The notes under the pieces: generated by a model
Database searches by the model: none
What the model was told of the DNA's origin: nothing
Seen by the model: the letters and a program-made list of their open reading frames with translations, nothing else
Program-made: the position numbers and the translations under genes
IMG/VR virus record: IMGVR_UViG_3300009285_010806
Location: 1 to 49,371 of that record
Origin: a virus
Strand: one strand, 5' to 3'
DNA length: 49,371 bases
Shown here: positions 1-49,371 of the stretch, piece after piece
How the letters are laid out: each line of letters opens with the position of its first letter
Numbering within the stretch: position 1 is the stretch's first letter

Positions 1-1
1 T

Positions 2-346
2 ACAACTATAACCCCTGAAAACATACAACTTATGGAGGAATCGATCAATGAGACTATGGCAGAAACTATTATTTCTCTTCCTGAAGCAAAAGCAGATATG
101 CTTAGTGTTGAAGATGTAAGAACTATATTAAGTACACAAAATGAGTGGACACAGGCAAGCAAGGCTATTGCGGCAAAGCTTTTATCAGGTAAGTTGCCGC
201 AATCAATTGTTAATGGGATTGGTGCACTTCAAACAGCGCAAACACAAGGAGTGACCAAAAGTGTAGGTGAAGTAATGGCAGATAGTGTTCGCAGTGCACC
301 AAAGAGTAATGAATTTTTGAATTTGATTCGTCTTCCAAAGTTTTAG
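2..346 (+). CDS. C-terminal part of an unknown protein, open at the window edge
   Basis: The reading frame is open from base 2, so the true start probably lies outside the window; the first internal ATG is at 32. The visible 115 residues look helical and soluble, with no membrane segment or motif I recognise. It ends at TAG 344-346. The same frame is open again immediately after that codon (see the next entry), so this may be one gene interrupted by an amber codon. It is the only plus-strand coding sequence left of 25 kb, facing the late operon. Confidence 0.5.
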   Translation, partial: TTITPENIQLMEESINETMAETIISLPEAKADMLSVEDVRTILSTQNEWTQASKAIAAKLLSGKLPQSIVNGIGALQTAQTQGVTKSVGEVMADSVRSAPKSNEFLNLIRLPKF

Positions 347-349
347 GAG

Positions 350-751
350 TTGTTTAGAGATCTTGAACAAGGATCAGAGCTTACACTTTTAACCTATCGG
401 CAATCTTTAGTTACTAACCTTCCGAATATTGCTTTCCAGCAAACGTTTGGAAAAAGACAGGCAATAACCAATCTTGAGACAGAGAAAAGTCAAGTAGAGC
501 GACTGACACAAAAGGCGCTGGATGAAATATATTCAAGACTTTCGAATGAATTTGGGATTGATCCTGCTCATTTTGTTGAGCAGGTGCTCAATGTAATGAA
601 TAAAATGAGCATTACGCAATACCGGACATTTGAAGACATTATTGCAGAATGTATTTATTTGAATCAAACCAATATTGCTATCAAATTCCATTATATAAAA
701 ACAATTTTCTATAATACTAGAACGGCAAGCAACATCATCATTTATCAATAA
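350..751 (+). CDS. In-frame continuation after an amber codon, unknown function
   Basis: This frame follows the TAG at 344-346 in register. A TTG at 350 is the only near start, and AGGAG directly abuts it, which is too close for a normal ribosome-binding site. Residues 1 to about 95 have natural-looking, helix-rich composition. The rest is simply the antisense of the glycosyltransferase at 533-1033. The coding sequence therefore probably stops being genuine near 630-660, where a junction with the glycosyltransferase DNA is suspected. Read-through, pseudogene and assembly chimera are all possible. Confidence 0.3.
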   Translation: MFRDLEQGSELTLLTYRQSLVTNLPNIAFQQTFGKRQAITNLETEKSQVERLTQKALDEIYSRLSNEFGIDPAHFVEQVLNVMNKMSITQYRTFEDIIAECIYLNQTNIAIKFHYIKTIFYNTRTASNIIIYQ

Positions 752-1033
752 ATAATAATCTGTATCGCAAAGCTCCATACCAGGATTATAAGTTGCTCCT
801 TGGTTGCCTGGCATTTTAAGGTGCTTTATTTTGCCAGTCAGAAGGAAGTGCTTATCAAATTCTTTTGTTTCAGTGTTATCTATGATAACAATATTTTTAA
901 CTAAATCACATTGCTCTAATTGATTTAAAGTATATGCAAAAATATCTTTCGGGCAAAGAAGCAATGTTGGAATAACAACTGTTATACATTTTTTACGAAC
1001 AATATTTTTAACTCCCGCTTCCTCACAATCCAT
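533..1033 (-). CDS. Family 2-like glycosyltransferase, probably C-terminally truncated
   Basis: The N-terminal half has the hallmarks of a GT-A fold family 2 glycosyltransferase: a VVIPT strand opening, an IIDN strand end, an NQG segment and a LLINDD motif, the metal and nucleotide-sugar binding DxD region, at about residues 95-101. At 166 residues it is shorter than typical members, and the last 40 or so residues overlap an opposing frame, so the end may be foreign sequence. The start is supported by a GGGAGAGAG ribosome-binding site. A sigma-28-like promoter lies 44 nt upstream (1077-1104), so it can be expressed apart from the rest of the late operon. The acceptor is unknown; host surface glycans or virion proteins are guesses. 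Confidence 0.6.
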   Translation of the reverse strand: MDCEEAGVKNIVRKKCITVVIPTLLLCPKDIFAYTLNQLEQCDLVKNIVIIDNTETKEFDKHFLLTGKIKHLKMPGNQGATYNPGMELCDTDYYLLINDDVACRSSIIENCFYIMEFDSNIGLIQINTFCNNVFKCPVLRNAHFIHYIEHLLNKMSRINPKFIRKS

Positions 1034-1076
1034 TCTCTCTCCCTTACTTAAATTAATATTCCCGTATTTACATTAC

Positions 1077-1104
1077 TTATCGGTACAATTTCATTAAAAC
1101 TTTA
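1077..1104 (-). promoter_or_regulatory. Sigma-28-like promoter
   Basis: On the minus strand it reads TAAAGTTT, 12 nt, ACCGATAA, close to the FliA/SigD consensus (TAAA, spacer, GCCGATAA). Exactly 16 nt separate TAAA from the -10 octamer, as in five other copies. The sequence shared with the copy at 22354 extends upstream of -35 through TTTCTAATATT. It faces the glycosyltransferase starting at 1033. Confidence 0.7.
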
Positions 1105-1734
1105 GACATTTCTAATATTATTATATGTTTTATAAAAATTCTCATCAATTCCTATATATCCATAATGTTTATTCGTGCAACTAGTATCTACAATAACTTT
1201 AAACCCTTCTTGTTTAACTTTATTACAAAAATATACATCTTCGCCTATTCCAAATTTTACATTAGGGTCTGGATTATCCATAAAACTAAAAAACGGCATG
1301 CCAATTTTATCAAAAACATCCATTTTTACCAATAAACAAGCAGCACCAACAGAGTCAACTTCTATTAATTCATTTTCTCCCCATTCAAGAACTTCTTCAT
1401 AAGCATTAATCTTGCCCCTAAACATTACAGGGTTAAATGGGTCATTTCTCATAAAATTTAACCCGCTTACAATCGGAAGATTATGAGATAGTAATTTTAC
1501 TATCGTAAGCGGGTTATGTTCGTGGTCAATATCTAAAAACAAAACATGAGAACAATTATATTGTTTAGCTGTTAAAACTATTTGATTTCTCATTACAGCC
1601 AATCCCTGATATCCTCCAGCCTTTAACAAAACATGAGGAACTGGCTTTTGCATCTTACAAAAACTTTCAAAAAAAACATACGGAACAAAATCCGTACTAT
1701 TGCACATCCCGATTCCTATTTTGATTTCTCCCAT
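1102..1734 (-). CDS. Phage glycosyltransferase-like protein (paralogue of 8604-9263)
   Basis: This 210-residue protein has a LFLDIDHEHN segment (DxD type, about residues 65-74), then SGLNF, a conserved aromatic and proline-rich acceptor region, an EVDSVGAACLLV strand (residues 123-135) and GEDVYFCNK near residue 163. This is the layout of GT-A phage glycosyltransferases. The same motif series occurs in the product of 8604-9263, so the two are paralogues in one operon. The ATG follows GGGAGA at a 6-nt spacing. No signal peptide is present, so it should act in the cytoplasm. It lies directly after the head-tail connector genes. Substrate and acceptor cannot be read from the sequence. Confidence 0.65.
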   Translation of the reverse strand: MGEIKIGIGMCNSTDFVPYVFFESFCKMQKPVPHVLLKAGGYQGLAVMRNQIVLTAKQYNCSHVLFLDIDHEHNPLTIVKLLSHNLPIVSGLNFMRNDPFNPVMFRGKINAYEEVLEWGENELIEVDSVGAACLLVKMDVFDKIGMPFFSFMDNPDPNVKFGIGEDVYFCNKVKQEGFKVIVDTSCTNKHYGYIGIDENFYKTYNNIRNV

Positions 1735-1744
1735 TCATTCTCCC

Positions 1745-2179
1745 TTAATTTTTTTGTAATAATATCTTATATTGTGCTGCTGCTGACCAAACTTGAGAAT
1801 CTTGATCCCAAACAGCCGGTAAAGCAAAATCTCTTGTTATTTCCTTGCAAGTATAGCCTGTAACTGTAATAGACCCATGATCCAAAAGCGTCTTTAAGTA
1901 TCCCATTATTGTTTCAGATTCAGCAGGGCCTCCATTAGAACTTGATCCTTTAGAGTAAATATCAAACTGAACAGTAAATTCTTCAAAATTAGCTGAAGTT
2001 ATTGTTCCTGGGGAAAAACTATAATCATGTTCATTTGTTATAATTGAATACACAGCAAATGGGAATGTGGGATTTTGATTTTTATTAAAATAATAAAAAA
2101 ATCTCCCAGAAATCGCAGTATTGAAATCAGAAGCCGCTGTACATTTATTATATATTCCTGTTTTAATATCTGTATACAT
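1745..2179 (-). CDS. Tail completion protein, DUF3168-like
   Basis: The 144-residue size, the position just after the neck protein, and the pattern (short N-terminal helix, then FPFAVYSIITNE, EFTVQFDIYS and a final long strand) match DUF3168/HK97 gp10-neighbourhood tail-completion proteins, which form the tail terminator or proximal tail ring. The gene starts 2 nt after the stop of 2182-2637. In such phages the major tail protein normally follows; here two glycosyltransferases follow instead, so the tail genes are elsewhere. Confidence 0.7.
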   Translation of the reverse strand: MYTDIKTGIYNKCTAASDFNTAISGRFFYYFNKNQNPTFPFAVYSIITNEHDYSFSPGTITSANFEEFTVQFDIYSKGSSSNGGPAESETIMGYLKTLLDHGSITVTGYTCKEITRDFALPAVWDQDSQVWSAAAQYKILLQKN

Positions 2180-2181
2180 AA

Positions 2182-2637
2182 TTAAATTCTATTTTTATGC
2201 TTTGAAAACATTCTTGTTATTCTCCCCTTAGAAGCCACAAGAGCTGTCCTAAGCCATGGGCGCTTAACTTCTTTCCAAGTTCTCCCCAATTCATGCCTAA
2301 TTCCCATTTCTTCAGTTGTCCCAACCCTACCTGCAACAATTCCTGTATTTTTACCATAAATTGGCTGAGATACTGTATTTTCGCCACCACCCTTATCTCC
2401 ACTAGAAGTAATATAACTAATAGATTCTTTTAAAACAGTTGTGTCAGGAGCTGGTGGAGTTTCGGGGTTAGAAGAATAATGAATCCCCCCTAATTGTGAA
2501 GGCCATGGGCGAAAGCTACCCTTTTTCATTGATTTTTTAGCAGTTTCAAGAACTATTTTACATCCATCCTCTACAATATCCTCTTTTATATCATTTAAAA
2601 GAGATTCTACTTTATCATCCTCCCATATTACTCTCAT
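2182..2637 (-). CDS. HK97 gp10-like neck / head-tail joining protein
   Basis: The protein has 151 residues. It contains a helical N-terminus, a flexible glycine-rich middle, and the ending typical of gp10-like proteins: EEMGIRHELGR (the 'EFGT' region), then KRPWLRTAL and a basic tail. Family members join the completed head to the tail tube. The start codon overlaps the stop of the upstream head-closure gene as ATGA, implying coupled translation within the connector block. Confidence 0.75.
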   Translation of the reverse strand: MRVIWEDDKVESLLNDIKEDIVEDGCKIVLETAKKSMKKGSFRPWPSQLGGIHYSSNPETPPAPDTTVLKESISYITSSGDKGGGENTVSQPIYGKNTGIVAGRVGTTEEMGIRHELGRTWKEVKRPWLRTALVASKGRITRMFSKHKNRI

Positions 2638-2972
2638 TCCACTTTCCTTAATTCAAGAATAAATTTCTTATCCTGCATAGCTATATTGTTCACAAATACT
2701 ATCTCATAAATATCATTATTTTTATCATATAATCTATTGGCTTCTGTAATTGTTAAACTCAATGACTTTTTAAAAATAAACATATGAGAAGAAAAAACCT
2801 TAGTTGAGCCTCCTGAAACTCTCTCCCCAGCAAATCTATCACTAACCCTTCTCGCAACCAAAACACCTTTTAAATTACTCGCCAAAGTCGCCCATGTTTC
2901 AGTATAACTACCCATCCCATCAGAAACTTTAGTTGATTGTTTTATTGTGACAATTGTTTTCTTTCCTATCAT
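2634..2972 (-). CDS. Head closure / head-tail adaptor protein (SPP1 gp16-like)
   Basis: The 112-residue, beta-rich protein has the family pattern: an early strand (VTIKQSTKV), DGMGSYTETWATLA near residues 19-32 and a final LRKVE strand. Proteins of this family close the portal channel after packaging and accept the tail. It overlaps both neighbours by 4 nt (ATGA at 2969-2972 and 2634-2637), placing it firmly in the connector operon. Confidence 0.7.
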   Translation of the reverse strand: MIGKKTIVTIKQSTKVSDGMGSYTETWATLASNLKGVLVARRVSDRFAGERVSGGSTKVFSSHMFIFKKSLSLTITEANRLYDKNNDIYEIVFVNNIAMQDKKFILELRKVE

Positions 2973-3784
2973 ACTAAACGCCTACGATATCTATTTAAAA
3001 TAGTATTTACTTCTTTAGGAATATCTTTATCTTCAAAAACCTCCTCAATATTTTCCATTTTATATCTCTTAACACCAAAACCATCTTCATCGTTTCTATT
3101 ATGAAAATATTTTGTTAATATTTTTATAGCAAGTTTTAAATCTTTTGGCATATTCGTACTGGAATAACCAGCTGTACAATCAACAATTATATTTTGTGAG
3201 CCAATTGGCCATCCCCAAGAGCGGCGAATATATCCCTTATTCAAATCAACTGAAAAACTATCTTCTGCATCATCAGGCATACATAAATAAGCCCAATTGT
3301 TATTTATAGCATTTAAACCATAAACCTCTATCAATTCAGTTGATTTAAAATTAGAATATACTGAAGACAAAACTTCAGCTGACCAACCAGAAATAGCAGA
3401 AATAGCAGTAGCCACAGCCGACATAGTTGTGTTTGCAGCAAAAGTTATCGACGTATTTGCAGTGCCATTGTAAACAAGGCGAATGCCAGTCGAAGTAACA
3501 GATACAGAAGCAGTAGAGTTAGCATTTGTATTTTTCACTTTTAAAACATCTAAAATATTTATTGAAACCCTATCAACAGCGGTTAAGGGATAATCTTCTA
3601 AAAAAAGGATATTTTCCCCATTTCCATCATATCTTTTTTTAGAATAAGAAGTTGACTCAAACTCTCTTTTGCAAAATTGTTTTACAAGTAATTCAACATC
3701 TTCATGAATCAAAGTAATTGCGGCAAATTCTGCTTCACTCGGATCACTAAAAAAATCACTCATTTCGCTAGTTGGAACGATCAT
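2969..3784 (-). CDS. Head-tail connector protein (gp6-like) with an inserted domain
   Basis: The N-terminus (LLVKQFCKREFESTSY, then DYPLTAVDRVSI) and the C-terminus (YSSTNMPKDLKLAIKILTKYFHNR, then a basic end) are those of HK97 gp6/SPP1 gp15-type connectors, which form the ring beneath the portal. At 271 residues it is much longer than the usual 100-200. About residues 85-165 are an insertion rich in T, S, A and V, probably a beta-sandwich decoration on the connector ring. The start codon overlaps the stop of the zinc-binding gene as TAATG. Confidence 0.7.
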   Translation of the reverse strand: MIVPTSEMSDFFSDPSEAEFAAITLIHEDVELLVKQFCKREFESTSYSKKRYDGNGENILFLEDYPLTAVDRVSINILDVLKVKNTNANSTASVSVTSTGIRLVYNGTANTSITFAANTTMSAVATAISAISGWSAEVLSSVYSNFKSTELIEVYGLNAINNNWAYLCMPDDAEDSFSVDLNKGYIRRSWGWPIGSQNIIVDCTAGYSSTNMPKDLKLAIKILTKYFHNRNDEDGFGVKRYKMENIEEVFEDKDIPKEVNTILNRYRRRLV

Positions 3785-4158
3785 TATAAATTATCCTCAT
3801 TAAAATAAATTCCCCCAAACTCACTAGAACATTTAGGACAGCTCCCCATCCAAATAATATGATGGCGATAAGAAAGTTTCGATATTTCCCTTAAAACCCA
3901 TACATTGCTCAAACAATTTAAACAAAAAAGAAGGGTCCAATTATTTTCGAATAAAGCAATTGAACATTCATCGCAAATCGGTATACAGAACTCTTTATCA
4001 ATTGTAACATCTCCATACTCCTTATTATTTTTTTGACCTATTGGACAAATAATGCAATTAGTTGCTTTTCTAGTTAATTTATCATATGGTCCATGAGAAA
4101 GAAAACAAATCTCATTGCTCAAAGTAGCAATTAATGCTGCTTTATCACATTTGTCCAT
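3784..4158 (-). CDS. Small cysteine-rich, probably zinc-binding protein
   Basis: The protein has 124 residues with paired cysteines (CIICPI near 35, CIPICDEC near 58-65, CLNC near 79-82, CPKC near 108-111), suggesting two zinc knuckles. It has no signal peptide and no family I can name. It sits between the beta-helix protein and the connector block, in the same operon. Confidence 0.55.
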   Translation of the reverse strand: MDKCDKAALIATLSNEICFLSHGPYDKLTRKATNCIICPIGQKNNKEYGDVTIDKEFCIPICDECSIALFENNWTLLFCLNCLSNVWVLREISKLSYRHHIIWMGSCPKCSSEFGGIYFNEDNL

Positions 4159-4168
4159 ACAAGCCCTC

Positions 4169-5941
4169 CTAATTAACTACTAAATCTAAAGAATTCCCCG
4201 TTATATCCAATTTTAGTCCCTGTCCTGAACAATCAATATTATTTTTATTAAACAATTTTTTTAAAGGGGATACAACGGGTCGTTTATCAAACCCTTCACG
4301 GATATAATTAATCACAGCGTAAGCAGTTAAACCCTCCTTCCAATTCTGCTGTGATTGCAGAATCGCGTTCGCCATAAAGTTAGCCGTTGTGCCGACGCCA
4401 CCAAGCTGGGTGTCGTAAGTACGGAGGGTGCGAGTAGGAGCGGTATAAGCTATCTGCGTCGAAGTCGCTCCGGTTTCACCGCTGGCTGCTGTCCAAGAAG
4501 CAAGATTCCCTTGAATGAACCAATTTGCCTCTGCATCGCTGGAGTAATATTTGTTGCCCTTAAAAGTACCAGCAGAAAGCATCGCAGTTGCGAACCCTAA
4601 TAACTCTCCAGTCCCAATCCCTGCGAATTGCAGCTGATTATTTTGAATATTAATGTTTGAGACATCGGTTAAACCCGTATCCAACTTAATCCCTTCACCT
4701 ACACCTCCGACTGTCTTCCATTGATAAACAACATTGTTATAAAGATCTAAATTCCTTGCACATAAATTCGCTGGGGTTGAAGAAGGATTCCCAACAACAC
4801 TAATTCCTATAGCATTAACAGTGACATTCGTCGGATCAGTAATGATGTTATCATGAACTTTTGACCCATCGTTACTTAGAAGAAGTATTATTGTTGCGGT
4901 CCCAGTATGCGTGCTCCCTTCCATCAAAACATTCCCAAAGATATTCCCAGAGCTAACTTGACGCACGCCAGTTCCAACATCGCCTACCCGCAAATAGCCT
5001 TGCACAAATAAATTATTGTATACATCTCCCCCACAACGAATATCAGCGCCCTCTCTATCCGAAGCGTAAAAGATGTTTCCTCTGATTATAACCCCACTCA
5101 TGCAGTCATTTCCGCAATTACCAGCGGAAAAATAAAGATGCCGACCGTAGAGACTTCCGTCTACGTATCCCTCATCATACGGAGTCGAAAAAACATTCTC
5201 CTCCAACAACAGTCCCTGAGCATATTCAGCATATATTTGCCCATCGTGAGCTTGATTGCCGTAAAAAACACACCGCCTAATCGTGGTATTTGTTACCCCA
5301 GTTCCTTGTATTTTTTGCTCATGATGTCCGTCAATGCGACAGTCTTCATAAGTTATATGATCTGATATTCCGGTAATATCGATACATCTCTTTGCCGTTG
5401 TCCAATCGGCGAGATAGAAATAAATTCCAGATACAAGTAGATTACTGACATTATACGTATATAATGCCGTCCCTATAGCATCGGATGTAATTTGAGGTCT
5501 ATTTCCTGAACCATATGATGAAAAAATAATGGGAGAAACAGAAGAAGGGCCGCTCTTAACCCAATTTCCAATTCCACCACTCGAAAAGCGCGTGATCCAT
5601 TCATCGCCACGCTCCAACAACAAAATGTCAGCATACCCGTTTCGAATCTGTGCATAGCCAGCAGAAACCGTCGCATAGGGTAAAATTTCACCGGTAGCGA
5701 CGAACATTCCATCAGTATCAAATGCCAGATTTGCAATTGTCCCCGGCGCACCAGTCCCATCATTTCCCGTGTTAGAAACAAAAACAACGCGAGAAGTAGC
5801 ATAACTTCCACTATTCACAAGAGCACTTAAATCGGTCCAACCACCAGAAGTAATGGGCAACCCGGTAAACGAATGATTGATCGCCCAGACGGGAGAAGCG
5901 TAGACGACCAAAATAAGCAATAAAAATTTAATTAGGAACAT
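4169..5941 (-). CDS. Secreted right-handed beta-helix protein (tailspike / pectate-lyase-like)
   Basis: The ATG at 5941 follows GGAG and is preferred over an in-frame TTG at 5947, giving 590 residues. The first 20 form a signal peptide with an A-x-A-type site (VWA). From about residue 110 to 460 the sequence is a ladder of short strands with N-rich turns (VSNLLVSGIYF, ITYEDCRID, VIIRGNIFY, IFGNVLMEG, LDLYNNVVY, INIQNNQLQF), the signature of right-handed parallel beta-helices in polysaccharide lyases and phage tailspikes. A possible carbohydrate-binding or depolymerising role follows from the fold; no catalytic residues can be assigned. It is the last of four consecutive exported proteins. The gene overlaps its upstream neighbour by 14 nt. 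Confidence 0.75.
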   Translation of the reverse strand: MFLIKFLLLILVVYASPVWAINHSFTGLPITSGGWTDLSALVNSGSYATSRVVFVSNTGNDGTGAPGTIANLAFDTDGMFVATGEILPYATVSAGYAQIRNGYADILLLERGDEWITRFSSGGIGNWVKSGPSSVSPIIFSSYGSGNRPQITSDAIGTALYTYNVSNLLVSGIYFYLADWTTAKRCIDITGISDHITYEDCRIDGHHEQKIQGTGVTNTTIRRCVFYGNQAHDGQIYAEYAQGLLLEENVFSTPYDEGYVDGSLYGRHLYFSAGNCGNDCMSGVIIRGNIFYASDREGADIRCGGDVYNNLFVQGYLRVGDVGTGVRQVSSGNIFGNVLMEGSTHTGTATIILLLSNDGSKVHDNIITDPTNVTVNAIGISVVGNPSSTPANLCARNLDLYNNVVYQWKTVGGVGEGIKLDTGLTDVSNINIQNNQLQFAGIGTGELLGFATAMLSAGTFKGNKYYSSDAEANWFIQGNLASWTAASGETGATSTQIAYTAPTRTLRTYDTQLGGVGTTANFMANAILQSQQNWKEGLTAYAVINYIREGFDKRPVVSPLKKLFNKNNIDCSGQGLKLDITGNSLDLVVN

Positions 5942-6632
5942 TCCCAATCTCCGTAGGGCTGATCAGAATTTGATCATAATAATGGGTATACCCATCCGCT
6001 GAGTCCTTACTTAATCTAAATTCTATAGCATTAGCTGTTGCCGTTCCAACGGAAGTACTAGCATCAGCGGCGCCTTTAGTAGGCGTAGTCTCTATCGTTA
6101 CCGCCGAAACTCCATTAGTTCCATTACCGGCAGTATAACTTACCCATATGTAATACGTTGTATTCGCAGCTATTGCCCCAGCTGAAGTAGCTCCATATGC
6201 AGTCCCATTATAAACCCTCATTGTCCCATCGCTAATTACTCTTAACGAAGACACAGTATTACTTCCATCATACAACAATCCCACAGTAATATTCGATACG
6301 GGCAAATTAGACATTCTAAATCTAAAAAAACAATTTACCGTCGATTGCGCTGCAAAATTTGCACTAGCGCTAGAATAATTTGCATTAATTTTCAAAGATT
6401 GAGAACCGCGCAAAACTGTCGTACCCTCGTCCCAATCAACAGTCCCTGTTGATGTCCAGCCACTACCGGCCCCGTCCGGATCGCCGGTAGTCTCGAAATC
6501 CTCGTTCACTAGCCAAGTTTGCCCTCCCTTCTTAGAAAGAAGGGATAACTGTTGCATTACACCAGCGCTACTCACGCCGACTTGTAAAGTACAAAGGACA
6601 CAAATATACAGGATCAACCATAACCTACGCAT
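5928..6632 (-). CDS. Secreted concanavalin/LamG-like beta-sandwich protein
   Basis: The ATG at 6632 has AGGAG at 7 nt and begins 5 nt after the stop of the preceding gene. The protein has about 234 residues. Residues 1-24 form a signal peptide (MRR start, hydrophobic core, SSA end). The rest (NEDFETTGDPDGAGSGW, SLKINANYSS, NCFFRFRMS, TTYYIWVSYTAG, HYYDQILIS) has the strand order of jelly-roll lectin/LamG domains found in fibres and adhesins. It is likely a glycan-binding or structural surface protein. Confidence 0.65.
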   Translation of the reverse strand: MRRLWLILYICVLCTLQVGVSSAGVMQQLSLLSKKGGQTWLVNEDFETTGDPDGAGSGWTSTGTVDWDEGTTVLRGSQSLKINANYSSASANFAAQSTVNCFFRFRMSNLPVSNITVGLLYDGSNTVSSLRVISDGTMRVYNGTAYGATSAGAIAANTTYYIWVSYTAGNGTNGVSAVTIETTPTKGAADASTSVGTATANAIEFRLSKDSADGYTHYYDQILISPTEIGNVPN

Positions 6633-6636
6633 AATC

Positions 6637-7710
6637 TTACTCCTGTGTCCAAGCGTTTGACTGACAAATTGGTCCATCAGCATCGTAATAAACACAAGTA
6701 ATTTGATCACCCGTCGTACCTGTGGAAGTTGCCTTATGCCCGTCTGCATTAGCGACGCCATCAATAACCATTCTATCATTAGCATTAACATCAAGATCAG
6801 TTGAAATCGCACCCATAACAATCAATGTTGTTGCTACCGTTGGGCATTCAGCAACCGCTGGCAAAGTTATATCTTTAGCGTCTACTGAAACAGACCAAAC
6901 AGTATTTGAAGCCTCTAAGCATGTAAGAACTTTATTATCAGCCGTAGTCCCGACTCGTGTAGTCCCATAATCAACCGACTTGGGGGCAAAAAACATCACA
7001 TCCGCCGAAAGAGGAACGCCAATCTCTTGGGGGAAAGACCCCGACGCCGTAGGTCGAGTCTGTGTATAATCTCCAGTTGTAGATAAATAGATTGGAATAC
7101 CTATTGACCAATTCCAAACATCATTCCGAATCGGTCCGTGAGTTACGACTTTCAATTCTGCTCCATCCGTCCCCGCAGCAGTAGCAATAGCCTCACAAGA
7201 TTTCGGCCGATCTGGAGTCGCCCCCGTATCCTCTGCTGTATTATCAGCAATCATCCACTCGCTTGCAGCACGATCAAAATACACACAATCCCACTGTGTT
7301 ATTGCTTCACCAGCATTAGTTCCATTCATTGCAAATGTTTTATATGTATCATCAGTTGCCGGAGAACCATCCATTTCAATGTTAGCAGTAGTAATTCCAA
7401 TAATAGCAGCATCTACTAAATCATCATCTGTAGTATCCCCACTTAAACGATCAGGGTCAATATTGTTAGAAGTAGATGATTCTTTTGCATTTAATTGTGT
7501 TTGAATAGCACTAGTTACACCATCAACATAAAGCAATTCAGTTGCCGTCAATGTCCCACTATCGCTAATACCATCAATAATATTAAAATCACTCGTAGAT
7601 GGTGTCGAAGCATCCGCAAAACTAACTCCACCAGAAATACTAGGAGGAGCAGCAAAAACTTTAGGGATAAATAAGAAATAAATAAGCAATAAATAAGAAA
7701 TAAGTTTCAT
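6637..7710 (-). CDS. Secreted tail-fibre-like protein
   Basis: The 357-residue protein has a signal peptide ending VFA near residue 20. It then carries LLYVDGVTSAIQTQLNAKES (residues 61-80), a segment very common in phage tail fibres and receptor-binding proteins. The remainder is beta-rich with repeated T/A/D turns and several cysteines. The combination of a fibre motif and a secretion signal is unusual, since virion fibres normally assemble in the cytoplasm. The start overlaps the stop of 7710-8210 as TAATG. It could be an exported adhesin or a fibre with a non-canonical assembly route. Confidence 0.65.
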   Translation of the reverse strand: MKLISYLLLIYFLFIPKVFAAPPSISGGVSFADASTPSTSDFNIIDGISDSGTLTATELLYVDGVTSAIQTQLNAKESSTSNNIDPDRLSGDTTDDDLVDAAIIGITTANIEMDGSPATDDTYKTFAMNGTNAGEAITQWDCVYFDRAASEWMIADNTAEDTGATPDRPKSCEAIATAAGTDGAELKVVTHGPIRNDVWNWSIGIPIYLSTTGDYTQTRPTASGSFPQEIGVPLSADVMFFAPKSVDYGTTRVGTTADNKVLTCLEASNTVWSVSVDAKDITLPAVAECPTVATTLIVMGAISTDLDVNANDRMVIDGVANADGHKATSTGTTGDQITCVYYDADGPICQSNAWTQE

Positions 7711-8210
7711 TATGGCACCATATCAAGATCAATAGTTACATTAGCAGAATTTACTATACTATTTGTAATTGCGACTGTTAGTTCTTTATCATAATGAATT
7801 TTTTGATAAAAATCGGATGTTCCTTCTTGTGAAGTTCTTTCTGGTAAAATTTGATAAGAACTAGTGGCATCTACAATATTTGCCCCATTGCTAGTAGCAG
7901 ATAAAATAACAACTCCCCTATCGTCCGTAATGGCTAAATCAGATAAATCAGTTGGAGCCGTACCCCCAGGAGTCGGATAAACCGTTACTGTATACAAATA
8001 ATAACCTGCCAGCTTCGCCATATCTGTAGAAGTAAGGGTATATGCCATAGATCCATCTGAAGCTGAAGCAGTGCACGTCAACCTCACAATTTTCCCCATT
8101 TTACCAACATCAGAAATATCCGGAAATTCTGTAACTGCACAAGTTCCACCAGCAAAAACGCTCAATGGGAAAAACAAACAAAATAAAAATACTAAAAAGG
8201 CTCTCTTCAT
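7710..8210 (-). CDS. Small secreted protein preceding the fibre-like gene
   Basis: The protein has 166 residues. The first 20 are a signal peptide (basic start, FLFCLFF core, VFA site). Two cysteines follow (GTCAV near 24, RLTCTAS near 46) that could form a disulfide, then a beta-rich body ending in an alternating strand (VTIDLDMVP). No named family is recognised. Its tight coupling to the next gene suggests they work together. Confidence 0.6.
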   Translation of the reverse strand: MKRAFLVFLFCLFFPLSVFAGGTCAVTEFPDISDVGKMGKIVRLTCTASASDGSMAYTLTSTDMAKLAGYYLYTVTVYPTPGGTAPTDLSDLAITDDRGVVILSATSNGANIVDATSSYQILPERTSQEGTSDFYQKIHYDKELTVAITNSIVNSANVTIDLDMVP

Positions 8211-8284
8211 TACTTCTTCCTCTTATTACATTTTAAATAAATGTCCAATGGACACATTTCACAATATCCACACTGATTATCCAT
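8210..8284 (-). CDS. 24-residue CxxCxxC microprotein
   Basis: It reads MDNQCGYCEMC and continues to a lysine-rich end with one more cysteine. An AGGAG lies 7 nt before the ATG, and the stop overlaps the ATG of the next gene (TAATG), so its translation is coupled to the exported-protein genes. The CxxCxxC pattern could bind a metal. The length prevents any family call. Confidence 0.55.
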   Translation of the reverse strand: MDNQCGYCEMCPLDIYLKCNKRKK

Positions 8285-8286
8285 AA

Positions 8287-8601
8287 TTATTCTCCTACAA
8301 ATTTATCGTATAAAGAGATATGCTCCTGTTTAATCTTACCAATCCTACTTAGTTTCTTTAATTCATCCATAATAATAGAGATCCCTACCGGACCAATTTC
8401 AATATCTTCAGATTTATCAAATTCAGAGCGCCACTTAACAACCCCGTTTTCAAACCTAATTTGAAGATTTTTATGCTCTTCCTCTGTAAATCCAAATTTA
8501 TCAAATCTTAAATCTTTTACTATACGAGCATTGGTAATATTCCCCTCATAATGTTCAAGAATATCTAATAGCAGAAGTCGCTCATAAACGCCTAGTTCCA
8601 T
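8287..8601 (-). CDS. Hypothetical 104-residue phage protein
   Basis: It has alternating helices and strands and opens with MELGVYERLLLLDILEHYEGN, the style of small phage proteins encoded near structural genes. It is charged and soluble, without membrane segment or cysteines. A GGGAGG ribosome-binding site precedes the ATG. Function unknown. Confidence 0.55.
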   Translation of the reverse strand: MELGVYERLLLLDILEHYEGNITNARIVKDLRFDKFGFTEEEHKNLQIRFENGVVKWRSEFDKSEDIEIGPVGISIIMDELKKLSRIGKIKQEHISLYDKFVGE

Positions 8602-8603
8602 AT

Positions 8604-9263
8604 TTAAATCCTCCCATTGTTATAGTTTTCCCATGTTTGTTTATTAACATTTATAATCCCTAAATGGTCATTTGTACAAGTTGGATCAATAAAAATACTA
8701 TATCCCAACTCTTTAGCTTTCTTACAAAAATACAAATCTTCAGAAATGCTAATTTTCCTATTACTTCTATCAAAACCTGTATAAAATTCGAACCATGGAA
8801 ATTTCATCTTTTTAAAAACTTCCGTTTCTACTAAAAGACAAGCACCTCCTGTAGCGTCAACTTCAAACAATTCATTTTTCCATTCTATTATATTTACATA
8901 TTCCTCAATTTCATTATCCCAATTAAAAATTACTGGATTATATGGCTCTGTCCTTTTAAAACTTAATCCTGAAACAATTGATTTATTATGAGAAAGTAAT
9001 TTAATTATTGTATCTTTGGGGAAGCGGTGGTCAATGTCGAGAAATAAGATATGACTATAACTTTGGTGATCCCTTAATACAGTATTAATAGAATTATTCC
9101 TTAAGTCATCTTGTCGGCCACGGGTAGAAAATCCAACAGCATACGGTATTTTATTTTTATGAAGAGAAGTTGCTATTTGTATATATGATTCAAAAAATGG
9201 AAGAGGAATATAATCCCAAGTGCAACCTAAAGAAATTAAAAGTTTGGTGTTTTCTGAAATCAT
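8604..9263 (-). CDS. Phage glycosyltransferase-like protein (paralogue of 1102-1734)
   Basis: The protein has 219 residues. It carries LFLDIDHRFP (about residues 73-82), KLLSHNKSIVSGLSF, an EVDATGGACLLV strand (residues 128-139) and SEDLYFCKK (near 172), all shared with the product of 1102-1734. It is predicted to be a GT-A-type glycosyltransferase acting in the cytoplasm. Its start overlaps the stop of the upstream AP2-like gene as ATGA. The gene lies beside the exported fibre-like genes, so glycosylation of those proteins or of the host surface is one possible role (inference). Confidence 0.65.
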   Translation of the reverse strand: MISENTKLLISLGCTWDYIPLPFFESYIQIATSLHKNKIPYAVGFSTRGRQDDLRNNSINTVLRDHQSYSHILFLDIDHRFPKDTIIKLLSHNKSIVSGLSFKRTEPYNPVIFNWDNEIEEYVNIIEWKNELFEVDATGGACLLVETEVFKKMKFPWFEFYTGFDRSNRKISISEDLYFCKKAKELGYSIFIDPTCTNDHLGIINVNKQTWENYNNGRI

Positions 9264-9694
9264 AGAGGTCCATTAATTGCAAGTTCGGGAAAATTTAGCT
9301 TATGTGGTAATTCATTTTTAATTATAAAAATATCTCTTGCTAAAGCTGCTTGTTGGGAAGATTTAAAAGTTGCTTCCCTAAAAACAATCTTATTTTTATA
9401 TCTAATGCTTGCCAAATATTTCATTGTAGGTTTATATAATGAAATACCATAATATCCAATCCCATGTTTATAATTTATTTTAGTTGAAACCTCTGTTTTA
9501 AAACAACCACAAGATTTTGATTTCCTAAAAGTTAAGACTTGCAGTTCCACTATTTTCCTTATTTTCTTTTCACAAGAACATTCACATAAAAATTGTCTCT
9601 TGTTATGTTTATTTTTCTCTACCACTTTAATAACAGCCCATCTTCCAAACTTATCGCCAATATTAATTTCTTTTCTATTATGTGCAATCCCCAT
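9260..9694 (-). CDS. AP2-like / homing-associated DNA-binding protein
   Basis: The N-terminal half has the 'GDKFGRWAVI ... CECSCEK ... SKSCGC' pattern: a small zinc-binding unit with cysteines at CxC and CGC, as in phage HNH- and AP2-type homing proteins. The C-terminal half (YLASIRYKNK, then SSQQAALARDIFIIKN) resembles an AP2 DNA-binding domain. No HNH catalytic motif is visible, so it is DNA-binding or a degenerate homing protein. A structured 50-nt element lies just upstream (9729-9777). Confidence 0.6.
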   Translation of the reverse strand: MGIAHNRKEINIGDKFGRWAVIKVVEKNKHNKRQFLCECSCEKKIRKIVELQVLTFRKSKSCGCFKTEVSTKINYKHGIGYYGISLYKPTMKYLASIRYKNKIVFREATFKSSQQAALARDIFIIKNELPHKLNFPELAINGPL

Positions 9695-9728
9695 AGTTAT
9701 TCCTTCCTATGCATCCATTGATTATACC

Positions 9729-9777
9729 TAGAGCAGGAGATGGATTAAGTCTCTTTTCGGTTGCAAGCCTAGCTCTA
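9729..9777 (-). other. Folded intergenic element
   Basis: TAGAGC (9729-9734) can pair with GCTCTA (9772-9777), enclosing two smaller paired segments (GAGA/TCTC and a GGTT/AGCC arm): a three-way junction of about 50 nt. It lies in the untranslated gap between the repeat protein and the AP2-like gene. No T-run follows on either strand, so it is not an ordinary terminator. Function unknown. Confidence 0.35.
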
Positions 9778-9798
9778 AGTAATTGAAATTATGTTATT

Positions 9799-10947
9799 TT
9801 AAGCACAATATACGACCAATCCGTTAATTACCTCTATATTAGTAACAGCTCCAGAGGCGAAGGTAGCACCACTCGTTCCCCCAACGCTATAACTATCACA
9901 CTCACAGGCTGTTCCTAAATCTGCCGTCCCTCCAACAATAAACATCTTATCAGCAGAAGCATCCCATAACCAATATGAACCTGTAGTTGAACCAAAGAAT
10001 TTCGTATCATATGGCTCAGTATCAGCCCCAACAGTCAAAGTTCCCTTTAAAGCAACATTGACATTTTGAGCAGTTGCGCCAATATTCCATCCAGCACTAG
10101 CGGCAAAAGTAGTATTGAAGTTACTATTGTCCCACTTCATTACTACATCACCAGTAGCAGCGTCACCAAAACGAACTTCGTCGTTATCGTTTAGGTGAAT
10201 ATCCGCACCTTCACAAATCAACTCATCGCCACTAACGTCAAATAACCAATACGCACCAGTAGTAGAACTAAAAATCTTAGTATCGGCACCAGCAGCATCA
10301 GCGCCAACAGTTAATGTTCCCCTCAAAGTTATATTGGTATTGGCAGATGCAGAACCAATATTCCATCCAGCAGTAGTAGCAAAGGTGGTATTGAAATTAG
10401 TATTATCCCATTTCATCACCACGTCCCCTGCTGCCGCATCGCCTAGACGTAATTCATCATTATCATTAAGATGAATATCCGCCCCCTCACAAATCAACTC
10501 ATCACCACTAACATCAAATAACCAATATGCGCCAGTAGTTGAGCTAAAAATCTTAGTATCATTACCAGCAGCATCAGCGCCAACAGTTAATGTTCCACGA
10601 AGAGTTGCATTGATATTAGCAGAAGCACCACCAATATTCCAAGAACTTGCTACAGCAGCAGTAGTAGTATATGCAGAGCCTGTCCAAGTATGAACGATAT
10701 CTCCTGCCGCTAAGTCACCTAAACGAAGTTCATCATTATCGCCCATATGTAAATCAGCAGCGTCAAATACTAATTCATCAGCTGATTGATCCCAAAGAGC
10801 AAAACTAGATGCAGTATCTCCTAAAAATTTTACATCAATCCCAGTGCCATCTACTCCAAAATGAACACCTGTAGTTGCAGTAGACCCACGTTTTTCAAAA
10901 ATTAAATTGCCAGAACTCCATCCAGATTTTAGTAAACTAAGAGCCAT
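9799..10947 (-). CDS. Tandem-repeat virion protein (decoration or fibre type)
   Basis: The 382-residue protein consists of about three and a half copies of a 92-residue unit (276-nt period). Each unit has RGTLTVGADAAG, FSSTTGAYWLFDVSGDEL and LNDNDELRLGD segments, and a shorter unit at the C-terminus has YWLWDASADKM. This 'VGxDxxGxDxKFFG...YWLWD' style is typical of structural proteins next to capsid genes in environmental phages. The units are nearly identical at DNA level around 10200 and 10475, indicating recent duplication. It has no signal peptide. Likely exposed on the capsid or tail. Confidence 0.6.
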   Translation of the reverse strand: MALSLLKSGWSSGNLIFEKRGSTATTGVHFGVDGTGIDVKFLGDTASSFALWDQSADELVFDAADLHMGDNDELRLGDLAAGDIVHTWTGSAYTTTAAVASSWNIGGASANINATLRGTLTVGADAAGNDTKIFSSTTGAYWLFDVSGDELICEGADIHLNDNDELRLGDAAAGDVVMKWDNTNFNTTFATTAGWNIGSASANTNITLRGTLTVGADAAGADTKIFSSTTGAYWLFDVSGDELICEGADIHLNDNDEVRFGDAATGDVVMKWDNSNFNTTFAASAGWNIGATAQNVNVALKGTLTVGADTEPYDTKFFGSTTGSYWLWDASADKMFIVGGTADLGTACECDSYSVGGTSGATFASGAVTNIEVINGLVVYCA

Positions 10948-10994
10948 AATTTAACCTCCATACGCAATTAAGCGTTTATCAGCAATGGTTTTGC

Positions 10995-11258
10995 TTATCT
11001 TCCTCGTGCCTTAATCGACCTTTCAATATTTTTAGTTTTAGGAGACTTTTCAACCATTTTATGCATTGGTGGATTCTCCAATTCTTTTGCTTGTAAATCT
11101 TCTTGAGAGTTTTTATCGACTTCATCAATTTTAAGAATTCTTACAGTTCCCCTACCCTCAAGATGCCTTGCTGCTGTTTCAAGAATAGTTAATTGAGAAT
11201 TTTTGGGGTTTCCCATCCATTCATACAAAAATTCCACCCTTACATAATTTGGATACAT
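10995..11258 (-). CDS. Small hypothetical protein between structural genes
   Basis: The ATG at 11258 (MYPNYVRVEFLYEWMGN) is preceded by GGGAG and is preferred over an in-frame ATG at 11294, which lies inside a hairpin. The protein has 87 residues: a short alpha/beta start and a charged, probably disordered lysine-rich tail. Function unknown; co-transcribed with capsid-proximal genes. Confidence 0.55.
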   Translation of the reverse strand: MYPNYVRVEFLYEWMGNPKNSQLTILETAARHLEGRGTVRILKIDEVDKNSQEDLQAKELENPPMHKMVEKSPKTKNIERSIKARGR

Positions 11259-11287
11259 AATTCTCCCTAATTTTGTTATGCTAAATT

Positions 11288-11317
11288 GACACACTACTAT
11301 ATTTCAAGTAGTGTGTC
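11288..11317. other. 11-bp perfect hairpin between structural genes
   Basis: GACACACTACT (11288-11298) pairs perfectly with AGTAGTGTGTC (11307-11317) around an 8-nt loop. It lies just downstream of the gene at 11344-11835 in the minus direction. The T-run after it on the minus strand is weak (AATTTAG), so it may be a partial terminator or an RNA-processing or stabilising stem. Confidence 0.45.
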
Positions 11318-11343
11318 TTGTTTTATAAATTTGCGTTTGTTAA

Positions 11344-11835
11344 TTAAACAATTGCAGTTGGTTTAACTTCATGCATAAAACGAGGGCCACCAAGAATACA
11401 AATTACACCACCCTCTACCGGGTCATCAGTACTTTCTACCATTTTAAGCCGAACATACTTATCAGTTCCACTAAGTTCAGAAGCATTTACTTCAACCGCA
11501 TACATTTGATTTTCCCCTGCGGTCGTAGTAAAACCAGCCGTAGTGGCAGTACTCATATCACTCCAAGTATCCCCACTTGTGCAAGCCCAATAATCAAATG
11601 CCATTGCGGTCGTGGTGCTAGGTGTAACATTATCACAACTCTCTACAGTTACAACTGTGACACCAGTATTCCCTTGAGACTTATGAATAAGCCACAAAGC
11701 TTTATCATATTTACCAAGGTTAACAACATCTGTAGTTTTAGTTCCAGCCATAAAATCATCATGAGATGTAATAAAATTAGCATCTCCAACATTTACAACA
11801 TGAATTTCTTGAAAAATTCTACCTTTAGAATCCAT
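11344..11835 (-). CDS. Probable head decoration or minor structural protein
   Basis: The protein has 163 residues, starts MDSKGRIFQEIHVVN, and is beta-rich with many T, V and G residues. KALWLIHKSQGNTGVTVVTVESC is an alternating strand pair in its first half. It lies directly after the major capsid gene and its terminator-like structure, the place of decoration or capsid-stabilising proteins. No named family is recognised, so the assignment rests on context and composition. Confidence 0.5.
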   Translation of the reverse strand: MDSKGRIFQEIHVVNVGDANFITSHDDFMAGTKTTDVVNLGKYDKALWLIHKSQGNTGVTVVTVESCDNVTPSTTTAMAFDYWACTSGDTWSDMSTATTAGFTTTAGENQMYAVEVNASELSGTDKYVRLKMVESTDDPVEGGVICILGGPRFMHEVKPTAIV

Positions 11836-11913
11836 AATTTATACCTCCATTTAACTTTTATATAGGAAAAACCTTAATCAACTGATTTAAAATAACAACA
11901 TTCCCGAAATCGT

Positions 11914-11978
11914 AAAAAATGGTGCAGAAGCTAGGTCGGGAGTTACCCAGTTTATCAATCCGTCGATCTATCTGCACC
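11914..11978 (-). terminator. Structured terminator after the major capsid gene
   Basis: Read on the minus strand: GGTGCAGA (11978-11971), a second pairing of TAGATCG with CGACCTA, then TCTGCACC (11928-11921), followed by ATTTTTT. The two-tier stem plus T-run fits an intrinsic terminator or attenuator just downstream of the capsid stop at 12021. It could set capsid mRNA level relative to downstream genes. Confidence 0.6.
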
Positions 11979-12020
11979 AAACCCATATTAATTTACAACT
12001 TTACCATATTTAATTGAAAA

Positions 12021-13274
12021 TTAACTACGAGTCGCAAGAACCACTATAGGACTAATAGTATCACTTGTTGCTTGAGGTGGAGTGATAGCACTCTTCCAGG
12101 CACACTGACCATCAATTCGAAATACAAATTTGAAAGCGGTTTGATCATAATCAAATTTTAAATGAACTGAAGAACTATAATTTCCACCTTCATTCCCTGC
12201 CTTAAGAGCAACATAATATTGGCTCCAATCAACAAGAATAATATCTCCAACAGTCCCTAGAGTAGAACAATGTTTATTCCATACAATAGGAAGACCAAAA
12301 AGAGTATCAAATGGCCGTCCAGCTGCACCATTTGCAGGCATAAAAACTGGGATTCCTCCAGTTCCTACAGCAAGGCTCATAGTGGCGAGCTGTGGCAAAG
12401 TGTTAGGATTTGCCATCCAAATTGCCCTACTTCTGTCACTAATGCGAGCATACATTTTAAGAATATTTTCAAACAAAATAGTAGTCGCAAGCTGACCAGA
12501 TTCAGCAGAAACAGTTACAATAGCAGGAGCATTTAAAATACCTTGAGGTTGTCCAGCTCCAGTGCCACGAAGTAACTTATCATTAAGTTCATAAGTAAGA
12601 GCATCTCTAAAAGAGTCTCTTAGGATTACCTCCATAGATGATGGAGAATCTTGAATAATCTCATCAGTCACATACGCAAGCAAACCAAGCTTCTTAAGAT
12701 TCAACCGCATTTTGCCAAACTTAAGAGAACCAGCTGTATGCTGTTCCTCTTCATCCATCCATGTAACCTGGACATTCCCATACACTTTTCCAGAACTCTC
12801 ATCAAACCCATTAACATAGGGCATCTCAATAGTATTCCGTTGTAAATAAACTTTACGAGTACGACTAAAGGCAAGATCCTCCTGAGTAATAGGTTTCATG
12901 AGTTCAGCATTCCACTCCGGAGGAATTAAATAAGCTCCAGCTTCATTATCAGAAATATTTTGTGATGGGGTTCCAGCAGCCTTAGCTACCCATGATTGCA
13001 TAGTCTTAGAAAGATTTCCCCGCCCAGCAGACCAAACCTCTTTCCCAAATTCGCTAAGAGTCTTAAATCCACCCTTAGGATCTTTATCAAGAGGCTCATC
13101 ACCAACACTAATCCGCTTATCTACAGAATCACTAAATTCCTTAAATTTCTTATCTAACTCTTCGCTCATAGCCTTCGTATACTCATTAATAGATGCAGTA
13201 ACTTCAGGTTGAACAGTTGACTTTACTACTTCCTTTAGATCATCCATTGTCATCTTCTTAGTATTCTCACTCAT
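12021..13274 (-). CDS. HK97-fold major capsid protein
   Basis: The protein has 417 residues. Residues 1-60 are a charged coiled coil, the 'delta' scaffolding region removed by the prohead protease. The mature body begins near residue 100 with features of the HK97 capsid family: NEAGAYLIPPEWNAELM, RDSFRDALTYELNDKLLRGTGAGQPQGIL, IWMANPNTLPQLATM, LFGLPIVWNKHCSTLGTVGDIILVDWSQY, and a final strand with DGQCAWKSAI. It assembles the icosahedral shell. An AGGTAA-type site (GGAGG at 7-10 nt) precedes the ATG. A sigma-28-like sequence lies inside the upstream gene at 13759-13786. Confidence 0.95.
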   Translation of the reverse strand: MSENTKKMTMDDLKEVVKSTVQPEVTASINEYTKAMSEELDKKFKEFSDSVDKRISVGDEPLDKDPKGGFKTLSEFGKEVWSAGRGNLSKTMQSWVAKAAGTPSQNISDNEAGAYLIPPEWNAELMKPITQEDLAFSRTRKVYLQRNTIEMPYVNGFDESSGKVYGNVQVTWMDEEEQHTAGSLKFGKMRLNLKKLGLLAYVTDEIIQDSPSSMEVILRDSFRDALTYELNDKLLRGTGAGQPQGILNAPAIVTVSAESGQLATTILFENILKMYARISDRSRAIWMANPNTLPQLATMSLAVGTGGIPVFMPANGAAGRPFDTLFGLPIVWNKHCSTLGTVGDIILVDWSQYYVALKAGNEGGNYSSSVHLKFDYDQTAFKFVFRIDGQCAWKSAITPPQATSDTISPIVVLATRS

Positions 13275-13379
13275 TTTATATTACCTCCAGATTATATTCT
13301 ATTATATTTGTGTTTTTATATTCTAATTTGCTAATATTTAAAAGCCTAATATTTCTTAGATATCTCCAGCCTTAGCCGA

Positions 13380-15881
13380 TTAGAAAATAATTCCCTTTGC
13401 TTTCATCAATCTTTCATCAAAAATATCTTTTGCTGAAGGAGCAAATTTAATTACCTCGCTCAGCATTCCCTTCACAGTTGACTTAAAATCTTCAATATCA
13501 AGTTCTATTTCTTTTTCACAAATTTCTAAAACAGGAGCTTCTTCCATTTCCACATCAATTTCAACTGATTTTGCTTTAGGTTTTTTAATTTCATTAATTA
13601 ATTCTTTTTGCCCCTGAATTTGTTCTAAAGCTTTCATTAAGGCAACATCTATCTCAATAGATTCATCTTCAGAAATCATTTGAGCTAAATCAACTAACTC
13701 TTTTAAATAAGCTCCAGAAAAATTTTCAGTTTTTTGAACAAATTCATCAATATTATACTTATCGGCATTTTTAATCCATTTCTTTAACATTTTCTTTCTG
13801 TTATCTTCATTTGGCATTGAAAATTCAACAATGTGATGAAAACGACCAGGACGATCAATTAAAGCATCTGGCAATTCTTCTGGAAAGTTAGAAGTAAGAA
13901 TAGTAAGCACTCCTTTATTATTTCTAATTCCATCCATTTCGGTTTTTAAAAGGTCAACAGTATATCCATTCAACCAAGTATCAATGTCTTCAATAAAGAA
14001 AATAGAAGGAGCTAATTCTCTTGCCATTTCAAAACCAAGCCCAAGAGTATAATTAGCAGAATATTTAAAATCTTTTGAAGATGCCCAAATAAAAGTAGTA
14101 TCTGATTTTTCCATTAAAACGCGGCCGCAACGAGTTTTCCCATTGCCAGGCTTGCCAAAGAAAATCATCCCCCTACTATTTTTTTCTTTTGATAAATGTT
14201 CTACATTTCTTTTAATTACATTTTTTGTTTCATCAGATGGGAAAATAACATCTTCCCACTCAATTCCTGTTTTTTCTAAAAATTCTCCCCCAACTGAAAA
14301 TTTTTCGCCCTTCAAAAGGTTATTTTCTTTTGCCCATTTGACAGAATCAGAAATAATTCCCTTAAGAAAATCCGACTGGTTTTTATGAGAAAAGAAAACT
14401 ATCTCATTCCCACCCCAAGAAGGAATATATTGAATAACAAAATTTTCAGCATCTTTAGATTTATAAAACCTTGTCCCTGAAATTAAGAATTCTTCTGCCT
14501 TCTTAGAATCAAGCTGAATAATTTCATAATTTAACGGAACCTCAAACCCGTTATAAGTAAAATTTCTTTCATCTAAAAGAGAATGAGGAGATAAAACATT
14601 TTTAAAAGCACTAAAATAATTCCCCGTCATTGCATGAGGAACAAAAAATGCTGTAGTAAAAATATCCTTCACCTTGCACTTCAAAAATTTAGTAAAAATC
14701 TTATATTCAAAACCATATGGCTCAGTTTTCACTTGCGTAATATCAAAATCTTCTCCATATTGCTTTTTAACAATTTCGGTTTTTTGTTTTTCATCTAAAT
14801 TTTTAACATTTAAAGAGTTTAACAATTTCTGAATTCTTTCAACTTCAGTTTGTTCATTTTTTATTTCAACTTGTTTTTCCTCTTGCTGGCTTTCTTTTTG
14901 AACAATTTCTAATTCCTTTTCGATTATTTCATCAAGGGAAAATTCTAGAATTTCATCATTCCCTTCTTTCTTTTCATTTTTCAATTCGGCTATTTGCTTC
15001 TCAAATAAATCTTCTCTTTCTTCTTCCCCCAAGCTATTCCATTCATCAACAGAAAGACAAGATTTCTCAAATGCCTTAGCCACCAAACCACCAAGAGAAA
15101 TTACAGCCCCATCGAATAAATTGATATCAGAAGGCAATTTAGAACTACCCAACAATGACTTTATATCATCTTCTTCCAATTTTTCTGCTTCTTCCTTTTC
15201 GCAATTACAATTTTCGCAATTATTTTCACATTCTTTCTTTTCCAAATCAATAAAACCAACTACTTTTGCCTTATCTTCATCTTGAACTGTAATTAATTCA
15301 ATATATTCAGGAGACTCTTTAATCTTTACTACAAGTTCTTGGATTTCTTTAGATTTAATTAATCCTTTTTGCTCACAATCAACTAAAGACTTAACATTTC
15401 TAATAATATTGGCATCTGGACATGCTGGAATAGAAACAGCTGACAGCTCAAGAAGCTCTACCTCTTCATAAACTGTATGGGGAACGCTCCCGTCTTTATC
15501 TTTATATTTTACTTCATCCTCATTGTCATATTCTTTAATTGGGCGAAACCCCACTGAAAATGAATTCATAAATCCATTAGAATAAAGATAATATAATTCA
15601 TTTCCCAAATCCGTACTAGCAAACTGAATTTTAAATTTTAAACCCTTTTCATCCGGTTTCTGCCAAAGAGACTTCCCCACAGGCAAAGAATTATATGAAT
15701 GATTAAGCAATATCACAGGGTTTTTACGATAATTTTTCAACCCTTTTTCCGTCCAAGCACTCGGCAAAATCATCTCCCCGTGACGATCTGTCGAACCAGT
15801 TGACGCATAACAAACAATGCTTCGCTCATCATCCCTATTTTCATTCTTCTGAATATATGCAAACATTTTATTTTCTAGCAT
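13380..15881 (-). CDS. Prohead protease (S78) fused to an AAA+ ATPase
   Basis: The ATG at 15881 (AGGAGG 6 nt upstream) gives 833 residues; a GTG at 15884 is too close. Residues 1-165 are an HK97-type prohead protease: LLNHSY (His near 61), NSFSVGF (Ser near 109) and ELLELSAVSIPACPDA. Residues 200-370 are acidic, coiled-coil-like, with a cysteine cluster near 218-228. Residues 385-550 are an unrecognised domain. About 565-760 form an AAA+ module: Walker A GKPGNGKT near 576-583, Walker B IFFIEDID near 627-634, sensor 1 TSN near 664, RPGRF arginine finger near 677-681, and sensor 2 GAYLKEL. Standalone proteases of this family are about 200 residues. The fusion suggests ATP-driven handling of scaffold or capsid during maturation (inference). 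It lies immediately before the capsid gene. Confidence 0.85.
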   Translation of the reverse strand: MLENKMFAYIQKNENRDDERSIVCYASTGSTDRHGEMILPSAWTEKGLKNYRKNPVILLNHSYNSLPVGKSLWQKPDEKGLKFKIQFASTDLGNELYYLYSNGFMNSFSVGFRPIKEYDNEDEVKYKDKDGSVPHTVYEEVELLELSAVSIPACPDANIIRNVKSLVDCEQKGLIKSKEIQELVVKIKESPEYIELITVQDEDKAKVVGFIDLEKKECENNCENCNCEKEEAEKLEEDDIKSLLGSSKLPSDINLFDGAVISLGGLVAKAFEKSCLSVDEWNSLGEEEREDLFEKQIAELKNEKKEGNDEILEFSLDEIIEKELEIVQKESQQEEKQVEIKNEQTEVERIQKLLNSLNVKNLDEKQKTEIVKKQYGEDFDITQVKTEPYGFEYKIFTKFLKCKVKDIFTTAFFVPHAMTGNYFSAFKNVLSPHSLLDERNFTYNGFEVPLNYEIIQLDSKKAEEFLISGTRFYKSKDAENFVIQYIPSWGGNEIVFFSHKNQSDFLKGIISDSVKWAKENNLLKGEKFSVGGEFLEKTGIEWEDVIFPSDETKNVIKRNVEHLSKEKNSRGMIFFGKPGNGKTRCGRVLMEKSDTTFIWASSKDFKYSANYTLGLGFEMARELAPSIFFIEDIDTWLNGYTVDLLKTEMDGIRNNKGVLTILTSNFPEELPDALIDRPGRFHHIVEFSMPNEDNRKKMLKKWIKNADKYNIDEFVQKTENFSGAYLKELVDLAQMISEDESIEIDVALMKALEQIQGQKELINEIKKPKAKSVEIDVEMEEAPVLEICEKEIELDIEDFKSTVKGMLSEVIKFAPSAKDIFDERLMKAKGIIF
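13759..13786 (-). promoter_or_regulatory. Sigma-28-like sequence inside the protease-ATPase gene
   Basis: On the minus strand it reads TAAA, 16 nt, GCCGATAA, the same spacing as the five intergenic copies and a perfect -10 octamer. The GTTT extension of -35 is missing. It lies about 485 nt upstream of the capsid start and could give extra capsid mRNA. Because it is in coding sequence it could also be chance. Confidence 0.35.
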
Positions 15882-15895
15882 CACTATCCTCCTAA

Positions 15896-16141
15896 CTATA
15901 CAAAATATCTAGTAAAATTAATCATACCCACTGGCAAAATAGCATATTCTTTCACTTCTTCAAAACTCTCATGTTCATATTTTGCATACACAACATTTTC
16001 TTCCTGGCTAACCCATAGTCCCAAGAAAACTGCATCTTTGGGGACGCCATCCACTCTTAAAATTAAACAATCATCTCCAGTTGAACGCAATAAATCGCCA
16101 ATAAATTCATCTGTTATTTTAAACATCTTAATTCTTCTCAT
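15896..16141 (-). CDS. Small hypothetical protein
   Basis: The protein has 81 residues and starts 1 nt after the upstream stop (TGAAATG), with GGTGG as the ribosome-binding site; an in-frame ATG at 16126 is an alternative start. It is beta-rich and acidic, and ends FTRYFV. No cysteines and no recognised family. It is encoded just before the protease-ATPase. Confidence 0.5.
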   Translation of the reverse strand: MRRIKMFKITDEFIGDLLRSTGDDCLILRVDGVPKDAVFLGLWVSQEENVVYAKYEHESFEEVKEYAILPVGMINFTRYFV

Positions 16142-16142
16142 T

Positions 16143-16358
16143 TCAATCCACCCAATAATTACATTGGAGCAAGCCCTTCATATTATCCAATTCTTTATAT
16201 TTACAATGATCATCTATTGCCATACAATAATTTTTTCCATCAAAACATGGATATTTAGCTCCGTCATGTTGATGCCTTGGGCAATGGTCATAATTTTCTG
16301 GGACAAAATTACCATGAATATCTGTTTTAACTTTTACCAGATAAATTAATTCTCCCAT
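16143..16358 (-). CDS. Small cysteine/histidine-rich protein
   Basis: The protein has 71 residues with cysteines and histidines spaced YDHCPRHQHD, YPCFDGKNYC, DDHCKY and LQCNYW. This is suggestive of metal binding but matches no finger I can name. A GGGAG site precedes the ATG. The gene follows a stretch of broken microgenes. Confidence 0.5.
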   Translation of the reverse strand: MGELIYLVKVKTDIHGNFVPENYDHCPRHQHDGAKYPCFDGKNYCMAIDDHCKYKELDNMKGLLQCNYWVD

Positions 16359-16517
16359 TTTAACTCCCTTATTAATTCTTTAAAATATCTTCTCTTAGTT
16401 CTATTCATTTGATTTTTAATATATTTAGAATACCCCTTCTTTATGTTTGTTTATCCCAAAATTATCATTCCTTGAGAATAAATAATTAGATTCTATTTTA
16501 CAAATTGGCTTTGACAT
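16346..16517 (-). pseudogene. Frameshifted microgene
   Basis: The frame from ATG 16517 (MSKPICKIESNYLF...) stops at 16425-16427. A shifted frame beginning near 16440 continues without a start codon as a strongly basic segment (KGYSKYIKNQ, RTKRRYFKEL) to a stop at 16346-16348. A one-base change in the run near 16430-16440 would join them into about 56 residues. Either the gene is broken or the homopolymer run contains a sequencing error. Confidence 0.4.
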
Positions 16518-16617
16518 TTTTAAACAATTGGCCTTTATTGTTTCTAAATTTAGAAGCTTGTCTTTTAGTTGGTTCTATATTTAATTCATAACATTTATTT
16601 TCCAAATCTGAATTCAT
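16498..16617 (-). CDS. 39-residue PTKRQASK-motif microprotein
   Basis: It reads MNSDLENKCYELNIEPTKRQ and continues ASKFRNNKG. The block from the cysteine to the glycine closely matches the product of 34565-34726 on the other strand (IKPTKRQASKWRNRRG). Similarity between two distant small frames supports both as real. The basic, helical motif could bind nucleic acid. It overlaps the following broken microgene. Confidence 0.5.
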   Translation of the reverse strand: MNSDLENKCYELNIEPTKRQASKFRNNKGQLFKNVKANL

Positions 16618-16653
16618 AAAGAAAAACAAAGAATTTGGAATTAGAATTATTGC

Positions 16654-16696
16654 ACGATAACATTTCATATGTTACTGTTAAAAATAATGTTATCGT
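16654..16696. repeat. 11-bp perfect inverted repeat
   Basis: ACGATAACATT (16654-16664) and AATGTTATCGT (16686-16696) are perfect inverted copies 21 nt apart, directly after the stop of the phosphoesterase gene. No T-run follows on the minus strand. It could be an mRNA 3-prime stem or a protein-binding site. Confidence 0.45.
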
Positions 16697-16697
16697 A

Positions 16698-17471
16698 TTA
16701 ATTATACAGTTCCTTTAATCTTTCCAATGAAAAAGTTTGAAGGTCAAATCTTCCATATTTAAAAATATCAAGAAGTATTAATCCTTTCCAATATTCAGTA
16801 ATTCTGCCATGAATATATGGTTCATCTTTTTCAAAAAAGCAACCAGAGGTTAGTATCTGTTGCAAATCATTTTGCCCATGCCTCTTAAAATTTTCTAATT
16901 CCATAGAATGAACATGACTACAAACAACAGAACCAAACATTACTTGGCTAATTTTTCTCGTGATGTTAACCCCAGAACATTCCTTGGTTTTATTAAATGG
17001 AATATGAGTAAAATAAACACCATTTACTTCATAAAACTCACGATAAGGGATTACTTTAAATCCTCTTTCTTTTAATTTAAGATCTTTTTCTACAGAAATA
17101 AACCCTTCAAACGTAGGATCAATATCCAAATATCGAATACTTCTCTCTTCATGATTTCCAAAAATATATACCAGTTCTGGCCTATATATCTTCTCTTTAT
17201 TTTTCCTTTGTCTATCTTGCAGCTCATTCAAGGGATAAAAAATAATATCTAAAGCCTCATTCCCTTTATTTATTTCTTTCTGATATCTTCTACCCTCCAT
17301 TTTTAAACGTTTGTCTTTGTCCCAACCCGAAAAAACATTTAACGTTAAAAAATCCCCTAAAAACAGAATAATATCAGGTTTTTTATCTATAATAAATTGA
17401 CCAAGGTATTTAAATCTCTCTAAATCATCTTCTTCTGAAATATGACAATCCCCAATGGGCAAGACTAGCAA
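16698..17471 (-). CDS. Calcineurin-like metallophosphoesterase
   Basis: The 257-residue protein has the metal-binding motifs in order: GDCH (near residues 7-10), LFLGDFL (near 36-42), FGNHEE (near 104-109) and CSHVHS (near 182-187). These are the D-x-H, G-D, G-N-H-E and H-x-H blocks of the calcineurin/MPP superfamily, which hydrolyses phosphomono- or diesters with two metal ions. DNA, nucleotide or protein substrates are all possible. It is encoded between DUF1353 and the capsid-maturation genes in the packaging operon, an uncommon place for such an enzyme. No signal peptide. Confidence 0.85.
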   Translation of the reverse strand: MLVLPIGDCHISEEDDLERFKYLGQFIIDKKPDIILFLGDFLTLNVFSGWDKDKRLKMEGRRYQKEINKGNEALDIIFYPLNELQDRQRKNKEKIYRPELVYIFGNHEERSIRYLDIDPTFEGFISVEKDLKLKERGFKVIPYREFYEVNGVYFTHIPFNKTKECSGVNITRKISQVMFGSVVCSHVHSMELENFKRHGQNDLQQILTSGCFFEKDEPYIHGRITEYWKGLILLDIFKYGRFDLQTFSLERLKELYN

Positions 17472-17483
17472 ATTATTTCTCCC

Positions 17484-18005
17484 TTATATTCTTGTCATTT
17501 CATTAAAAGCTGGTAATTCAATTTTATTCTTCTTTATCCACTGTTCAAAATTCATATATCTCTCCCTATTTATTGGCAACATCCTATACCCAACCAAACT
17601 CTCCCTTTTAATTCTTGCAAAATCTTCTTTACGATATTTATTCCAAGTCGGAGCACCCCCAATTCTAAGAGCAGAATATATCACTTTTATCTGCCATTCA
17701 GGGACATTAAGTACCCGCATAGCCTCAACCATTAACTCATCGCTAGCTTTTCTAGTCCCTAAAATCCCAGTGTAATAGAGATAGTCGTGCAAACAGGCCG
17801 ATTTACCATATTTTCCCCAAGGAGAAAGAATAGGCTGAACAATGGCAGGAATAGAAGCTCCATTGGTAACAAAGCCTTTAGGTATTTCAATAATACTTTT
17901 AGAACCTCTATTGCCTATTCTATAACGAAAATATTCCTGTAAGAAGAATAGGTTTGTCTCCCCTTCAATTGGAGAAATTTTTAATTCTGTTGTAAAACTA
18001 GACAT
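17484..18005 (-). CDS. DUF1353 family protein
   Basis: The 173-residue protein contains the DUF1353 core IPKGFVTNGASIPAIVQPILSP (about residues 42-63), then ACLHDYLYY and RKASDELMVEAMRVLNVP. The family is common in phages and conserves the G-ASIP, HD and D-x-x-F/L-M positions, but its biochemistry is not established. It lies between the portal and phosphoesterase genes, so a morphogenesis role is plausible. Confidence 0.75.
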   Translation of the reverse strand: MSSFTTELKISPIEGETNLFFLQEYFRYRIGNRGSKSIIEIPKGFVTNGASIPAIVQPILSPWGKYGKSACLHDYLYYTGILGTRKASDELMVEAMRVLNVPEWQIKVIYSALRIGGAPTWNKYRKEDFARIKRESLVGYRMLPINRERYMNFEQWIKKNKIELPAFNEMTRI

Positions 18006-18020
18006 TTAAAGATTCTCTTA

Positions 18021-19400
18021 TTAGATTTCAAGCAATTGATTCAATTGTTTAGGCGATGAAACTATATTTCCCTCACTAGATCCATTTACGATGCTAGCCA
18101 AAAGCCCCTGTTGATTCGTATAATTGACAGGAATAAAGGGGTCAGAAAAAACACCGCCCTTAGGATCTAGCCCTATCTTAATTCTTTCTTCATCCACAGA
18201 AGTAATAGAAGTCTGAATCCTTTTTACCGATTCATTTAAATCTTGATCCCTATTAGAAGGAATGCACTCATCATACATAACAAATAATCGAGAATCATAA
18301 TTACCTATCAACTTCTCATTCAATTTTTCTTCATTTCTAAGAAGTCTTGGCTTAATGCCAAAACGCATATAAGTAGAAATAGCAGCTTCAGCATTATTCC
18401 TATTAGCCTCTTGTGAATATAGTCCAAGTGGTTGATTATATGCATTAAGAATCATTTCTCTAATAACTTCCCGCCCCTTTAAATGACTCATCTCTTTAGG
18501 AGTAACATTTAAGGGTTTATATTTTAACCCATTATCAACTAATGGTTGTTTGCCAGAATTAATAGCCCCACCAAAAGATTGCTGAAGTTCTTGCTTGAGC
18601 CTTTCAAACTCGTGGTCGCCAAGATTTTCATCTGTCTCCCAAACACCCGAAATTGCACCAAAATTGCGGAACATGGCCTCTTCATAAATATTGATCGATT
18701 TAAACAGACCAAATTCTTCTGCTATGCTGCTAAACGGAGGAAATCCATAATATTGACTTCGTGGATTAGACATTTTAAAATGTATAACTTGCCTCTCAGC
18801 TAAATCAATCTCTTCAGACCCCTTTATATATTTATACCCCTTAATAAATTTTTGCTTATCTGGAACAATCTTTATATTTTGAGTAGGGATAATCCAAAAT
18901 TCCTTTGGTATTCCAATTTTATTTTCTAATACATAAATATAAGCATTCCCTGTTAATTCCAAAAAAAGCTGGATAGTCTCTTTAAAATCAAATTGGTTCA
19001 TAAACCCATTAATATTTCTCATTGAATCCAAAAATGGGTGTTCGAGAATTTCCTGAAATTCAACTGCTTTTTTAACGGCAGGAAGCCCTTGCAATGTTGG
19101 GCTTTCTTTAATTTGCTTTTCTACATTTTTTTCTACAGTCCTTGCTTCATAACCCTTTAATTTTTGCCCCTTATTATTCTTTGCCACATACAAACGCAAT
19201 GGAACACTAGCGCAAGAAACTGCATTTTTCCCAGCAGCTACATATATCCACCCCTTATACGAATTTACCATCTTATAATAATCATCTTCGCTATACAACT
19301 CCCTACCATATTGCCAATTATACAACCAGGGCAAAGCACCTTTTCTTGGTCTGCCCGGCCCTTTAGCTTTTAATCCAATTTCATAATCAAATGGGTTCAT
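18021..19400 (-). CDS. HK97-type portal protein
   Basis: The protein has 459 residues. The family features are in order: SYKGWIYVAAGKNAVSCASVPLRLY (residues 48-72), FLELTGNAYIYVL (about 145-157), IPTQNIKIVPD, AERQVIHFKMSNPRSQYYGFPP (about 205-226), FGLFKSINIYEEAMFRNFG, and NAYNQPLGLYSQEANRNNAEAA (about 325-346). It forms the dodecameric DNA entry/exit ring on which TerL docks. Length and position directly after TerL are normal. Confidence 0.93.
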   Translation of the reverse strand: MNPFDYEIGLKAKGPGRPRKGALPWLYNWQYGRELYSEDDYYKMVNSYKGWIYVAAGKNAVSCASVPLRLYVAKNNKGQKLKGYEARTVEKNVEKQIKESPTLQGLPAVKKAVEFQEILEHPFLDSMRNINGFMNQFDFKETIQLFLELTGNAYIYVLENKIGIPKEFWIIPTQNIKIVPDKQKFIKGYKYIKGSEEIDLAERQVIHFKMSNPRSQYYGFPPFSSIAEEFGLFKSINIYEEAMFRNFGAISGVWETDENLGDHEFERLKQELQQSFGGAINSGKQPLVDNGLKYKPLNVTPKEMSHLKGREVIREMILNAYNQPLGLYSQEANRNNAEAAISTYMRFGIKPRLLRNEEKLNEKLIGNYDSRLFVMYDECIPSNRDQDLNESVKRIQTSITSVDEERIKIGLDPKGGVFSDPFIPVNYTNQQGLLASIVNGSSEGNIVSSPKQLNQLLEI

Positions 19401-19419
19401 ATATTATCCTCTAAAAATT

Positions 19420-19707
19420 CTATTCCCCAGCTATTTTTTTAGCTATCATTAATCTATTTCGCACTAAATCTTCGTGGAATATTTTCTCTTGAAATTCTTT
19501 TATTTCTGGGTTATAATACTCACAAATAATAAACAATTTATCTTTCTCATTTTCTAAAAACTCTTCTTTGCCCGCTTGACTTGTTGAATAATCTTTGATA
19601 TAAAAATTAAAATCACCATAAGGAAACATCACTCCCAATGGCAAATCTTTAGAAAGTCTACTTGAAAAAAATAAATAATTTTGATAAGCCTTTTCTTTAT
19701 TAAACAT
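19420..19707 (-). CDS. Hypothetical protein between TerL and portal
   Basis: The 95-residue, charged, soluble protein starts MFNKEKAYQNYLFFSSRLSK. It contains aromatic-rich strands (FPYGDFNFYIKDY) and a helical, basic end. No recognised family. GGGAG precedes the start; the position suggests a packaging or early assembly accessory. Confidence 0.55.
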   Translation of the reverse strand: MFNKEKAYQNYLFFSSRLSKDLPLGVMFPYGDFNFYIKDYSTSQAGKEEFLENEKDKLFIICEYYNPEIKEFQEKIFHEDLVRNRLMIAKKIAGE

Positions 19708-19731
19708 ATTCTCCCGTTATTGTTTCAAAAA

Positions 19732-21462
19732 TTAAACCATCCGTATCCGTGGGACACTTGGATTATAAAAGCACTGTATTAATGAATCAGCCCAATCAGG
19801 ACTTCTTCCCAATTCCTTTCTCATTCCTTTTTTATCTGTTACCCGAATTCGCCCATTGCTAGGGTCTTCATAAAATTCAGGGACAAGCAATTCTCTTTTT
19901 AAATCATTATTATCTGGCAACATCGCTGAGGGGTCAGTACGCAACCATTCTCGAACAGCCCACCACAATTCGTCCCTTATATGCCAAAACCTCCCTATTT
20001 CGCATTTTTTTTCACTTGGAGCTGAAACATATACTTTTTTTACATTTATATGCCCTTTCACCAAATCTACATCTTTACATTTTGGGCATTTTATGATATT
20101 TTGATCATGATAAGGAGATTGGCACTCAGGACAACGAAAATAAGAATATCTCCCTAATTTCGGAGGGATAGCAGCCCCAATGCCATCAGACTCAATATTA
20201 ATTTGATAAGCATTTACATTAGCGTAGATTATAGCTGTTTTTGAAGAAGAAAGATCTGTATCAATTCCTCCCCATCTTTCAAAACCAGCAACAAATGATC
20301 CATATTTTTTGCAGATGCAACAATAATCAGCTCCTTCATCAGCAACATCCATTCCTAATAATGGCAGAATCCCTTCAGTTGCCTTATCTCCATATTGAGC
20401 CTTATAAAGTTTCCATCTGACAATAGCCTGATTTATCCATTCTTCATTAATTAATTGATTAGCAGAAAAAGGAGGGTAAACGCCAAGAACAACATATGAA
20501 AAAGCATAATTTGTAATTCTTCTAATTCCTCCCTGTAATGGAGGATACTCTTGCCCTGAGCCACTTTTAACAATTGTCCCTTCTAAGAATTTAGGAACTT
20601 CAAAACAATTTCGATCTATCTCTTCTCCATCTATTAAAGGCGCTGTCCACTCAATAATTCTCTGAACAGTTTTCTTTCTTGTAACAGCTCCGTCTATTAA
20701 ATTTTCTCCAGTGACAACATTTGGATGGTTAAAAGCATTTAAAGAAATTACATTGGCTCTACCATTTTGAATCAACTCATAAGCTCGCCCCAATCTTCTC
20801 TTGGGGTTATACATTATAAGCATTCTAGCCCATTCACCAGATTGACAACCATCCATCCCTATATAAATTTCATCAGGAACTGCGTCTCCCTCGTCTAATA
20901 TAAAAAATTGATACGGAGCATGATATCCGGAAAATTTAGAAATCTTCTCTTCACTATCTCCAGCAGAGGGAATAACAATCCCATAAATCATATGTTTTTC
21001 TTTATCGTCACCTTCATCGTCCCCAAATTTTTCCAAATCTTCACAAATTTTAAAAGATAATTTTCTATCTTTAGCGAATAATTTAGGTTTCCTCCTCGCC
21101 CACCCTTTTATCTCTTGCCAAAGTTTTTCTAAATTTCTTTCAGGAGGCGCCGCAACTGTTAAAATTTGTGAATTGGGATAACATCTGTATATCCACACCG
21201 CAAGCGCAGAAGCAAGCCAAGTTTTACCATATGCTGTACATGATTGTGCTACAGTTACTTCATTATCTCTAACTGATTCCGCTACCTTCACAAGAGCATC
21301 AGGGAGGTACTTCACATCAAGTTCTTTTTGAATAAACCCTACCGGATCATTTTGATAAAAAGAATAATCCCTTTCTTCTAAGAATTTTCTGATTTCATCA
21401 TCAGAATAGCTCCCCATTATATCATCAGCAATTGCCTCAATATCTAATTCTTCAAAATTCAA
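19732..21462 (-). CDS. Terminase large subunit (TerL)
   Basis: The protein has 576 residues. The ATPase half has a deviant Walker A, QSCTAYGKTW (about residues 73-82), then a Walker B with the catalytic acid, FFILDEGDAV (about 186-195), and the coupling motif MYNPKRR. The RNase H-like nuclease half starts with GMDVADEGADYC (about 370-381) and ends with RSPDWADSLIQCFY. A CxxC-x12-CxxC zinc ribbon (CPECQSPYHDQ...CPKC, about 439-458) is inserted in the nuclease half, which is not a standard TerL feature. It pumps and cuts DNA at the portal. The gene follows TerS. Confidence 0.93.
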   Translation of the reverse strand: MNFEELDIEAIADDIMGSYSDDEIRKFLEERDYSFYQNDPVGFIQKELDVKYLPDALVKVAESVRDNEVTVAQSCTAYGKTWLASALAVWIYRCYPNSQILTVAAPPERNLEKLWQEIKGWARRKPKLFAKDRKLSFKICEDLEKFGDDEGDDKEKHMIYGIVIPSAGDSEEKISKFSGYHAPYQFFILDEGDAVPDEIYIGMDGCQSGEWARMLIMYNPKRRLGRAYELIQNGRANVISLNAFNHPNVVTGENLIDGAVTRKKTVQRIIEWTAPLIDGEEIDRNCFEVPKFLEGTIVKSGSGQEYPPLQGGIRRITNYAFSYVVLGVYPPFSANQLINEEWINQAIVRWKLYKAQYGDKATEGILPLLGMDVADEGADYCCICKKYGSFVAGFERWGGIDTDLSSSKTAIIYANVNAYQINIESDGIGAAIPPKLGRYSYFRCPECQSPYHDQNIIKCPKCKDVDLVKGHINVKKVYVSAPSEKKCEIGRFWHIRDELWWAVREWLRTDPSAMLPDNNDLKRELLVPEFYEDPSNGRIRVTDKKGMRKELGRSPDWADSLIQCFYNPSVPRIRMV

Positions 21463-21464
21463 AA

Positions 21465-22139
21465 CTAGTTTATCCTTTTAATCATATTCTTTTTATTAAA
21501 TTTTTCCTGCATTTTTTCTTTAAGTATCTCTTGCAATTCAGGAGGAAAATTCTGAAACATCTGATTTAACTGAATATTTATATTAGTCCCTGTAGAAGAA
21601 TTCATCCCGAGCTGTTGAGCAAGCTCTTTTAAAGCATTTAATTTATTAAACATTTTAATTTCTGTTTCTTCTACAGTTTCTTTTCCTCTCGTTCTATTTG
21701 TTTTTTTAATAGATTGAACAGCTGCCGCTTGGCCTCTAGTCAATTCAGACAAAGGCTTAGGATTATTGTCTTCATCAACAAAATCCTGGGCATTATACGT
21801 GGCAAGGTCAAACCATTCTTGTAAAACCCTCTCTTTTGAAATCTGAAGTTTTTGCGTAATGGAAAGTTGTAAATTTGAAATAAGATTTTGGACAAGTGGA
21901 CTTTCTAACAATTTTAGCCCGACAGCATTCGCCTGCCAGGAATTAATCCCACATCTTTTCGCAGCTTCTTGATAATTATAGTCAATTATATATTCATTAG
22001 CAAAACGCTCCATTAAAAGAGTTGGCTTTTTAGCATCACTAATCTCTTTTGTAATGGAACTAAATTTAACAAGATCTAAATTTTCAGAAAGAGCTTGTTC
22101 AATCTTCTTTTCTTTATCTTCTTTTCTTTCGTCACTCAT
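21465..22139 (-). CDS. Terminase small subunit (TerS)
   Basis: The 224-residue protein begins with a charged tail. A helix-turn-helix follows (FANEYIIDYNYQEAAKRCGINSWQANAVGLKLL, about residues 46-78), matching the DNA-recognition domain of Terminase_2-type small subunits. A central helical oligomerisation region and a basic C-terminal tail complete it. It recognises the packaging site and recruits TerL, encoded 2 nt downstream. Its ATG lies within the end of the preceding small gene. Confidence 0.85.
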   Translation of the reverse strand: MSDERKEDKEKKIEQALSENLDLVKFSSITKEISDAKKPTLLMERFANEYIIDYNYQEAAKRCGINSWQANAVGLKLLESPLVQNLISNLQLSITQKLQISKERVLQEWFDLATYNAQDFVDEDNNPKPLSELTRGQAAAVQSIKKTNRTRGKETVEETEIKMFNKLNALKELAQQLGMNSSTGTNINIQLNQMFQNFPPELQEILKEKMQEKFNKKNMIKRIN

Positions 22140-22320
22140 AATACGACAAAGTTTCTTCTAAAGTGTCAATAAAATCTCTTAAACACTCTTCCCTAATAGT
22201 ATTTTCTAATTCAAAATCCCTACTTGAATATCCTGATAAACCTCTATCCTTCTTCAAACTAGAATATTCTGTCTTATAGCTTTCAACAATAACTCTGATT
22301 TCTTCTACAATATCTTTCAT
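22132..22320 (-). CDS. Small coiled-coil protein upstream of TerS
   Basis: The ATG at 22320 is used instead of an in-frame TTG at 22332. It gives 62 acidic, helical residues (MKDIVEEIRVIVESYK...) ending TLEETLSYYE. Its stop overlaps the TerS start by 8 nt, implying translational coupling. A sigma-28-like promoter ends 34 nt upstream. Function unknown. Confidence 0.55.
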   Translation of the reverse strand: MKDIVEEIRVIVESYKTEYSSLKKDRGLSGYSSRDFELENTIREECLRDFIDTLEETLSYYE

Positions 22321-22353
22321 AACCTTTCTCAATAAAATGTTTTATATTATCTC

Positions 22354-22381
22354 TTATCGGCATAATTACATTAAAACTTTA
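22354..22381 (-). promoter_or_regulatory. Sigma-28-like promoter for the packaging genes
   Basis: The minus strand reads TAAAGTTT, 12 nt, GCCGATAA, with a perfect -10 octamer for FliA/SigD-type promoters and the invariant TAAA-to--10 spacing of 16 nt. It lies 34 nt before the coiled-coil gene and TerS. It shares extended similarity with the copy at 1077. Confidence 0.75.
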
Positions 22382-22432
22382 GCATTTTCTAATATTTAAA
22401 ACACTTATTATGCCAAATCCCCTAATTAATCC

Positions 22433-22624
22433 TCAATAAACTTCAAATATTTCACTTTCCAATTCCATTATTTCTGCTTCTTCTTTTCTCTTCCTTTTTA
22501 AAAATCTAAAAGCTTTGCTTCGATTAAACTTTTCTCTTTTTTTATAAGGATTATTTTTCTTAAAATTCCTATTAATTTCTTTTTTAGAAACTCTTCCTTC
22601 TTCAAATTCTAGATCGCCTTCCAT
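22433..22624 (-). CDS. Small very basic protein
   Basis: The protein has 63 residues: an acidic start (MEGDLEFEEG), then a dense K/R stretch (residues 15-50, with KKREKFNRSK and FLKRKRKEE), and an acidic end. It is probably a nucleic-acid-binding or disordered protein. The gene lies between the sigma-28-like promoter and the tRNAs. No recognised family. Confidence 0.5.
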   Translation of the reverse strand: MEGDLEFEEGRVSKKEINRNFKKNNPYKKREKFNRSKAFRFLKRKRKEEAEIMELESEIFEVY

Positions 22625-22647
22625 TTTCTTTTCCTTAAAATTTTAAA

Positions 22648-22738
22648 TGGCGGAAAGTAGAGGATTTGAACCCCTGTAAGTTTTACCTTAACCTTTGATT
22701 AGCAATCAAGTGCATTAACCAGACTCTGCCAACTTTCC
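22648..22738 (-). tRNA. tRNA-Ser(GCT)
   Basis: The acceptor stem is GGAAAGT/ACTTTCC with discriminator G and an encoded CCA. The anticodon loop TTGCTAA gives anticodon GCT (codons AGC/AGU). The long variable arm and the TTCAAAT T-loop fit a bacterial class II serine tRNA of 91 nt. It is the distal of two tandem tRNAs in the late operon. Confidence 0.93.
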
Positions 22739-22743
22739 ATTTT

Positions 22744-22830
22744 TGGTGGGAGAAGAAGGACTCGAACCTCCAAGTTTTAAAACTACTACCGGGTTACAGC
22801 CGGGTGCGTTACCACTTCCGCCATTCTCCC
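22744..22830 (-). tRNA. tRNA-Tyr(GTA)
   Basis: The acceptor stem is GGGAGAA/TTCTCCC with discriminator A and an encoded CCA. The anticodon loop CTGTAAC gives anticodon GTA. It has a long variable arm, as in bacterial tyrosine tRNAs, and a TTCGAGT T-loop; 87 nt. It is 5 nt from the serine tRNA, so the two are probably processed from one transcript. A CCA-adding enzyme is encoded at 39538. Confidence 0.93.
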
Positions 22831-22847
22831 ACACATTTCACTCAACT

Positions 22848-22922
22848 TTAAAAATCATCATCAGATAAAACAAAATATATTGAAATTAAAAGCATAATTA
22901 ATATAAAAAATTCTATTCCCAT
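22848..22922 (-). CDS. 24-residue membrane microprotein
   Basis: It starts at TAATG overlapping the stop of the preceding gene, with GGGGA about 9 nt upstream. The peptide (MGIEFFILIMLLISIYFVLS, then DDDF) is a single predicted membrane helix with an acidic end. It is too short for a family call; possibly a small membrane effector. Confidence 0.4.
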   Translation of the reverse strand: MGIEFFILIMLLISIYFVLSDDDF

Positions 22923-23095
22923 TACAAATCCCCAAAAACAGTTTTTACCTTTTTAAAATACCCACAACTGCATTTCTCATATACATCAATCCCTTTGTCT
23001 CTCCTCTCTTTTAAAACCTGAAAAACTTTCTCATGATTACAATTATTCAGACTCTTTAAAATCAATCTCTGTAGGTTCTTGAATGGCTTCTGCAT
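22922..23095 (-). CDS. Small cysteine-containing protein
   Basis: The ATG at 23095 has GGGAG at a 6-nt spacing; an ATG at 23128 is possible but lacks such a site. It gives 57 residues with NNCNHEKVFQ and YEKCSCGYFKK, a C-H-C-C set that could hold a zinc ion, and a basic end. Its first 53 nt overlap the end of the previous gene in another frame. Confidence 0.45.
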   Translation of the reverse strand: MQKPFKNLQRLILKSLNNCNHEKVFQVLKERRDKGIDVYEKCSCGYFKKVKTVFGDL

Positions 23096-23264
23096 TTTGC
23101 ACTCCCACCCTCTTAATTTTAAAGTCATTTCCTAAATTAAGCCCTTTAAAAAGATCATTAACACTTTCTACATTACAAATAACCTTAATAAAATATTCTT
23201 TAATCCCCTCCACTTCTCCTTCAAATAAAACTTCCACCTCAAAAACCAAATCTACCTTTGTCAT
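23043..23264 (-). CDS. Small hypothetical protein
   Basis: The 73-residue protein has beta-strand character at the start (VDLVFEVEVLFEGEVEGIKE) and an acidic end. Its ATG overlaps the stop of the upstream zinc-ribbon gene as ATGA, so the two are translationally coupled. No recognised family. Confidence 0.5.
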   Translation of the reverse strand: MTKVDLVFEVEVLFEGEVEGIKEYFIKVICNVESVNDLFKGLNLGNDFKIKRVGVQNAEAIQEPTEIDFKESE

Positions 23265-23440
23265 TTACTTAAATACTCCATAATAATTTTTTCCATCCTC
23301 TCCGTATCCTCTTCACCTAAATATTCTTTACCACAATTATTACAATAATAAAAATGAAAATCTTCTAAAACAATCTCCTTATTTATTTTTAAGGCACCTA
23401 TTTTCTCCTCACATTCTAATTCACAAATTCTACAGAGCAT
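23261..23440 (-). CDS. 59-residue YgiT/MqsA-like zinc-ribbon protein
   Basis: It opens MLCRICELECEEK and has YYCNNCGKEYLGEED in the middle: a CxxC...CxxC ribbon followed by a short helix, the pattern of the N-terminal zinc domain of MqsA/YgiT-type antitoxin proteins. No helix-turn-helix follows and no toxin gene is adjacent, so an antitoxin role is not supported. It sits in a run of tightly coupled small genes. Confidence 0.55.
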   Translation of the reverse strand: MLCRICELECEEKIGALKINKEIVLEDFHFYYCNNCGKEYLGEEDTERMEKIIMEYLSK

Positions 23441-23442
23441 TT

Positions 23443-23685
23443 TTAATCCATTGTCTCCTTAATGTCTTCTAATTTCCCAAGACTAAAAACATGTTGCCCA
23501 ATAAAAAATTGATAACAGAATCTTTTTCCCCAAGAAAGTTTGCCAATATGAAAAATAAACTCTCTTTTAATTTTTCCATCCTCTCCTTGAATTATTTCAG
23601 ACCACCTCTTACAACCACTTTCCTCCTCATTAGCCACACTATACAAAATCAACCAACCTAAAAAATAATATTGCTTTGTTTCCAT
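23443..23685 (-). CDS. First gene of the late operon, hypothetical
   Basis: The ATG at 23685 follows AAAGGAGGA; an upstream TTG at 23715 lies inside the -10 box and is not used. The 80-residue protein starts METKQYYFLGWLILYSV, with a short hydrophobic segment, then KLSWGKRFCYQFFIGQHVF. No recognised family. Its leader from the sigma-28-like promoter would be very short. Confidence 0.55.
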   Translation of the reverse strand: METKQYYFLGWLILYSVANEEESGCKRWSEIIQGEDGKIKREFIFHIGKLSWGKRFCYQFFIGQHVFSLGKLEDIKETMD

Positions 23686-23704
23686 AAATCCTCCTTTAAT
23701 AAAC

Positions 23705-23732
23705 TTATCGGACAATTTTATCTAAAACTTTA
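23705..23732 (-). promoter_or_regulatory. Sigma-28-like promoter at the head of the late operon
   Basis: The minus strand reads TAAAGTTT, 12 nt, TCCGATAA. It ends 20 nt before the first late gene. A sigma-70-like promoter lies immediately upstream (23737-23765), making this a dual promoter. Confidence 0.7.
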
Positions 23733-23736
23733 ACAT

Positions 23737-23765
23737 AATATAATAATTTCTATAAAGAAAGTCAA
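23737..23765 (-). promoter_or_regulatory. Sigma-70-like promoter at the head of the late operon
   Basis: TTGACT (minus strand, 23765-23760), a 17-nt spacer and TATATT (23742-23737) closely match the vegetative consensus. It lies directly upstream of the sigma-28-like site and points into the tRNA and packaging genes. Confidence 0.6.
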
Positions 23766-24000
23766 GTAAAAATCTTTTTATATAAAAATTTTCTATCAGT
23801 TTTTATCTTTCTAAAACCAAAAACTTTTCCTTTTAAACACTCCATTCCCCTATATAAGAAATTATTCTATTACAAATAAAAATACAATATAAAAACTAGA
23901 TATCATCAAGAAAGAATTAATATACCTAAAATTTAATTATCCATGTTAAGAATACCATATAGTTATCCCCTGAATTGATAATACTATATTTAAAATTTAA

Positions 24001-25090
24001 CCGTATAAGGCTTAAGGGTTCAAAATAAAGCCCCTCACGGAAGTATTTTTTGATATATATGGTGTAAGGGAGGCCGAACCAGAACCATGCCCCTGGGGTC
24101 GTCTGGAAATTAGACCCCATACCCGTCATGCCCTAGCCGGCATCAATTGCTGTCAATTAGCTGACGCTTTCTGAATTTCAACTTACCTACTAATAGCTCT
24201 GCCTTCTAAGTCCTTAATATCCCATCAACGTCGTATAATATTTAGTATGTTTACTCTGAATTGTAAATGATTGATTGTTCGTTATTAATTAGCAATCTAC
24301 CCTCTTTTATTCCTTAAAAGCTTTGCTCTCTTCCTATCAGTATTGCTTATGATATCCTTATCAATACACTGATACCATTCATCTTTTATATTTAATGATT
24401 GTTATTTATTAATAGAATTGCCTTAAATCGGCTAAAACAACCGAATATAGGCAATGACTATCTTATTGTTATTGTGTTATTCCTATTTTTAAAATTTACT
24501 TTTATCCCGGGAGCGTTTTGAAAAATACCGATTGTAAGTTACTGATATCATTACATAGTTGAGATAATTAGAGCTTTATCGAGCATGGTAGAGCATTAGA
24601 TATTACTAATATTTGTATATTAAAGGGTTATTGTGGAACTAGGATCAAGATGCCACTACTAATAGGAATCTACCACTACTAATGATTTAACCAACAAATA
24701 CAATAGGATAATAGTAGCTACCATATTATAGTGGGTTTATGGTATTATCATGAATAGTGGTACAAGGAAATAACTGGGGGAATGATGTCAAAGCTATACA
24801 CTATTGTTAGCAACAATACTATTATATTACTATACCAACAGCATTACTATCTATAGCTCTATCTCCTACTCTCTCTAAGTCCCATCTATCCAACAGCTAT
24901 ATACAGTTATCCTTTATCTATTACCTATATTATACTCTTATTGAGAATGATTACTGACCAGGAAATATTACCATCTTGCTTTGTTATTTTATTCCTGATT
25001 TATCAATATATAGACATTTAAACATATTTATCTTTATTTATATATTTCTTTGTTTATGAAAGTATTTAAGCCAATACTTAAATACTTTTT
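24001..25090 (+). ncRNA. Candidate large structured noncoding RNA
   Basis: About 1.1 kb has no plausible gene on either strand: frames are short and lack ribosome-binding sites. Bases 24001-24175 are distinctly richer in G+C than their surroundings and contain nested pairings. GGTTC near 24017 pairs with GAACC near 24075, enclosing GCC/GGC and CCTCAC/GTG-AGG arms; GGGGTC pairs with GACCCC (24095-24118), and ATGCC with GGCAT (24128-24143). Further on are a perfect hairpin, TATTGTT/AACAATA (24802-24818), and repeated CCACTACTAAT segments. The block ends with a strong plus-strand terminator at 25060-25090. Location beside phage tRNAs recalls the GOLLD and ROOL RNA classes, but membership cannot be shown here. 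Strand is inferred from the terminator only. Confidence 0.4.
25060..25090 (+). terminator. Strong intrinsic terminator
   Basis: AAGTATTTAAG (25060-25070) pairs perfectly with CTTAAATACTT (25077-25087) around a CCAATA loop, followed by TTT. It sits inside the gene-free region with no plus-strand gene before it, which implies a noncoding transcript ending here. Confidence 0.65.
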
Positions 25091-25620
25091 CTATTGTCTG
25101 CTCTTAAAACATTTAATTAAAAGATATTTATATAGGGGTTTTAAAAATTTATCGATATCTAGTTTAGAAGAGTATTTAACAAATTTATTAAATCTACTTT
25201 GCAAGAGTTATACCTGATAGATTTAATCATATTAAAGATCTGAAAAATTTATTTTATCTGGATGAAATGAGATAGGTTTAAAAATGCTTAGAATAGTCCT
25301 AGAATCGTTTTATGGGAGTTAGCATAGTTTGGTATTCGAAAATATTTTGCGTTGATTGTAGAAGAATTGATATTTAAATCATTGTTTTTACTACGTTTTA
25401 TTTTTTGAATATGAGAAAACTATGAAATACTGTTGGAATAGATTTTGCTACAGGGTAAAAAGCTAAGAAATGGCTATATGGATACGGAAAAAAATAATAA
25501 AAATAGTGATGATTTTTTATTGACGAATATTTTTAGGCATGTTAAAAATTAATCTACATTTTGATTCATGACTGGAACGAAGGGCTGAGGGATAAAAACT
25601 CAAAACATAGGGACACGAAA
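25091..25620. other. A+T-rich gap before the plus-strand genes
   Basis: No coding sequence is convincing. A possible plus-strand promoter is TTGACG (25520-25525), 17 nt, TAAAAA (25543-25548); its -10 is poor. The stretch presumably carries early promoters for the plus-strand block. Confidence 0.4.
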
Positions 25621-25812
25621 ATGATGGCAAAAAGGGCCTGCACGAAATGGGGATTTTTGGCAGAATTGCAACTTGAAGGACAGCCCCATTGGAGACTAGA
25701 GAGGTGGGCTGAAACACAGGCCGCATATTTTGCCACCGAGCGTGCGCAACAACTCGCCGTTGGTGGTGGTCTTTTGGGTCCCGAATCCCGATTAATGCAG
25801 TGCGGAGATTAA
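25621..25812 (+). CDS. Small hypothetical protein heading the cassette
   Basis: Two adjacent ATGs begin at 25621 after GGGA. The 63-residue protein (MMAKRACTKWGFLAELQLEG...) contains HWRLERWAETQAAYFATERAQ, an amphipathic helix, and ends near a cysteine. Codons are visibly more G+C-rich than in the flanking late genes. The leader sequence before it is repeated before the next gene. Confidence 0.45.
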   Translation: MMAKRACTKWGFLAELQLEGQPHWRLERWAETQAAYFATERAQQLAVGGGLLGPESRLMQCGD

Positions 25813-25838
25813 AAACTCAAAACATAGGAGATACGACG

Positions 25839-25973
25839 ATGCGAATCAACACATACACTTTTGCAGACGGTTCTTCCTGCCAGGCTCCGACGTTAGAGCT
25901 GGCTATCGCGATCCAAAAAGCGGCCGGAAATTCGACGCGCCCTGTCAAAATGCAGACAGGGAATAAAAATTAA
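25839..25973 (+). CDS. 44-residue hypothetical protein
   Basis: It starts MRINTYTFADGSSCQAPTLE and contains AIAIQKAAGNSTRP. The start follows AGGAGATACGACG, the ribosome-binding leader shared by several genes of this cassette. The stop is 12 nt before the next tiny gene, whose ribosome-binding site overlaps the stop. Function unknown. Confidence 0.5.
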   Translation: MRINTYTFADGSSCQAPTLELAIAIQKAAGNSTRPVKMQTGNKN

Positions 25974-25985
25974 GGAGATACGGCA

Positions 25986-26039
25986 ATGAATGATAGCAGT
26001 TGGATTGATTTTAATTCTTTTGGGCACTATGTAAATTAA
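25986..26039 (+). CDS. 17-residue putative microprotein
   Basis: It reads MNDSSWIDFNSFGHYVN, with AGGAGATACGGCA directly before the ATG. Its stop lies 12 nt before the amidoligase start. A consensus initiation region supports translation, perhaps as a leader peptide that couples or tunes the amidoligase gene. Confidence 0.4.
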   Translation: MNDSSWIDFNSFGHYVN

Positions 26040-26051
26040 AGAGGAATAACC

Positions 26052-27374
26052 ATGGAAAACTATCAGTCCACCTTGTCCGGCTCATATCTGCACCATCCCG
26101 GCAGTCAAAAAATCCTGGTATCATACCGGTTATGGGATTTTTTGCCAATGGCTAATATTATCGAGGGTAGTTGCTGTCATTGTAGCTCTTATTCCGGACC
26201 ACGATATTGGATTGATGATTCCGAATATTGTGGAGACTGCTGCAAGCCATGCAATTGCTGCGGTACATATATTAATATCCATGATAGGAGCAATCAAAAA
26301 ATTGATCATGGGCTATATATTTGCGAGGACTGCCTTGAAACACATTATTTTACCTGCAATGATTGCGAAGGGATTTATCCGCGCGACGAAATGAACGACC
26401 TAGGGAGTGACTATACCGGCTATGTTTGTGATGATTGCCACTTGGAATATTCCGAGTGCGATAGATGCGGCAGTACAGTATTACGAGATACCCTTGAAAT
26501 TATTGACGGTGACCAGATCTGCTCTGATTGTGTGAGAAATAATTTTACCCAATGCAATCAATGTGATAATTATTATCTCGACGAACTCAACATATGCCCA
26601 ATTTGTCATCCAAATCCTATGACCGATTACCACGAGATAGATGTAGCCGTAAAATATGGATTTGGCGAGCCAGGTACATTAATAGCTTCGCAATCCCCAT
26701 ATTTTTTGGGATTAGAGCTTGAATACAATGCGGATGAAAATGATTTTGAAGAGGACACAACAGAGGAAATAGGAAAAATTTTAGACGGATTTGCAATAAT
26801 GGCAAGGGATAGCTCCGTCACGTGGGGCGAAATCATTACCCGGCCTGACGATTTACCTACTATTTTAGATAAATTTGAAGAACTTTGGAAAAATATCCCC
26901 TTCCGGGAAAATGGGCTGGTCATTTCCCGGAAGGGGAGCAAGACGGGGCTGCATATTAATATCGATAAAAGCGCCTTTACTGACATAAATGCTATTGCTT
27001 TTTTTGTCATGATGATTACCAATAATCCCCGATATTCTAAATTTATTGCAGGACGTGACGAGCTATATAATTGTGATTATACGACCAAAACGCAAACCGA
27101 TGTAATCGCGGAAATCAATGGGCACAGCGCGAAATATCAGCCGGTCTGCATCAAAAAAGACCGGCTGGAAGTCCGGATTTATCTCTCTACAAGTCGAATA
27201 GATTTTTTACAAATGCGCTGCGAGCATACACTAGCACTAGCTGATTACAGCAATATTTGCAGCAAAAACAACCGCCTTCCGGATATTGCCGATTTTCTGA
27301 AATTTGTTGACCAATATCAAGAGCAATATCCGGAACTCCACAAAAGAAATCAACAATACCAGGAGGATAAATAA
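26052..27374 (+). CDS. Zinc-ribbon amidoligase (Amidoligase_2-like)
   Basis: The protein has 440 residues. Residues 40-190 hold about ten C-x2-C or close variants (for example CEDC 91-94, CNDC 102-105, CDDC 126-129, CDRC 136-139, CSDC 157-160, CPIC 182-185), a chain of zinc knuckles. Residues 218-355 match the carboxylate-amine ligase fold of the amidoligase family related to glutamine synthetase: GLELEYN (219-225), ARDSSVTWGEIITRP (251-265), GLHINID (299-305) and RLEVRIY (341-347), supplying acidic metal-binding and substrate residues. Such enzymes form amide or isopeptide bonds with ATP. A glutamine amidotransferase starts 2 nt after its stop, a pairing known for this family. Two perfect G+C-rich inverted repeats lie within the gene. 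Confidence 0.75.
   Translation: MENYQSTLSGSYLHHPGSQKILVSYRLWDFLPMANIIEGSCCHCSSYSGPRYWIDDSEYCGDCCKPCNCCGTYINIHDRSNQKIDHGLYICEDCLETHYFTCNDCEGIYPRDEMNDLGSDYTGYVCDDCHLEYSECDRCGSTVLRDTLEIIDGDQICSDCVRNNFTQCNQCDNYYLDELNICPICHPNPMTDYHEIDVAVKYGFGEPGTLIASQSPYFLGLELEYNADENDFEEDTTEEIGKILDGFAIMARDSSVTWGEIITRPDDLPTILDKFEELWKNIPFRENGLVISRKGSKTGLHINIDKSAFTDINAIAFFVMMITNNPRYSKFIAGRDELYNCDYTTKTQTDVIAEINGHSAKYQPVCIKKDRLEVRIYLSTSRIDFLQMRCEHTLALADYSNICSKNNRLPDIADFLKFVDQYQEQYPELHKRNQQYQEDK
26897..26936. repeat. 14-bp perfect inverted repeat inside the amidoligase gene
   Basis: CCCCTTCCGGGAAA (26897-26910) and TTTCCCGGAAGGGG (26923-26936) flank a 12-nt loop. A second perfect stem, CAGCCGGTCT/AGACCGGCTG, lies at 27138-27167. 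Such stable stems inside coding sequence are unexpected and may affect mRNA structure or bind a protein. Confidence 0.6.
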
Positions 27375-27376
27375 CA

Positions 27377-28003
27377 ATGTGCCTCATTGTTTGCAGCAAT
27401 AACGGATTCAAAAATGTGCCTATTGATATTTTTGAAGAGGCTTATTACAGCAACCCTGACGGATTTGGAATTATGTGGGGAGACATTATCACAAAGGGTC
27501 TATTCAACTTTGATGAAATTTTAACGCTCATTGATGATTGCCCCAAAAATAGACCTGTTGCAATACATTTTCGACTTGCTACCCATGGCGAACCCTCAAA
27601 ATCACTGTCTCACCCATTTGAGACTAATTGTCCCGGAGTGATTTTGATGCATAACGGTATTTTAAATCAATCATATTGCAGGCAAGCAAAGGAAAGCAAC
27701 GTTTCTGACACTGCAATCTATGCCTTAGCATATAATCGCCCATGGCACCTATCGTCTGAGTGGAGAAAAAGAGAGGGAAGGCGCATCGGGCATAATAAAC
27801 TTGTCTTCCTCGACTCTGTCCTTGGAAATCTCTATATTGTAAATCAGCAACTAGGCACTATCCAATTTGATTGTTGGTTCAGCAATTGCAATCAATTGTG
27901 GGATTATAATGATACCAATTATCATGACTTGCGTTTTAATGCATATGACGATGGCCGGCATAGTCAAAGTCTATATGATAGATACAGACGTATAACAGAT
28001 TAA
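27377..28003 (+). CDS. Class II glutamine amidotransferase
   Basis: The 208-residue protein is an Ntn-hydrolase GATase. After Met removal the N-terminal residue is Cys2 (MCLIVCSNNG), the nucleophile. It is followed by NPDGFGIMW (near 26-34), IHFRLATHGEP (near 68-78), LSHPFE and ILMHNGIL (near 94-101). It releases ammonia from glutamine for a partner synthetase. There is no synthase domain in the same chain, so the amidoligase encoded 2 nt upstream is the likely partner. The ribosome-binding site is AGGAGGATAAATAACA. Confidence 0.85.
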   Translation: MCLIVCSNNGFKNVPIDIFEEAYYSNPDGFGIMWGDIITKGLFNFDEILTLIDDCPKNRPVAIHFRLATHGEPSKSLSHPFETNCPGVILMHNGILNQSYCRQAKESNVSDTAIYALAYNRPWHLSSEWRKREGRRIGHNKLVFLDSVLGNLYIVNQQLGTIQFDCWFSNCNQLWDYNDTNYHDLRFNAYDDGRHSQSLYDRYRRITD

Positions 28004-28028
28004 ATCAGAGCAACTAGGGAGGTGCTTA

Positions 28029-28130
28029 ATGATCTTTCCTGCACAACGTTACAATCAATATTTTCTCAACAATGGGCGGCATCCCAATTTTTGGATGCTA
28101 AGAAAAACCAAAATCCAATTAGGAGATTGA
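28029..28130 (+). CDS. 33-residue microprotein
   Basis: It starts MIFPAQRYNQYFLNNGRHPN and has GGGAGG 6 nt before the ATG. The end of the gene contains the AGGAG used by the next gene, whose ATG lies 4 nt after the stop. It is aromatic- and asparagine-rich; function unknown. Confidence 0.45.
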   Translation: MIFPAQRYNQYFLNNGRHPNFWMLRKTKIQLGD

Positions 28131-28133
28131 CCA

Positions 28134-28436
28134 ATGAAGAAGATTACAGTTATTGCAAATGGCGAAGTATGCGTAACTTTCGAAGTTGATGGGAAGCAAT
28201 TTTCAAGGCTTAAGGATGCTATGAAAGAAAAATTCAAAATCCAGGAGGGATTTTATCAAGAGGTTTTTGGTGTAAACTCAGCCGATGCAGAATTAGCAAA
28301 TTGGCATCCAAGTGATGCCAATTTTGATCTCGCCTGTAGTGGCTGGGAAAAATTTTTGAAGGATAAGGGGCAAGTCAAAAAAACCACCACAGAAGAAATG
28401 ATAGATTTGAAGACTTATTTCTTCGGCGAAAATTAA
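28134..28436 (+). CDS. Hypothetical cassette protein
   Basis: The 100-residue protein opens with a beta-hairpin (MKKITVIANGEVCVTFEVDG). A helical middle (LKDAMKEKFKIQEGFYQEVFG) and an acidic end follow. It could be a small adaptor or substrate for the neighbouring ligase; no family recognised. A very stable hairpin lies just after its stop. Confidence 0.5.
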   Translation: MKKITVIANGEVCVTFEVDGKQFSRLKDAMKEKFKIQEGFYQEVFGVNSADAELANWHPSDANFDLACSGWEKFLKDKGQVKKTTTEEMIDLKTYFFGEN

Positions 28437-28445
28437 CCATCCTTG

Positions 28446-28492
28446 CACATTGCAGGAGATAAATTGCACAATGGTTTATCTCCTGCAATGTG
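28446..28492 (+). terminator. 18-bp perfect hairpin after the first half of the cassette
   Basis: CACATTGCAGGAGATAAA (28446-28463) pairs perfectly with TTTATCTCCTGCAATGTG (28475-28492). Outer TTAACCA/TGGTTAA (28433-28439 and 28497-28503) extend the stem. No T-run follows, so it may act as a processing or stability element rather than a terminator. The stem contains an AGGAGAT sequence like the cassette's ribosome-binding sites. Confidence 0.5.
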
Positions 28493-28527
28493 AGAGTGGT
28501 TAATAACAGATAGAGGAGGCAATAATT

Positions 28528-28833
28528 ATGCCATGCTATGAAGTGAGATTGACATCAGTTGAGTTTATCGCCGAAAATTTAGAGCTACTAAAAAAAGCTC
28601 TAACAGCTGAAAGCTGCAAATATACGATCAAAAACAACATTGTATATCTCTCAATATGCAATACAACGATTGACCTGGAGAAAAGGATTGCAACTGGCTC
28701 GAATCAATCTGTCTTGAATGCGCTAAAACGAGCATACAGCAGAGAAGTTGTGAAGATGGCAGCCAAGGCCAAAAATTGGAATTTGCAACAGCAACAGAAA
28801 TCGCTTAATCAATATATTGCTGTAAAATATTAA
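28528..28833 (+). CDS. DUF1257 (Ycf35)-like protein
   Basis: The 101-residue protein starts MPCYEVRLTSVEF. It then has LLKKALTAESCKY and a C-terminal LKRAYSREVVKMAAKAKNWNL followed by a final strand, the alpha/beta layout of DUF1257/Ycf35 proteins. That family is commonly encoded with a DUF2997 protein and a Ycf46-type AAA+ ATPase; the next two genes fit exactly. Biochemical role not established. Assignment is by pattern and context. Confidence 0.5.
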   Translation: MPCYEVRLTSVEFIAENLELLKKALTAESCKYTIKNNIVYLSICNTTIDLEKRIATGSNQSVLNALKRAYSREVVKMAAKAKNWNLQQQQKSLNQYIAVKY

Positions 28834-28844
28834 GGGGAAATTCA

Positions 28845-29045
28845 ATGGCCGATAAAATCAATATCGAGATCCTTGAGGACGGTACAATATCCATAAACAC
28901 TGATAAAATCTCACAAGCAAACCATGTTTCAGCGGATAAGCTTTTAGCTGAAATTCAGAAACTTGCAGGGGGAAAAACCGACATCAAGAAAAAAGCCGGA
29001 CATGCCCGATTACATGAGCATAACGGGATTTTCCATAAACATTGA
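28845..29045 (+). CDS. DUF2997-like small protein
   Basis: The protein has 66 residues: a beta start with INIEILEDGTISINTDKISQ, then SADKLLAEIQKLAGG, and a histidine-rich end (HARLHEHNGIFHKH). The 'DG-x-(I/V)' strand followed by a helix resembles DUF2997, and the position between the DUF1257-like and Ycf46-like genes supports this. The histidine-rich end could bind metal. Confidence 0.5.
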   Translation: MADKINIEILEDGTISINTDKISQANHVSADKLLAEIQKLAGGKTDIKKKAGHARLHEHNGIFHKH

Positions 29046-29086
29046 TAGATGGATTGAACGACTTATTACGCTAAGGAGAAACGACA

Positions 29087-30523
29087 ATGGAAAAGATGAA
29101 TTTTCTTTCATATCTTGATGCTAATTACCCTCTGCTTTTGATTGCCTCTTATGAAGAAGAGCGAGTTATTGCAGAATTGTCAAAACAAGCAGAAGGATAT
29201 AATTGTTTCCACTGGGATATTGTAGATGGTTTTCGTAATTGCAATGGACAAAAAACACAGGATTGCAACAACCCAGTTGAAGCCCTATCTATTGCAATAT
29301 CTTTGGAAATATCTTCCGTTGTATTTTTCAAAGATTTTCATCGTTTTACAGATGAGCTTGAGTTTTGTCGTACTACAAAATCAATTATTGCAGAGCTAAA
29401 AAAACGAGATATCCATATTGTATTTCTGGCTCCAAAAATCAATATCCCGATAGAGCTGGAAAAAGATATCACTGTAATTGATTTCCCATTGCCCGATATT
29501 AATGAACTTATAACTGTTGCGCAAAAGCTTATTGATAGTAACCCTGAGTTAAACTTAACTATCGATAGCAATATCATTGCAGGAGCACGAGGATTAACAC
29601 TAATGGAGGCTGAAAATTCTTTTGCTCGATCAATAATTACAGCAAAGGCTTTTGACCGGGAAATTCTTGAGACTGAAAAACTGCAAATAGTCAAAAAATC
29701 CGGATTAATGGAAATTTACCCGGCCGAATCTATCAATAATGTCGGCGGGTTAAAGCCCCTAAAAAAATATATTGAGTCTCGTAAGCGTGGCTTTTTTGAT
29801 GCTAAACTACCGACTCCACACGGTATTCTTTTAGCCGGATTGCCAGGAAGCGGCAAAAGCCTTGCTGCAAAAGCCATTGCAAGTGTCCTTGGAATGCCCT
29901 TAATTCGATTAGACCTTGGAACACTGAAAGGTTCTCTTGTTGGCCAGTCTGAGGAAAACATGAAAAAAGCCTGCAACATGATTGATGCAATTTCTCCATG
30001 CGTCGTTTGGCTTGATGAAATTGAGAAATCATTAGCGGGAGTTACCGGCAGTGCAGGAACAGACAGCGGTACATCCGCTAATATGTTTGGACAATTGCTA
30101 ACATGGATGCAGGAAAGCAAAGCTCAAAAATATATTGTAGCGACTTGCAATGATATTGATGATTTACTTTCATTGTCACAAGGAGCTTTAATCCGCCGTT
30201 TCGATGATATTTTCTTTGTTGACCTACCGAACAATCAGGAAAAACAAGAAATTCTAGCGATAATGAAGCGGAAATATAATGCAGAGAGCCTTGATTGTTC
30301 AGGGGCCTCTATGGATAAATGGACAGGAGCAGAGATCGAGAAATTTATCATCAATGCTCTTTATGATGGAGTGGGAGCAGCAGCAAAAAATATTCGGCCA
30401 ATTGCTATACAAAATCAGATTAAGATTGACAAAGCCAGAGAATGGGCTAAATATAACGCTATATGGGCAAACGAACAAGAAAGCGAGCCTATAACAACAA
30501 TCGGAAGAAAGCTCAAAGTTTGA
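29087..30523 (+). CDS. Ycf46-like AAA+ ATPase
   Basis: The 478-residue protein has an N-terminal domain (1-200) with LLLIASYEEERVIAEL and VVFFKDFH, like the inactive first half of Ycf46 proteins. The AAA+ core follows: INNVGGLKPLKKYIE (216-230), Walker A GLPGSGKS (251-258), Walker B VVWLDEIEK (306-314), sensor 1 ATCND (352-356) and ALIRRFDDIFFVDLP (367-381), the characteristic Ycf46 segment with arginine fingers. It probably forms a hexamer that remodels a protein substrate. The start follows AGGAGAAACGACA, the leader also used by the next gene. Confidence 0.8.
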   Translation: MEKMNFLSYLDANYPLLLIASYEEERVIAELSKQAEGYNCFHWDIVDGFRNCNGQKTQDCNNPVEALSIAISLEISSVVFFKDFHRFTDELEFCRTTKSIIAELKKRDIHIVFLAPKINIPIELEKDITVIDFPLPDINELITVAQKLIDSNPELNLTIDSNIIAGARGLTLMEAENSFARSIITAKAFDREILETEKLQIVKKSGLMEIYPAESINNVGGLKPLKKYIESRKRGFFDAKLPTPHGILLAGLPGSGKSLAAKAIASVLGMPLIRLDLGTLKGSLVGQSEENMKKACNMIDAISPCVVWLDEIEKSLAGVTGSAGTDSGTSANMFGQLLTWMQESKAQKYIVATCNDIDDLLSLSQGALIRRFDDIFFVDLPNNQEKQEILAIMKRKYNAESLDCSGASMDKWTGAEIEKFIINALYDGVGAAAKNIRPIAIQNQIKIDKAREWAKYNAIWANEQESEPITTIGRKLKV

Positions 30524-30565
30524 AATTTTCTTATAACCCAATCCATGAGAAAAGGAGAAACGACA

Positions 30566-31453
30566 ATGAAAGATCTTAGCAATATTTTCAACTCATGCTG
30601 TCTGTTGCAGGTTTCTTGCTCGATTTGGCCAGGAAAAAAGGGCATCGACAAGAAAAAAGTCAAAGAAGCTCTTGATACGGAATGGGCAAGCGGCAAGAAA
30701 AACACTGTGAATAAAGATGAATTGAAAGCATTAAATAACCTCAGAACTTCAATTCATTTGTTTGTAAAATCCTACACAACTCCATTTCCAATTGACGGCA
30801 TCAATATGGTTTCGTTCGGACTTGTAGAGAGAGTAGAAAAAGAATTGAAAGAGACCTTTCTTCCACAATTCAATGAGCTTGCCGACAATTTCTGCTCTAA
30901 ATATCCGGAGCTAAAGCGGCAAGCACGAGAAGAACTTGAGCCCAAAGGGTTATATGATGAAAAGGATTACCCTCGCAATATCGATGAACATTTTAACCTT
31001 ATCTGGCGTTTTGTTACAATACAAGCGCCAGGAGAAAATTCTTTGCTGTCTCCGGAAATTGTAAAACGGGAACAACAAAAATTTATTGATACAATTCAAG
31101 AGGCTCAAGATTTAGCTTTATCTGTTTTACACGATGAACTTGCCAAGCTGGTCCGGCATTGCGTGGAACGTCTCACTCCGGAAAAAGATGGAACTCCAAA
31201 ACAATTCAGGAAAAACACTATTGAAAACTTTCAGACTTTCTTTGAATCGTTCAAGGAAAGAAACGTTTTCAACAATAAAGAGCTAACTAAGCTCGTGGAA
31301 AACGCAAAGAAAATCATATCCGGTGTTAATCCTGAGCAATTGCGAGATGATGCGCCATTTAGAGATAAAATACGAGCGTCCTTAGCCGGTGTTTCAGAAC
31401 AAATCAACAACGCTATTGAAAACGCTCCATATCGGAAGCTAAGAATTAGATGA
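30566..31453 (+). CDS. DUF3150-like protein
   Basis: The ATG at 30566 follows AGGAGAAACGACA; an upstream in-frame ATG lies before that site. The 295-residue protein is largely helical: CCLLQVSCSIWPGKKG at the start, NNLRTSIHLFVKSYTTPFPIDGINMV, then long charged helices. This is the pattern of DUF3150 proteins, which accompany AAA+ ATPases in phages and mobile elements. It is likely the client or partner of the Ycf46-like ATPase. It overlaps the next small gene as ATGA. Confidence 0.65.
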   Translation: MKDLSNIFNSCCLLQVSCSIWPGKKGIDKKKVKEALDTEWASGKKNTVNKDELKALNNLRTSIHLFVKSYTTPFPIDGINMVSFGLVERVEKELKETFLPQFNELADNFCSKYPELKRQAREELEPKGLYDEKDYPRNIDEHFNLIWRFVTIQAPGENSLLSPEIVKREQQKFIDTIQEAQDLALSVLHDELAKLVRHCVERLTPEKDGTPKQFRKNTIENFQTFFESFKERNVFNNKELTKLVENAKKIISGVNPEQLRDDAPFRDKIRASLAGVSEQINNAIENAPYRKLRIR

Positions 31454-31575
31454 TTGATTGTTTTATCAGAGTCTATGATTGCTTCCAAAAAATCATAGAC
31501 TCGAATAAGGCGGTCAATAATAAGAGAGCTTCAAAATCAATCCTGGCAAAAGAGCTAAAAGAAATGATCTATTAA
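31450..31575 (+). CDS. 41-residue protein coupled to the DUF3150 gene
   Basis: The ATG overlaps the DUF3150 stop (ATGA). The peptide starts MIDCFIRVYDCFQKIIDSNK and ends with a basic helix (KSILAKELKEMIY). Start-stop overlap favours real translation. Function unknown. Confidence 0.5.
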   Translation: MIDCFIRVYDCFQKIIDSNKAVNNKRASKSILAKELKEMIY

Positions 31576-31597
31576 CCAACAATCAGGAGATTGAGCT

Positions 31598-31894
31598 ATG
31601 AAGATGCTAGAAGTCAAAGGGAATACTTATCCGGTAAAAGACCAAATTAAAGCATTAGGTGGTAAATGGGACGCAACAAAAAAAGTTTGGCTTGTTCCTG
31701 ATTATAATATAGGGCAAGCTAATTTAATCGTTGCAAAAGGTAGTGAAACACAAAAGAAAAAACCTTTCCGATACAAAAAGTGTGTTGTTTGTGGAGTTGT
31801 ACAGACCTACAATAAAAGAGGATATCCAAATGTAAAAATCTATCGCAATGGAGAATGTCAAGATTGTTATGAAGAAAGAAAGATGGGGTACTAA
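31598..31894 (+). CDS. DUF5710-like protein with a zinc knuckle
   Basis: Residues 1-36 (TYPVKDQIKALGGKWDATKK, then VWLVP) match the short 'D-x-I-K-A-L-G-G-x-W-D' domain that occurs in phage and plasmid replication or relaxase-type proteins. Residues 60-95 hold CVVCG and CQDC, a probable zinc ribbon. A nucleic-acid-binding role is likely by family. AGGAGATTGAGCT precedes the ATG. A strong terminator follows, closing the cassette. Confidence 0.6.
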   Translation: MKMLEVKGNTYPVKDQIKALGGKWDATKKVWLVPDYNIGQANLIVAKGSETQKKKPFRYKKCVVCGVVQTYNKRGYPNVKIYRNGECQDCYEERKMGY

Positions 31895-31895
31895 A

Positions 31896-31942
31896 ATCAA
31901 AAAGGTAAAAGGGTAAAATAAAAACCCTTTTACCTTTTTGAT
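31896..31942. terminator. 19-bp perfect terminator hairpin
   Basis: Bases 31896-31914 (ATCAAAAAGGTAAAAGGGT) pair perfectly with 31924-31942 around a 9-nt loop. The U-rich 3-prime arm (CCTTTTTGAT) makes it an effective terminator. It marks the right boundary of the G+C-richer cassette. Confidence 0.7.
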
Positions 31943-31991
31943 GTTTAAGAAGTGAAAATATTATATCCATTTATTTTTAAAAGGTATTTAT

Positions 31992-32453
31992 ATGAAATTC
32001 TCTACTGTTATTTCTTTAATACCAGATCTTCACATAACCATGTCCGGAAAAGAAAATTATCCGGTAACTGGTGATATGATTTCAGTGGACCAGATAAGAG
32101 AAATAATAAGCAAATTTAAAGGACTCCCTCTTTATGCCGGCTGCTTTGAAAAAGCAAAAATTGCTCAAGAATTTATCCCTGGTGCAGATATAATCGTCGG
32201 CGCTATGAGGATATTGAGCAAAGATCGATTATCAATGTATGGCTATGACTTTAAACCACCATTAGAAAGTCATAGCTGGTTAATGGTGCAGAATAAAATT
32301 ATTGATTTTGCTTTGCCTGGAACGATTTTAAGGGGTCTCAAAGAACGAGATGAAATCGGCCCATTTTTAATTGGCAGAGAGCCTATAATTATCATCGGTA
32401 CTGTTCCTGATTGGGTATTTTATAAGCCTGTACATAAAATAAAATTTATATAA
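31992..32453 (+). CDS. Transglutaminase/papain-like fold protein (putative)
   Basis: The 153-residue protein has a possible Cys-His-Asp set in the order of bacterial transglutaminase-like proteins: AGCFEKAKIAQ (Cys near 50), PLESHSWLMVQNK (His near 94) and IIDFALPG (Asp near 105). IVGAMRILS lies between, as in related proteins. Such enzymes cleave or cross-link peptides. The evidence is motif spacing only. It starts after the terminator that closes the previous cassette. Confidence 0.45.
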   Translation: MKFSTVISLIPDLHITMSGKENYPVTGDMISVDQIREIISKFKGLPLYAGCFEKAKIAQEFIPGADIIVGAMRILSKDRLSMYGYDFKPPLESHSWLMVQNKIIDFALPGTILRGLKERDEIGPFLIGREPIIIIGTVPDWVFYKPVHKIKFI

Positions 32454-32538
32454 TTATCTCTATAACTAAACTTGTGTGAATTTTTATTGACTTTCTCTAA
32501 AAATTACATTATCTCTATAACTAACTTTGTGTGAATTT
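32453..32538 (+). promoter_or_regulatory. 31-bp direct repeats flanking a -35-like box
   Basis: Two copies (32453-32483 and 32508-32538) share ATTATCTCTATAACTAA and TTGTGTGAATTT, with only a local difference in the middle. TTGACT (32487-32492) lies between them. The arrangement resembles paired operator sites for a repressor or activator upstream of the gene at 32567. Confidence 0.5.
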
Positions 32539-32566
32539 CTAAGATAACTTTAAGAAAGGAAAAACA

Positions 32567-32770
32567 ATGAGCCAGAAACATTCAGTTAAAATAACTAAGG
32601 GCTTATTTGCTAATAAAATCGGAAATATTGAATATAGGATTCCTCCTGGAGTCCTTGCCAGTGAAGCAATTTATAAAATTAGCTTTTCCTCTGCTTTTTC
32701 AGGCTTGTTTAAAAGAAGTGAATTCACCCTTATTGGAAAAGGAAAAACCAATGATAAAGCAAACATTTAA
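32567..32770 (+). CDS. Small hypothetical protein under the repeat operator
   Basis: The 67-residue, basic, beta-rich protein starts MSQKHSVKITKGLFANKIGN. AAGGAAAAACA precedes the ATG. Its last 20 nt overlap the next gene. Function unknown. Confidence 0.5.
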   Translation: MSQKHSVKITKGLFANKIGNIEYRIPPGVLASEAIYKISFSSAFSGLFKRSEFTLIGKGKTNDKANI

Positions 32771-33131
32771 AATCAAAATGGATGATGGGACAGAGCAAGA
32801 GAAAAAAGGTTATGTTCATGATATTTGGGGCATACATAAAGAAGAAATTTTTAATTCTGCAACCAAGAAAAAAGAAGTAAGGTATTTTATTACTCATCTT
32901 TTAAGTGGGATGAGGTTTGCTGGCTTTTATAATTCTTCGCCAGCAAAAGATTTTGTCAAAAGAATCAGTTTGTGCCCTTTTCCAATCAATTGGGAGCAAA
33001 AAGGAGTCTCAAATTTTAAAGATAACTTACCCAAACTTAAAGAGATATATAACGCTTGCCTTGTGGATTTTAGAACAAGTCATGGGTTTCATTCTTTAAC
33101 CGATTGTCCTATTTTCAAGGAAGAAATATGA
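32751..33131 (+). CDS. Hypothetical protein preceding the DNA-repair gene
   Basis: The ATG at 32751 (GGAAAAACC before it) gives 126 residues: MIKQTFKIKMDDGTEQEKKG, RYFITHLLSGMRFAGFYNS, LCPFPINWEQ and SHGFHSLTDCPIF. It is alpha/beta with scattered C and H residues. A longer frame from 32607 has no ribosome-binding site. The stop overlaps the next start as ATGA. Confidence 0.5.
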   Translation: MIKQTFKIKMDDGTEQEKKGYVHDIWGIHKEEIFNSATKKKEVRYFITHLLSGMRFAGFYNSSPAKDFVKRISLCPFPINWEQKGVSNFKDNLPKLKEIYNACLVDFRTSHGFHSLTDCPIFKEEI

Positions 33132-33505
33132 GAATGTGGATGATTAGCCCCAAATTTCTTTGTCAAAAACACCTACTTGGAGAACACGGAGAAATTCATA
33201 AACACCGACATAATTTTATTAAAAAACATAGCATAAGGGGGAGAATTAGCCCAATTGTTCTTATTGAGCCTGCTTCAATGTTATCAAGACATAACGAATT
33301 AGCCAAAGAAATGATTTTTCGTGGATATAACCACCAAAGCGCTTATGAAATGCCAGATATTTCGTATTTGCCAGAACTAGAAAGAAAAGCTAAAGTTGTT
33401 TTAAGAATCAGTTTTGTAGAATTATGTAAACGATGTCCATCTTGTCAAAAAAATATATTAGCTAGGATAAACATTTTTGATAAATTATTATTGACAAGCA
33501 AATAA
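33128..33505 (+). CDS. Pyrimidine-dimer DNA glycosylase, DenV (T4 endonuclease V)-like
   Basis: The 125-residue protein aligns by eye with T4 DenV. CQKHLLGEHGEIHKHR matches the DenV segment ADQHLMAEYREL that holds the catalytic Glu23, and EMIFRGYNHQSAYEMPDISYLP matches the later helix-turn. The N-terminus (MRMWMISPKFL) resembles the MxxW family version. Two C-terminal cysteine pairs (LCKRCPSCQK) are an extra. It would excise UV photoproducts. The ATG overlaps the previous stop. Confidence 0.65.
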   Translation: MRMWMISPKFLCQKHLLGEHGEIHKHRHNFIKKHSIRGRISPIVLIEPASMLSRHNELAKEMIFRGYNHQSAYEMPDISYLPELERKAKVVLRISFVELCKRCPSCQKNILARINIFDKLLLTSK

Positions 33506-33558
33506 GATTGTATTATATAGTTAAATATCAAGACAAAAAACACCAAATAAGGAGAAAA

Positions 33559-33741
33559 ATGAAGATTTTTGATATAACTGAATATTGCGAAGGGTACCCA
33601 GTTGAATTTGACTATACTCCAAATGGGAGGCCTATAATTCGAGCAATAAATGAGGGAGGATACAATGCAACAGAAATTGATTTGCTCGAATTAATCATGT
33701 GGCTAAAAATTAATCACCCTGATTTACTTAAAGATAAATGA
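33559..33741 (+). CDS. 60-residue hypothetical protein
   Basis: The start at 33559 follows AAGGAGAAAA. It reads MKIFDITEYCEGYPVEFDYT and ends in a short helix (LLELIMWLKINHPDLL). No recognised family. Confidence 0.5.
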   Translation: MKIFDITEYCEGYPVEFDYTPNGRPIIRAINEGGYNATEIDLLELIMWLKINHPDLLKDK

Positions 33742-33771
33742 ATTCTTAACAATATTTTTAAGGAGAAAGTT

Positions 33772-34575
33772 ATGTGTAATTTTTTTAGTTGTATTGTGAA
33801 AAAAGACAAGCAAGTTGTTTGGGAGAACGCTATTGATAATCATCACGAATTATTAGAAAAATATCAAATTCCTGATAATCAAGATAATCAATCCCTTATG
33901 AATTTTGCAAAAGTAGAAATTATCCCCCCTGATAATAACCCATTCAAAAAAGATTTAACCTTGTGGACATTTAAAGTTGATGAAAGATACATTCCTGATT
34001 GGTTTTCTCCTGCTCACAAAGAAGCTTGTTATGAATCCCTTAAAAGCTGCCTAAGTGGTATCCTTCTTGAAAATCAAAAAATTGAAGGGCTAAGGGACCA
34101 AAAAGGGCTATTTGTAAATAATTGTAAAATAAATAATTTAATAAACTCCCAAATTAGGGAAATGTACGATTCCCAAATAGAGGTAATGCGCGATTCCCAA
34201 ATAGGGGCAATGCGCGATTCATCCCAAATTAGGGTAATGTACGATTCATCCCAAATTAGGGTAATGCGCGATTCATCCCAAATAGAGGTAATGTACGATT
34301 CATCCAAAATAGGGGAAATGCGCGATTCATCCAAAATTAGGGTAATGTACGATTCATCCAAAATTAGGGTAATGTACGATTCATCCCAAATAGAGGTAAT
34401 GCGCGATTCATCCCAAATAGAGGTAATGTACGATTCATCTATTATTTTAGCTGTAAAATCCTTTAAATGCAAATTCGCTATAAATGATAATGCAATAACT
34501 ATTTGCCGCTATAATGAAGTTGAAATACATTCCAAAACAGCAAAACTTTCTCAGGAGGGAAAAAATGAAGATTAA
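33772..34575 (+). CDS. Protein with alternating DSSQI repeat array
   Basis: The protein has 267 residues. Residues 1-115 are a mixed domain beginning MCNFFSCIVKKDKQVVWENA. Residues 124-220 are tandem units: three of 8 residues (such as DSQIEVMR) then about eight of 9 (such as DSSQIRVMY), with the last residue alternating R or Y. The spaced hydrophobic and S/D pattern suggests a beta-solenoid. Similar repeats occur in many gut and environmental phages, function unknown. The repeat DNA (27-nt period) is nearly identical between units. Confidence 0.65.
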   Translation: MCNFFSCIVKKDKQVVWENAIDNHHELLEKYQIPDNQDNQSLMNFAKVEIIPPDNNPFKKDLTLWTFKVDERYIPDWFSPAHKEACYESLKSCLSGILLENQKIEGLRDQKGLFVNNCKINNLINSQIREMYDSQIEVMRDSQIGAMRDSSQIRVMYDSSQIRVMRDSSQIEVMYDSSKIGEMRDSSKIRVMYDSSKIRVMYDSSQIEVMRDSSQIEVMYDSSIILAVKSFKCKFAINDNAITICRYNEVEIHSKTAKLSQEGKNED

Positions 34576-34726
34576 CGAGCTTATTAAGATGACATGCCGG
34601 GATTTTGCAAAAAACATCAAAACTTTTAACCAAGCTTGCACAAAGGCAGGGATTAAACCTACCAAAAGGCAAGCTAGCAAATGGAGGAACCGAAGGGGCA
34701 TAGCTTTTGCCCACAAAAGCAAATAG
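34565..34726 (+). CDS. 53-residue PTKRQASK-motif protein
   Basis: The ATG at 34565 follows CAGGAGGGA and overlaps the end of the repeat protein. The sequence (MKINELIKMTCRDFAKNIKT...) contains ACTKAGIKPTKRQASKWRNR, matching the minus-strand microprotein at 16498-16617. The basic helical motif suggests nucleic-acid contact. The TAG stop is followed by a 42-bp palindrome. Confidence 0.55.
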   Translation: MKINELIKMTCRDFAKNIKTFNQACTKAGIKPTKRQASKWRNRRGIAFAHKSK

Positions 34727-34729
34727 AAC

Positions 34730-34771
34730 ATTTTCCCAGCAGTTTTATTTAAATAAAACTGCTGGGAAAAT
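34730..34771. repeat. 42-bp perfect palindrome
   Basis: Bases 34730-34771 are perfectly self-complementary, centred at 34750/34751, with a TTTTCCCAGCAG arm on each side. It follows a stop codon by 3 nt. The RNA would form a long stem, but no T-run follows, so it may be a processing site, a bidirectional stem or a protein-binding site. Confidence 0.6.
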
Positions 34772-34897
34772 CAGTAGGTTAAAATATAACGCCTTACATA
34801 AAACGCGGGCCAATAAACTTGTTGAGGGGATGACGGCGCTTATTCCCGTCACCTTGATGTAATTGTTAGTTGATTTTTATTTTTAAGGAGCAAGCAC

Positions 34898-35116
34898 ATG
34901 GGATTTAACATACCTAAAACACTAGAAGATGCACAAAAATATAGATACGGAGCTTGGTCTGGGATGCCAAAAGGGACAAAGTATCAAGATGGGCGCTGTG
35001 CCTATGAAGTATGGAATGGCCCACGGGGGATGACGGCAAGCCAATGTAGCTTTAAAAATGGGCATGGCCCACATGGTCTATTTTGCAAAACGCACGCAAA
35101 GAAGGTTGGCAACTAA
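34898..35116 (+). CDS. Small zinc-binding-like phage protein
   Basis: The 72-residue protein has a C-terminal QCSFKNGHGPHGLFCKTHAKK segment, a C-x13-C-x2-H pattern recurring in small phage proteins, and an earlier RCAYEVWNG. AAGGAGCAAGCAC precedes the ATG. Function unknown, probably metal-binding. Confidence 0.55.
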   Translation: MGFNIPKTLEDAQKYRYGAWSGMPKGTKYQDGRCAYEVWNGPRGMTASQCSFKNGHGPHGLFCKTHAKKVGN

Positions 35117-35138
35117 CAACTATTATAAAGGAGTTACT

Positions 35139-35321
35139 ATGACAACAATAATCACGGCTGAAATCCAAGGGTGCTCTATGGATGTTGAATATTCAGAGAA
35201 AGGAAAAGATACAAAAAATATCAAAATTTTGGAGATTACAATAGGAGGGCAAGTACTGCCGGATGAAATCACCGATTTTATTGAAGAAAATTATTTAGAA
35301 GAAATTTTAGAATTTATGTAA
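35139..35321 (+). CDS. 60-residue acidic hypothetical protein
   Basis: The start at 35139 follows AAAGGAGTT. It reads MTTIITAEIQGCSMDVEYSE and ends in an acidic helix. No recognised family. A sigma-70-like promoter lies directly after its stop. Confidence 0.5.
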   Translation: MTTIITAEIQGCSMDVEYSEKGKDTKNIKILEITIGGQVLPDEITDFIEENYLEEILEFM

Positions 35322-35328
35322 AAAGGGC

Positions 35329-35358
35329 TTGACATTCGATTTTCTAACGTCATACTCT
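35329..35358 (+). promoter_or_regulatory. Sigma-70-like promoter
   Basis: A perfect -35 TTGACA (35329-35334), an 18-nt spacer and TACTCT (35353-35358). It points to the gene at 35405, and the predicted transcript start falls upstream of that gene's GGAGG. Confidence 0.45.
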
Positions 35359-35404
35359 ATAAGAAATGGATAACAACCCCAACCCATTCTTATGGAGGTT
35401 ACAA

Positions 35405-35758
35405 ATGAACCTAACGACAAAGAAAACAATGGAAGTGATTGCTGGTGGGAAGAAAGTTAAGGGATTTCGCGTTAATTCCCTGAGAGTAAACGAGATTCTA
35501 AGAGAATTAAACCTTCCCTATCACATAGAAAGCCACAAAAAAGGGAAGGGGATGAGAAGTTATGAATTGGTTAATGAAAAAAAGCAGGCGTCAATAGAAT
35601 TTGATGATATTTGGAGCGTTATACTTGACACTCCATTGCAAGAAATAATCAAAAGTGCCAAGGAGGATCTGGAGAAGGATAAAAGCTTTTGGGCTGAATT
35701 AACTACCCAAAAGCAAGAAGCAACCGTAAAGAAAGCGAAGGGAAAAAAAGCTGCATAG
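35405..35758 (+). CDS. Hypothetical basic protein
   Basis: The ATG at 35405 follows GGAGG; an upstream ATG at 35366 would lie at the transcript start. The 117-residue protein has a helical core (VNSLRVNEILRELNLPYHIE) and a lysine/alanine-rich tail (KKAKGKKAA) typical of DNA-associated proteins. It has its own promoter and terminator, so it is an independent unit. Confidence 0.55.
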   Translation: MNLTTKKTMEVIAGGKKVKGFRVNSLRVNEILRELNLPYHIESHKKGKGMRSYELVNEKKQASIEFDDIWSVILDTPLQEIIKSAKEDLEKDKSFWAELTTQKQEATVKKAKGKKAA

Positions 35759-35781
35759 CCCCTTTTATTCACCGTTAAGCC

Positions 35782-35825
35782 ATTTAAGCCTAGGCTATAA
35801 CGGCCTAGGCTTAAATTTTTATTTT
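35782..35825 (+). terminator. Intrinsic terminator
   Basis: ATTTAAGCCTAGGC (35782-35795) pairs perfectly with GCCTAGGCTTAAAT (35803-35816) around a 7-nt loop, followed by TTTTATTTTT. It terminates the gene at 35405-35758. Confidence 0.8.
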
Positions 35826-35880
35826 TATTAAAAAATAAAAATTGATCAAATTAAACACATCTATTATAGGAGAAAAATAT

Positions 35881-36264
35881 ATGATTAAGAAAATAGCTAT
35901 AACTATAATCAGCAGTCTTCTTTTGACAATCCCGGCTTATGCGAAAGAGCCTGTTCAAACTTGCTGGCAGGGAACCAACACCGTTAATGAATTTTTAGAA
36001 ATAGAAAGCTCATCAATAGAAGAATTTGCCCCTGGTTATAGCTATATAACTGGAACTTTTAAAACTTCAGATTGTTCATGGAATATTTCAGGACTACTAG
36101 GGGGAGATTATTATACCCAAGTAGCCTATATTAATTCACAACATAATATCCAATGCCCTGATTTTAATATGATTTGCAGATTTACGTCTTATTTTGCTTC
36201 TTGTTATTATCAAGTTAACAATAACACAAAATTTGAAATTTTATCCAAAATCAATTGTGAATAG
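35881..36264 (+). CDS. Secreted cysteine-rich small protein
   Basis: The ATG at 35881 follows TATAGGAGA. The 127-residue protein has a signal peptide (MIKKIAITIISSLLLTIPAYA) with an A-Y-A cleavage site, then seven cysteines (for example TCW, DCSW, MICRF, SCYY), consistent with disulfides in the periplasm or outside. It may be a superinfection-exclusion or host-interaction factor (inference). Confidence 0.6.
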   Translation: MIKKIAITIISSLLLTIPAYAKEPVQTCWQGTNTVNEFLEIESSSIEEFAPGYSYITGTFKTSDCSWNISGLLGGDYYTQVAYINSQHNIQCPDFNMICRFTSYFASCYYQVNNNTKFEILSKINCE

Positions 36265-36281
36265 ATTAACAACATAATAGC

Positions 36282-36309
36282 TAAAGTTATTTATATAATT
36301 TACCGATAA
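36282..36309 (+). promoter_or_regulatory. Sigma-28-like promoter for the helicase
   Basis: TAAAGTTA, 12 nt, ACCGATAA on the plus strand, with the same 16-nt TAAA-to--10 spacing as the other copies. It lies 72 nt upstream of the helicase start. It shows that the motif also serves the plus-strand block. Confidence 0.65.
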
Positions 36310-36381
36310 GAAGCAAAGATGCCTAGATTCTTCATAAAAGTTATAAGTATAATTGCCAAAATTAAATAATTAGGAGGAAAA

Positions 36382-37746
36382 TTGATAGAGTTAAAAATAA
36401 TTGATAATATAACTATTGAAATAAAAAAAGGAGTATCCTTTGTCAAAGACTGTCTTTCTTATCCAGCTGAAGTATGGATCAAGGGGCCATTTCGAAAAGA
36501 AAAGAAAAATATAACTAAAAACTTTGTAGAAAACAATAAAAAAATCTCCTATTGTTATACTGGTTTCATTAATAGAATTTTAGAATATTCTAAAATTAGA
36601 AATATTTCATTCTCTTGTCAAGGAATTTTTGAAATTTTAAAACCTGATAATCCCCCTGAACTTAAAGGAGTCGTTTTAAGAGACTACCAAATAGAAGCAA
36701 TTCAAGCAGCATTAACAAGTCAGAGAGGCATAATTAATGCTGCTACCGGCACAGGGAAAACAACAATAGCTCTAGGAATTATTAGTTGTTTTAAAAATCC
36801 TAAAGTTTTATATTTAGTTCCTACCATCGACCTATTAAACCAAACCCATAAAATTCTAGAAAATCATTTTGAAAAAGTCTCTAAGGTAGGAAATGGGCAT
36901 AAAGAAATAAATAGTGATATAGTTATTGCTACTATCCAAACCTTCTCCCGATTAAATTTGGATAATTTTAGTGATAAATTTGACATAGTTATCCTTGACG
37001 AAGCACATCTTGCTATGGGCCGTGGATCTACCTGTGAAAAAATTCTAAAAACCTGCTTAGCGCCGATAAGAATAGCTTTCACCGCTACCCTCCCTGTATT
37101 AGTTGAGAAAAGACTAGTTTTAGAAGGGCTAATCGGAGAGGTAATTTACGATCTCTCTGTAACTAAAGCCTTAGAGAAGAAAATTTTGACTCCGTTAAAA
37201 ATAAAATTATTAAAAATCCCTATTAGCAAAACAATAAAAGATAAAATAAAAATAGCTAATTCTTATAAAAACGCTTATAATTTAGGAATTGTACAAAACA
37301 GCATTAGGAATAGGGTTATTGCCCAGAAAGCCAAGCAATTATCAGAAAGCGGAAAATCTGTTCTAATTTTTACCAAAGAATTAGAACATATAAAAAATAT
37401 CTGTGAATGTTTAAAAGCTTTAGAAGTCCCCCATGAAAATGTTCAAGGATCTGTCGAGGGAGACGAAAGAGAAAGAATTAAAAATGCATTAATATCTAAA
37501 GAAATAAAAATTGTTGTTAGTTCTGTTGTATGGGTTGTTGGAATTGACCTTGTAACTCTTGATTCTATTATTTTCGCTGGAGGAGGGATGGCCGAAATTG
37601 GCTTATTACAAGGGATAGGAAGGGCGCTCAGAAATTCAGAAGGGAAAACAGAAACATTGATTTTTGACTGTGTTGATAGTTACCGTTTCTTAGCCGAACA
37701 TTTTGCCACCAGAATGAACATTTACTTAGAATTAGATTGGATATAA
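36382..37746 (+). CDS. SF2 DNA helicase (UvsW-like)
   Basis: The TTG start at 36382 follows AGGAGG. The 454-residue protein has superfamily 2 motifs in order: LRDYQIEAIQAAL (Q region), AATGTGKTT (motif I), LDEAHLAMG (motif II, DEAH), FTATLP (motif III), ILIFTKE, SSVVWVVGIDL (motif V) and QGIGRALRN (motif VI). The size and short N-terminal domain resemble T4 UvsW and related phage branch-migration helicases. A role in recombination or replication restart is likely. Confidence 0.85.
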   Translation: MIELKIIDNITIEIKKGVSFVKDCLSYPAEVWIKGPFRKEKKNITKNFVENNKKISYCYTGFINRILEYSKIRNISFSCQGIFEILKPDNPPELKGVVLRDYQIEAIQAALTSQRGIINAATGTGKTTIALGIISCFKNPKVLYLVPTIDLLNQTHKILENHFEKVSKVGNGHKEINSDIVIATIQTFSRLNLDNFSDKFDIVILDEAHLAMGRGSTCEKILKTCLAPIRIAFTATLPVLVEKRLVLEGLIGEVIYDLSVTKALEKKILTPLKIKLLKIPISKTIKDKIKIANSYKNAYNLGIVQNSIRNRVIAQKAKQLSESGKSVLIFTKELEHIKNICECLKALEVPHENVQGSVEGDERERIKNALISKEIKIVVSSVVWVVGIDLVTLDSIIFAGGGMAEIGLLQGIGRALRNSEGKTETLIFDCVDSYRFLAEHFATRMNIYLELDWI

Positions 37747-37754
37747 AAATTATC

Positions 37755-37783
37755 TTGACTAATTCATTTATTTCAGTTATGGT
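37755..37783 (+). promoter_or_regulatory. Sigma-70-like promoter
   Basis: TTGACT (37755-37760), a 17-nt spacer and TATGGT (37778-37783). It lies right after the helicase gene and precedes a short leader frame and the Ala-repeat gene. Confidence 0.4.
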
Positions 37784-37841
37784 AATATTCACATTTGTTG
37801 GAAATTAAGAATATATAACTAATTCAATTAAGGAGGAAATT

Positions 37842-37859
37842 ATGACAAAGGCTAGATAA
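37842..37859 (+). other. Five-codon leader frame with strong ribosome-binding site
   Basis: AAGGAGGAAATT is followed by ATG and the peptide MTKAR, then TAA. A GCTAG/CTAGC stem starts inside it. A consensus initiation site on a 5-codon frame suggests a leader or attenuator, or the remnant of a damaged gene start. Confidence 0.35.
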
Positions 37860-37952
37860 AAACTAGCTATTAAGAATAATAAAAGGAACCCTAATATGGA
37901 ATGCTTTCAGATAAAACAAAATATTCAATTCGCCAATGGACTTGGAGAAACC

Positions 37953-38888
37953 ATGAAGCTTTACAAACTCACAAACCAGGACGGCACCACTTACAATAAC
38001 TACAATTATGGGGTTATCGGGGAAACCCACAAAAAACCCGTAATCCCAAACCCTAAACTCTGTTCTATTAATGTTTTTCATGCTTACAAAAATATTAATC
38101 TAGCCCTTCTTTTGAATCCAATCCATACAAATATTAAAAATCCTCGGTTATTTGAAATCGAAGGAGATATTTGTGTAGAAGATTGGGGAAAGGTTGGCTC
38201 GTTCCGGCAAACTGTTATCCGGGAGTTGCCAATACCCCAATGGACTATAGACAAAAAAACCGACATTAAAACAATGTTTGCTATTTTATGTGCGGAAGCA
38301 GCGCTTCCGCACTACAAAAAAAACTATCCAAAAAACAATAAACCAGGGCGAGCTATCAAAGCAGCGAAAAAATATTTAAATTTAAAAAATGCTTATGCTG
38401 CTGATGCTGCTTATGCTGCTGCTTATGCTGCTAATGCTGCTTATGCTGCTGCTTATGCTGCTGCTTATGCTTATGCTAATGCTGCTTATGCTAATGCTGC
38501 TAATGCTGCTTATGCTGCTAATGCTGCTTATGCTGCTAATGCTGCTGCTTATGCTGCTAATGCTGCTTATGCTGCTGCTTATGCTGCTGCTTATGCTTAT
38601 GCTAATGCTGCTGCTTATGCTGCTAATGCTAATGCTGCTGCTTATGCTAATGCTGCTGCTAATGCTGCTGCTAATGCTGCTTATGCTGATGCTAATGCTG
38701 TTAATGCTGCTTATGCTGATGCTAATGCTAATGCTAATGCTGCTAATGCTGCTTATGCTGATGCTGCTGCTTATGCTGCTGCTGCTGCTTATGCTGCTGC
38801 TGCTAATGCTGCTTATGCTGCTGATGCTAATATTAATTTTGCTCAACTAGCCGACGAAGCGATTAATTTAATTTTTAAAGGTGTATAA
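37953..38888 (+). CDS. DUF7666-like protein with Ala/Tyr/Asn repeat tail
   Basis: The ATG at 37953 (GGAG before it) gives MKLYKLTNQDGTTYNN, the usual opening of this phage and bacterial family. Residues 1-145 form the globular part, with SINVFHAYKNINLALLLNPI and RLFEIEGDI. About residues 146-293 are a low-complexity array of A with Y, N or D, encoded by GCT alternating with TAT, AAT and GAT. The tail ends INFAQLADEAINLIFKGV. The repeat is probably a regular helix; its length can change by slippage. Biochemical role unknown. Confidence 0.65.
   Translation: MKLYKLTNQDGTTYNNYNYGVIGETHKKPVIPNPKLCSINVFHAYKNINLALLLNPIHTNIKNPRLFEIEGDICVEDWGKVGSFRQTVIRELPIPQWTIDKKTDIKTMFAILCAEAALPHYKKNYPKNNKPGRAIKAAKKYLNLKNAYAADAAYAAAYAANAAYAAAYAAAYAYANAAYANAANAAYAANAAYAANAAAYAANAAYAAAYAAAYAYANAAAYAANANAAAYANAAANAAANAAYADANAVNAAYADANANANAANAAYADAAAYAAAAAYAAAANAAYAADANINFAQLADEAINLIFKGV
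38388..38828 (+). repeat. GCT/NAT trinucleotide low-complexity array
   Basis: About 440 bp consist almost solely of GCT with TAT, AAT and GAT codons. All three plus frames and one minus frame stay open, so antisense frames here are artefacts. The array is a likely site of length variation. Confidence 0.85.
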
Positions 38889-39529
38889 TGTCTTATTATT
38901 TATCACAATTTTTAAGTTTAAAATGTGCTGAAGATATTTTAAATATCTCTCAGTCTCTTGGTCATAAACCAGAAAAAGAGATTTCTGAAGCAATGGCAAT
39001 AAGGAGAATCCTTAAGCCTATAACTCTAAATAACCCAAATAAATATAATGTTCTCGAAATGTGTGCCGGCAATGCTCTTCCATCAATACTTGCCGCTTTT
39101 ACTCTCCCAATAACTAATACTCTTGCCATAGATAAGAGAATAAGAGAAAGAAGATGGGATTTAATTAAAAAATTTGAATATTTATTTACCGACATCAACA
39201 ATATCCCCCACGACAAAATTAATAATAATACAATAATTATTGCAATGCATTCTTGTAAAAATATAGCCAAAACAATTATTAATATTTATAACAAGTCACT
39301 TAGTCCAATATTGATTTTATGCCCCTGTTGTATCGGCCATATAAAATTCACCGAAAATAACCAACTACAATGGTTAAAAGAAAAATATAAAATTTCTAAA
39401 TATGACCAATGGGTAACATATTTAACCAGTTTATGTAAGGGAACCATTACAATTTTTAATGATAAAAACATTCTATCCCCTAAGAATAATATTATCATTG
39501 CAAATAAAAACATTGCAACTAAAAACTAG
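38888..39529 (+). CDS. Methyltransferase-like protein (Methyltransf_32 type)
   Basis: The 213-residue protein has NVLEMCAGNALPSIL (near 54-68, SAM-binding loop), LAIDKRIRERRWD (near 78-90, acidic loop), IIIAMHSCKNIAKTII (near 116-131) and LILCPCCIG (near 141-149). The 'AGNxL...DK...HxCxxxA...CPCC' pattern resembles the Methyltransf_32/METTL25 and Trm13 group, many of which act on RNA. It lies beside a CCA-adding enzyme, which supports tRNA work. Start overlaps the previous stop (TAATG). Confidence 0.6.
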   Translation: MSYYLSQFLSLKCAEDILNISQSLGHKPEKEISEAMAIRRILKPITLNNPNKYNVLEMCAGNALPSILAAFTLPITNTLAIDKRIRERRWDLIKKFEYLFTDINNIPHDKINNNTIIIAMHSCKNIAKTIINIYNKSLSPILILCPCCIGHIKFTENNQLQWLKEKYKISKYDQWVTYLTSLCKGTITIFNDKNILSPKNNIIIANKNIATKN

Positions 39530-39537
39530 GAAGCAAA

Positions 39538-40836
39538 ATGGACCATTTAGAGATTATAAATAAGTTAAAAGAAAATAACCATCAAGCCTTTATTGTAGGG
39601 GGAATCCTCAGAGATGAATTATTAGGAATAGAATCTCGGGATATAGACATAGCCACATCGGCTTATCCTCTTCAAATATGTGAAATTTTTAAAAACTCAA
39701 AACCTCTTTTAGTTGGGGAATCTTTTGGAGTAGTCCTTATCGATAGCTATGACGTAGCAACTTTTCGGTCAGACAGGTATAATGGGCTAGATCATAAAGA
39801 CTGCAAAGTTTCTTTTGTTGATACAATTGAAGAAGATTTAGCAAGAAGAGATTTCACTATAAACGCTCTTGCTCGTGATGGAGAAAAAATCATTGATCCC
39901 TTTAATGGCGCAGAAGATTGCAAGAATAGAATCATTCGCTTTGTTGGCAATCCCCAAGATAGAATCAACGAAGATCCAGACAGAATAATTAGGGCTTGTC
40001 GATTCCTAGCTAAAATAGAGGGGGAATTCGAAAAAAATACTTTTAGTGCTTTGAAAAATAATGCTAGGCTTATTCAATACATAGCTCCTGAAAGAATAAA
40101 AATTGAAATATTAAAAGCCTTAAATATTAAAAATGCTTCTATGTTTTTTGAAGCATTACATAACATTGGTTGTCTAGAATATATTTTCCCCCGCCTGAAA
40201 GATACCTGTCATCATAACCATGGCAAATTTCATAGAGAAACAGTGTGGGATCATTGTATGGTTGTAGGAGATTGTATTTCCACAAAATATCCTTTAATTA
40301 AATTAGCTGGCTATCTTCACGACATTGCAAAACCGACTTGCTATATTGAAGATTCTTTTATTGACCATGAAATTATTGGAGCCTCTTTTATTGAAGAAGA
40401 TTTAAAATTCTTAAAATTTTCAAATGTCGAAATAACTTTTGTTGTTGGTCTTATAACTAATCACATGAGAAGTATAACAACCGATTTTAGTTACAAATCT
40501 GCAAGAAAAGCTATTAAATCCCTTTCTTTTTATAACTGTTCCTATAAGAATTTTTTACGGCTTAAAATAGCAGATAGGCAAGGAAATTTATTTAAAGAAC
40601 CATATTCTATCTCTTTGCTAAAAGATACTATCAAGAAATTTCAAGATAACCGGGATATGCCTTTGTCTACTCACGACTTGGCAATATCCGGAAAAGAAAT
40701 TATTGATTTATTAGGAATTCAGCCAGGACCATTAATCGGACAAATACAAAGAAAATTGTTGACATTTGTTATTGAGACTGGTATTAATGACAAAGATGTT
40801 TTGATTCAAGAAATTAAAAAAAATATGGAGGATTGA
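39538..40836 (+). CDS. cca: tRNA nucleotidyltransferase (CCA-adding) with HD domain
   Basis: The 432-residue protein has the class II nucleotidyltransferase head: FIVGGILRDELLG (19-31), RDIDIATSA (catalytic DxD, near 35-43), RRDFTINALA (near 103-112) and DPDRIIRACRFLAKIEG (near 145-161). An HD phosphohydrolase domain follows with HHNHGKFHRETVWDHCM and GYLHDIAKPT. It adds or repairs the 3-prime CCA of tRNAs. The phage tRNAs already encode CCA, so repair after nuclease attack is a possible purpose. AGGAAGCAAA precedes the ATG. Confidence 0.88.
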   Translation: MDHLEIINKLKENNHQAFIVGGILRDELLGIESRDIDIATSAYPLQICEIFKNSKPLLVGESFGVVLIDSYDVATFRSDRYNGLDHKDCKVSFVDTIEEDLARRDFTINALARDGEKIIDPFNGAEDCKNRIIRFVGNPQDRINEDPDRIIRACRFLAKIEGEFEKNTFSALKNNARLIQYIAPERIKIEILKALNIKNASMFFEALHNIGCLEYIFPRLKDTCHHNHGKFHRETVWDHCMVVGDCISTKYPLIKLAGYLHDIAKPTCYIEDSFIDHEIIGASFIEEDLKFLKFSNVEITFVVGLITNHMRSITTDFSYKSARKAIKSLSFYNCSYKNFLRLKIADRQGNLFKEPYSISLLKDTIKKFQDNRDMPLSTHDLAISGKEIIDLLGIQPGPLIGQIQRKLLTFVIETGINDKDVLIQEIKKNMED

Positions 40837-40837
40837 A

Positions 40838-41203
40838 ATGATCACGCGCCGGGCAGCCTTGAAAAAGGCTAAAGATTATGCAACTTGTGTCTATTATAAA
40901 AAGTGTGCTGGGTGGGATATCATAGGGCGGTGTCACAATTGTTTGAATTATAAAAAAGAGGGTCAAGATTTTAAAGTTTTAGGGACAATAAAACTTCCTC
41001 CCAACCATAAGCCTGGGCAAAATTTTTCATTTTTTCCAGGACGTTATGCTATACTATTTAAAGATCTTATATTTAAGAATTTTGCATTTATTATTTGTTG
41101 GGAAGATGAGACTGGTAAAATTCAAATTGGAGATTGTGGCAAATTAAACGAAAACGATTTAAATAATTTCAAACAAGAGGGTAAATGGGAAAGCTATAAC
41201 TAA
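40838..41203 (+). CDS. Hypothetical cysteine-containing protein
   Basis: The 121-residue protein has CVYYKKCAGWDIIGRCHNC near the start, a possible zinc cluster, followed by a beta-rich part (FSFFPGRYAILF, FIICWEDETG). It starts 1 nt after the cca stop with GGAGG inside the end of that gene. Function unknown. Confidence 0.5.
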   Translation: MITRRAALKKAKDYATCVYYKKCAGWDIIGRCHNCLNYKKEGQDFKVLGTIKLPPNHKPGQNFSFFPGRYAILFKDLIFKNFAFIICWEDETGKIQIGDCGKLNENDLNNFKQEGKWESYN

Positions 41204-41220
41204 AAAAATGGAGATTCAAA

Positions 41221-41463
41221 ATGATAGATAGTCCAGGTTTAAGCAAAAGAAAAGATATCTATATTACTTGCAATAATGAATGGGAAAAATTATGTTGGAA
41301 TCTCTTTCAACAAGAAATAAATTTGTGCTGTTTATCTATTCATAATATTAAAGATAAGGAGATAATAGAAATTTGCCACTATCTATGGAGTAACGATTTA
41401 TCCAAACCCCTTGATTTAATTATTAATACTATTAAAGTCAAAATAACGGAAGAAAAACTATAG
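41221..41463 (+). CDS. 80-residue hypothetical protein
   Basis: It reads MIDSPGLSKRKDIYITCNNE, with a helical middle (WEKLCWNLFQQEINLCCLS) and a basic end. GGAG precedes the ATG. No recognised family. Confidence 0.5.
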   Translation: MIDSPGLSKRKDIYITCNNEWEKLCWNLFQQEINLCCLSIHNIKDKEIIEICHYLWSNDLSKPLDLIINTIKVKITEEKL

Positions 41464-41485
41464 GGGATTGAGAGGAGACTTAAAA

Positions 41486-41806
41486 ATGGAATACAGTATT
41501 CAAATAACCGTCGATACCAACGATGCAGACTACGTTACTAATATAAATATCATTTCAGAAGAAGATTTAAATAAAATAATGCCTCTTATTGAAGAAATAA
41601 AAAAATATACATACAAGGGGAGAAACAAGTATTATAATTATAACACCTCAGAATGTTATGATCATCCTCTCCCTCATGAAATATATAATTTTAATGATGA
41701 AATTTTTGATATATTTGAAGAACTCTGTCCATATACAGAATACGGATTTCATACTATTTCTTCAATCAAAATAACTCCCGAAATTAAGTGGGAAATATTA
41801 TTATAA
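41486..41806 (+). CDS. 106-residue acidic hypothetical protein
   Basis: The ATG at 41486 follows AGGAGACTT; an upstream TTG is not needed. MEYSIQITVDTNDADYV opens an alpha/beta domain with many D, E and Y residues. No recognised family. Confidence 0.5.
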   Translation: MEYSIQITVDTNDADYVTNINIISEEDLNKIMPLIEEIKKYTYKGRNKYYNYNTSECYDHPLPHEIYNFNDEIFDIFEELCPYTEYGFHTISSIKITPEIKWEILL

Positions 41807-41850
41807 ATCAAATGAAAAATTATACTAAAGCAAACTATTAAGAGGAAAAT

Positions 41851-42168
41851 ATGATAACTATAGAATATACTGCTCATGGAGAACCAATTTCTGACTTTAA
41901 TTATCATGATTGGCTTACTTATATTAAAAATAATATCGATAGCAACCAAACATTTGTCGTTTCAACAAGCATTTTATTTTTCGCTATAAGATTAGCTATT
42001 TGTAATGGTGAAATTGATGAATCAAAAATCAATTTTAAATATCAAAATAAAATATTAGAAATTGATGAATATGGGAAAATCCATCACTGGCCGAACGGGT
42101 TTGCAGATGCCGAATTCAATCTTGTAAGAAATATTCTTTCATGTTCAGCAACTAAAAGAAAACAATAA
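41851..42168 (+). CDS. 105-residue hypothetical protein
   Basis: MITIEYTAHGEPISDFNYHD opens the protein. Its end, EYGKIHHWPNGFADAEFNLVRN, resembles the 'DxxGxIxxWPxGFxD' tail of some ATPases in mobile elements, but no ATPase motif is present. Start supported by AAGAGGAAAAT. Confidence 0.5.
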   Translation: MITIEYTAHGEPISDFNYHDWLTYIKNNIDSNQTFVVSTSILFFAIRLAICNGEIDESKINFKYQNKILEIDEYGKIHHWPNGFADAEFNLVRNILSCSATKRKQ

Positions 42169-42177
42169 GGGTAAAAT

Positions 42178-43764
42178 ATGAAATCTATAAGTTCCTTAGT
42201 CGCTGAACTCAAAAATAATAACCAGGACTTAGATTTTTACCCAACAACTACAGAAATTATTAATATAATTAAAAAATCTATTGATGAAGATAACTGTTCT
42301 ATTCTTGATTGCGGAGCAGGAAATGGCAATGCTTTAAATAAGTTAACAAATGGCAAAAAATATGCAATAGAAAAATCACAAATTCTTATAAAAGAAATGA
42401 ATCCAGATATTTTTATTGTTGGTTGTGATTTTCATGAAAATTCGCTTATTGATAAAAAAGTAGATGTTGTTTTCTGTAATCCCCCATACTTTGAGTATGT
42501 ACAGTGGGCAACAAAAATTATAAATGAATCCAATGCAAAAGAGATTTATCTAGTTATTCCAGAAAGATGGAAAAATAAAGAAGAAATTTTATATGCAATT
42601 AAAGATAGGGGTGCCTCGTTTGAAATAATTGGGAATACTGATTTTCTAGAAGCAGATAGGCCGGCTAGGGCCAAAGTAGATATTGTCAAAATTAATCTGC
42701 AACAAAATTCTCGTCATTATTATTCCAATACCTCCCCAGATATCGATCCCTTTGAGCTTTGGGTTGAAAAAGAATTTCCTCTTAACTCTCGAAAAAATGA
42801 TGAAGCGGAGGAAAATTTTACAAATAAAATTAATGAACTAGTTCCAGGGAGAGGACTAGTTCCTGTATTAGTTGAATTATATAATAATGAACTCCTAAAG
42901 TTAAGAAATCATTTTAAATCTATTTCTGAGCTAGATCAATCTATATTTTTAGAATTAGAAATCGGCTTTAATTCAATTGTTAATCTTTTAAGAGGAAGGA
43001 TTTTAAATTTAAAAACAAAATACTGGAGAGAATTGTTTAAAAATTTTACTCCAATAACCGAAAGACTGACAACAGAAAGTAGAAAAAAATTATTAGATAC
43101 ATTAACCGAAAATATTAGTGTTGATTTTACTGAATCAAATATTTATTCTGTAACAATTTGGGCAATTAAAAATGCCAATAAATATTTTGACCAACAATTA
43201 ATTAGCGTCTTTATGGGCTTAGTAGAAAAAGCAAATTTAATTAAATATAAATCAAACCAAAAAACATGGGGAAAAGATACATGGAGGTTTCGACAAGATA
43301 TTAGAGATGAAAGTATTACTCATTACGGGCTTGATTATAGATGCATAATAAGTTATTATAAAACATTCGATGATAGCTCTTATAGATACCATACTTATAG
43401 AAATGGTATTCATGAAGATGTTAACAATAAATTAAATGATATCATAACCATAGCCAATAATCTTGGATTTCATAGCTCTGAAAATAGTTTCGATAAAGAT
43501 TGGCAAAGAGGACAAGAGCAATTTTTTCATCTAAGCCAGGGAGAAATCCTTATGGCTGTCAGAGCTTATAAAAATGGGAATATTCATTTTAAATTCAACC
43601 AAAAATTTTTGAGGAAATTAAATGTAGAATTTGGAAGGTTAAAAGGGTGGTTGCGAGATTATAAGGAAGCAGCAGAAGAATTAAATATCCCAGAATTAGA
43701 AGCTAAAATGTACTTTAAATCAAACTTTATTTTAAATTCATCAAATATTAAACTTTTAGGATAA
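42178..43764 (+). CDS. N6-adenine methyltransferase-like protein with DUF4942
   Basis: Residues 1-180 have ILDCGAGNGNAL (near 42-53, SAM-binding motif I) and VVFCNPPYFE (near 97-106, NPPY motif IV), the signature of N6-adenine or N4-cytosine DNA methyltransferases. Residues 230-520 match the DUF4942 layout (long helices, then SITHYGLDYRCIISYYKTFD and an RAYKNGNIHFKFNQKFL end), a domain often fused to phage methyltransferases. It may protect phage DNA from restriction. No restriction enzyme is adjacent. Confidence 0.75.
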   Translation: MKSISSLVAELKNNNQDLDFYPTTTEIINIIKKSIDEDNCSILDCGAGNGNALNKLTNGKKYAIEKSQILIKEMNPDIFIVGCDFHENSLIDKKVDVVFCNPPYFEYVQWATKIINESNAKEIYLVIPERWKNKEEILYAIKDRGASFEIIGNTDFLEADRPARAKVDIVKINLQQNSRHYYSNTSPDIDPFELWVEKEFPLNSRKNDEAEENFTNKINELVPGRGLVPVLVELYNNELLKLRNHFKSISELDQSIFLELEIGFNSIVNLLRGRILNLKTKYWRELFKNFTPITERLTTESRKKLLDTLTENISVDFTESNIYSVTIWAIKNANKYFDQQLISVFMGLVEKANLIKYKSNQKTWGKDTWRFRQDIRDESITHYGLDYRCIISYYKTFDDSSYRYHTYRNGIHEDVNNKLNDIITIANNLGFHSSENSFDKDWQRGQEQFFHLSQGEILMAVRAYKNGNIHFKFNQKFLRKLNVEFGRLKGWLRDYKEAAEELNIPELEAKMYFKSNFILNSSNIKLLG

Positions 43765-43766
43765 AA

Positions 43767-43923
43767 ATGTTAAATTTAAAAGACATAACAATAAAAACAC
43801 AATATCCAAAAGGCTACAACTCGGAGAAAACCGGAACCATTAAAATCTAACGAAGTTTTTGCATTAAAAGACAAATTTAAAGAGATGTATTCAAACAAGA
43901 GGGGCCAAAATGATAGAATTTAA
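43767..43923 (+). pseudogene. Frameshifted small gene
   Basis: The frame from ATG 43767 (MLNLKDITIKTQYPKGYNSE) stops at 43848-43850. Another frame, open from 43795, encodes ESLK-type sequence (PLKSNEVFALKDKFKEMYSN) to 43923 but lacks a start. A one-base change around 43795-43840 would join them into one protein of about 50 residues. Confidence 0.35.
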
Positions 43924-44076
43924 AATCGGGGATACTGTTAGATGTTTGGTACATGTAAAATTCTGTGATGGACAGAGCATAAAACCGGGAGTTTGCACAT
44001 AATAACAAAAGAGACAGAAGCTTATTATAATAATAAATGCAATAATTATAAATATTTTTTGGAAAAAAGAAAATGA
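43910..44076 (+). pseudogene. Frameshifted SH3-like small gene
   Basis: The ATG at 43910 begins MIEFKIGDTVRCLVHVKFCD and stops at 44000-44002. The adjacent frame (GSLHIITKETEAYYNN...) runs to a TGA at 44074-44076 that overlaps the ATG of the next gene in ATGA fashion, as intact genes here do. A single indel near 43985-43990 probably broke a gene of about 55 residues. A programmed shift is less likely because no slippery heptamer is evident. Confidence 0.5.
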
Positions 44077-44960
44077 TTCTGAATAACCTCAACTCCCAAA
44101 ACCTTATTCATCCTCCACCATGGCTAATAAGCAATGTCCATTATTTAACTATGATGGGAAGCATTGCCTACGGTGTTTCAAATGAGTCTAGCGATATTGA
44201 CATTTATGGGTTTTGTATTCCTCCAAAACATATCATATTTCCAAATATAAATGGGATTCTTATTGGCTTTGATAATAATTATGAACAATTCGAGCAATGG
44301 CAAGAACACCATATAAAAGATATTTCTAAAAATAAAGAATATGATTTTTCAGTATATAATATAATTAAATATTTTAGGCTATGTGCCAACTGTAATCCAA
44401 ACATGATTGATTCTCTATTTGTTCCAAGAAGATGCATTCTTCATATTACCCAATTAGGGGAAATAGTAAGAGAAAATAGAAAAATATTCCTAAATAAGCA
44501 AGCTTGCCATAAATTTCGAGGCTACGCATTTGCCCAAATGCACAAAATGAAAACAAAGAGCCCTCAACTTGGATCAAAAAGAGATCAACTGGTAAGTACC
44601 TATTCTTACGACGTTAAATATGCTTACCATTTAGTTCGCTTAATTGATGAAGCAGTACAAATCCTCACAGAAGGAGATTTAGATTTAGAAAGAAGTAGAG
44701 AAATATTAAAAGCAATCAGAAGAGGAGAATGGACACAAGAGCAAATTGAAGAATATTTTGCGACTAAAGAAAAACATCTTGAGAAATTATATGAAGAGAG
44801 TAAATTGCCATATTCTCCTAATGAAGCCAAAATAAAACAATTGCTTCTTAACTGTCTTGAGCAACATTATGGAAATTTATCTGCTTGCATAGAAATACCA
44901 GCAAAAGAAAAACAAGCGTTACTTGATATTAAGAAAATCATTGACGGAGTTGTAAAATGA
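44073..44960 (+). CDS. RlaP/PF10127-type nucleotidyltransferase
   Basis: The 295-residue protein has the polymerase-beta-type nucleotidyltransferase core MMGSIAYGVSNESSDIDIYG (27-46), with GS and DxD residues. CNPNMIDSLFVP (near 108-119) and a helical C-terminal region with KFRGYAFAQMHKM follow, as in predicted phage nucleotidyltransferases of family PF10127. It would transfer a nucleotide to RNA, protein or a small molecule; the substrate is unknown. It overlaps the next gene as ATGA. Confidence 0.75.
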   Translation: MILNNLNSQNLIHPPPWLISNVHYLTMMGSIAYGVSNESSDIDIYGFCIPPKHIIFPNINGILIGFDNNYEQFEQWQEHHIKDISKNKEYDFSVYNIIKYFRLCANCNPNMIDSLFVPRRCILHITQLGEIVRENRKIFLNKQACHKFRGYAFAQMHKMKTKSPQLGSKRDQLVSTYSYDVKYAYHLVRLIDEAVQILTEGDLDLERSREILKAIRRGEWTQEQIEEYFATKEKHLEKLYEESKLPYSPNEAKIKQLLLNCLEQHYGNLSACIEIPAKEKQALLDIKKIIDGVVK

Positions 44961-45106
44961 ATAATTTTCTATACCCTTTCTTATTGGGGTTTTTAACTAA
45001 TTCAATCGCATCAAGATTAAGAGGAGATCCAGATTTTGACTTAATTTTCCTTATATTAACCTTGCTCTTAATTATTGTTTTATTAAAAACTCAACAGAAT
45101 TTTTAA
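44957..45106 (+). CDS. 49-residue membrane protein
   Basis: The ATG overlaps the previous stop. The peptide has two hydrophobic segments (FLYPFLLGFL and LIFLILTLLLIIVLL) separated by a charged turn (SRLRGDPDFD). This is a hairpin topology that could suit a small holin-like or membrane-anchoring protein; context does not decide. Confidence 0.5.
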   Translation: MNNFLYPFLLGFLTNSIASRLRGDPDFDLIFLILTLLLIIVLLKTQQNF

Positions 45107-45118
45107 AGGAGAAAGAAA

Positions 45119-45598
45119 ATGGAGGTAACATTTAGCAAAACCAGTTGGCACGGAAAATTTTATTATTTCATTTACAAAGACAATCCATCTCAACAAATCA
45201 ATCTTTGTCCATATTTTTGGAAAATAGCCACGGGGATTTTAACCCTCCCCCTTATTTGGATTGGGTGCATTATCCAAAACAGAACCCTAGCAAAAAATTC
45301 ATGGTTTGAAAATTTCTTCCTTACAATTTTAAGTTATTCTCTTATTATTTTCTTTTTAGCAATAGGTGAAACATTTTTACCTGGATGGCCATGGTGGGTA
45401 CAAATCCTCAATTCTATGGGAAGATGTTTTATTGGCTTTATTATAATTCTTGCTACTCTTGCTACTCTTGACTCTTTAAAAGCTTTCTATGTCTTTAAAA
45501 CGACAAAAGCAAAAGCCCAAACAAGGCAAGATTCTCTTTTCTTTTCCAAAATTAAGGCTTGGAAGAATAAAATTTGTCCTCAAATTAATTGGGTTTAA
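45119..45598 (+). CDS. Multi-pass membrane protein
   Basis: The 159-residue protein has a soluble start (TSWHGKFYYFIYKDNPSQ), NLCPYFWK, and then about three membrane helices (near 36-52, 68-86 and 100-118), with a basic cytoplasmic tail. The 'NLCPYFW' opening recurs in small phage membrane proteins. Function unknown. Confidence 0.55.
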   Translation: MEVTFSKTSWHGKFYYFIYKDNPSQQINLCPYFWKIATGILTLPLIWIGCIIQNRTLAKNSWFENFFLTILSYSLIIFFLAIGETFLPGWPWWVQILNSMGRCFIGFIIILATLATLDSLKAFYVFKTTKAKAQTRQDSLFFSKIKAWKNKICPQINWV

Positions 45599-45613
45599 TT
45601 TCTCTCAATTGAT

Positions 45614-45677
45614 TTGTTATAAGTTTTGATTTTAAATAATACAAAGAGACAGCCTATACGTCCAAGTCTTATAACAA
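45614..45677. repeat. 10-bp perfect inverted repeat
   Basis: TTGTTATAAG (45614-45623) and CTTATAACAA (45668-45677) flank 44 nt in the gap before the next gene. It could be an operator or a long-range RNA stem. Confidence 0.4.
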
Positions 45678-45709
45678 CATAATTCAATAAAATTATACGA
45701 GGTAAAAAC

Positions 45710-46045
45710 ATGGCAAGAGGAAGAAAACCAAAAGATCCAGAAGCAACAGAAACGAATACAGTTTATATTCCTATTGAGTTGGGAAAGAAAAAGAACATTA
45801 TCACAGCCGATTCTCGACAATGGATTTTAAACGAAATTCGGAAGGACAAAGAGGGCAATGAAGTTTTATCCCCTGTTAAATTTTATGCAACGCTGCCAAG
45901 GCTGATAAATAGCATGGCTGAAGCCAAACTCAGAAAATCGGAACTTGATTCATGGCAATCGGTAGCCAATAGAATGGAAGAAATCAAAAAAGAACTATAT
46001 AGCTTTTTTACCCTTAAACAACCAACAGGAGAAGAAAATGAATGA
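45710..46045 (+). CDS. Hypothetical helical protein
   Basis: The 111-residue protein starts MARGRKPKDPEATE, a basic DNA-hook-like start. A helical body (LINSMAEAKLRKSELDSWQS) and an acidic end follow. It overlaps the next gene by 8 nt. It may be DNA-binding; no family recognised. Confidence 0.5.
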   Translation: MARGRKPKDPEATETNTVYIPIELGKKKNIITADSRQWILNEIRKDKEGNEVLSPVKFYATLPRLINSMAEAKLRKSELDSWQSVANRMEEIKKELYSFFTLKQPTGEENE

Positions 46046-46418
46046 GCAACTTGAAACAATATTAGCAGATATTATTAAGAAAACAACTACAACAGCAGAA
46101 GCGGCGGGGAGTTTTGTTTTATCTGAAATTCCAGAAATTGTTAACCAATTACTTGTTTGGAAATTTTGGGTTGCAATAACATGGTCTGTTGTTTCATTTA
46201 CAGTATTTATTATTGCCAATATTTATGGTTTTAAATATCTAATTAAGGGGATAAAAGAACAAGATCAAGATATTGGTTTTATGGGGACTATAATTTTAAT
46301 CCCAAATTTTTTCATTATATTTCCAGTCACAATAATCAATACTGGAATTTGGATGCAAATTTGGCTAGCTCCTAAAATTTATCTTATTGAATATGCTTCT
46401 AAACTAACATTGAATTAA
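46038..46418 (+). CDS. Small phage membrane protein
   Basis: The 126-residue protein has an amphipathic start, then two to three membrane helices (near 44-62, 78-98 and 100-112), and ends WLAPKIYLIEYASKL, a tail seen in many small phage membrane proteins. A holin-like role is possible, but no endolysin gene is in the window. Confidence 0.5.
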   Translation: MNEQLETILADIIKKTTTTAEAAGSFVLSEIPEIVNQLLVWKFWVAITWSVVSFTVFIIANIYGFKYLIKGIKEQDQDIGFMGTIILIPNFFIIFPVTIINTGIWMQIWLAPKIYLIEYASKLTLN

Positions 46419-46427
46419 AGGAAATAA

Positions 46428-46736
46428 ATGGAAGAATATATTAGTGGAACAGGACAAAAATTAAGAGTTCATGACAAAGAAAAGTGTGTTGGTAGATTCT
46501 GCCCGATTCATAATCCATCACAACATTCTATGATTAATTGGCCTACCCATTGGAGGGATGATAGAAGGATTATGGAAAGAATTTGCCCTTGTGGAATTGG
46601 GCATCCAGATCCAGATGATTTAGCTTTTAGAGAAAAATTGGCCAGAGATAAAGATAAAAAAGAAACAGGGATAGAAAAAGAAGATTATAGTTATTTAGGA
46701 ATTCATGGGTGTTGTTCGTGCCATTGGGAAAAATAA
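46428..46736 (+). CDS. Conserved phage-type protein with C/H-rich segments
   Basis: The 102-residue protein has GRFCPIHNPSQHSMINWPTH and RDDRRIMERICPCGIGHPDP, followed near the end by GIHGCCSCHW. The 'CPIHxPSxH...ERxCPxGxGHPDPD...HGCxxC' pattern recurs in phage and bacterial hypothetical proteins and is probably metal-binding. Function not known. Confidence 0.6.
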   Translation: MEEYISGTGQKLRVHDKEKCVGRFCPIHNPSQHSMINWPTHWRDDRRIMERICPCGIGHPDPDDLAFREKLARDKDKKETGIEKEDYSYLGIHGCCSCHWEK

Positions 46737-46759
46737 AATAGTTTAGCGCTAAAAAACAT

Positions 46760-46787
46760 TAAAGTTTAGAAGCTATTTTTCCGATAA
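46760..46787 (+). promoter_or_regulatory. Sigma-28-like promoter for regulator and replication genes
   Basis: TAAAGTTT, 12 nt, TCCGATAA, with the invariant 16-nt spacing. It lies 27 nt upstream of the XRE-type gene, and the genes up to the initiator follow without gaps. Confidence 0.7.
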
Positions 46788-46814
46788 GTAGTATAATAAA
46801 ATAAAGGAGAATAT

Positions 46815-47000
46815 ATGCAACCGGAAGAATTTACAAGACTACAAAAAGAAATCGGGTGGAATAATAAAGTTTTAGCTTCAAAATTAGGTATTCATGAAGT
46901 AACTGTATGTAATTATAAAAAAGGGGGATTGTCTATTCCTGAAACAATAGAAAAACTTATAAAATTTTATCATAAGGAGATTATTAAAATTTTATCATAA
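46815..47000 (+). CDS. XRE-family helix-turn-helix protein
   Basis: The 61-residue protein has an HTH (WNNKVLASKLGIHEVTVCNY, then KKGGLSIP) covering residues 15-43: a compact Cro/C1-like DNA-binding domain without an effector domain. It lies at the head of the replication operon under a sigma-28-like promoter. AAGGAG precedes the ATG. A near-identical 20-nt direct repeat covers its last codons and the next ribosome-binding site (46961-47005). Confidence 0.75.
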   Translation: MQPEEFTRLQKEIGWNNKVLASKLGIHEVTVCNYKKGGLSIPETIEKLIKFYHKEIIKILS

Positions 47001-47010
47001 AGGAGGGTGA

Positions 47011-47622
47011 ATGGATTTTACAAATGCTTCAGGAGAACAACATGCAAAAACTTTAGAAAAAATTGATATCAGCAATGCACAATTATTTGATATTGTAGAA
47101 AAAGACAAAATAGAAAGAAACGCTGATGATATTTTAGAAAAGATAAACAATAAGAAAATACCTCCCTGGGCACTTTATTCTCAAATGGGCATATTTCTTA
47201 ACGAAACATTACAATCAAAAGCTTATTCATCAGAATTAAAAAGAAGACACGGTATTTATTTTATTTACAATATCCATAAAGAAATAATTTATATTGGAAA
47301 ATCAAATAACCTTAGAAATAGGATAAGGCAAAGTGTGCCTAACCAAGCTGGATTTTATTATTCATATTGGTTGGTGGAAAAACTAGAGGATATTGATATT
47401 TTAGAAATTTGTTTAATTTCTTTACTAAATCCTCCCCTCAATAGAATAAAAATTAAATTAAAAGATAAATTTGCAAAGGATATTTCAAAAGAAATCAACG
47501 TTTATTTTAAAAGTGATCCTATAAAAATTTTTGCTTTAAACTATGAAAAAATAAGGGGTTATGTCTTAAAAGAGAGTCAATTTTATAGAGATGGACGTTA
47601 TAAAGAACAAGGATATTACTAA
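47011..47622 (+). CDS. GIY-YIG nuclease-domain protein
   Basis: The 203-residue protein has a GIY-YIG core near residues 77-100: HGIYFIYN, then EIIYIGKSNNLRNRIRQS, with the conserved Tyr, Gly and Arg. Typical partners in the family are homing endonucleases and repair nucleases such as UvrC. The N-terminal 75 residues are helical and unmatched. The gene ends 1 nt before the initiator start. No HNH or DNA-binding repeats are seen. Confidence 0.75.
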   Translation: MDFTNASGEQHAKTLEKIDISNAQLFDIVEKDKIERNADDILEKINNKKIPPWALYSQMGIFLNETLQSKAYSSELKRRHGIYFIYNIHKEIIYIGKSNNLRNRIRQSVPNQAGFYYSYWLVEKLEDIDILEICLISLLNPPLNRIKIKLKDKFAKDISKEINVYFKSDPIKIFALNYEKIRGYVLKESQFYRDGRYKEQGYY

Positions 47623-49176
47623 ATGGAATCAGAAGAGCTAAATAAAAAACAGGAATGGGGCTTGCCTTCAATTGGAGTACCAGCAGAAATTTTATTTAAT
47701 CCATTATTTTCTAATAGTGAAAAAATTCTATATGGATTTTTAAGAAATCTTTCATCCCAACCAAGAGGGTGTTTTGCTACAAATAATTATTTGGGGCGCC
47801 TTGTTGGAATGAAGAAAAATTCTGTCTCACGAGCGATTGCTAAGTTAAAACAAGCAAAATACATTTCTATTGAGGAAGAAATTTATAACGGGTTTAAAAG
47901 AAGAGTTATTAGAACTAAGAATGTACTAGAGTATTATCAACCATTAATTCATTTAGTTTATCAAAAAATCAAAGAAAACATCGATTATTTAAATGATTCT
48001 GAATGTATAGGGTTATCATACAGCTTAACGGGGTTATCCTCAGAGGTTATGGGGGTAATCCTACAGGAGTACCCCCCTACTCATACAGGAGTACCCCCCT
48101 ACTCATACAGGAGTACTAATGAATATGATAATAAAGATGATAGTAAACTAGATATTAAAAAAGATAATAAACAGGATTCTCTTGAATCCTGTCCAACAGG
48201 GGAATCTCTTTTTATCAAAGAAGAAGATGATATAAATGCCTTAGAATATAATAATATACAAGATGACACATCTCCTTTATATGTCTCTCAGCGAAAAGCT
48301 GAGAAAGAATTAAGCCGGGAATCCCCACCCAACCGGCAGAGGCCAAAAGAAAGCCTTACTATTGAACCTCCAAAAGAAAAAGCTTCACCTAAGGCAGAAA
48401 AAAAAGATAGAGCAGATATTTCTCCTAAATACGTTGATAAGGTTTTGGATCTCTGGATGGCCCTAGGCTTCAGGAAGCATAAAAAGGGCTCAAAAACTTA
48501 TAACAGAGTTTATATATGCCTAAAAGGATTAAGGGCAGGAAATTTTTTTAATGGCCAAGAAGAGTATCGAGAATATTTTGATCACATATTTACTAGAGAT
48601 GAAATAAATGAATCTTTACGAAATTTTTCCTTAGCTGCTTTTAATTACGATTATAAGCCAGAAATAGGAGATTATAAAAAATATCTTGGAAGCATTGATT
48701 TTGATAAATTTGTTTATAATTCTAGAACTGCTAATTCTCCAAAATCATTATTTATTCATTATTTAGAAAATAAACCTGAAAGAGTCGCCGATAGTCTCCA
48801 GTTAATAAAAGATCCAGATGAGAGATTGACAGAAATTGTAAAAAGTGTTTTTATTGAAAGAATTCTGGGAGGGGCAAAACCTGAAAAATGGACTTCAAAA
48901 GATGAAAACAATTTTAGGTTATGTTCTAGAAAGATATTGACATTCTTTGAAAACAATGGTAATAAAGTAAACGCTGGCTTGCTAAGTAGGACAAGACCAA
49001 GGGAAGTGGTGGATGTTTTATTCGATTCACTTTTAGCTGATTCCGGAGAAGGGATAGTTATAACGTCTGGATGGATTTGTAGTCCTCGGTTGTTTAATAG
49101 TGTGTTTCCTCAATATCTTAATCAAATGGGAATTTTAGGAGGGCAAAATGAAGAAGTTTTTTTGGCATGCAGCTAA
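47623..49176 (+). CDS. Replication initiator (lambda O-like logic)
   Basis: The 517-residue protein has a winged helix-turn-helix of the HTH_36 type at residues 12-90 (SNSEKILYGFLRNLSSQPRG, ATNNYLGRLVGMKKNSVSRA), a flexible middle (125-255), and a larger C-terminal region from about 265. The DNA for residues 129-165 is an iteron array (48008-48116), so the protein probably binds an origin inside its own gene, as lambda O does. It follows the GIY-YIG gene in the same operon. Confidence 0.7.
   Translation: MESEELNKKQEWGLPSIGVPAEILFNPLFSNSEKILYGFLRNLSSQPRGCFATNNYLGRLVGMKKNSVSRAIAKLKQAKYISIEEEIYNGFKRRVIRTKNVLEYYQPLIHLVYQKIKENIDYLNDSECIGLSYSLTGLSSEVMGVILQEYPPTHTGVPPYSYRSTNEYDNKDDSKLDIKKDNKQDSLESCPTGESLFIKEEDDINALEYNNIQDDTSPLYVSQRKAEKELSRESPPNRQRPKESLTIEPPKEKASPKAEKKDRADISPKYVDKVLDLWMALGFRKHKKGSKTYNRVYICLKGLRAGNFFNGQEEYREYFDHIFTRDEINESLRNFSLAAFNYDYKPEIGDYKKYLGSIDFDKFVYNSRTANSPKSLFIHYLENKPERVADSLQLIKDPDERLTEIVKSVFIERILGGAKPEKWTSKDENNFRLCSRKILTFFENNGNKVNAGLLSRTRPREVVDVLFDSLLADSGEGIVITSGWICSPRLFNSVFPQYLNQMGILGGQNEEVFLACS
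48008..48116 (+). repeat. Iteron array, probable replication origin
   Basis: Five units recur at 21-22 nt, beginning near 48008, 48029, 48051, 48073 and 48095. The first three share GGG(G)T(T/A)ATC, and the last two are identical and start CCCCCTACTCATACAGG. GGGGGTA at 48051 faces TACCCCC near 48070. A+T-rich DNA follows (48117-48180), as expected for an unwinding element. Confidence 0.65.
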
Positions 49177-49371
49177 TTTTTTCAAGCTATTGTGGAAAAA
49201 TCTTACAAAATCAAATACATTATCTGAATGCCAACAACAATTTTTCGACAAATATATTTCATATACTCAGGGGCTTTACGGAGTCTTAAGTGCAACTATA
49301 CTCTTTATCAAAGAGACAGAAGGTGTAGATAAAAGTAATATTTCAACCGGCACTAGCACAAAGAAATTTTT
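49148..49371 (+). CDS. Start of a hypothetical protein, cut by the window end
   Basis: The ATG at 49148 follows AGGAGGGCAAA and overlaps the end of the initiator gene. The visible 74 residues begin MKKFFWHAANFFKLLWKNLT and include a helical ECQQQFFDKYISYTQGLYG segment. The gene continues beyond the window, so no family call is made. Confidence 0.5.
   Translation, partial: MKKFFWHAANFFKLLWKNLTKSNTLSECQQQFFDKYISYTQGLYGVLSATILFIKETEGVDKSNISTGTSTKKF

Follow-up and report, generated by a model that had tools for sequence, protein, structure and literature searches.

The window, by which we mean the whole 49,371-nucleotide stretch of viral DNA analysed here (IMG/VR record IMGVR_UViG_3300009285_010806), carries a gene in which an S78 prohead protease domain and a complete AAA+ ATPase are encoded as one chain. 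This gene occupies the protease slot in the usual portal-protease-capsid order; along its strand the genes follow as TerS, TerL, portal, a tail-assembly-chaperone-like gene, a metallophosphoesterase, two small ORFs, the fusion and the HK97-type capsid gene (Table 1). Many uncultivated tailed phages have the fusion, and at the sensitivity used it had no carrier among isolate phages. Both component families are known; their combination and its breadth are the new part. We tentatively propose that the product is a bifunctional head-assembly factor, an S78 protease carrying a YjoB/Bcs1-type AAA+ chaperone-like ATPase on a flexible linker.

Table 1. Fusion gene, its domains and other features of the window
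Feature	Position	Strand	Evidence
HK97-type major capsid protein, 105 bp downstream of the fusion	12021..13274	-	phrog_10, 127.8 bits
Complete fusion gene, 833 aa, stop codon included	13380..15881	-	ORF, start at ATG 15881
C-terminal tail, aa 771-834: low-confidence stretch, then two helices	13383..13574	-	AlphaFold2 model
AAA helical lid, aa 691-770	13575..13814	-	AAA_lid_3 sub-threshold; model helical
AAA core, aa 537-690: Walker A, Walker B, sensor 1, arginine fingers	13815..14276	-	PF00004, 59.2 bits
Predicted ATPase N-domain, aa 386-536	14277..14729	-	YjoB/Bcs1 matches across N-domain and AAA
Variable linker, aa 171-385	14730..15374	-	mostly helical/disordered, low model confidence
S78 prohead protease domain, aa 13-164 (H62, S110, E146)	15393..15848	-	PF04586, 60.1 bits
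AGGAGG, likely ribosome-binding site of the fusion gene	15888..15893	-	sequence read directly
Portal protein, upstream, same head module	18021..19400	-	phrog_12, 163 bits
Terminase large subunit, upstream, same module	19732..21462	-	phrog_2, 67.7 bits
Two phage tRNA genes, Ser(gct) and Tyr(gta)	22648-22830	-	
Separate second AAA protein (478 aa) beside a DUF3150 gene, other module	29087-31453	+	80.5 bits
tRNA-nucleotidyltransferase-like gene	39538-40836	+	

Reading frame and protease half

Residues of the fusion protein are numbered with the GTG counted as residue 1. The minus-strand ORF 13380..15884 is uninterrupted, with 834 codons from this GTG and 833 from the ATG at 15881; judged from the sequence, the ATG, which has AGGAGG six bases ahead of it, is most likely the better start. 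An earlier, sequence-only reading of the same DNA had preferred this ATG and described a single 833-residue chain beside the capsid gene, with an S78-type His in LLNHSY and Ser in NSFSVGF and, in the ATPase, Walker A, Walker B, sensor 1 and an RPGRF arginine finger. The single open frame and all these motifs were found, and the domain search placed both Pfam families far above their cut-offs in the same chain: Peptidase_S78 at aa 13-164 (cut-off 21) and AAA at aa 573-689 (cut-off 21.2).

The window protein also matched the phrog_80 head maturation protease family at 105 bits, and the fusion gene is the sole S78 match in the whole record. H62, S110 and E146 of the protease, as well as K583, T584, E632, D633, N666, R678 and R681 of the ATPase, were invariant in 50 of 50 aligned fusions. 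With the catalytic residues so conserved, both halves look active.

Classical S78 prohead proteases are about 200 aa long and ATP-independent. The fusion protein resembles this group (HK97 gp4 type, PF04586) in its above-cut-off domain, in the conserved His and Ser, and in the position of its gene between portal and capsid. Unlike them, it adds a linker and a complete AAA+ ATPase after the protease. The linker is acidic, with 56 D+E against 31 K+R in aa 171-380. An insertion of the ATPase into a standard protease tail with GRVLS at its end was considered, but this tail gave no match in isolate phages and weak hits only in PHROG, and the insertion could not be demonstrated. The S78-only alignment was too divergent for scanning the sequence collection.

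Fused and split forms among the relatives

Scanned against IMG/VR, the window protein gave 12 relatives, and a profile scan gave 160, of which the best 80 were retained. The 83 proteins compared comprise the window protein and IMG/VR relatives, and some of the contigs are near-identical. Among these 83, 71 were one-ORF fusions, 5 were cut at a contig end and 7 were split into neighboring genes. After removal of near-duplicates, 49 complete relatives had a median pairwise identity of 45% (lowest, 30%). The capsid gene was observed downstream in 60 of the 65 testable fusions (median distance, 128 bp), and the remaining five extend to the end of their contig or almost to it. The sequence-only reading had looked to other phages for the same fusion, or for adjacent split genes, next to HK97 capsids, and both were thus found. 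It had also allowed for an assembly or base error. As dozens of other contigs carry the fusion, with pairwise identities of 30-83%, an assembly, base or frameshift artefact is ruled out.

The first profile scan was ranked by similarity to the fused protein, and for this reason a second scan was made, its matches being confirmed against the split-form ATPase of L068 (L-numbers denote loci or contigs of the relatives). The new loci were fused again, fell in the known split clade or were end-cut. In 18 longer records, PF04586 never gave more than one match, and each match fell within a frame 825-1286 aa long; all 18 also had the capsid family. Seven of these records had no PF04586 match at the threshold used because their protease domain is divergent, and the S78 profile from this analysis finds the protease in them.

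None of the isolate phage or plasmid records covered 80% of the fusion protein, and none of the isolate phages covered 80% of a split-form ATPase. Outside viral metagenomes, a first genome scan gave zero fusions and a second gave one, whose contig (3.4 kb) had been assigned to a Cloacimonadota MAG. The 1338-aa 'YjoB' of Xanthomonas phage phiXF1 was weighed as a parallel from an isolate and dropped, being an AAA protein near tail-fibre genes.

In all seven split cases the S78 gene adjoins the ATPase gene. The S78 ORF of L081 ends at 3783 and its ATPase ORF begins at 3786, with the capsid gene next. The ATPase gene precedes the S78 gene in L007 (55.6 bits), and it is likewise followed by a separate protease gene in L006, L041, L068 and L069. 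The His and Ser motifs were read in the separate proteases of L006, L041 and L068; the L068 protease gene matches PF04586 at 36.7 bits and lies in a Mu-like module with Portal_Mu and a Mu gpT capsid. The S78 and ATPase frames of L042 overlap, perhaps through a frameshift. Split forms were scattered in the ATPase tree, which has a midpoint root only, many poorly supported deeper branches and one badly aligned row (L091): L006 is sister to the fused L009 (98/95), L081 is sister to the fused L079 (100/98), and L041/L068 cluster with fused forms (97/96).

Among close relatives, the two halves also differ in their divergence. L036 and L053 have ATPases that are 91% identical, capsid proteins that are 93% identical and protease domains that are 47% identical; in L046 and L038, as in this pair, the ATPases are about 91% identical and the protease domains 47-51%. 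These values point to mosaic exchange inside the fusion gene, between modules with separate histories. The dN/dS of the ATPase was 0.04-0.21 in seven pairs by a rough Nei-Gojobori estimate in which several dS values are near or beyond saturation, and the ATPase is probably under purifying selection. Since protease and ATPase recombine and separate and still remain neighbors, we read them as functionally coupled.

The neighborhood of the split genes also bears on whether the ATPase is a packaged cargo. The protease would then carry the ATPase into the head in the manner of a scaffold, and self-cleavage would free the latter for ejection into the next host cell, where it would act. In favor of such a route, prohead proteases are known to enter the prohead, and giant phages package and eject cleaved proteins (PMC7411985, PMC10052503). 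However, the capsid-adjacent placement persists even when the genes are split, and the YjoB/Bcs1-like fold suggests protein remodelling, which makes cargo loading distinctly improbable.

Fold and pore region of the ATPase half

The ATPase motifs read as GKPGNGKT (Walker A), FIEDID (Walker B), TSN (sensor 1) and DRPGRF (arginine fingers). The complete AAA ATPase spans about aa 571-770, with an AAA_lid_3 match at aa 711-744 slightly below the cut-off (23.6 against 27.2 bits). In the full-length AlphaFold2 model, the protease and about aa 391-770 are predicted with high confidence, the linker and the tail with low confidence. Foldseek ranked YjoB of Bacillus subtilis first and Bcs1 next. In VIA-align, YjoB gave Z 19.4 over aa 373-758 (rmsd 8.1 Å) and Bcs1 gave Z 17.9 over aa 366-760 (rmsd 10.9 Å); rmsd values of 8-11 Å indicate that the domains are placed differently. 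The AAA core by itself matched Cdc48 and proteasome ATPases at tied Z.

The sequence-only reading had called the domain at about 385-550 unrecognised, and when isolated it does match weakly. Modelled alone (pLDDT 91), the N-domain gave no Foldseek match under 0.001 and no match among PDB sequences, and its Bcs1 rows were weak (Z 5-7) and mixed with unrelated folds. Taken with the AAA module, however, it reads as a YjoB/Bcs1-like N-domain, and on the models we assign aa 385-536 as the predicted N-domain of such an ATPase. As the N-domain alone has no strong match, the assignment to the YjoB/Bcs1 subfamily rests on the whole ATPase half.

YjoB (PDB 7w42) likewise has an N-domain followed by one AAA module and is the best structural match to aa 373-758. 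YjoB is a cellular protein that stands alone, with about 400 aa in that structure and about 20% identity to the phage ATPase, whereas the latter is either joined to a phage head protease or has its gene next to one. Bcs1, the mitochondrial AAA translocase of folded proteins (PDB 9gsn, 6sh3), shares the order and fold of N-domain and AAA. The Walker B order is E-D in both Bcs1 and the fusion ATPase, and D-E in Cdc48. Bcs1 has a transmembrane helix and forms heptamers, the latter also according to the PDB entry titles. In contrast, the window protein showed no transmembrane-like segment in a simple hydropathy scan, none of its 19-residue stretches exceeding 1.6, and the hydrophobic peaks of a few relatives fall within the AAA core or the S78 domain. 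We therefore consider it very improbable that the protein is a Bcs1-like translocase that moves folded proteins into or onto the head during membrane-proximal assembly, in spite of its structural resemblance to Bcs1 and of the same proposal for stand-alone jumbo-phage BCS1 orthologues in the accessible text of PMC7824862.

Compared with Cdc48, the family profile has a three-residue deletion at the aromatic W-Y-G position of pore loop 1, and the aligned pore-loop-2 region has about ten or more residues fewer. Residue 608, near pore loop 1, is Tyr or another ring residue in about half of the members, so the lack of the aromatic motif holds at the level of sequence. Residues 570-731 align onto 222-382 of YjoB with almost no net gap. 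Because the pore loops are shorter than those of Cdc48 and the YjoB alignment is near gap-free, a hand-over-hand threading unfoldase seems unlikely, and a chamber-type chaperone would be the better fit.

The same features bear on a processive ATP-dependent protease with the logic of FtsH or Lon, in which the ATPase would unfold scaffold or delta domains and feed them directly to the S78 site. This is what protease and AAA sharing one chain, with the classical AAA motifs conserved, might lead one to expect. However, the short pore loops and the long, flexible and variable linkers argue against threading into the protease, as do the viable split versions; the HExxH metalloprotease motif was found in 0 of the 83 proteins. 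A processive protease is the least likely of the rival explanations.

Possible role in head assembly

HK97-type capsids assemble and mature, in the textbook account, through proteolysis and stored energy, and ATP is spent on DNA packaging. The gene is a true fusion that sits in the head module and keeps its place next to the capsid gene, so the most economical reading is that assembly or maturation of the head includes a step that depends on ATP. The ATP-driven step put forward by the sequence-only reading is supported to this extent; a role of the ATPase in scaffold removal, or a mechanical coupling of the two activities, would be a further assumption. The prevalence of the fusion, its linkage to the capsid gene, the scattered split forms with their adjoining S78 genes, the recombination of modules that nevertheless stay together, the co-occurrence with a Mu-type module, the invariant sites, the purifying selection on the ATPase and the resemblance to YjoB/Bcs1 support the bifunctional head-assembly factor proposed above. 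Counted against it are that well-studied HK97-type proteases function without an ATPase, that the co-occurrence of protease and ATPase could arise from cargo loading or co-expression, and that the structural matches of the isolated, modelled N-domain are weak.

In such a head-assembly factor, the protease part would most likely bring the chain to or into the nascent prohead, by analogy with the HK97 protease. A ring would be formed by the AAA part, its vestibule being the N-domains, and ATP would be spent on holding and remodelling segments of capsid or scaffold to let assembly and maturation cleavage go ahead. Ring formation, prohead location, substrate and the order of steps are what we infer in this scheme. 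More tentatively still, a widespread group of uncultivated tailed phages may possess an ATP-powered protease-chaperone machine that actively drives HK97-type capsid assembly or maturation. That many phages have a conserved ATPase built into their maturation protease points to a step of head assembly that needs energy and is as yet unstudied, and suggests a powered head-building step that the well-studied phages do without.

Alternatively, the ATPase could be a cytoplasmic capsid chaperone that folds or solubilises capsid subunits before assembly, either cut off or kept outside the prohead, in which case the fusion would merely hold it near its client and set its dose. The natural split forms, the long and variable linker and the resemblance to YjoB, for which a role as a substrate-specific chaperone has reportedly been proposed, are consistent with this. 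It leaves unexplained, however, why the ATPase is so predominantly joined to the protease when it could instead be joined to the capsid protein or stand alone, and we regard the chaperone account, including the role it gives to the fusion, as unlikely, though a serious competitor.

The sequence-only reading knew of no described system of this kind, and our search of the searchable literature, whose coverage leaves out most subscription journals, likewise found no description of a prohead protease-AAA+ fusion. The nearest published idea concerns jumbo phages, whose stand-alone BCS1 orthologues may serve head assembly according to the accessible text of Iyer et al. 2021 (PMC7824862). These are also phage-encoded BCS1-like AAA proteins with a head-assembly proposal, but that text describes them as stand-alone and does not mention a fusion to a prohead protease. 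The same text proposes that a jumbo-phage MoxR AAA+ protein acts with a vWA-metallopeptidase in virion assembly (PMC7824862). This pair, too, links an AAA+ chaperone with a peptidase; unlike the fusion, it has another AAA type, a metallopeptidase instead of S78, and separate genes.

A few further features were observed in the relatives. In the fusions of L009, L011 and L012, a small 'KPYPNEHSCRL' domain lies between S78 and ATPase, and a protein of Roseobacter phage CRP-821 annotated as major capsid protein has 37% identity to it. Many relatives have two HK97-type capsid paralogues of about 420 and 340-360 aa, often in tandem (for example, L002:8677-10972, L013:10326-14389 and L036:5091-7556). 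Group I introns (RF00028) were found in the capsid-gene region of L029 (12889-13156, 14032-14313 and 15150-15481), L070 (8948-9208 and 10039-10312), L104 (9997-10172) and L107 (12646-12888 and 13913-14150). As the capsid-protein matches are fragmented at these RF00028 sites, the capsid gene appears to carry up to three introns.

Follow-up and report, generated by a model that had tools for sequence, protein, structure and literature searches.

The analysed DNA, hereafter the window, is a linear IMG/VR virus contig of 49,371 b, whose genes lie on the − strand in the left arm and on the + strand in the right arm. We assigned the contig to a tailed phage because it encodes an HK97-type portal (18021-19400) and because the product of the gene at 19732-21462 is distantly related to proteins of Salinibacter and Pseudomonas phages. 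After a long stretch at ~24.2-25.5 kb in which a convincing gene was not found, the rightward operon, which is probably early, starts with the block at 25621-31894 (Table 1). All the block genes that an earlier note had named were present where it placed them on the + strand, and their identities as amidoligase, glutamine amidotransferase (GATase), DUF1257, DUF2997, AAA+ ATPase and DUF3150 were confirmed by profiles, conserved residues and an AF2 model. The amidoligase and the GATase are denoted as module A, and the DUF1257, DUF2997, AAA+ and DUF3150 genes as module B. A 26-nt leader is present twice, at 25593-25618 and at ~25810-25836, ahead of the two micro-ORFs that open the operon. The 100-aa protein had no homologue in Pfam, PHROG or viral-locus comparisons.

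Table 1. Features at the start of the rightward operon of the window
Feature	Position	Strand	Basis or remark
Micro-ORF, 63 aa	25621-25812	+	Preceded by leader that is repeated at ~25810
Micro-ORF, 44 aa	25841-25973	+	ORF list
Module A: amidoligase, PF12224-type, GS-fold carboxylate-amine ligase	26052-27374	+	Conserved residues, AF2 model
Module A: class II (Ntn) glutamine amidotransferase, Cys2 nucleophile	27377-28003	+	Conserved motifs
100-aa protein	28134-28436	+	Between GATase and DUF1257 genes
Module B: DUF1257-family (Ycf35-like) protein	28528-28833	+	Profile and L012 orthologue
Module B: DUF2997-family protein	28845-29045	+	Weak directly, solid via L012 orthologue
Module B: CDC48-like AAA+ ATPase	29087-30523	+	Walker A from residue 251, Walker B from residue 306
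Module B: DUF3150 protein	30545-31453	+	PF11348, AF2 pLDDT 88
DUF5710-containing 98-aa protein	31598-31894	+	Domain match 3.3e-6
Hairpin, possible terminator	~31896-31943	.	dG -26.5 kcal/mol, z -7
p31992, 153-aa protein	31992-32453	+	Accompanies module B in closest relative L012, 42% identical

The block had been described earlier as richer in G+C and as closed by a strong terminator, and both descriptions were borne out in part. The G+C content of the block is 0.38-0.41 against about 0.30-0.33 in the right arm, but the structural genes (4-7 kb and 10-13 kb) reach about the same level. Considering that other parts of the window are similarly G+C-rich, we rejected the G+C content as a sign of foreign origin. 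The hairpin after the DUF5710 gene is perfect and strongly stable, but a separate T tail is absent on the + strand. Moreover, the hairpin is not the right border that it had been taken for, since p31992, which lies beyond it, is common to L012, the contig whose module B is most closely related to that of the window.

Several other genes of the window were recorded on the way. At 13380-15884 on the − strand, adjoining the likely major capsid gene (12021-13274), an 834-aa fusion protein contains both a prohead protease domain of the HK97/S78 type (TIGR01543, 1.2e-16) and, at residues 573-760, an AAA+ domain that is CDC48/PAN-like. Its relatives were found on 12 IMG/VR contigs, most of them with both parts and largely as ORFs of 739-1017 aa, and no GenBank phage record covered 80% of the protein. 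Such a union of a prohead protease with a motor of the unfoldase type merits its own study. Genes for tRNA-Ser and tRNA-Tyr lie at 22648-22830, and the right arm encodes a CCA-adding-type nucleotidyltransferase (39538-40836), an RlaP-type RNA-repair nucleotidyltransferase (44073-44960) and a GIY-YIG protein (47011-47622).

The amidoligase is a protein of 440 aa in which N-terminal zinc ribbons with 11 CxxC motifs are followed by the catalytic domain. Searched alone, it returned no Pfam match and did not reach the gathering score of PF12224, a score that its homologue in L003 reaches (39.6 bits). The GxExE, D-S..G-E, G-H and E-R residues of the PF12224 family are present in the window protein, and G220, E222, E224, D253, S255, E260, G299, H301, E373 and R375 are invariant in 26 sequences and kept in the window. 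When the AF2 model (mean pLDDT 72, with the catalytic part mostly better) was compared using Foldseek, the Pup ligase PafA, glutamine synthetase (GS) and YbdK were matched at 1.3e-4, 2.3e-4 and 4.1e-4, respectively, with low TM-scores of 0.24-0.31. The model argues with moderate strength for a GS/carboxylate-amine ligase fold. A close relative of the window amidoligase was not found, plasmid records yielded no relative of it, and a weak match in one cellular genome was discarded as it spans the zinc-ribbon columns only. The hypotheses on amidoligases reportedly go back to Iyer in 2009.

The GATase starts exactly 2 nt after the amidoligase, just as the earlier note had given it. While its match to GATase_6 (E=1e-4) is under Pfam's cut-off, the window copy retains Cys2 and the HFR..T.G, HP, HNG and SDT motifs, all of which are conserved in 48 sequences. 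Judged by these motifs, it is an intact class II glutamine amidotransferase, for which glutaminase activity is predicted. The family-invariant positions are thus intact in both proteins of module A.

The amidoligase and the GATase form an already known phage pair, as had been claimed. Of the 41 GATase loci that have an amidoligase, 38 have it at -23 to +101 nt upstream, often with overlapping stop and start codons; where no amidoligase is present, the locus is at a contig edge or is a tandem of four GATases. This tandem, at 5681-8852 of L092, consists of four class II GATase genes, with no amidoligase detected. As in the window, a PF12224-type ligase directly precedes a class II GATase in the OM43 phages MEP401/402, Stenotrophomonas StenR_269 and Pseudoalteromonas PSA-HP1, and in all of these the pair is located near the start of the early region, ahead of replication genes, which is often the place of such pairs in other phages. 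In contrast with these pairs, the window ligase has 440 aa and 11 CxxC motifs, and the identity is only about 22-30%.

Phage sets of amidoligase, GATase, gamma-glutamyl cyclotransferase (GGCT) and ATP-grasp genes have been described as peptidoglycan modification cassettes (PMC5498523; PMC10580990; PMC11318856). Module A may therefore be a reduced cassette of this kind that amidates peptidoglycan peptides, for instance against superinfection, a reading that we consider credible at somewhat below an even chance. It agrees with L003, where GGCT, amidoligase and GATase occur together, and with StenR_269, which has the whole cassette set. On the other hand, when roughly 30 proteins of the window were scanned with Pfam, no GGCT, GS-like or ATP-grasp partner was visible, in contrast to the phiEco32-type cassette. 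In addition, a measured activity was not found in the literature searched, and an enzyme of lipid II would not be expected to carry zinc ribbons. These ribbons may point to a different substrate. Six or more CxxC motifs were found in 9 of 30 homologous amidoligase ORFs, with few or none in the remainder, and because the count differs in this manner, the zinc ribbons seem to be a variable recognition part. It is possible, and we hold it tentatively, that the ribbons direct module A to a substrate that is a protein or is bound to nucleic acid, and whose amidation might, for instance, switch off or protect a factor of the host or the phage. Against PDB sequences, the amidoligase profile shows a weak similarity to zinc-ribbon nucleic-acid-binding proteins, which is consistent with such a substrate, but these matches were at chance level only (E at least 0.14).

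In the case of module B, the AAA+ ATPase matched PF00004 at 2e-22 and phrog_8638 at 1e-93, and its N-terminal region is conserved. The label 'Ycf46-like' refers here to the AAA+ group and to the DUF1257/DUF2997 neighbours, not to a comparison with a named cyanobacterial Ycf46. For DUF1257 and DUF2997, we relied on profiles from which the window and its near relatives had been excluded and on the L012 orthologues: the DUF1257 protein was recognized at 3e-5, and the DUF2997 protein, at 0.016 directly, is 54% identical to an L012 orthologue that itself scores 1e-5. An IMG/VR scan with the AAA+ ATPase as a single protein gave no match, so alignments were needed, and cellular genomes were scanned with the window/L012 pair as the query. 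At least one of DUF1257, DUF2997 and DUF3150 was present at 38 of the 86 viral or phage AAA+ loci, and all three at 21. Relatives of the AAA+ ATPase were also found on 711 plasmid records, 594 of them conjugative, and those on cyanobacterial plasmids share about 31-37% identity with the window protein. According to public annotation, a Manganitrophus plasmid has the order AAA-DUF1257-DUF2997-DUF3150 and a Nostoc plasmid the order DUF1257-DUF2997-AAA, while IncC plasmids have AAA-DUF2997; these conjugative plasmids carry the module B set without DUF3150. On one of these, pP99-018 (L318), an AAA+/DUF1257-like/DUF2997 module occupies 4641-7229; its AAA+ type is 33.6% identical to that of the window and is present in many enterobacterial plasmids.

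The recurrent association of Ycf46-like, DUF1257 and DUF2997 genes, as the earlier note had stated it, thus holds in viral, plasmid and cellular loci, and AAA+/DUF1257/DUF2997, with or without DUF3150, is a conserved module that occurs in phages, on plasmids (IncC and cyanobacterial) and in the genomes of bacteria and archaea. The modules of Rhizobium phage L338C, Pseudomonas SM1, Tunturi_3, IncC and the Manganitrophus plasmid share with the window a CDC48-like AAA+ ATPase with the conserved N-terminal region and the DUF1257 and DUF2997 neighbours, with DUF3150 in a subset of them. The gene order of the window, DUF1257-DUF2997-AAA-DUF3150, differs from that of L338C and the Manganitrophus plasmid, in which the AAA gene comes first. 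In cyanobacteria and plastids, Ycf46 and a cluster of Ycf35 (DUF1257), DUF2997 and Fed7 have been described (PMC4284462); the DUF1257 and DUF2997 neighbours and the broad AAA+ group are the same in the window, whereas a ferredoxin is missing there. The motor also resembles conflict proteins, since PADLOC models of IetA match it at 5e-21 and a SpoVK/Ycf46/Vps4-group AAA+ protein is the antitoxin of SgiAT in SGI1 (PMC10954446). A role of module B in anti-phage or plasmid-stability conflict, like that of IetAS (AAA+ plus subtilisin), nevertheless seems very unlikely: the match is limited to the AAA+ domain and gains 66 of the 510 bits set as the curated NCBIfam IetA cut-off, and a subtilisin (IetS) partner was not identified in the block.

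DUF3150 has a wider range of partners. The window protein matched PF11348 at 3e-8 (33.6 bits against a curated cut-off of 24.9) and was still found, at 3e-54, when the window and its closest relatives were left out of the profile, while its AF2 model had no fold match in the PDB (best E 0.42) and the literature searched did not mention the family. The AAA+, DUF1257 and DUF2997 genes were all present at 18 of 57 DUF3150 loci. At about 20 viral loci, such as L274 (8993-12006), DUF3150 is instead flanked by a small AAA+ ATPase on one side and by a DUF2201 metallopeptidase/VWA protein on the other, an arrangement similar to the MoxR-vWA-peptidase pair reported for jumbo phages (PMC7824862). DUF3150 stands beside an AAA+ gene in both settings, but the AAA+ type differs, and the window block has no peptidase/VWA partner. 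Since DUF3150 accompanies two different AAA+ motors, it is suggested to be an interchangeable, motor-swapping AAA+ partner or adaptor, outside any amidation pathway.

The adjacency of the two modules on one strand might suggest a single pathway, in which the AAA+ ATPase would unfold or present a target protein and the amidoligase-GATase pair would amidate or tag it. In pupylation, a GS-fold ligase acts together with an AAA+ unfoldase, and PafA was the top PDB match of the amidoligase model, but the fold matches glutamine synthetase and YbdK about equally. The earlier note had proposed such a unit and a search for conserved co-occurrence in related phages, and when this survey was run, no joint occurrence was found. 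Module A was absent at all 86 viral or phage AAA+ loci. In the surveys, loci were picked by similarity to the query, many records are fragmentary, and some loci represent one and the same contig (e.g., L012, L214 and L256). In searches of whole virus records, an amidoligase was found in 0 of 73 AAA+ records, using a search that recovered 14 of 16 known positives, and an AAA+ ATPase in 0 of 38 GATase records, where the known positives were recovered as well. Likewise, neither amidoligase nor GATase was detected around 57 DUF3150 loci, and module A was not near any of 80 cellular AAA+ loci. The 12 records found via the head protease gene of the window, most of them short fragments, did not contain module A, nor a module-B-type AAA+ ATPase apart from the AAA+ domain of the protease itself.

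The closest relative is the most direct comparison. L012, whose AAA+ ATPase is 61% identical to that of the window, is a 34-kb contig on which only the genes for DUF1257, DUF2997, AAA+, DUF3150 and p31992 are shared with the window. Module B stands first in the operon of L012, and the amidoligase pair is absent. The lack of any joint occurrence outside the window rules out an obligate link between modules A and B and is compatible with a rare or lineage-specific one. Considering these surveys and the solitary module B of L012, we regard the single pathway as very improbable. A lineage-specific, pupylation-like version, in which an ammonia-fed zinc-ribbon ligase would modify proteins and the AAA+ ATPase with DUF1257, DUF2997 and DUF3150 as adaptors would unfold them, appears extremely improbable, as the conserved ligase and AAA+ co-occurrence of such a system is absent from the surveys.

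Taken all together, the block is likely to consist of two independent phage modules that abut at the start of the rightward operon, where A would amidate and B would remodel separately. Elsewhere, modules A and B each have primase, DnaB helicase or polymerase genes as neighbours in phages, and this shared insertion site near replication genes provides a simple reason for their meeting. The two appear to have been brought together by random shuffling and not as parts of a single new machine. Against the two-module view, both lie on one strand in one run of genes and may be co-transcribed, and as G+C is similar throughout the two modules, a recent independent arrival is not demonstrable. From family membership and context we infer that in module A (26052-28003) the GATase would free ammonia from glutamine, and that the amidoligase would activate a carboxylate with ATP, probably as an acyl phosphate, and then form the amide. 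The likeliest substrate would be a carboxylate of a host cell wall peptide, as proposed for phiEco32-type phages, while the zinc ribbons may point instead to a protein or nucleic-acid-bound one. In module B (28528-31453), the CDC48-like AAA+ motor, presumably a hexamer, would remodel a protein or nucleoprotein complex with DUF1257, DUF2997 and DUF3150 as its helpers. As such, the tempting reading of the block as one machine is corrected, and two widespread, functionally uncharacterised modules are told apart.
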